A DNA stretch of 18,644 nt from Actinomycetes bacterium. Its GTDB lineage: Bacteria > Actinomycetota > Acidimicrobiia > Acidimicrobiales > RAAP-2. Of the stretch, positions 1 to 18,644 are shown one piece after another (position 1 is the first letter of the stretch; every line of letters starts with the position of its first letter). The stretch is taken from contig JAJYWG010000468.1 in the NCBI GenBank assembly GCA_021791615.1, positions 1 through 18,644 of the forward strand. The letters are read 5' to 3'. The notes beneath the pieces are model-generated. The model saw only the letters and a list, made by a program, of their open reading frames with translations, was not told the DNA's origin and searched no databases. The position numbers were made by a program, and so were the translations under genes.

Positions 1-102
1 GTCCACAACAGCACGGGCAGGCGCAAGCCGAGTCAGAGCCGTAAGGCCGAAGGCGGTTCCGTGAAGCCGACCATGCACAGCATGGAAAGCAGAGTGGCGT
101 GA
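1..102 (+). CDS. C-terminal tail of a TnpB-like (IS200/IS605) protein, partial
   Basis: Frame 1 is open from the window edge to TGA at 100-102 and ends in ...EGGSVKPTMHSMESRVA. This basic, Ser/Pro-rich tail resembles the disordered ends of actinobacterial TnpB proteins (RNA-guided nucleases of IS200/IS605 elements). No catalytic motif is in view because only about 33 residues are present. The call rests mainly on the hairpin that follows immediately, which looks like an IS605-type right end. It could instead be the end of an unrelated protein. The 5' part lies outside the window. Confidence 0.45.
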   Translation, partial: VHNSTGRRKPSQSRKAEGGSVKPTMHSMESRVA

Positions 103-146
103 ACAGCGCCACCGAAGCCCCGCCTTTTAGGGCGGGGTGGCGTCAC
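1..146 (+). mobile_element. Right end of an IS200/IS605-type element
   Basis: After the open frame stops, two mutually exclusive hairpins follow. The first pairs GTGGCG (94-99) with CGCCAC (107-112). The second pairs CCCCGCC (118-124) with GGCGGGG (131-137) across a TTTTAG loop, and can be extended by CGCCA (107-111) with TGGCG (138-142). A C-rich/G-rich hairpin followed by a short GTCAC-type end just after tnpB is typical of IS200/IS605 right ends, where the omega (guide) RNA scaffold is also encoded. The exact boundary near 146 is an estimate. Confidence 0.5.
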
Positions 147-508
147 GTTACTACTATCAGCGCAGCGGATGGAGCCCGACCGTCATGCCCGGTGGACCGC
201 CGCGCCAGAACGATGCCCGTCGCCTGCGACGCCCAGCGCCGAACGGCACTTCTCGGCGCGCCCCAACCGCAGGGCCACGGCACGTCCGAGTCGACGGCAG
301 GGGTGCGGGTGTTGGATCGCTGGAACCATCGTTCTGGGGTGCTCAAGCGACGATCGCGGTTCGTGGCCCCGCAACTCGCACGGAACCATTTGGACCACCT
401 TTTGTAGTTTGCCAACGTCCCTCGTCGTGCCGGACATCGATCCTTGACCCGGCGATCTGGACGGGGAGCGATCACCGTGGGCAAAGCCGAGAACGGCGGT
501 GCGCCGGC
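147..508. other. No convincing gene between the IS end and the def promoter
   Basis: Several frames are open in this GC-rich stretch on both strands, but none has a recognisable domain, a plausible start with ribosome binding site, or the expected codon pattern. There is a GGGGAG at about 460-465 upstream of a GTG at 477 that is in frame with def. This could give a 22-residue longer deformylase, but the leaderless start at 543 fits better. Otherwise I see nothing here; it may be flanking DNA disturbed by the insertion. Confidence 0.4.
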
Positions 509-536
509 TTGGAGCGCAGCATGTACCAAGTACGAT
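509..536 (+). promoter_or_regulatory. Leaderless promoter of def
   Basis: TTGGAG (509-514) and TACGAT (531-536) are separated by 16 bp. Six bases after the -10 box comes the GTG at 543, so transcription would start at or next to the start codon. No Shine-Dalgarno sequence precedes that GTG, which agrees with leaderless translation. Confidence 0.5.
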
Positions 537-542
537 GGCAGT

Positions 543-1064
543 GTGGCGACGTACCCCATCCGTCTCTACGGTGATCCGGTCCTACGGCGGGCGACCCGCG
601 AGGTCGACGAGATCGACGGTGCCGTGGCGAAGCTCGCCCAGGACATGATCGAGACGATGTACGACGCTCCGGGCACGGGTCTGGCGGCGAACCAAGTCGG
701 CGTCGAGCGGCGGATGTTCGTCTACGACGTCGGCCAGGGCCCGCGGACCATCATCAACCCCAAGATCATCGAGTCGGACGGGGAATGGGTCTACGACGAA
801 GGGTGCTTGTCGGTCCCTGGGCTGAGCTGGCCGATCGTCCGGCCGGACCGGGTGCACTTGGTCGGTCGCGACCTCGACGGGAACGAGGTGTCGATCGAGG
901 CCGACACCTTGGAGGGGCGGGTCTTCCAGCACGAGCTCGACCACCTCGACGGCGTGCTGCTGGTCGAGCGCCTCGACGAGGACCAGCGCCGTGAAGCAGT
1001 GAGGATTCTTCGGTCGCGCAATCTGACAGTACGTCTCGATCCCGACGGCCTCTCCAGGGCCTGA
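543..1064 (+). CDS. def: Peptide deformylase
   Basis: Removes the formyl group from the N-terminal Met of nascent proteins in the cytoplasm, using a bound metal. All three family motifs are visible: GTGLAANQVG (motif 1, GxGLAAxQ), EGCLSVPG (motif 2, EGCLS with the metal-binding Cys) and HELDHLDGVL (motif 3, HExDH with both His ligands and the catalytic Glu). The 173-aa length is normal for the family. I chose GTG 543 because it begins the conserved N-terminus (ATYPIRLYGDPVLRR) and lies 6 nt after a TACGAT -10 box. GTG 477 or ATG 444 would add a tail that does not look like the family. The gene is monocistronic and converges on the methyltransferase at 1109. Confidence 0.95.
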   Translation: MATYPIRLYGDPVLRRATREVDEIDGAVAKLAQDMIETMYDAPGTGLAANQVGVERRMFVYDVGQGPRTIINPKIIESDGEWVYDEGCLSVPGLSWPIVRPDRVHLVGRDLDGNEVSIEADTLEGRVFQHELDHLDGVLLVERLDEDQRREAVRILRSRNLTVRLDPDGLSRA

Positions 1065-1072
1065 GCGGTACA

Positions 1073-1086
1073 CCGGGCAAGCCCGG
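1073..1086. terminator. Possible bidirectional terminator hairpin
   Basis: CCGGGC (1073-1078) and GCCCGG (1081-1086) form a perfect 6-bp inverted repeat with two bases between them. It lies between the convergent stops of def and the methyltransferase. There is no T-tract, so termination activity is uncertain. Confidence 0.3.
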
Positions 1087-1108
1087 GGCGTCAGTGGCGT
1101 CGAGGATG

Positions 1109-1729
1109 TCAGGTAGCCGCGGGTCGCCGGCCTACGCCTCGGATCGTCGGGCGCACGATCCCGGGAGCCTTGCGCATGCTCTCGCGTTCGATGCGTTCGA
1201 TCGTGAAACCGGTCCGCACGATGGCATCCTCGGTACGTCTGGTGAGATGGCAGTTGCCCGAGAGGAGCCGCCACCCCGGCTCGATCCGCCGCTGCCAGGC
1301 AAGACGTGAGGGGCGGTCGACGGCGGCGACGTGTTCCATGAACACCAGCCGGCCGCCGGGGCGGAGCACCCGATGGATCTCGGAGAGGGCGGCGTCGGGG
1401 TCGCGCACCGAGCAGAGCACGAGCGTCGCCACGACTGCGTCGAACGACGACGCTTCGAACGGGAGGCGTTCTGCCGGGGCATCCACCACGGTGGCCCGGC
1501 GCCGGGCGGCGACCGGCTCGAGGAGCCTCCTCATGTGCCGGTCGGGCTCGGACAGGACCAGCTCGGTGACTTCGGCAGGGTAGAGGGCGACGTTGGCGCC
1601 GGTCCCCGCGCCGACTTCGAGGACCGAGCCCCCGAGGCCAGCCAGCAGCTCGGCGCGCCACTCGCTGAGGCAGGCCTCCTCGACACCGTGCATGAAGCGG
1701 TCGTAGAGGGCCGCTGCCGGCTTCAGCAT
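1109..1729 (-). CDS. Class I SAM-dependent methyltransferase (Methyltransf_11 type)
   Basis: Likely a cytoplasmic methyltransferase of unknown substrate. The Rossmann signature is clear: motif I VLEVGAGTG (residues 36-44), an acidic ribose-binding residue in LSEPD (Glu61), DAPAERLPF (83-91), DAVVATLVLCSV (motif IV region) and VLRPGGRLVFMEH (121-133). The UbiE/Coq5-like layout resembles small-molecule or lipid methyltransferases. Length is 206 aa from ATG 1729, which starts at the family-like MLKPAAALYDRFM and has AGAAGG-like purines upstream; the open frame runs further to 1852, but that would overlap the preceding gene. It lies 73 bp downstream of the CsoR-type gene on the same strand, so it is probably under that repressor's promoter. 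The substrate cannot be read from sequence. Confidence 0.85.
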   Translation of the reverse strand: MLKPAAALYDRFMHGVEEACLSEWRAELLAGLGGSVLEVGAGTGANVALYPAEVTELVLSEPDRHMRRLLEPVAARRRATVVDAPAERLPFEASSFDAVVATLVLCSVRDPDAALSEIHRVLRPGGRLVFMEHVAAVDRPSRLAWQRRIEPGWRLLSGNCHLTRRTEDAIVRTGFTIERIERESMRKAPGIVRPTIRGVGRRPAAT

Positions 1730-1802
1730 GCCGGCCTTCTCGTCGCTCTGGCGGCAGGCGCCAATGAGCCGCCGGTGAGTGAGCGGGCGCCGGTCCCTGC
1801 GC

Positions 1803-2072
1803 TCATGCCAGAGAGAGGAAGAGCTCTTCCATGCGCCGAGCCCGACTGGCATCCCCGGCGCCGTCAGCTCCCGCCTCGAAGCACTGGCGCATACCCGACG
1901 CCACGATCTTGACCCCAGCTCTGCTGAGGGCGCGGCTCGCCGCTGCGAGCTGGGTCACCACGTCCTCGCAGTCGCGGCCGTCGTCGATCATGCGGACGAT
2001 GCCGGCGAGCTGCCCTTCGACACGGCGCAGTCGTGCCCTCACCTGTGCCGCGGTGGACTCGTCCAGCTGCAT
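1803..2072 (-). CDS. CsoR/RcnR/CstR-family transcriptional repressor
   Basis: An 89-aa all-helical repressor of the DUF156 (metal/sulfur-sensing) family. The family signature ARLRRVEGQLAGIVRMIDDGRDCEDVVTQL is present at 13-42. Copper-sensing CsoR uses a Cys-His-Cys set (Cys36, His61, Cys65 in M. tuberculosis). Here Cys35 and Cys64 are kept but the His position is Gly60, which is more like the two-Cys persulfide sensor CstR. A copper function is therefore doubtful; persulfide or another ligand is my inference. A perfect 14-bp palindrome sits in its promoter, so autoregulation is likely. The methyltransferase follows on the same strand and a sulfate-exporter-like transporter lies upstream. Confidence 0.88.
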   Translation of the reverse strand: MQLDESTAAQVRARLRRVEGQLAGIVRMIDDGRDCEDVVTQLAAASRALSRAGVKIVASGMRQCFEAGADGAGDASRARRMEELFLSLA

Positions 2073-2078
2073 AGGCAG

Positions 2079-2107
2079 ACCCTACATACCCCATGGGGTA
2101 CTGGCAA
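2079..2107 (-). promoter_or_regulatory. Promoter of the csoR-like gene
   Basis: On the minus strand TTGCCA (2107-2102) and TAGGGT (2084-2079) are spaced by 17 bp. Six bases follow to the ATG at 2072, so the mRNA is probably leaderless. Confidence 0.55.
2087..2100. promoter_or_regulatory. CsoR/CstR-type operator
   Basis: TACCCCATGGGGTA is a perfect 14-bp palindrome lying wholly in the spacer between the -35 and -10 boxes of the csoR-like gene. It matches the known style of CsoR/CstR operators (TACCCC...GGGGTA). Binding here would block RNA polymerase. Confidence 0.7.
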
Positions 2108-2150
2108 GCGCGCGATGCCGGCGGGGACGCGCCTGGCGGGCCAACAATGC

Positions 2151-3272
2151 TCAGTGGAGGGTGCCGGTTGCCGCCTGGAGCCCGAGGCTGGTCGATGCGA
2201 CGACGATCCAGAGCACCGCACCGAGTGCCAGCGGACGCAGGCCGGTCCGGCGGATGTCGCGGAAGCGAGTGGAGAGCCCGATGGCCGCCAGGGCGATGGT
2301 GATCATGAACTGCGCAAGGTCGGAGAGCCCTCCGTGCCAACTGCCCGGGATCCAGCCGAACGTGTTGATGGTGACCGCGAGGAGGAACCACCCGATGAAG
2401 ATCGGCAGGACCGGTGCGAGACGGCGGTGGAGCCGGACCCGCTCGACCGCGGGGTCCTCGGGGCCGCGTGAACGGCTGCGCCAGATGCCGAGGCCGATGG
2501 CGATGGGGATGATCATGAGGGTTCGGGTGAGCTTGACGACCACCGCCGTCGAGGTCGCGCCGTGCCCGAAGATGGTCGAGGCTGCGACGACCGACGACAG
2601 GTCGTTGATCGCCGTCCCTGCCCACAAGCCGAAGGAGTGGGGCCCGAGGTGCAGCAGACGGCCGATGGTCGGGAACGTGAGCACGGCCAGCACGTTGAAG
2701 GTGAAGATGGTGGCGATTGCGTAGGACACGTCCACTTCGGGGGCGTCGATCACGGCGTCGGTGGCGGCGATCGCCGACGCACCGCAGATCCCGGTGCCGA
2801 CTCCGATCAGGGTCCGCAGGTCGCGGTCGATGTGAAGGAGACGGCCGACAAGGGCGGCGGCCAGGAGCGCGACAGACAGCGTCCCCAAGAGCACCGGCAG
2901 TGACGAGGAACCGGTCGCCAGGACCTGGCGGAACGACAGCACGGTCCCGAAGACGACGATCGACGTCTGCAGTACCGCTTTGGAGGAGAAGTGGATGCCG
3001 GGCCGCAACGCATCCGCAGGCGGCCGGAGGACCGCGATCACGATGCCGATCAGGATGGCGATCACCGGCGCGCCCACCACGGCGGCGAAGTGCCCGGCGA
3101 CCGTGGCGACCACGGCGATCGCCAATGCGAGCCCCAGTCCCGGGATGATCGCAACCAGGTGGGCACGGCTCCAGCGGCCGACGGGCTGGGGTGCAGGCGC
3201 GTCGGTGGTCGGGAGCTCGGTGGCGGCGAGGTCGGTGGCCGGTCCGGCCAATGGGGGCGTCGGGAAGTCCAC
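2151..3272 (-). CDS. YeiH-family (putative sulfate exporter) membrane transporter
   Basis: A 373-aa integral membrane protein of the UPF0324/YeiH (PSE) family, annotated in databases as putative sulfate exporters; the real substrate is not firmly known. About ten hydrophobic helices can be seen from residue 38 on. Family signatures are GTGICGASAIAATDAV (159-174), the GTAINDLSSVVAAS stretch (219-232) and KLTRTLMIIP (247-256). The first ~37 residues are a Pro/Ala-rich cytoplasmic tail. GTG 3272 was chosen because it precedes this tail and leaves a 70-bp divergent gap to the LysR gene; upstream extension is shadow sequence. The divergent YeiH/LysR arrangement matches enteric yeiH-yeiE and suggests control by the LysR protein. 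Confidence 0.88.
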   Translation of the reverse strand: MDFPTPPLAGPATDLAATELPTTDAPAPQPVGRWSRAHLVAIIPGLGLALAIAVVATVAGHFAAVVGAPVIAILIGIVIAVLRPPADALRPGIHFSSKAVLQTSIVVFGTVLSFRQVLATGSSSLPVLLGTLSVALLAAALVGRLLHIDRDLRTLIGVGTGICGASAIAATDAVIDAPEVDVSYAIATIFTFNVLAVLTFPTIGRLLHLGPHSFGLWAGTAINDLSSVVAASTIFGHGATSTAVVVKLTRTLMIIPIAIGLGIWRSRSRGPEDPAVERVRLHRRLAPVLPIFIGWFLLAVTINTFGWIPGSWHGGLSDLAQFMITIALAAIGLSTRFRDIRRTGLRPLALGAVLWIVVASTSLGLQAATGTLH

Positions 3273-3329
3273 GTTCCCAGCCTGAGGGTAGGAGCAGCGC
3301 AGAGGAAGTGCGATTCTCCTTGCGTACCG

Positions 3330-3344
3330 ATAATGTTTCCTTAT
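3330..3344. promoter_or_regulatory. Promoter and possible LysR operator in the yeiH-lysR gap
   Basis: TAATGT (3331-3336) lies 6 nt before the ATG at 3343, a leaderless -10 box. The same bases form ATAA-N7-TTAT (3330-3344), a short inverted repeat of the AT-rich kind LysR proteins bind. No good -35 box is seen, as is common for activator-dependent promoters. Confidence 0.4.
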
Positions 3345-4260
3345 GCCTCTGCCCGAGCCGGTCCCGGACCTGGTCTCGCTCGACCTGCTCGACAGCGTGG
3401 TCCAGCTCGGGTCGATCCGACGGGCCGCCGTGGCCCATGGCATCAGCCAGCCGGCCGCCAGCATGCGATTGCGGGTCCTCGAACGGGCTCTGGGCCTCGC
3501 CTTGCTGGATCGCTCCGGTGGCCGGGCAACGCCAACCCTTGCCGGTGAGGCGGTGAACGAATGGGGTCGGCGCGTCCTCGACGCGACGCGCGACCTGCTC
3601 ACCGGAGCCGAGGCGTTGCGTCACGACGGACGGACGCAAGTGCGGATCGCCGCCAGCATGACGGTTGCCGAGTACCTCGTGCCCGGGTGGCTCCAGCGCA
3701 TGGCCCTCGCGATGCCCGAGGTGACGGCGTCGCTCCAGATGGGCAATTCGGAGCAGGTGGCCGCAGTGGTGGCTGCCGGGGGGGCCGATCTCGGGTTCGT
3801 CGAGGGTCACGCCGTCCCGGCAGGGATGGAGAGCCGCACTGTCGTGGCCGACGAGCTGGTGGTAGTGGTGACACCGTCGCACCCGTGGGCCCGCCGCCGC
3901 CGGCCCGTCAGCGCAGACGAGCTCGCGAGGACCCCTCTCGTCGTGCGCGAACGGGGATCGGGCACGAGGGATGTGCTCGAGACCGCGCTCGGCCGCTTGG
4001 ACCTCACGGTCACGGCTCGAGTCGAGCTGGGCTCGACGACGGCGATCAAGACGGCGATCCAATCGGGCACGGGTCCCTCCGTGCTGAGCTCGCTGGCCGT
4101 ACGGGCAGAGACCGAGGACGGGCGGCTGGTCGTCGTGCCCGTGGCCGACCTCGCGCTCCGCCGGGCGATCCGAGCCGTGTGGGCCGAGGGCCGGCCGCTC
4201 TCGAGGGCGGCCGCCGGGTTCTTGGCCGCCGCGGGGCACCATCGGGCCGCGGGGCCCTGA
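3343..4260 (+). CDS. LysR-family transcriptional regulator, YeiE-like
   Basis: A 305-aa regulator with an N-terminal winged helix-turn-helix (about residues 10-68; SIRRAAVAHGISQPAASMRLRVLERALGLALLDRS) and a C-terminal two-lobe periplasmic-binding-like effector domain (about 95-295). It is transcribed away from the YeiH-type gene, as yeiE is from yeiH in enterobacteria, where YeiE has been linked to sulfite response. By context it probably regulates the transporter and itself. The ligand cannot be read from the sequence. It converges with another LysR gene 13 bp past its stop. Confidence 0.9.
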   Translation: MPLPEPVPDLVSLDLLDSVVQLGSIRRAAVAHGISQPAASMRLRVLERALGLALLDRSGGRATPTLAGEAVNEWGRRVLDATRDLLTGAEALRHDGRTQVRIAASMTVAEYLVPGWLQRMALAMPEVTASLQMGNSEQVAAVVAAGGADLGFVEGHAVPAGMESRTVVADELVVVVTPSHPWARRRRPVSADELARTPLVVRERGSGTRDVLETALGRLDLTVTARVELGSTTAIKTAIQSGTGPSVLSSLAVRAETEDGRLVVVPVADLALRRAIRAVWAEGRPLSRAAAGFLAAAGHHRAAGP

Positions 4261-4273
4261 ACGGGCGGACCCG

Positions 4274-5302
4274 TCAGGAAGCGCGCGTGCCGGCGACCGG
4301 GTGGAGACCGCTCGGCACGTGATCGGCCTCTTGGACGATGACGTAGAGCAGGTCGATCACCGCACGCGTCGGTGCCGAGGGCAGCCCGCGGCTCCGCAGT
4401 GCGACGCCAACTTGGCGCCGGGGGAAGCCCTCGATCGGGATGAGACGGAACCGGTCCCTCTGGTTGCCCGGAACCGCCGATGCCGGGAGGATGGCCGGGC
4501 CGTACCCGTCGAACGTGAGGGAGGCGATCATACGGAGGCCGTCGACTTCGATCGAGGGGTGGAGCACGACACCTGCCGGCCGCACGGTCGCATCGATCTC
4601 GTCGCGCAATGCGGTGCCCGGCAGTGGGAGGAGCAGCTCGAGGTCGCCCAGTGCCGACACCGCGATCGGCGGCAGCGCGTCCGGCTCGGCATCGATCCCG
4701 CCGCTGCCGCCATCGTGGGCACCCGTGCCCGGGGTCGAGCCGTTCGCCAGGTGCCGCTGCGACGCGGTCGCGCCCTTGGCGACCAGTGGATGGTCGGCAG
4801 GGACCACGAGCACGAGGTCTTCTTCGAACAGCGGCGAGGCCGCCAGCTCGTCGCCGGGCACCGGCATCGTGACCACCGCCAAGTCGAGCTGGCCCGAGAC
4901 CAAGCGCGGCTCGAGCGTGGTGCTCGTGCCGTCGGCCACGGTCATCTGGACCCGGGGGTAGCGCTCCCGAAGGCGGCTGAACAGACGAGGCACCAGCCAT
5001 CGTCCGGTGGTGCCGATCATCCCGACCCGGACCGTGCCGCTCACGTCATGGCGCATCGCGCCCACGTCAGCCACCATCGCGTCCATCTCGGCCAGCATCC
5101 GCCGGGTCCGGGCGACCACGACCTCGCCTTCCTCGGTCAGCCGGCCGCTCGAGCGGTCGACCAGCATCACGTCCATCTCCCTCTCCAAGCGGGCCACATG
5201 GGCCGAGACGTTGGATTGGACGGTGCCGAGGGACTCGGCAGCGGCCGAGAAGCTCCCGGTGTCGGCGATGCCGACCAGTGCTTGCAGATGTTTTATGTCC
5301 AC
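4274..5302 (-). CDS. LysR-family transcriptional regulator
   Basis: A 342-aa LysR protein. The HTH is at residues 1-60 (MDIKHLQALVGIADTGSFSAAAESLGTVQSNVSAHVARLEREM) and the effector-binding domain at about 90-320. It is longer than the usual ~300 aa because of a Gly/Ser/Asp-rich loop at about 185-212 between the two lobes, and it has a short C-terminal extension. The start is GTG 5302, directly at the conserved DIKHLQ. No ribosome binding site is evident. It is divergent from the HAD-PlsC gene across a 259-bp region with direct repeats, so it may regulate that operon, but nothing proves this. Confidence 0.9.
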   Translation of the reverse strand: MDIKHLQALVGIADTGSFSAAAESLGTVQSNVSAHVARLEREMDVMLVDRSSGRLTEEGEVVVARTRRMLAEMDAMVADVGAMRHDVSGTVRVGMIGTTGRWLVPRLFSRLRERYPRVQMTVADGTSTTLEPRLVSGQLDLAVVTMPVPGDELAASPLFEEDLVLVVPADHPLVAKGATASQRHLANGSTPGTGAHDGGSGGIDAEPDALPPIAVSALGDLELLLPLPGTALRDEIDATVRPAGVVLHPSIEVDGLRMIASLTFDGYGPAILPASAVPGNQRDRFRLIPIEGFPRRQVGVALRSRGLPSAPTRAVIDLLYVIVQEADHVPSGLHPVAGTRAS

Positions 5303-5348
5303 GGGGTCACACTTCGTTCTGACGCTAGCTGGCGTTCACAGCCTGATC

Positions 5349-5366
5349 TGATAAGACGATGATAAG
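5349..5366. promoter_or_regulatory. Direct repeat TGATAAG x2, candidate regulator site
   Basis: TGATAAG occurs at 5349-5355 and 5360-5366, 11 bp apart (one helical turn), in the LysR/HAD-PlsC divergent gap. The second copy continues into GATA-AG-TATC. This AT-rich pair stands out against the GC-rich background and lies just upstream of the promoter at 5383. Confidence 0.3.
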
Positions 5367-5382
5367 TATCTCACGAAACTGC

Positions 5383-5411
5383 TTGACAGATTGGACGCGA
5401 TCCGCCAGAAT
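5383..5411 (+). promoter_or_regulatory. Consensus-like sigma-70 promoter upstream of HAD-PlsC
   Basis: TTGACA (5383-5388), a 17-bp spacer and CAGAAT (5406-5411). This is the closest match to a housekeeping promoter in the window. Transcription would begin near 5418, giving a leader of about 145 nt before the HAD-PlsC gene that contains the large hairpin. Confidence 0.6.
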
Positions 5412-5464
5412 GGCAACAGACCGCAGGGAAACCGGAATCCCCCCCTCCGTTCCTGGCGAGTCGA

Positions 5465-5501
5465 GTGAAGGGATCGCCTCCCCCCCCGGCGATCCCTTCA
5501 C
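5465..5501 (+). ncRNA. Structured leader: 14-bp hairpin with C-rich loop
   Basis: GTGAAGGGATCGCC (5465-5478) and GGCGATCCCTTCAC (5488-5501) are perfectly complementary around a nine-base loop of one T and eight Cs. Downstream GGGGAGG (5510-5516) can pair with the C-rich loop, and with CCTCCCC (5477-5483) if the stem top opens, allowing a pseudoknot. The region lies between divergent genes, so a terminator is not expected. A regulatory leader, attenuator or small RNA are the options; which one is unknown. Confidence 0.45.
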
Positions 5502-5546
5502 CGCGTTCAGGGGAGGTTTCGGCTGCGGAGCGCGTGCCAGAGGTTG

Positions 5547-5552
5547 GTAGCC
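5547..5552 (+). promoter_or_regulatory. Second, proximal -10 box for HAD-PlsC
   Basis: TAGCCT lies 9 nt before the GTG at 5562, in the pattern seen before other genes of this window. It would give a mRNA with almost no leader, bypassing the hairpin at 5465-5501. Confidence 0.3.
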
Positions 5553-5561
5553 TCCCGGGAC

Positions 5562-6959
5562 GTGGGCACCGTGTTCGTCGACCTGGATCGGACCCTCCTG
5601 CGGCAGGCCAGCGGACCGGTCCTCCACTCCGCTCTGGAAGCCGAAGGCGTCGTCCGGTCGGGCCGAACCGTCCCCGGTGACCGCTTGCTCTACGCACTCT
5701 ACGACCGGTTCGGGGAGAACCTCTTCGCGATGGCGCTGGCCCGGAGCGCGGCGCTCATGGCCCGGGGCTGGTCCCAAGAAGGGGTGCGCCGGGCCGGTCG
5801 CCGGGCGGTGGGCGAGCTTGCAGCCCTCGTCGCTCCCTTTGCGCCGGGGATCCTCGCGTCCCTGCGCGACGAGGGGTACCGGATCGTCCTGTCCAGCACC
5901 ACGCCAAAGGACATGATCGCTCCGTTTGCCGAGGCGTGGGGGTTCGACGACGTCATCGCGACCGTCTACGAGGTGGCCGGGGGCTCCTACACGGGTCGTT
6001 TGGAGGGGGGGTTCGTCTGGGGCGTGGGCAAGCTCATCGCCGTCCGCCGCTGGGCCAAGGAGCACGGAGAGGACCTGGCCGCGTGCCATGCCTGCTCGGA
6101 CAGCTTCTTCGACGTCCCGCTCCTCTCGAGCGTCGGCATGCCCCACGCGGTGAACCCTGATCCCAGCCTGGAGGCGGTCGCCGTGCTGCGCCGCTGGCCG
6201 ATCGAGCACTGGGACCGCCCACCGGGAGTACCGTCGATCGCCGGGCTCGAGCCCTACCACCTGCTGCGCCCGTTCGTCGGACCCCAGGCGTTCCCCTACG
6301 CCCGCTTCGACATCGCCGGCATCGAGCACGTGCCCCGCCAGGGACCCGCCATCTTGGCTGCCAACCACCGGAGCTACTTCGACGTCGCGGCGCTGGCCGT
6401 GGTGGCCGCGCGGATTGGCCGACCGGTGAGGTTCCTCGCAAAAAAGGAGCTCTTCGACGTGCCCGGCCTCGGGTGGGCGGCTCGCTCGCTCGGCGGCATC
6501 CCCGTCGACCGGGGCGGGCGCTCCGACCTCTCGCTGCGCCAGGCTGAAGCAGCACTCAGGGCCGGAGAGGTCGTGATCGTCCTGCCCGAGGGGACCATCC
6601 CGCGAGGCGAAGCGTTCTTCGACCCGCTCCTCCAGGGCAAGACCGGCACGGTCAGGCTGGCGTCGGCTACCGGTGCCCCGGTCGTCCCGGTCGGCTTGTG
6701 GGGGACCGAGCGGGTGTGGCCGCGATCGGCGCGCTCGCCGCGGGTGACCGAGCTGCGGCACCCACCGCTCGTCCAGGTCAGGGTCGGGCGAGCGGTGCCG
6801 CTGGGCGGCAATGACGCAGTCGCCGACACCCGTACGGTGATGGACGCGATCTCGTCCCTCCTGCCCGAGGAGGCTCGGGTCCACCGGGTCCCGAGCGCCG
6901 AGGAGCTGGCGCGGACTTACCCGCGACGGCAGTCGGCCGGCCGGGCGAGCCAGGAGTGA
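5562..6959 (+). CDS. HAD-IB phosphatase / PlsC acyltransferase fusion protein
   Basis: A 465-aa two-domain enzyme. The N-terminal HAD-IB (SerB-like) domain (about 1-225) has DLDRT (Asp7, Asp9), the Ser/Thr motif in RIVLSSTTPKD, a Lys near 157 (GKLI) and DSFFD (180-184), so the catalytic set looks complete. The C-terminal PlsC domain (about 240-440) has NHRSYFD (HX4D at 269-274) and LPEGTIPRG (EGT at 343-345). Similar fusions are known in actinobacteria and are thought to act in phospholipid synthesis: acylating lysophosphatidate and possibly dephosphorylating a phospho-intermediate. GTG 5562 was chosen because it lies just before the first HAD strand, 9 nt after TAGCCT; TTG 5544 and GTG 5571 are alternatives. 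The stop overlaps the murT start by 4 bp (GTGA). Confidence 0.88.
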   Translation: MGTVFVDLDRTLLRQASGPVLHSALEAEGVVRSGRTVPGDRLLYALYDRFGENLFAMALARSAALMARGWSQEGVRRAGRRAVGELAALVAPFAPGILASLRDEGYRIVLSSTTPKDMIAPFAEAWGFDDVIATVYEVAGGSYTGRLEGGFVWGVGKLIAVRRWAKEHGEDLAACHACSDSFFDVPLLSSVGMPHAVNPDPSLEAVAVLRRWPIEHWDRPPGVPSIAGLEPYHLLRPFVGPQAFPYARFDIAGIEHVPRQGPAILAANHRSYFDVAALAVVAARIGRPVRFLAKKELFDVPGLGWAARSLGGIPVDRGGRSDLSLRQAEAALRAGEVVIVLPEGTIPRGEAFFDPLLQGKTGTVRLASATGAPVVPVGLWGTERVWPRSARSPRVTELRHPPLVQVRVGRAVPLGGNDAVADTRTVMDAISSLLPEEARVHRVPSAEELARTYPRRQSAGRASQE

Positions 6960-8236
6960 GCTGGAGCCCACGGGGCGCGGCCGCGGCCGTGGCCGTGCGG
7001 GCCGCCGGCTCGCTCGCCCGAGGGCTCGGCGCCGGTGCGGGGACGGTCATCGGCGGGCGCGTCGGACTGGGTCTTGACCCCGGGCTCCTCGAGCGGCTTG
7101 GGTCCAAGAGGCGCACGGCGGTCGTGAGCGGGACCAACGGCAAGACGACGACGACCCGGCTGCTCGCGGCGGCGATCCAGGCCTCCTCGGATCCGGACGA
7201 TCCGGTCGTCACCAACGCTGCGGGGTCCAACATGCCGGCCGGCCTCGTCGCGGCGCTCGCGGCCGGGCGCCCGGGTGCGCCGGCCGTGCTCGAAGTGGAC
7301 GAGGGGTACCTCCCGCGCGCACTCTCCGCGCTCGCACCGCAAGCCGCCCTCCTCCTCAACCTCTCGCGGGACCAGCTCGACCGCACCAGCGAGGTCCGGA
7401 TGCTGTCGAACCGGTGGCGCGACGCGTTGGGTGGGGCACCGGGGACCACCGCCGTGGCCAACGCCGACGACCCTCTGGTGGTCTGGGGTGCCGGCACCGC
7501 TCACCGGGTCGTCTGGGTCGCCGCCGGGCTCAACTGGACGTCTGATGCCGCGGGCTGCCCTGCTTGCAGCGGTCGGATCACGTTCGCCAGCGCTCCGGGC
7601 GGCGGGTGGTCGTGCCAGTGCGGTTTCTCTCGTCCGGATCCCGACGTGACGGTGTCGCACGACGCGGCCGGCCGTACGTGGTCCGTCGGGAGGGATGGAC
7701 GCCGCCTCTCGGTCGAGCTTGCCCTGCCCGGGCGCTTCAACGCCTCCAACGCCGTGATGGCAGCGTCGGCTGCCGGAGTGCTCGGCGTCGACCCGGCCGC
7801 CGCCCTCCAGGCGATGGCCGCTGTGGGATCGGTCGGCGGGAGGTTCTCGGTCAGGGACATCGCCGGGGTGCGGACGCGCCTGCTCTTGGCCAAGAACCCC
7901 TCTGGTTGGCGCGAGCTGCTCGACCTCGTCGCCGGCGAGCGCCGACCGGTGGTGGTGGCGATCAACTCCCGGGTGGCCGACGGATGCGATCCGTCGTGGC
8001 TGTGGGACGTGGAGCTCGAGCGCCTGCGAGGGCGTGTGGTGGTCGCGGCGGGGGAGCGGGCCCACGACCTCGCGGTGCGCCTCCGTTACGCCGAGGTCGA
8101 GCACCGCACTTGCACCGACACGGTACGAGCGGTGGCCGAGGCTGCGGCATCGTCCAAGGTGTCCGAAGACGAGGACGTCGCGGTGGACCTCATTGCCAAC
8201 TACACCGCGTTCTTCGACCTGGCGGGCCGGCGTTGA
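6956..8236 (+). CDS. murT: Lipid II isoglutaminyl synthase subunit MurT
   Basis: Mur-ligase-like subunit of the MurT/GatD complex, which amidates the alpha-carboxyl of D-Glu in lipid II with ATP and glutamine-derived ammonia at the cytoplasmic membrane. Visible are the ATP P-loop SGTNGKTTTTR (58-68), NLSRDQLDR (135-143), a Cys4 zinc-ribbon insertion (CPAC at 201-204, CQC at 220-222), and the C-terminal DUF1727 region with NSRVADGCDPSWLWD (337-351) containing the conserved Asp345 of the DxSW motif. Length is 426 aa, normal for MurT. The GTG start overlaps the upstream stop by 4 bp and its own stop overlaps gatD by 4 bp, so the three genes are translationally coupled. Confidence 0.93.
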   Translation: MSWSPRGAAAAVAVRAAGSLARGLGAGAGTVIGGRVGLGLDPGLLERLGSKRRTAVVSGTNGKTTTTRLLAAAIQASSDPDDPVVTNAAGSNMPAGLVAALAAGRPGAPAVLEVDEGYLPRALSALAPQAALLLNLSRDQLDRTSEVRMLSNRWRDALGGAPGTTAVANADDPLVVWGAGTAHRVVWVAAGLNWTSDAAGCPACSGRITFASAPGGGWSCQCGFSRPDPDVTVSHDAAGRTWSVGRDGRRLSVELALPGRFNASNAVMAASAAGVLGVDPAAALQAMAAVGSVGGRFSVRDIAGVRTRLLLAKNPSGWRELLDLVAGERRPVVVAINSRVADGCDPSWLWDVELERLRGRVVVAAGERAHDLAVRLRYAEVEHRTCTDTVRAVAEAAASSKVSEDEDVAVDLIANYTAFFDLAGRR

Positions 8237-9072
8237 CGCTCACGGTTGTCGTCGTCTACCCCGAGCTCCTCGGCACCTACGGCGACGGGGGGAACGGTGT
8301 CGTCTTGTGGCAGCGGGCGCGCTGGCGCGGGATCGAAGCCGAGCTGCGCCACGCCCGTTCGGACGAGCCGCTCCCCGACGGGGACGTGTACTGCCTGGGC
8401 GGGGGCGAGGACGGTCCCCAGGTCGAGGCGGCCGATGCCCTGCTCGCGGACGGGGGTCTCGGACGGGCGGTGGCGGGCGGGGCCGCCGTGCTGGCCGTCT
8501 GTGCCGGCTACCAGATCGTGGGCAACAGCTTTCCGGGAGCTGGCGGTGAGGAGCACCGGGGGGTCGGGCTCTTGGACGTGACGACCGAGAAGGGGCCGGG
8601 CCGACGCGCCGTCGGCGAGATCCTGGCCGAGCCGCTGGACCCAGGGCTCCCGTTCCTCACCGGGTTCGAGAACCACAGCGGGGTGAGCACGCTCGGGGTC
8701 GGGGCACGACCGCTGGCGCTGGTGCGGGTCGGCACGGGCAACGGCACGAGCGACGGTGGCGAGGGCACGGCAACCACCGGCAATGGCAAGGGCAAGGGCG
8801 ACGGCATCCCTGTGCGCGGTCGCCGGGGGGTGCTCACCGAAGGCGCCCTATCGGGCCGGGTGGTCGGCACCTACCTGCACGGGCCGGTGCTCGCCCGGAA
8901 CCCGGCCTTGGCCGACCTGGTCCTCGGCTGGGCCGTGGCCCACTGGGCCTCGCGTCGAGGAGAAGAGCCCCCCGTCCTCGGCCTGCTCGACGACGCGGAG
9001 GAGGGAGCGCTGCGGGCCGAGCGCCTGGCGGCTGTCCGAGGCCGCAGGAGCCGGCGGTCGGCTGTCCGGTGA
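8233..9072 (+). CDS. gatD: Lipid II isoglutaminyl synthase glutaminase subunit GatD
   Basis: Class I glutamine amidotransferase partner of MurT; it hydrolyses glutamine and passes ammonia to MurT. The start is TTG 8233 (TTGA overlap with the murT stop), giving MTLTVVVVYPELLGTYGDGGN, the typical GatD N-terminus. The nucleophile is Cys90 in AVLAVCAGYQIVG, and the catalytic His is His216 in GTYLHGPVLARNP. GGGEDGPQ (56-63) is the family's glutamine-site loop. At 279 aa it is longer than usual (about 240) because of a Gly/Thr/Lys low-complexity insert at about 168-191 and an Arg-rich tail. The stop lies 2 bp from the stop of the convergent acyltransferase. Confidence 0.92.
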   Translation: MTLTVVVVYPELLGTYGDGGNGVVLWQRARWRGIEAELRHARSDEPLPDGDVYCLGGGEDGPQVEAADALLADGGLGRAVAGGAAVLAVCAGYQIVGNSFPGAGGEEHRGVGLLDVTTEKGPGRRAVGEILAEPLDPGLPFLTGFENHSGVSTLGVGARPLALVRVGTGNGTSDGGEGTATTGNGKGKGDGIPVRGRRGVLTEGALSGRVVGTYLHGPVLARNPALADLVLGWAVAHWASRRGEEPPVLGLLDDAEEGALRAERLAAVRGRRSRRSAVR

Positions 9073-9074
9073 GG

Positions 9075-10055
9075 TCAGCTCGCCGGCCAGGTCCGCTCGC
9101 CGTGCTCCGGTCCCGGGGGAGAGGGCAGGGCCCACGAGCGGCGCCAGGGGGACACATCGGGTCCGGCGGGCGACGGGGTGCTGCCCGCACCAGCGCGCCG
9201 GCGTGCCGACCACCAGTCGGTCGACACCTCGTCGGCGAGGAGCGCCACTGCCGCTTCGATCCGGGCACCGAAACGCCGGGCGTCCTCGCCTTCGGCACAG
9301 ACGAGCGGCGCGCCGAACATCACGCTCACCGGCGCCCGGCGGAGCGATCGTCGGCCCCGTACCTCGCTGCCTGAGCCACCGGCCGGCTGCCCGGCAGGCC
9401 CGGAGCGGACCGGAGGGGATTTCTTCAGGATCTCACGGGTGCCGTGGAGGTACACCGGCACGACGGGCCGGCCGGTGCGCCGCGCCAGGTAGGCGGCCCC
9501 GCCCCGGAACGGCTGGAGCCATCCATCGGGCGACCGTCCTCCTTCGGGGAAGATGACGAGGCTCCACCCTTCCTCCAAGAGCCCGGCAGCAACGTCGGCC
9601 GACCTGCGGTTGACCTTGGTGCGCTCGATCGGGACTGCCGCAAGCGCGAACGACCACAAGGCAGCTTTCCACGTGGTGTCGAAGAAGTAGTCGGAGGCGG
9701 CGGCCACCACGGTGTGGTGCCGAAACCGCACCGGCAAGGTGGCGAGCAGCAGGGGGGTGTCGGCGTGGCTCGCGTGGTTCGCCGCGAAGATGACCGGCGC
9801 CTCGAGCAGTCCGAGGTGTTCTTCGCCCCGGGTCGTGGTCGGGGCCACCACGCGGGCCACCGGCCGCGTGACGCCGTCGAGGAGCATCGCCCGAGCCAGC
9901 CGGACCGGGTAGCGCCGGGACCACGCGTGGTCGTAGACGAGCCCGGTCCGCCGTTCGGGGGCGGGACGGGGCAGGCTCGAGGGCCACGCCGGCGCCGACA
10001 GGGGGAACGGGAGCCGGCTGAGACGAGAGGTGACGGCGCGCAGGGACCGGCTCAT
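9075..10055 (-). CDS. 1-acyl-sn-glycerol-3-phosphate acyltransferase (PlsC family)
   Basis: A 326-aa acyltransferase, probably membrane-associated, last gene of the four-gene operon. PlsC motifs are NHASHADTPLL (HX4D, His94 and Asp99), VPIERTKVNRRS (motif II region, 141-152) and IFPEGGRSPDG (EGG at 171-173), followed by the VPVYLHG strand (199-205). The N-terminus has a Pro-rich tail (~35 residues) and the C-terminus is extended and Pro/Arg-rich. It would transfer an acyl chain to lysophosphatidate or a related acceptor; given the reductase and LarA-like neighbours the acceptor may be unusual. ATG 10055 overlaps the previous stop (ATGA). It is distinct from the acyltransferase domain at 5562-6959. 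Confidence 0.88.
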   Translation of the reverse strand: MSRSLRAVTSRLSRLPFPLSAPAWPSSLPRPAPERRTGLVYDHAWSRRYPVRLARAMLLDGVTRPVARVVAPTTTRGEEHLGLLEAPVIFAANHASHADTPLLLATLPVRFRHHTVVAAASDYFFDTTWKAALWSFALAAVPIERTKVNRRSADVAAGLLEEGWSLVIFPEGGRSPDGWLQPFRGGAAYLARRTGRPVVPVYLHGTREILKKSPPVRSGPAGQPAGGSGSEVRGRRSLRRAPVSVMFGAPLVCAEGEDARRFGARIEAAVALLADEVSTDWWSARRRAGAGSTPSPAGPDVSPWRRSWALPSPPGPEHGERTWPAS

Positions 10056-11641
10056 CGCACGTCCGCCATGAGCAGCGGAGGGGTATGGAGGTGGGTGAGG
10101 GAAGGGGACCGCCCGACGACGTCGGTCGCGATCTCCAGCGCGTCGTGCAAGGTGGAGGCCGGGGAGAACCCCATCCGCCGCACGGCCCGGGGGTCGCCCC
10201 CCACCACGATGACACGCCCCAAGTGCTCGAGCGCGTGGGCGCACCAGTACCACATGTAGAACGGATGCACGCCGTGGTACGCGTGGCCGGTGCGGTAGAG
10301 GTGCACGTACCACGGATCGGTGGCGAACGCCTCCTCGTAGACCTTCGACATCACTTCGGGATCGGTGGTCTCGGCGAGGACCTGTTCGAAGAAGTCGATG
10401 TAGCTCGGATGGTGGCCCGGGTGGAACTCCCAAGGGGTCGGATGGCGCAGGATGAGCACGCCGCCTTGGCGGACCACCGGTTGCCCGCGGTAGAGGTTGA
10501 AGAAATAGCCGAGCCCGAGGCAGGCCACGAGGATCGGGTTCATGATCGACCCGACGTTGTACGGGCAGATGTAGGGGAGCCCCATGGTGACGATGTCGGT
10601 CTGCCCGTGGACCTCGACGCCCTGCTGGTCCCAGACGTTGGCCGTCGTCACGGCGTGCACGGCCTCGACTTCGCCCGCTTGCACCGACGTCATGGCCTGG
10701 GGGGAGCGTATGGAGTGGAAGATCTGGCGGGCGACGCGCGGCGGCGTGCGCTCGAGGGCGGCGGCGGTGGCGGCGTAGGTGATCCGATCGCGCACGTTCC
10801 ACTCCCACTCGCGGCGCTGGAGGAACCCGAACTGCGGGGGGAAGGTGTTGCCGTTGAGGGTCGTCTCGATCTGGAAGACCTTCACGCCGCTCTCGGCGAT
10901 GAGCCGTCCCATGCGCCAGTTCGAGGAGTGGAGCTCGGAAGCAGGGGCATCCATGAACGAGCGGCTGTGGCGCATCGTCGTCGGGTTGTGGTGGTGGCGG
11001 AGGCTCCGGTAGCTGGCCAGCCCGGTCGCGACGCTCTTGTGCCCACCATCCATGGAGACGAGGTTGATGTTCACGTAGACGATGAGGTCCCCGGTGGCCG
11101 CCCGCTTGTTGATCTCGACGTCCTCGCCCAGGTCGGTCGTGCCCAAGTGGACGAGATTGTCGGGGTCCTCGGCGTCGTGCTGGGTGAGCAGACCGTGCGG
11201 GGCGAACGCGTCGTAGATCCGGTCGCCCAGCGCGTGGCGCAGCTCGGCCTCGGTCATGCGCCGGTGGAGGGCCAGGGCCGCGACCAGTACGACGTCGTCG
11301 ACCCCGGCCTCTGCCGCCATGTCGAGCACCTGCTCGATGACGAGCTGGCGGACGTCGGGCGCCTGCATCGGCGGGAGGGGCAACGAGACGTCGTCGAAGC
11401 AGATCGTGAGCCGCATGCCGGCCCGCAGGAGGCTCGGCAGCGGTGCGCTGTCGCCGAGCGGGTGCAGCAGGGCATGGCGGATCGCGGCAACCGGGTCGGC
11501 GAGCGGCTCCAAAGGCTCGGGCGCGTAGACGACCCTGCTGCCTTCGGGCAGCGTCTCGAGGCAGAAGCGTTCCCCGTTCCAGAACAGCGTCGGTGGGGTG
11601 GAGCGATCCACCTCGAGCACGAAACCGGGCCTCGGGCTCAC
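10052..11641 (-). CDS. LarA-like (lactate racemase family, DUF2088) protein
   Basis: A 529-aa relative of the nickel-pincer enzyme LarA, whose members racemise or epimerise alpha-hydroxy acids. N-terminal motifs are TICFDDVSLPLPPM (79-92), ALHRRMTEAELRHALGD (124-140, the family G-x-HR-P-MT) and QHDAEDPDNLVHLGTT (154-169). The cofactor region reads GGHKSVATGLASYRSLRHHHNP: Lys202 and His218 are 16 apart, exactly as Lys184 and His200 of L. plantarum LarA, but the position of His174 is Ile192. It is about 100 residues longer than LarA. The cofactor-making genes larB, larC and larE are not in this window. GTG 11641 overlaps the upstream stop (GTGA). Substrate is unknown; context suggests a lipid-related hydroxy acid. 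Confidence 0.85.
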   Translation of the reverse strand: MSPRPGFVLEVDRSTPPTLFWNGERFCLETLPEGSRVVYAPEPLEPLADPVAAIRHALLHPLGDSAPLPSLLRAGMRLTICFDDVSLPLPPMQAPDVRQLVIEQVLDMAAEAGVDDVVLVAALALHRRMTEAELRHALGDRIYDAFAPHGLLTQHDAEDPDNLVHLGTTDLGEDVEINKRAATGDLIVYVNINLVSMDGGHKSVATGLASYRSLRHHHNPTTMRHSRSFMDAPASELHSSNWRMGRLIAESGVKVFQIETTLNGNTFPPQFGFLQRREWEWNVRDRITYAATAAALERTPPRVARQIFHSIRSPQAMTSVQAGEVEAVHAVTTANVWDQQGVEVHGQTDIVTMGLPYICPYNVGSIMNPILVACLGLGYFFNLYRGQPVVRQGGVLILRHPTPWEFHPGHHPSYIDFFEQVLAETTDPEVMSKVYEEAFATDPWYVHLYRTGHAYHGVHPFYMWYWCAHALEHLGRVIVVGGDPRAVRRMGFSPASTLHDALEIATDVVGRSPSLTHLHTPPLLMADVR

Positions 11642-12912
11642 GGACGGTCCTCCTCTCTCGGCGTCGGCCTCTGCGGCGGGCGCTGCAGCTCGAAAGCGAT
11701 CTTGACCGCGCCCCGGCTCCCGGCCGAACCGGCGTGGCCCACGGCCTCTTCGAAGCGCTCCAAGGGGTACGTGGCGGAGACGAGCCTCCCGGTATGGGCA
11801 TCGCTGACGACGTCGAACGCCGCCTCGAAGGTGCGGAAGGGTACGGGAGCCGGCTCGGTCCCGTAGGCGTAGGCGCCGCACAGCGTGACCTCGCGGTGCC
11901 ACAGCGACGCCAAGTCCACGTTCACCCGACCGGCCATGCCGACCAGAACGACCTTGCCCCGGGGACGCACCAGGTCGAGGGAGTGCTCGATGGAGGCCGC
12001 CGTTCCGACGCAGTCGAAGACCACCTCGGCACCCCCATTGATGCGTTGACGGCCACGGTGCGAGCTGCCCAGGGCCATGGAACGGGTACGGCGGCGGATG
12101 GCTCGGGAGAGCTGCTCGGGCGGGAGGGTCTGGGTGGCACCGAGGTCCTCGGCCCACTGGCGCTGGTGGGGATAACGGGCGCCCACGACGAGCGCTGAGG
12201 GCGAGGCGAGGTGCCCCCGGGCGCCGAGGCGCGTGATGGCGGCGACCACCGCCAGGCCCAGGGTGCCCGCACCCACCACCGCAACCGTCTCGCCGCCGAG
12301 CAGGCCCGCGGACATGACGGCGTGGACGGCGCACGCCACGGGCTCGACGGTCACTGCGTCGCGGTCGCTCATCGCATCGGGCACGGCGTGGAGCTGGCTC
12401 TCGTGAGCGACCAACCCCGCCTCGGACCACCCCCCGCCCGTGTCCGCGCAGAAGCCGGTCTGCAGGCCCGGCCGGAGGTGCCCGTAGGCCACCATGCGGC
12501 AGTTGCCGGTGCGGCCGGCGGCGCACTCCTCGCACATCGGATCGATCCCGCGGGCGAGACAGCCGAGCACCGGCTCGAGGACCACGCGCGAACCCGGGGC
12601 GAGCGCGGTCCCGTCCGCGGTCCGGGCGCCGTCCGGCACGGTGCCGACGACCTCGTGGCCGGGGACGAACGGGAAGCTCACGATGTCCTCGAAGTAGCGA
12701 GAGCTGCGGCCGTCGAGCGTCGCCAGGTCGGACCCGCAGATGCCCGAGAGCAGCGGGGCGACGCGGTGCCATCCGGACCCGAGGAGCGCGGGCGCCGCTC
12801 CGTCGACCAGGCGCAGGGGCCCGAGCCCGGCGCCGCGTCCGGATCCCATTGCCGAGATCGCACGGGCTGCGGCGAAACGGATCGGTCGCCGCTCGACGAC
12901 GAGGCTGCTCAT
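11638..12912 (-). CDS. Zinc-dependent alcohol dehydrogenase (MDR family)
   Basis: A 424-aa medium-chain dehydrogenase/reductase. The catalytic zinc site is Cys59 (GICGSD), His86-Glu87 (GHE) and probably Glu190 (VEP). The structural zinc lobe has Cys118, Cys127, Cys130 and Cys138, with a longer first spacing than usual. The Rossmann motif is VGAGTLGLAV (213-222). An insertion of about 30 basic residues (about 265-292) splits the cofactor domain. It likely interconverts an alcohol and an aldehyde or ketone with NAD(P). In this operon it could act on the fatty alcohol/aldehyde of the reductase or on a hydroxy acid handled by the LarA-like protein; this is inference. ATG 12912 overlaps the upstream stop (ATGA). 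Confidence 0.9.
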   Translation of the reverse strand: MSSLVVERRPIRFAAARAISAMGSGRGAGLGPLRLVDGAAPALLGSGWHRVAPLLSGICGSDLATLDGRSSRYFEDIVSFPFVPGHEVVGTVPDGARTADGTALAPGSRVVLEPVLGCLARGIDPMCEECAAGRTGNCRMVAYGHLRPGLQTGFCADTGGGWSEAGLVAHESQLHAVPDAMSDRDAVTVEPVACAVHAVMSAGLLGGETVAVVGAGTLGLAVVAAITRLGARGHLASPSALVVGARYPHQRQWAEDLGATQTLPPEQLSRAIRRRTRSMALGSSHRGRQRINGGAEVVFDCVGTAASIEHSLDLVRPRGKVVLVGMAGRVNVDLASLWHREVTLCGAYAYGTEPAPVPFRTFEAAFDVVSDAHTGRLVSATYPLERFEEAVGHAGSAGSRGAVKIAFELQRPPQRPTPREEDRP

Positions 12913-15389
12913 TGGCCGCGCGTGAGAGGGCCGGCGGGTGCCGGGTGGCGAAGTGCGGGACGTGCGGCACGTGCGGCACGTGCGGCATCGAGCGGACCGA
13001 TCGGCAGCGGCCGGTGCGACCCGCCGGCGGCCTTCGCCCAGTGCTCGACGTGCCACCCCCGCCGGCGGGCGATGGCGGCCAGGCGGGAGTCGGGGTTGAC
13101 CGCAACGGGGAAGCCGACCACCTCGAGCATGGCGAGGTCGCTGGCCGAGTCGGCGTAGGCGACGGACTCTTCGAGCGACAAGCCGTGCGTCCCCGCGTAG
13201 TCGGCGAGCAAGAGAGCGCGGGCTTCGCCGATTGGGGGGAGCACGTCGAGACGTCCCGTGTAGCGCCCGCCGTCCTGGCCGAGCCGGGCGCAGACGATGT
13301 CGTCGAACAGCGGCCGGAGGGGAGCGACGACGAAGTCGAGCGCCCCGGTGACGAGGAGAGTCCGGTGACCGAGACGGCGGTGCTCGCGCACCCGGGCAAG
13401 TCCGGCTGGGAACGAACGGGGGAGCAGGTGGTCGGAGAACAGCTCCCAGGCGTCCTCGGCGAGCGCATCGACCGGCGCGTCCTCGTAGCGCCGGTAGAAC
13501 GAGCGGAGGAAATCGCCGCGGTCGCGGCGGTCGAGAGCCAGCAGCTGGGGGGCGTCTTTCACCAACCCGGCCACGAACGCCGCCCGCCGTTGAAGTGGCA
13601 GGTGGCGGCTGGCCAGCCATGCATAGGTGTCGACGACGTTGGAAGCGACGAGCGTGTGCTCGAGGTCGAACACTGCGAGATGGCGGTCGGGCGAGAGGAT
13701 GGCTCGGCGGGCCCGGTCCGGCCGGCGCTCGGCTGGGGTAGTGCGGCCTGGGGTAGTGCGGCCTGGCGAGGTTCGGACGCGGGCGTGCTCGACCACCGAA
13801 GGCAGGTGGATGTCGTGGACGTAGCGGTCCCAGTCGATCAGGACCGGGTCGAAGGGGAAGGCCTCGCGGTCGGCCTGGTCGAGGGACCCGGCGAGGTCGA
13901 GCAGCCGGTCGACCCGGTAGCGGGCTTCGGTCTCGGTGTACGCGCCGTACAGCTCGACGTACCCGAGGGCACGGGAGGCCAAAGTATGGCGGTCTTGGAT
14001 GCGGGCGGCGAGTGACGCCTGCCGACCGCGCACCGGCAGGGCGGTGATCGCTCTCTCGACGAGCTCCATGGTCCGGGTCGCCCGCTGGAGCTGGCGTTGC
14101 ACCCTGCCCCGCCCCGGGAACGACCAGGCCGGCACGCTGATCGGCTGGCCCCGATCGTCGTAGAGGGGGTGGCGGCCGAACCAGTCCTGGACGAGGTCCA
14201 CCAAGCGGCCGTAGCGAAGCGGGTTCCGGACTCCCGACGCGACGTGGTACACCGACGGCTCGCCGTCCGGTCCATGGGCGGCGACAGCCAGGATGGCGGC
14301 TACCACCATGTCGACCGGGATGACGTCGATGACCCCTTCGGGCACGCCGGGGAACTCGCGCAGCAGCCCGCGGGCGTACGAGACGATGATGGGCTCGGCC
14401 ATCCTGAACCCCCGGATCCACCCGGGGTACGGCTCGGCCAGCGCCGACTCGATGATCGACGGGCGGACGATGGTGAGGGGTACCTGTGTGCCCGTCGGGG
14501 TGGCTGGGGTGGCTGGGGAGCCCATCCCGTACTGGTCCACCAGGGCTCGTTCGCCCAGGGCTTTGGTGAACGGATAGGCGTCGGGCCACCCGAGCGACCT
14601 GGCCCGGGCCGTGCCGGCCTCCACAAGAGAACGGCGCACCCAGTCCTCGCGGAGCTTTTCCGCACGCTGGGCCAAGACGTGCTCGCCTGCCCCGCCGAGC
14701 TCTTGGCGCGCCGCCTTGGAGAACCTCGCCAAGTGCTCCTTGCGGCGGGACTCGGCTTGCAGGTCCTGGCTGAGCCCCCGGGCGAACGCCACCTCGGCCC
14801 TCCAGTCGACGTCGAGGGAGTACCGATCGGCACTGAGCAGCTCTTCGCGCGCTTCTCCCTGATGGGTCCCGGCCACGTAGGCGGTGGACACGGTGATGAG
14901 ATGGGGTGGGTCCGCGGGTGCTCGAGCTTCTGTTCCGAACTGTCGCCAGGCCTCGAGCATCGCGGCGGCAACTCGCGAAGGACCCAGGAGGTTGATCTCC
15001 ACCGCTTGATCGAGGGGGGCGTCGAAGCTGACCGTGGCAGCCGAGTGGACGACGACGTCGCAGCTGGCCAGCAAGCGGCGCCCGGCATCGTCGAGGCCCA
15101 AACCGTCCCGGGAGACATCTCCGCCGACCGCCTGGACCCGGCGTTCGCACTCAGCGTCGAACCGCTCACCCCACTCGTTGCGCAGCCGGGAGAAGCAGTC
15201 GTTCTTCAGGATCTCGCGAGCCGTCCGCTGAGCCGGCGTCGCTCTGCGACCGGGCCGGACGAGCACGACGACTTCGCAATCAGGGATCGTCCTCAGGATT
15301 CGCTCGACCAAGGCGGTTCCGAGGAACCCGGTCGCACCGGTGACGAAGAAGCGACGTCCGCTCAGCGTCCGGGCGATGGACATCCTCAC
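12909..15389 (-). CDS. Fatty acyl-CoA reductase-like / HAD-IB fusion protein
   Basis: An 826-aa fusion. Residues 10-400 form an extended SDR domain of the fatty acyl-CoA reductase ('male sterility', NAD_binding_4) type: TGATGFLG (17-24), VHSAATVSFD (114-123), catalytic Ser168 in VSTAYVAG, and Tyr272/Lys276 in YPFTKALGE. A helical insertion lies at about 200-265. A C-terminal FAR-like region (about 420-535) follows. After a Pro/Thr linker (538-553) comes a HAD-IB domain (570-790) with DLEHT (Asp575, Glu577), VTGALD (680-685) and ADSASD (746-751). The usual second Asp is Glu and the motif III Lys is unclear, so phosphatase activity is doubtful. It would reduce acyl-CoA/ACP to aldehyde or alcohol. 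GTG 15389 or ATG 15383 may be the start; both lie next to a TetR operator. Confidence 0.87.
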   Translation of the reverse strand: MRMSIARTLSGRRFFVTGATGFLGTALVERILRTIPDCEVVVLVRPGRRATPAQRTAREILKNDCFSRLRNEWGERFDAECERRVQAVGGDVSRDGLGLDDAGRRLLASCDVVVHSAATVSFDAPLDQAVEINLLGPSRVAAAMLEAWRQFGTEARAPADPPHLITVSTAYVAGTHQGEAREELLSADRYSLDVDWRAEVAFARGLSQDLQAESRRKEHLARFSKAARQELGGAGEHVLAQRAEKLREDWVRRSLVEAGTARARSLGWPDAYPFTKALGERALVDQYGMGSPATPATPTGTQVPLTIVRPSIIESALAEPYPGWIRGFRMAEPIIVSYARGLLREFPGVPEGVIDVIPVDMVVAAILAVAAHGPDGEPSVYHVASGVRNPLRYGRLVDLVQDWFGRHPLYDDRGQPISVPAWSFPGRGRVQRQLQRATRTMELVERAITALPVRGRQASLAARIQDRHTLASRALGYVELYGAYTETEARYRVDRLLDLAGSLDQADREAFPFDPVLIDWDRYVHDIHLPSVVEHARVRTSPGRTTPGRTTPAERRPDRARRAILSPDRHLAVFDLEHTLVASNVVDTYAWLASRHLPLQRRAAFVAGLVKDAPQLLALDRRDRGDFLRSFYRRYEDAPVDALAEDAWELFSDHLLPRSFPAGLARVREHRRLGHRTLLVTGALDFVVAPLRPLFDDIVCARLGQDGGRYTGRLDVLPPIGEARALLLADYAGTHGLSLEESVAYADSASDLAMLEVVGFPVAVNPDSRLAAIARRRGWHVEHWAKAAGGSHRPLPIGPLDAARAARAARPALRHPAPAGPLTRGQ
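12961..12987. repeat. 9-bp tandem repeat in the 3' end of the reductase-HAD gene
   Basis: CGTGCGGCA is repeated three times in tandem, encoding the Ala-Ala-Arg run in the tail of the fusion protein. Being a multiple of three, copy changes would keep the frame. Confidence 0.8.
13736..13765. repeat. 15-bp tandem repeat in the interdomain linker
   Basis: Two identical copies of GGGTAGTGCGGCCTG, which on the coding strand give the PGRTT/PGRTT linker between the reductase and HAD domains. Linker length could vary between strains without loss of frame. Confidence 0.8.
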
Positions 15390-15390
15390 T

Positions 15391-15408
15391 GTCTACCAGA
15401 TGGTAAAT
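15391..15408. promoter_or_regulatory. TetR operator 1 (reductase side)
   Basis: GTCTACC-AGAT-GGTAAAT, an imperfect 18-bp palindrome with half-site GTCTACC. It lies 2 bp upstream of the reductase-HAD GTG start and covers a TACCAT -10-like box of that operon (complement of 15400-15405), so a bound repressor would block transcription. Confidence 0.65.
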
Positions 15409-15411
15409 CAG

Positions 15412-15440
15412 TTGTCTACCATCTGGTAGACACGTACCAT
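15412..15440 (+). promoter_or_regulatory. Promoter of the tetR gene
   Basis: TTGTCT (15412-15417) and TACCAT (15435-15440) with a 17-bp spacer. Seven bases follow to the GTG at 15448, so the transcript is probably leaderless. Operator 2 overlaps the -35 box and the spacer. Confidence 0.55.
15414..15431. promoter_or_regulatory. TetR operator 2 (tetR side)
   Basis: GTCTACC-ATCT-GGTAGAC, an 18-bp palindrome with perfect 7-bp arms. Its centre is 23 bp from that of operator 1, and both share the half-site GTCTACC. Its place in the tetR promoter predicts autoregulation. Confidence 0.7.
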
Positions 15441-15447
15441 CGTGACC

Positions 15448-16122
15448 GTGAGCAGGAGCGCAACGCCGGACCGGATCCTGGACGCGGCGCTGGCATCATT
15501 TGGGACCCGTGGGTACGAAGCGACTTCGCTCGATGCACTCGCTGCGACGCTGGACGTCACCAAGCAGACCATCCTGTACTGGTTCCCGAGCAAAGACGAG
15601 CTCCTGGGAGCCGTGATCGACCGGAGTGCCCGAGAGCTGGCAGCCGCGATGCAGGCCGCGTTGGATGGGGCAGGCGATGGGTGGAACCGTGTCGAAGCGG
15701 TGGTGCGGTCTGTCTTCCGTCTCGCTGCCCGGCGTCCCGAGCTGCTCGGTCTGGTGCGAGAGCTGTCGCGGCTCGGTCCACCGGCCGCCACGCAGATGAC
15801 CCTCGCCCTCGAGCCGCTGGTGCGACGAGCGTCGGACTTCCTCGAGGCCGAGATGGATGCCGGGCACATGAGACGCCACGATCCCCGAATCCTGCTCCTC
15901 GCCATCTACTCGACGGTGATCGGGATGGTGACCGAAGTCGAAGTGCTCCGGGCGCTCGGGGAAGAGCCAACTGCTCGCTCGCTGGTCCGGCGGCGCGCCG
16001 ACGTCCTCAACCTCTTGCGCTCGGCCCTGGTGACCGACGTGGGCGAGATGGTGAACCCGGGATCCGGCTACTCCCCGGAGCCCGCTGCCTCCCGGAGCCC
16101 GCTGCCTCCCGGATCCCGCTGA
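15448..16122 (+). CDS. TetR-family transcriptional repressor
   Basis: A 224-aa TetR protein. The N-terminal HTH is typical: PDRILDAALASFGTRGYEATSLDALAATLDVTKQTILYWFPSKDELL, followed by an all-helical ligand-binding domain to about residue 195. It is transcribed divergently from the reductase/dehydrogenase/LarA-like/PlsC operon across a 52-58-bp gap filled with two palindromic operators, so it very likely controls that operon and itself. The inducer is unknown; an acyl-CoA or fatty acid would suit the targets (inference). GTG 15448 is preferred because it is 7 nt after a -10 box; GTG 15442 is the alternative and adds two residues. The last ~20 residues are encoded by a 17-bp tandem repeat. Confidence 0.9.
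   Translation: MSRSATPDRILDAALASFGTRGYEATSLDALAATLDVTKQTILYWFPSKDELLGAVIDRSARELAAAMQAALDGAGDGWNRVEAVVRSVFRLAARRPELLGLVRELSRLGPPAATQMTLALEPLVRRASDFLEAEMDAGHMRRHDPRILLLAIYSTVIGMVTEVEVLRALGEEPTARSLVRRRADVLNLLRSALVTDVGEMVNPGSGYSPEPAASRSPLPPGSR
16074..16120. repeat. 17-bp tandem repeat at the 3' end of tetR
   Basis: CCCGGAGCCCGCTGCCT occurs at 16074-16090 and 16091-16107, then a partial third copy runs to 16120. The unit is not a multiple of three, so the copies are read in different frames (PEPAAS, then RSPLPP) and any change in number would alter the C-terminus. Confidence 0.8.
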
Positions 16123-16261
16123 ACCGCTGTTGACGGCACACCCAAAGAGGGGCGTTCGAGCGTTTGAGCGCTCCGGATTTCGGGTGCCGCCATTCGCAGT
16201 GAGGCACGCGGCAGAATGCCGTCGCGATCTGGACCTCGGCCCAACCGAACCCAGTTGAGAT

Positions 16262-17272
16262 TCAGTCGGCTTTGGGGATCTTCTTCTTCGGAGGCGCCTT
16301 CGGGGTGTAGCGCTTGTTGGCCGTCGGGGTAGGACGGGAGCGTGCTTGCTGTGGGATTTCAGCCGGACGACGGCGCAGAAAACCTCGACCTGAAGAGCCC
16401 GTTGCCTCAGAGCCGCTGAGTAATCCTGTCGAGCCGACGCCCGCACGCCCGTTGCGACCTGGCCCGGCGCGAGTGCCGCGTGGCTCGCGAGGTCCTGGTC
16501 TCACATACCCCTCCACGGGGGCACGAGCCGTCGGGGAACCGTAGCGCTGGGTGCGCCATGCCCGGAGGAGCAGCCAACCCCCTGCGCCGAGAAAGGGGAC
16601 GATGACAATGAACGTGCCAAAGGCCAGACCGGTCAAGACGAGCGCAAAAGCCACAGGTGCACGGCGTCCGATGCGGACCGTCACGAAAATTGCGAGAGCA
16701 AAGACAAGCCATACGACAAGTGGGAAGACGTAGTGGCTCGGAGGGTAGATGCCATTGCAGGTGGCAGGGCCCTTCCCGTTGGCCTCGTAGGTCAAGTGGT
16801 CAGCACAGGTCTTGTGCAGTGGTTTCACTGTCGTGGCCACGGCAATCTTCGACACCATGTAGGGCACGGTGAAGATGAGGGCGAAGATGGCAGCCAGAAT
16901 TGCTCCGGCGAGGCCGATCTTGCGTTCGGTATCGTCGATCTGGTTGATCCTGGCCCGAATCTCTGCGCCGGTCATCTTCGAGAAATCGGCGGGGGTGGGA
17001 GGAGTCTTGGGGGATCGTGGGGGAGGGGGTTTGAAGAAGCTCTCCTGGAGGCGTTGCCACCCGGTTCTCATCCGAGGAGCTGTCGCAGCGGCGAGGTCCA
17101 TGGGCTCGGCGCCTGTCGCGTCAAACCCGAGGTCGTCGTCGGTCACGTCGTCGTCGGTCAGGTCGTCGCCGGTCACGCCGTCGTCGGTCAGGTCGTCGCC
17201 GGTCACGCCGTCGTCGGTCAGGTCGTCGTCGGTCAGGTCGTCGCCGACAGGGTCCGGCTCGTCGTCTACCAT
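16262..17272 (-). CDS. Membrane protein with acidic repeat N-terminus, function unknown
   Basis: A 336-aa protein that I do not recognise as a named family. Residues 1-50 are an acidic, repetitive, probably disordered segment (DDLTDDGVTG repeats). A Pro-rich stretch (82-94) and a short helix (TGAEIRARINQIDDTERKIG) precede TM1 (about 120-142). A non-cytoplasmic loop with Cys156 and Cys172 (possible disulfide) follows, then TM2 (182-201) and TM3 (205-238), and a long Arg/Pro/Gly-rich basic tail ending KRYTPKAPPKKKIPKAD. Charges are strongly polarised between the tails. ATG 17272 lies 9 nt after TAGCGT. It is monocistronic and divergent from the tRNA gene. Base composition is a little lower in GC than the metabolic genes. 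Confidence 0.8.
   Translation of the reverse strand: MVDDEPDPVGDDLTDDDLTDDGVTGDDLTDDGVTGDDLTDDDVTDDDLGFDATGAEPMDLAAATAPRMRTGWQRLQESFFKPPPPRSPKTPPTPADFSKMTGAEIRARINQIDDTERKIGLAGAILAAIFALIFTVPYMVSKIAVATTVKPLHKTCADHLTYEANGKGPATCNGIYPPSHYVFPLVVWLVFALAIFVTVRIGRRAPVAFALVLTGLAFGTFIVIVPFLGAGGWLLLRAWRTQRYGSPTARAPVEGYVRPGPREPRGTRAGPGRNGRAGVGSTGLLSGSEATGSSGRGFLRRRPAEIPQQARSRPTPTANKRYTPKAPPKKKIPKAD
17131..17240. repeat. 30-bp tandem repeat in the membrane protein gene
   Basis: About 3.7 copies of a 30-bp unit starting GGTCGTCGCCGGTCACGCCG. The copies at 17161-17190 and 17191-17220 are identical; 17131-17160 is a variant and 17221-17240 is partial. A 15-bp sub-periodicity is visible. It encodes the decapeptide DDLTDDGVTG on the minus strand, and the frame is kept at any copy number. 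Confidence 0.85.
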
Positions 17273-17281
17273 CGTCGACGA

Positions 17282-17310
17282 ACGCTAGTGGCCCAGGCGT
17301 TCGGAACGAA
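17282..17310 (-). promoter_or_regulatory. Promoter of the repeat-bearing membrane protein gene
   Basis: On the minus strand TTCGTT (17310-17305) and TAGCGT (17287-17282) are 17 bp apart, with 9 nt to the ATG at 17272. A very short leader is predicted. Confidence 0.35.
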
Positions 17311-17332
17311 ACCGGGCCAAACGTTGCTGCGC

Positions 17333-17338
17333 TAGCCT
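17333..17338 (+). promoter_or_regulatory. Possible -10 box for the tRNA gene
   Basis: TAGCCT lies 41 bp before the mature tRNA start. No convincing -35 box is seen at the right distance. Confidence 0.25.
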
Positions 17339-17379
17339 GCCTAGACGTGGCGTCGGGAAGCAGTGCCGTCGCTCATTTC

Positions 17380-17453
17380 GGGCGCTTAGCTCAGTTGGTT
17401 AGAGCGCAGCCTTCACACGGCTGAGGCCGAGGGTTCAAGTCCCCCAGCGCCCA
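17380..17453 (+). tRNA. tRNA-Val (CAC)
   Basis: A 74-nt cloverleaf: acceptor GGGCGCT/AGCGCCC, D arm GCTC...GAGC, anticodon stem CAGCC/GGCTG with loop TTCACAC (anticodon CAC, reads GUG Val), variable loop AGGCC, and T loop TTCAAGT. The T stem GAGGG/CCCCC holds one A-C mismatch at its second pair. The 3' CCA is not encoded in the gene. Confidence 0.95.
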
Positions 17454-17491
17454 CTCGCAACCAGACTCACATCGCAGTATCCGAACCTCGG

Positions 17492-17520
17492 CGCAGCGCA
17501 GTGGGGTGGGGTGCGCTGCG
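17492..17520 (+). terminator. Hairpin downstream of tRNA-Val
   Basis: CGCAGCGCA (17492-17500) and TGCGCTGCG (17512-17520) form a perfect 9-bp stem with the G-rich loop GTGGGGTGGGG. It starts 38 nt after the tRNA and is probably its terminator or a processing barrier, although no T-tract follows. Confidence 0.45.
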
Positions 17521-17580
17521 AAACTCGATCGCGTCCTGCGGGACGGGGCCGTGATGTGCCTCGTTGACACAGCTGCCTCG

Positions 17581-17586
17581 TACTCT
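17581..17586 (+). promoter_or_regulatory. Leaderless -10 box before the small membrane protein
   Basis: TACTCT is followed by six bases and the GTG at 17593. A TTGACA at 17564-17569 is only 11 bp upstream, too close to act as the partner -35 box. Confidence 0.4.
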
Positions 17587-17592
17587 CATCGG

Positions 17593-18072
17593 GTGGACCA
17601 GGATCAGCAACTTCCTTCGCTGGCCATCTTGCTCGCGCAGGTTGCTTCGGAGCGCGAGACCATGAACGCTCACGCCGAGAGTCTCGACGGTAAGGCTGGC
17701 GTCGTCCTGGGATTCGCTGGAGTGCTGGTGGGGCTCGGTGCCACGGCTCAGGTTGTGGTCTCGGGCAAGCTGGTCTTCCAGGTTGGACTTGCAGTCGCGG
17801 TTGTCGCCGCCGTCCTCGCTGCGTGGGCATTCCTCCCTCGTCGCTATCCGGTGTTGGAGGTAGAGAGACTCCGGCAGTCCAACCTCACTGCGTCCGAGGC
17901 GGACACGCGCCTCGAACTGCTGGACACCCAGATCGAGATGGTGAAGGAGGCCGCGACGTTGGTGAGGCAGAAGGGATGGCGAGTTCGCGCAGCCGTTGGC
18001 TGTCTGGCTATCGCTGCGGCCCTGGAGGTCGCCGGTATACTGACGACAGTGGGAGGTCGTTTACATGCCTGA
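17593..18072 (+). CDS. Small three-TM membrane protein, function unknown
   Basis: A 159-aa protein not recognised as a named family. A short amphipathic N-terminal helix (LPSLAILLAQVASERETMNAHAESLDGKAG, about 8-35) is followed by TM1 (36-55, GVVLGFAGVLVGLGATAQVV), TM2 (61-81), a cytoplasmic helical segment rich in charges (85-130) and TM3 (132-152). The DGKAGVVLGFAGVLVGL segment recalls small membrane effectors of the SLATT/Pycsar-TM kind, but the similarity is weak and from memory. GTG 17593 is favoured by the TACTCT box 6 nt upstream; ATG 17554 would be longer. Its end overlaps the next small gene by 8 bp, so the two are one unit. It lies between the tRNA and an IS end. Confidence 0.7.
   Translation: MDQDQQLPSLAILLAQVASERETMNAHAESLDGKAGVVLGFAGVLVGLGATAQVVVSGKLVFQVGLAVAVVAAVLAAWAFLPRRYPVLEVERLRQSNLTASEADTRLELLDTQIEMVKEAATLVRQKGWRVRAAVGCLAIAAALEVAGILTTVGGRLHA
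18051..18056 (+). promoter_or_regulatory. Strong ribosome binding site for the 52-aa gene
   Basis: GGGAGG lies 8 nt before the ATG at 18065. It is one of the few clear Shine-Dalgarno sites in this window and supports translation of the short gene. Confidence 0.65.
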
Positions 18073-18223
18073 CGACAAGGCGCCCCCGAGCGCGCCGGCG
18101 CCGCAGCCAGCGAAGATCCGGCCCGAGCCTCCTCCTTTCCGCCCGAACAAGGAGCTCATCGGTTACATCGAGAAGGGCCAGAAGCCGCCGGTTCGACCGG
18201 CCCCGCCGTCCGAGAAGCGATAG
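18065..18223 (+). CDS. 52-aa proline-rich small protein, function unknown
   Basis: ATG 18065 to TAG 18221-18223 encodes a 52-residue hydrophilic protein with about 30% Pro (APPSAPAPQPAKIRPEPPPF) and a core PNKELIGYIEKGQKPP. No membrane segment or signal peptide is seen. The gene overlaps the end of the membrane-protein gene by 8 bp in another frame and has a GGGAGG site at the right distance, so it is probably real and co-expressed. It may bind or modulate the membrane protein; this is inference from gene order. No relative is recognised. Confidence 0.6.
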   Translation: MPDDKAPPSAPAPQPAKIRPEPPPFRPNKELIGYIEKGQKPPVRPAPPSEKR

Positions 18224-18504
18224 CCCGCCGGCGAGCCCCCGATGCCCCTAGCGGGGCTGCGGAGCGGAGAGGTATTTGAACCGCTCCCGCAGGTCCGCGA
18301 AGTTTGACTACGAGTGTCTACGGCCCACGGCCCACGGCCCACCAAGTTTGGCTTTACGAGCCAAGTTCTGAGATCGGGTGTTCGGCCGTGGAGCAACCAC
18401 TGGCGACCGATGGTCGAAGCCGGGTCGTTCACGCAACAGCCCGATCAAGTGGTACCTCGCGTGGCGTCGCAATAGCACCCTTGCGCGCATGGCGATGAAC
18501 GAGT
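18224..18504. other. No gene recognised; short hairpins and a 7-bp repeat
   Basis: Contents: GCCCC-TAGC-GGGGC (18244-18257), a small hairpin 20 nt after the 52-aa gene that could act as its terminator; three tandem CGGCCCA units (18321-18341); and TTGGCT-TTACG-AGCCAA (18348-18364), a perfect 6-bp hairpin. Frames here are short and unconvincing. The right part may be remnant or target DNA of the adjacent insertion sequence. Confidence 0.4.
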
Positions 18505-18547
18505 GGCGACCGCAATCCCCGTCCGTGAGGGCGGGGTCAAGGTCGCC
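18505..18547. repeat. IS end hairpin
   Basis: A two-tier hairpin: outer GGCGACC (18505-18511) with GGTCGCC (18541-18547), inner CCCCGTCC (18517-18524) with GGGCGGGG (18529-18536) across the loop GTGA, including one G-T pair. The inner part closely resembles the hairpin at 118-137. It overlaps the 3' end of the tnpA frame, so it is probably the element's end and/or its terminator. Confidence 0.55.
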
Positions 18548-18644
18548 GGTTGCGTGGCGGCCTCCCCTGCCGGTTGGGTGACTGCTGGGTCTCGATATAT
18601 CGCCTGATGATATCCAGCGGTGCGCCACCTGCCGAGACCACGCA
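18537..18644 (-). CDS. C-terminus of IS200/IS605-family TnpA transposase, partial
   Basis: The minus strand is open from the window edge to TGA at 18539-18537 and ends CVVSAGGAPLDIIRRYIETQQSPN...RRP. The S-x-GGAPLDIIRRYIExQ segment is the typical C-terminal helix of Y1 (single-tyrosine, HUH) TnpA transposases, which move single-stranded DNA. Only 35 residues are in the window, so the HUH motif and Tyr cannot be checked. No TnpB frame follows in its direction; the element is either a tnpA-only IS200 type or an IS605 type with a divergent tnpB outside the window. Confidence 0.75.
   Translation of the reverse strand, partial: CVVSAGGAPLDIIRRYIETQQSPNRQGRPPRNRRP

Follow-up and report, generated by a model that had tools for sequence, protein, structure and literature searches.

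A conserved actinobacterial operon joining a LarA-like nickel-pincer enzyme with fatty acyl reductase and acyltransferase genes suggests a membrane-lipid route, probably to ether lipids

Genes and operator-like sites in the window

The window, i.e., the whole analysed stretch of 18,644 nucleotides, carries four consecutive genes on the minus strand and a divergent regulator gene on the plus strand. The operon begins with a fatty acyl reductase (NAD_binding_4 and a weak Sterile domain) fused to a HAD-IB domain (12909..15389, minus strand; PF07993, PF03015, PF12710), which is 826 aa long from the GTG at 15389 or 824 aa from the ATG at 15383, the two possible starts. It is followed by a Zn-dependent medium-chain alcohol/polyol dehydrogenase (Zn-MDR; 11638..12912, minus strand; 424 aa; PF08240/PF00107), by LarAH, a LarA-like nickel-pincer-nucleotide (NPN) enzyme of the LarAH14/15/16 group (10052..11641, minus strand; 529 aa; PF09861 Lar_N and NF052592), and by a PlsC-type acyltransferase as the last gene (9075..10055, minus strand; 326 aa; HX4D motif NHASHAD; PF01553, 75 bits). 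Overlaps of 4 bp were present at all three junctions (plus-strand TCAT at 12909-12912, TCAC at 11638-11641, and TCAT at 10052-10055), where an earlier note on this DNA had placed them. Its family assignments agreed with the profile matches for the acyltransferase, Lar_N/LarAH, Zn dehydrogenase, NAD_binding_4/HAD, and TetR_N.

The TetR-family regulator gene is located at 15442..16122 (plus strand; TetR_N PF00440, 52.8 bits). Two TACC-N4-GGTA sites sit between its start and that of the reductase (15383 or 15389). The first is TACCAGATGGTA (15394..15405), with imperfect outer arms; the second, with the motif at 15417-15428, lies within an inverted repeat (15413..15432) whose 9-base arms match perfectly around a 2-base spacer. 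The divergent gene and the two operator-like sites are as the earlier note had them. The core was found again in 48 of the 49 homologous TetR/reductase gaps examined. The regulator would govern the operon via these paired sites; it gave weak, sub-cut-off profile matches to fatty-acid regulators, among others.

In the reductase, NAD_binding_4 and HAD scored above the Pfam cut-offs and Epimerase was also matched, while the C-terminal Sterile domain reached 28.6 bits against a cut-off of 35.4. The nearest solved structure was the fatty acyl-CoA reductase 7eoz (E 2.4e-57). Both residues of the YxxxK motif (Y272, K276) were conserved in 82/82 aligned sequences and the three Gly of GxxGxxG in 81/82, one row being gapped. 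The HAD nucleophile D575 was present in 82/82; position D+2 was Glu in the window protein and in 73/82 and Asp in nine, so that the DxD motif I of HAD phosphatases was absent from the window protein. The solved chains nearest the dehydrogenase were ketose reductase, xylitol dehydrogenase, a putative Zn dehydrogenase, and idonate and sorbitol dehydrogenases, and its C59, H86, and E87 were each found in 111/112 aligned sequences. PlsC retained H94 and D99 in 114/114.

Conservation of the gene set in Actinomycetota

Gene order was analysed in 130 operon-type loci, each count being restricted to loci with sufficient flank. The contig scan gave the best 80 of at least 573 matches. Upstream of LarAH, at a distance of up to 8 kb, the dehydrogenase gene was present in 124/124 loci and the reductase gene in 84/85 (the exception, L143, is cut by a contig end); PlsC followed within 2.5 kb downstream in 111/123. 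The TetR gene was divergent in 47 of the 78 loci where it was visible. This conserved arrangement is far above chance. Departures were seen in L191, having no recognisable dehydrogenase, and in the Rubrobacter-type loci L143, L145, L147, and L149, in which 1.5-6.5 kb and other ORFs separate LarAH from the dehydrogenase. Apparent ADH-LarAH (P0052) and LarAH-PlsC (P0072) fusions were rejected as evidence, since they contain out-of-frame stretches and look like frameshift read-throughs.

Among 396 genomes of the phylum, LarAH and the reductase were both present in 82, one of them alone in 4 and 9, and neither in 301 (Fisher p 6e-69, genomes counted without kinship correction). The reductase, LarAH, and AGPS searches scored the best 2-3 candidates per genome, and the counts are lower bounds. 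The 13 single-gene genomes comprised four with LarAH fragments and nine with contigs ending in or beside the operon. Throughout the genomes sampled, the reductase and LarAH form an obligate pair, with the dehydrogenase nearly always present, and this pairing narrows the substrate search to one lipid pathway. The earlier note had read the genes as a single operon of probably co-working genes, had made this depend on the order being kept in relatives, and had proposed a co-occurrence search; the order is kept, the pair occurs together, and the claim stands. As a four-gene set it holds for the order, but ten Rubrobacter-type loci are without PlsC and the tight overlap is not general.

Twenty more distant LarAHs (26-44% identity) served as a control: neither a dehydrogenase nor a reductase domain of this kind was found in their retrieved flanks, and one of them had a HAD-only match. 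In each of three protein searches 120 matches were listed, of 6110, 5538, and 6653 respectively; the organism names among those listed were those of actinobacteria or of MAGs with an Acidobacteriota label. As to plasmid carriage, no match was obtained among 72,556 plasmid records.

The order in the Rubrobacter-type loci was PlsY-reductase-dehydrogenase-LarAH, and PlsY was directly upstream of the reductase in 9/9 loci with sufficient flank. A putative operon that makes 1-O-alkyl glycerol phosphate is reportedly mentioned in the abstract of a 2023 paper on Rubrobacterales lipids, and this paper may already describe the LarAH-reductase operon. Its title (doi 10.1016/j.syapm.2023.126404), as cited in the available text of PMC11150832, speaks of 'Dominance of mixed ether/ester' lipids.

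LarAH residues and cofactor supply

LarAH scored 880 bits against NCBIfam NF052592 (LarAH14/15/16; curated cut-off 740), and its overall fold is of the two-domain LarA type. Seven residues were invariant in 131/131 aligned sequences: D84, H126, K202, H218, Y361, H456, and H459. By alignment, K202 corresponds to the NPN lysine (K184), H218 to the Ni ligand (H200), D84 to the ribose Asp (D72), and H126, as the single acid/base His, to H108 of LarA. The protein thus keeps the NPN Lys, the Ni His, and one catalytic His of the LarA superfamily, whereas it differs from LarA in having no equivalents of Arg75 and His174 and in its lipid operon. The position of Arg75, taken from alignment to Mar2, is L87 (Leu in 119, Ile in 10, and Cys in 2 of the 131). 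No His was found at 184-200, the LarA H174 region, in 130/131 LarAHs including that of the window; L154 has His194. Asn191 (131/131) and Asn193 (129/131) lie near the His174 position in an alignment shifted by one residue, and an invariant Asn in place of His174 marks the LarA_Sp subfamily. LarA_Sp and LarA_Bw (9q2u, 9q3k, 9q3j) are described in the available text of PMC12393405 as single-histidine octamers with Lys replacing Arg75 and a sugar-gene context; oligomers aside, the operon LarAH differs from them by Leu at the Arg75 position and by its lipid operon.

LarC was present in 18/18 operon genomes of relatives, namely those of 18 loci chosen among the 80. With ten more genomes added, LarB was found in 27/28 and TIGR00268, which we take to be LarE, also in 27/28, G017 being the miss both times. 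LarC occurred in 76/86 operon genomes versus 168/310 others (p 1.6e-9), and the operon LarAH was the sole Lar_N protein in 13/18 genomes. LarAH keeps its NPN-binding residues and occurs in NPN-making genomes.

The earlier note had taken as known that LarA-type enzymes act on alpha-hydroxy acids, and had listed a hydroxy-acyl lipid among the possible products. Along these lines, LarAH could isomerise, oxidise, or reduce a hydroxyacyl unit or a 2-hydroxy acid with a long chain; the reductase would convert this to a 1,2-diol or a hydroxy-lipid, to be acylated by PlsC. This would suit the NCBIfam label of the group (NPN-dependent hydroxyacid isomerase), the active LarA homologues in the available texts of PMC7583248 and PMC11770544, which use 2-hydroxy acids, and the His194 of L154. 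The Arg lost in 131/131, however, binds the NPN phosphate and holds the substrate carboxylate, and the second catalytic His is lost in 130/131; an ordinary 2-hydroxyacid racemase role is unlikely for these reasons. According to the part of PMC7583248 available, inversion is unlikely in groups without H174 and K298, groups without H174 might catalyse another hydride-mediated reaction (2020 survey), and LarAH14 of Frankia showed none of seven hydroxyacid activities. The Frankia protein belongs to the LarAH14/15/16 group by name. A Phytophthora protein called LarAH15 is reported as a gluconate/mannonate epimerase (PMC11770544, partial text), a label that may or may not mean the same group 15, and a proven substrate for LarAH14/15/16 was not found in the literature searched. 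Action on hydroxy acids is thus less supported than assumed, and the hydroxy-lipid pathway as a whole seems unlikely.

Ether-lipid pathway and its alternatives

The presence, in many actinobacteria, of a nickel enzyme beside genes for fatty-alcohol supply and acyl attachment suggests an unexplained route of membrane-lipid building, probably of ether lipids. The earlier inference of an unusual lipid, with fatty alcohol and ether among its guesses, fares well, as does the link of the nickel-pincer enzyme with lipid assembly; it is the hydroxy-acid part that has lost ground. Among the papers listed in searches of the open-licence PMC literature there was none on the LarAH-reductase operon and none joining lactate racemase with ether lipid or with fatty acyl-CoA reductase, and Table S1 of PMC7583248 (neighbouring COGs) may list the context.

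As the main reading, with a probability of roughly 0.45, the operon would encode one pathway for an alkyl (ether) glycerophospholipid in which LarAH performs a redox-neutral step at glycerol C2. The chances that the product is an ether or alkyl glycerolipid at all appear about even. Acyl-CoA or acyl-ACP would be converted by the reductase to a fatty alcohol or its aldehyde. The second substrate would be glycerol-3-phosphate, or 1-acyl-glycerol-3-phosphate made by PlsY. LarAH could then move the C2-OH hydride of glycerol to NPN with H126 as the base; the transient dihydroxyacetone-phosphate-type ketone would permit O-alkylation at C1, the acyl group being exchanged for a fatty alcohol by the chemical logic of AGPS, and the hydride would be given back to the same face. 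Such a redox-neutral step with retention would explain the absence of the second His. Reduction of the fatty aldehyde, or alternatively of an alkyl-ketone intermediate, may fall to the dehydrogenase, and PlsC would attach the sn-2 acyl chain. That LarAH itself carries out the ether-forming or C2-redox step is put forward tentatively and is itself doubtful. Similarly speculative is the proposal that LarAH14/15/16 might be an NPN-dependent alkylglycerol-phosphate synthase, in which the glycerol-C2 hydride would be parked on the nickel pincer, the sn-1 ether formed from a fatty alcohol (or from an oxocarbenium that an aldehyde gives rise to), and the hydride returned. We know of no ether-making nickel enzyme.

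The animal-type pathway (FAR1, GNPAT, AGPS, alkyl-DHAP reductase, AGPAT) shares with the operon the fatty alcohol supply, the acyltransferases, and a ketone/alcohol dehydrogenase, whereas Pfam showed no AGPS among the operon genes of the window, and R. radiotolerans has none in its pair of PF02913 proteins, which are closer to glycolate oxidase and D-lactate dehydrogenase than to AGPS. AGPS-like flavoenzymes could nevertheless make the ether where present, LarAH taking another step such as conversion of glycerol-3-phosphate or lysophosphatidate to a ketone; where a genome has AGPS, the alkyl swap need not be the task of LarAH. AGPS-like genes were found on the reductase strand about 5 kb or less upstream in five loci (L035, L044, L049, L187, and L188), and AGPS-like proteins (E up to 1e-40) in at least 15/86 operon genomes when the best three or fewer candidates per genome were scored. 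By the same search none was obtained at E 1e-40 in 71/86, and at least 85 of the 310 genomes without the operon also have such proteins, which are therefore non-specific. By this profile AGPS was rejected as a universal ether partner, and the division of labour with LarAH looks improbable. Three Acidimicrobiia PF02913 proteins (L182, L183, and L184) were tested as a subset of those unlike both R. radiotolerans proteins: AGPS was the best match of L183 and of L184 (from G003) and not of L182. L183 comes from G015, to which L037 also belongs; the LarAH of L037 shares 91% identity with that of the window. Ether-lipid reports for Acidimicrobiia were not found in the literature searched.

The operon might instead make fatty alcohols, for which a reductase and an alcohol dehydrogenase suffice, or wax esters or some other lipid, neutral or of the envelope, with no glycerol ether; LarAH would then convert or dispose of a hydroxy or aldehyde by-product. 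The weak fatty-acid-regulator matches of TetR would fit; the operon genes include no wax synthase, however, and the partner in the nine Rubrobacter-type loci, PlsY, is a glycerol-3-phosphate enzyme, which makes this quite unlikely. A structural or scaffold role without NPN catalysis, to which the several altered LarA active-site residues and the omission of group 16 from the survey for its non-conserved NPN residues (PMC7583248, partial text) could point, is very improbable, given the invariant NPN Lys, Ni-binding His, ribose Asp, and catalytic His and the NPN synthesis genes kept even where the operon LarAH is the only LarA.

If the ether-lipid pathway is true, nickel-pincer chemistry would reach beyond hydroxy-acid isomerisation, and widespread actinobacteria would have a further bacterial ether-lipid route beside ElbD/AGPS and PlsA/Ger, with a bearing on the 'lipid divide' and lipid biomarkers. 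The PlsA/Ger glycerol ester reductase route would likewise give alkyl or alkenyl glycerols; it was rejected, as PF09989, which we take to be its mark, was found in 0/31 operon genomes. The elb operon of Myxococcus xanthus (ElbB, HAD; ElbD, FAR1-like/ligase/ACP/acyltransferase; PMC9131029, partial text) has FAR, HAD, and acyltransferase in common with the window operon. In contrast to elb, the four window genes include no ligase or ACP, FAR is fused to HAD, and the reductase does not show the ElbD domain set; the window adds the dehydrogenase and the NPN enzyme, which the available text of PMC9131029 does not mention for elb. A second strong NAD_binding_4 protein was found in 7/8 Rubrobacter-type genomes, G059 having no second match above 45 bits. 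On these NAD_binding_4 matches ElbD was rejected as a candidate in Rubrobacter, the sole other strong NAD_binding_4 protein of R. radiotolerans being an adenylation-carrier-thioester-reductase protein. The proposed lipid pathway would be testable in culturable Rubrobacter and Egicoccus, Egicoccus halophilus being a cultured species with the operon. R. radiotolerans has PlsY-FAR/HAD-ADH-LarAH, and the LarAH of locus L150 matches P0121, a protein named R. radiotolerans.

The operon and its gene order in relatives

The window carries four genes on the reverse strand that overlap by 4 bp at all three junctions (positions 12909-12912, 11638-11641, and 10052-10055), as the earlier note had it. The Pfam and NCBIfam searches returned the families it had named: a fatty acyl reductase-HAD (FAR-HAD, 12909..15389), a Zn alcohol/polyol dehydrogenase (ADH, 11638..12912), a LarA-like protein (LarAH, 10052..11641), and a PlsC-type acyltransferase (9075..10055). 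In the reductase, NAD_binding_4 and a weak Sterile match were accompanied by HAD-IB at the C-terminal end. The divergent TetR gene (15442..16122, forward strand) with two operator-like sites was also recovered: TACC-N4-GGTA occurs twice between the reductase and TetR starts, and this core was present in 48 of 49 homologous reductase/TetR gaps.

Conservation of the gene order, a test named beforehand, was surveyed by tblastn with the window proteins against 80 MAG loci (the best 80 of at least 573) and 50 further operon-type loci. Wherever the flank sufficed, the order held as reductase-ADH-LarAH, mostly followed by PlsC. Among loci with enough flank, ADH was present in 124/124, the reductase in 84/85, PlsC in 111/123, and the divergent TetR in 47/78; the 12 loci missing PlsC were 10 of the Rubrobacter type, L072, and L087. 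In the first 80 loci, LarAH was the most conserved (69-91% identity to the window by tblastn); the reductase ranged over 52-79%, once a short fragment with 87% is set aside, and ADH over 38-74%. The gap between ADH and LarAH was 1.5-6.5 kb in some Rubrobacter-type loci (L143, L145, L147, L149), and no recognizable ADH was found between the reductase and LarAH in locus L191 (genome G281). The fetched flanks of 20 LarAHs of 26-44% identity from the same family search contained no such dehydrogenase or reductase domain and a single HAD-only match, so the partnership belongs to the operon LarAH subfamily.

Two database proteins were rejected as fusions, P0052 (ADH-LarAH) and P0072 (LarAH-PlsC), since they contain out-of-frame stretches and are probably frameshift read-throughs. 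Three operons (L019, L058, L074) were in MAGs labelled Acidobacteriota/Acidobacteria, with LarAH 73-80% identical to that of the window; the labels may be wrong.

Co-occurrence and nickel-pincer features of LarAH

The co-occurrence check suggested earlier was made for LarAH and FAR-HAD in 396 genomes from the phylum of G001, which is an Acidimicrobiales MAG, and the sampled phylum is therefore Actinomycetota. LarAH14/15/16 was above its cut-off in 86 genomes and FAR-HAD was detected in 91 (profile A2, E up to 1e-100); both were present in 82, LarAH alone in four, and FAR-HAD alone in nine. Four of the nine FAR-HAD-only genomes carry LarAH fragments (G113, G159, G305, G327), and the contig stops in or beside the operon in FAR-HAD-only G058, G082, G277, G363, and G372, as well as in LarAH-only G167, G234, G405, and G412. 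Within this sample, the pair is in effect obligate, by counts that ignore kinship.

In an alignment of the window LarAH with 130 operon LarAHs (n = 131), K202 (corresponding to Lys184, which binds the nickel-pincer nucleotide, NPN), H218 (Ni ligand His200), D84 (Asp72), and H126 (catalytic His108) were invariant (131/131). Likewise invariant were Y361, H456, and H459, which align with Tyr307, His398, and His401 of LarA_Sp; its active site includes Tyr307 and His401 (PMC12393405). The operon LarAH was the sole Lar_N protein in 13 of 18 genomes, and NPN there would therefore be made for LarAH. Genes for NPN synthesis were found in the operon genomes: LarC in 18/18, LarB in 27/28, and TIGR00268, which we take to be LarE, in 27/28. 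LarC was present in 76/86 operon genomes versus 168/310 genomes without the operon. Judged from these residues and genes, the operon LarAH appears to keep nickel-pincer chemistry. The NPN Lys was present in 16/20 and the Ni His in 17/20 of the less similar LarA-like proteins (L117-L136, 26-44% identical to the window's), which are in other gene contexts.

The ether-lipid question

The FAR, HAD, and acyltransferase composition of the window operon resembles that of the elb operon of Myxococcus (PMC9131029). In all nine Rubrobacter-type loci with enough flank, PlsY (glycerol-3-phosphate acyltransferase) was directly upstream of the reductase, as also in L198, L199, and L206; TIGR00023 was above cut-off for both PlsYs tested. 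In L150, one of these loci, LarAH matched a database protein named Rubrobacter radiotolerans. Mixed ether/ester lipids are reported to dominate the membranes of the order Rubrobacterales, going by the title of a 2023 paper cited in PMC11150832; for Acidimicrobiia, the literature search turned up no lipid data.

The two PF02913 proteins of R. radiotolerans matched glycolate oxidase (277 bits versus 105 for AGPS) and a lactate dehydrogenase subunit (128 versus 55) best. PF09989, presumably the mark of PlsA/Ger, was found in 0/31 operon genomes searched. With its PF02913 proteins far from AGPS and PF09989 absent from the genomes searched, R. radiotolerans would need another ether-forming enzyme, and LarAH, the operon member without an assigned job, would be a candidate. 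Against this stands a second strong NAD_binding_4 protein, found in 7/8 Rubrobacter-type genomes; the one checked, that of R. radiotolerans (L218), was an adenylation-carrier-thioester reductase protein, and G059 had no comparable second match.

In the proposed mechanism, the NPN of LarAH would transiently oxidize a glycerol-3-phosphate lipid at its C2 hydroxyl and so open the neighboring C1 to exchange, much as AGPS chemistry does; the reductase would supply the fatty alcohol that enters at C1, and the hydride would go back to the same face. The residue changes in LarAH would fit C2 oxidation, because one acid/base His would be enough and there would be no carboxylate to hold. Alternatively, the same parts could reduce the hemiacetal of a fatty aldehyde, and the resulting alkyl-dihydroxyacetone phosphate would go to the dehydrogenase; the nearest solved relatives of the window dehydrogenase are mostly ketose and polyol dehydrogenases.

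For ether-bond formation by LarAH, AGPS-like genes near the operon cut both ways, since they support an ether pathway but make LarAH less likely to form the bond there. Such genes were on the strand of the reductase and up to about 5 kb upstream of it in 3 of the 130 operon-type loci (L035, L044, L049). The same arrangement was seen in L187 and L188, which are outside the 130 and were chosen because AGPS shared a contig with the operon. AGPS was the best match of L184 (genome G003) and not of L182 (G009), and an AGPS-like protein was present in G015, whose LarAH (L037) is 91% identical to that of the window. Overall, AGPS-like proteins were in at least 15/86 operon genomes versus 85/310 without the operon, and are thus no specific sign of it. 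The activity of the HAD is uncertain, because Glu replaces the second Asp in 73/82 FAR-HADs.

In the literature searched, no paper linked lactate racemase to ether lipids or to a fatty acyl-CoA reductase. The gene context of LarAH group 14 may already be in the supplement of published work, and the 2023 Rubrobacterales paper may have noted the operon. It is possible that the operon contains a new enzyme class.

Other features of the window

On the forward strand, 5544-9072 holds a gene in which HAD and PlsC are fused, and MurT- and GatD-like genes come after it, overlapping by 4 bp; in many MAG loci, these genes adjoin the lipid operon and are convergent to it. At 2151-5302, inspection by eye suggested a membrane transporter-like ORF resembling YeiH, together with two ORFs for putative LysR-type regulators. 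An ORF on the reverse strand (16262-17272) has an acidic N-terminal repeat (DDLTDDGVTGDD), followed by membrane-like segments.
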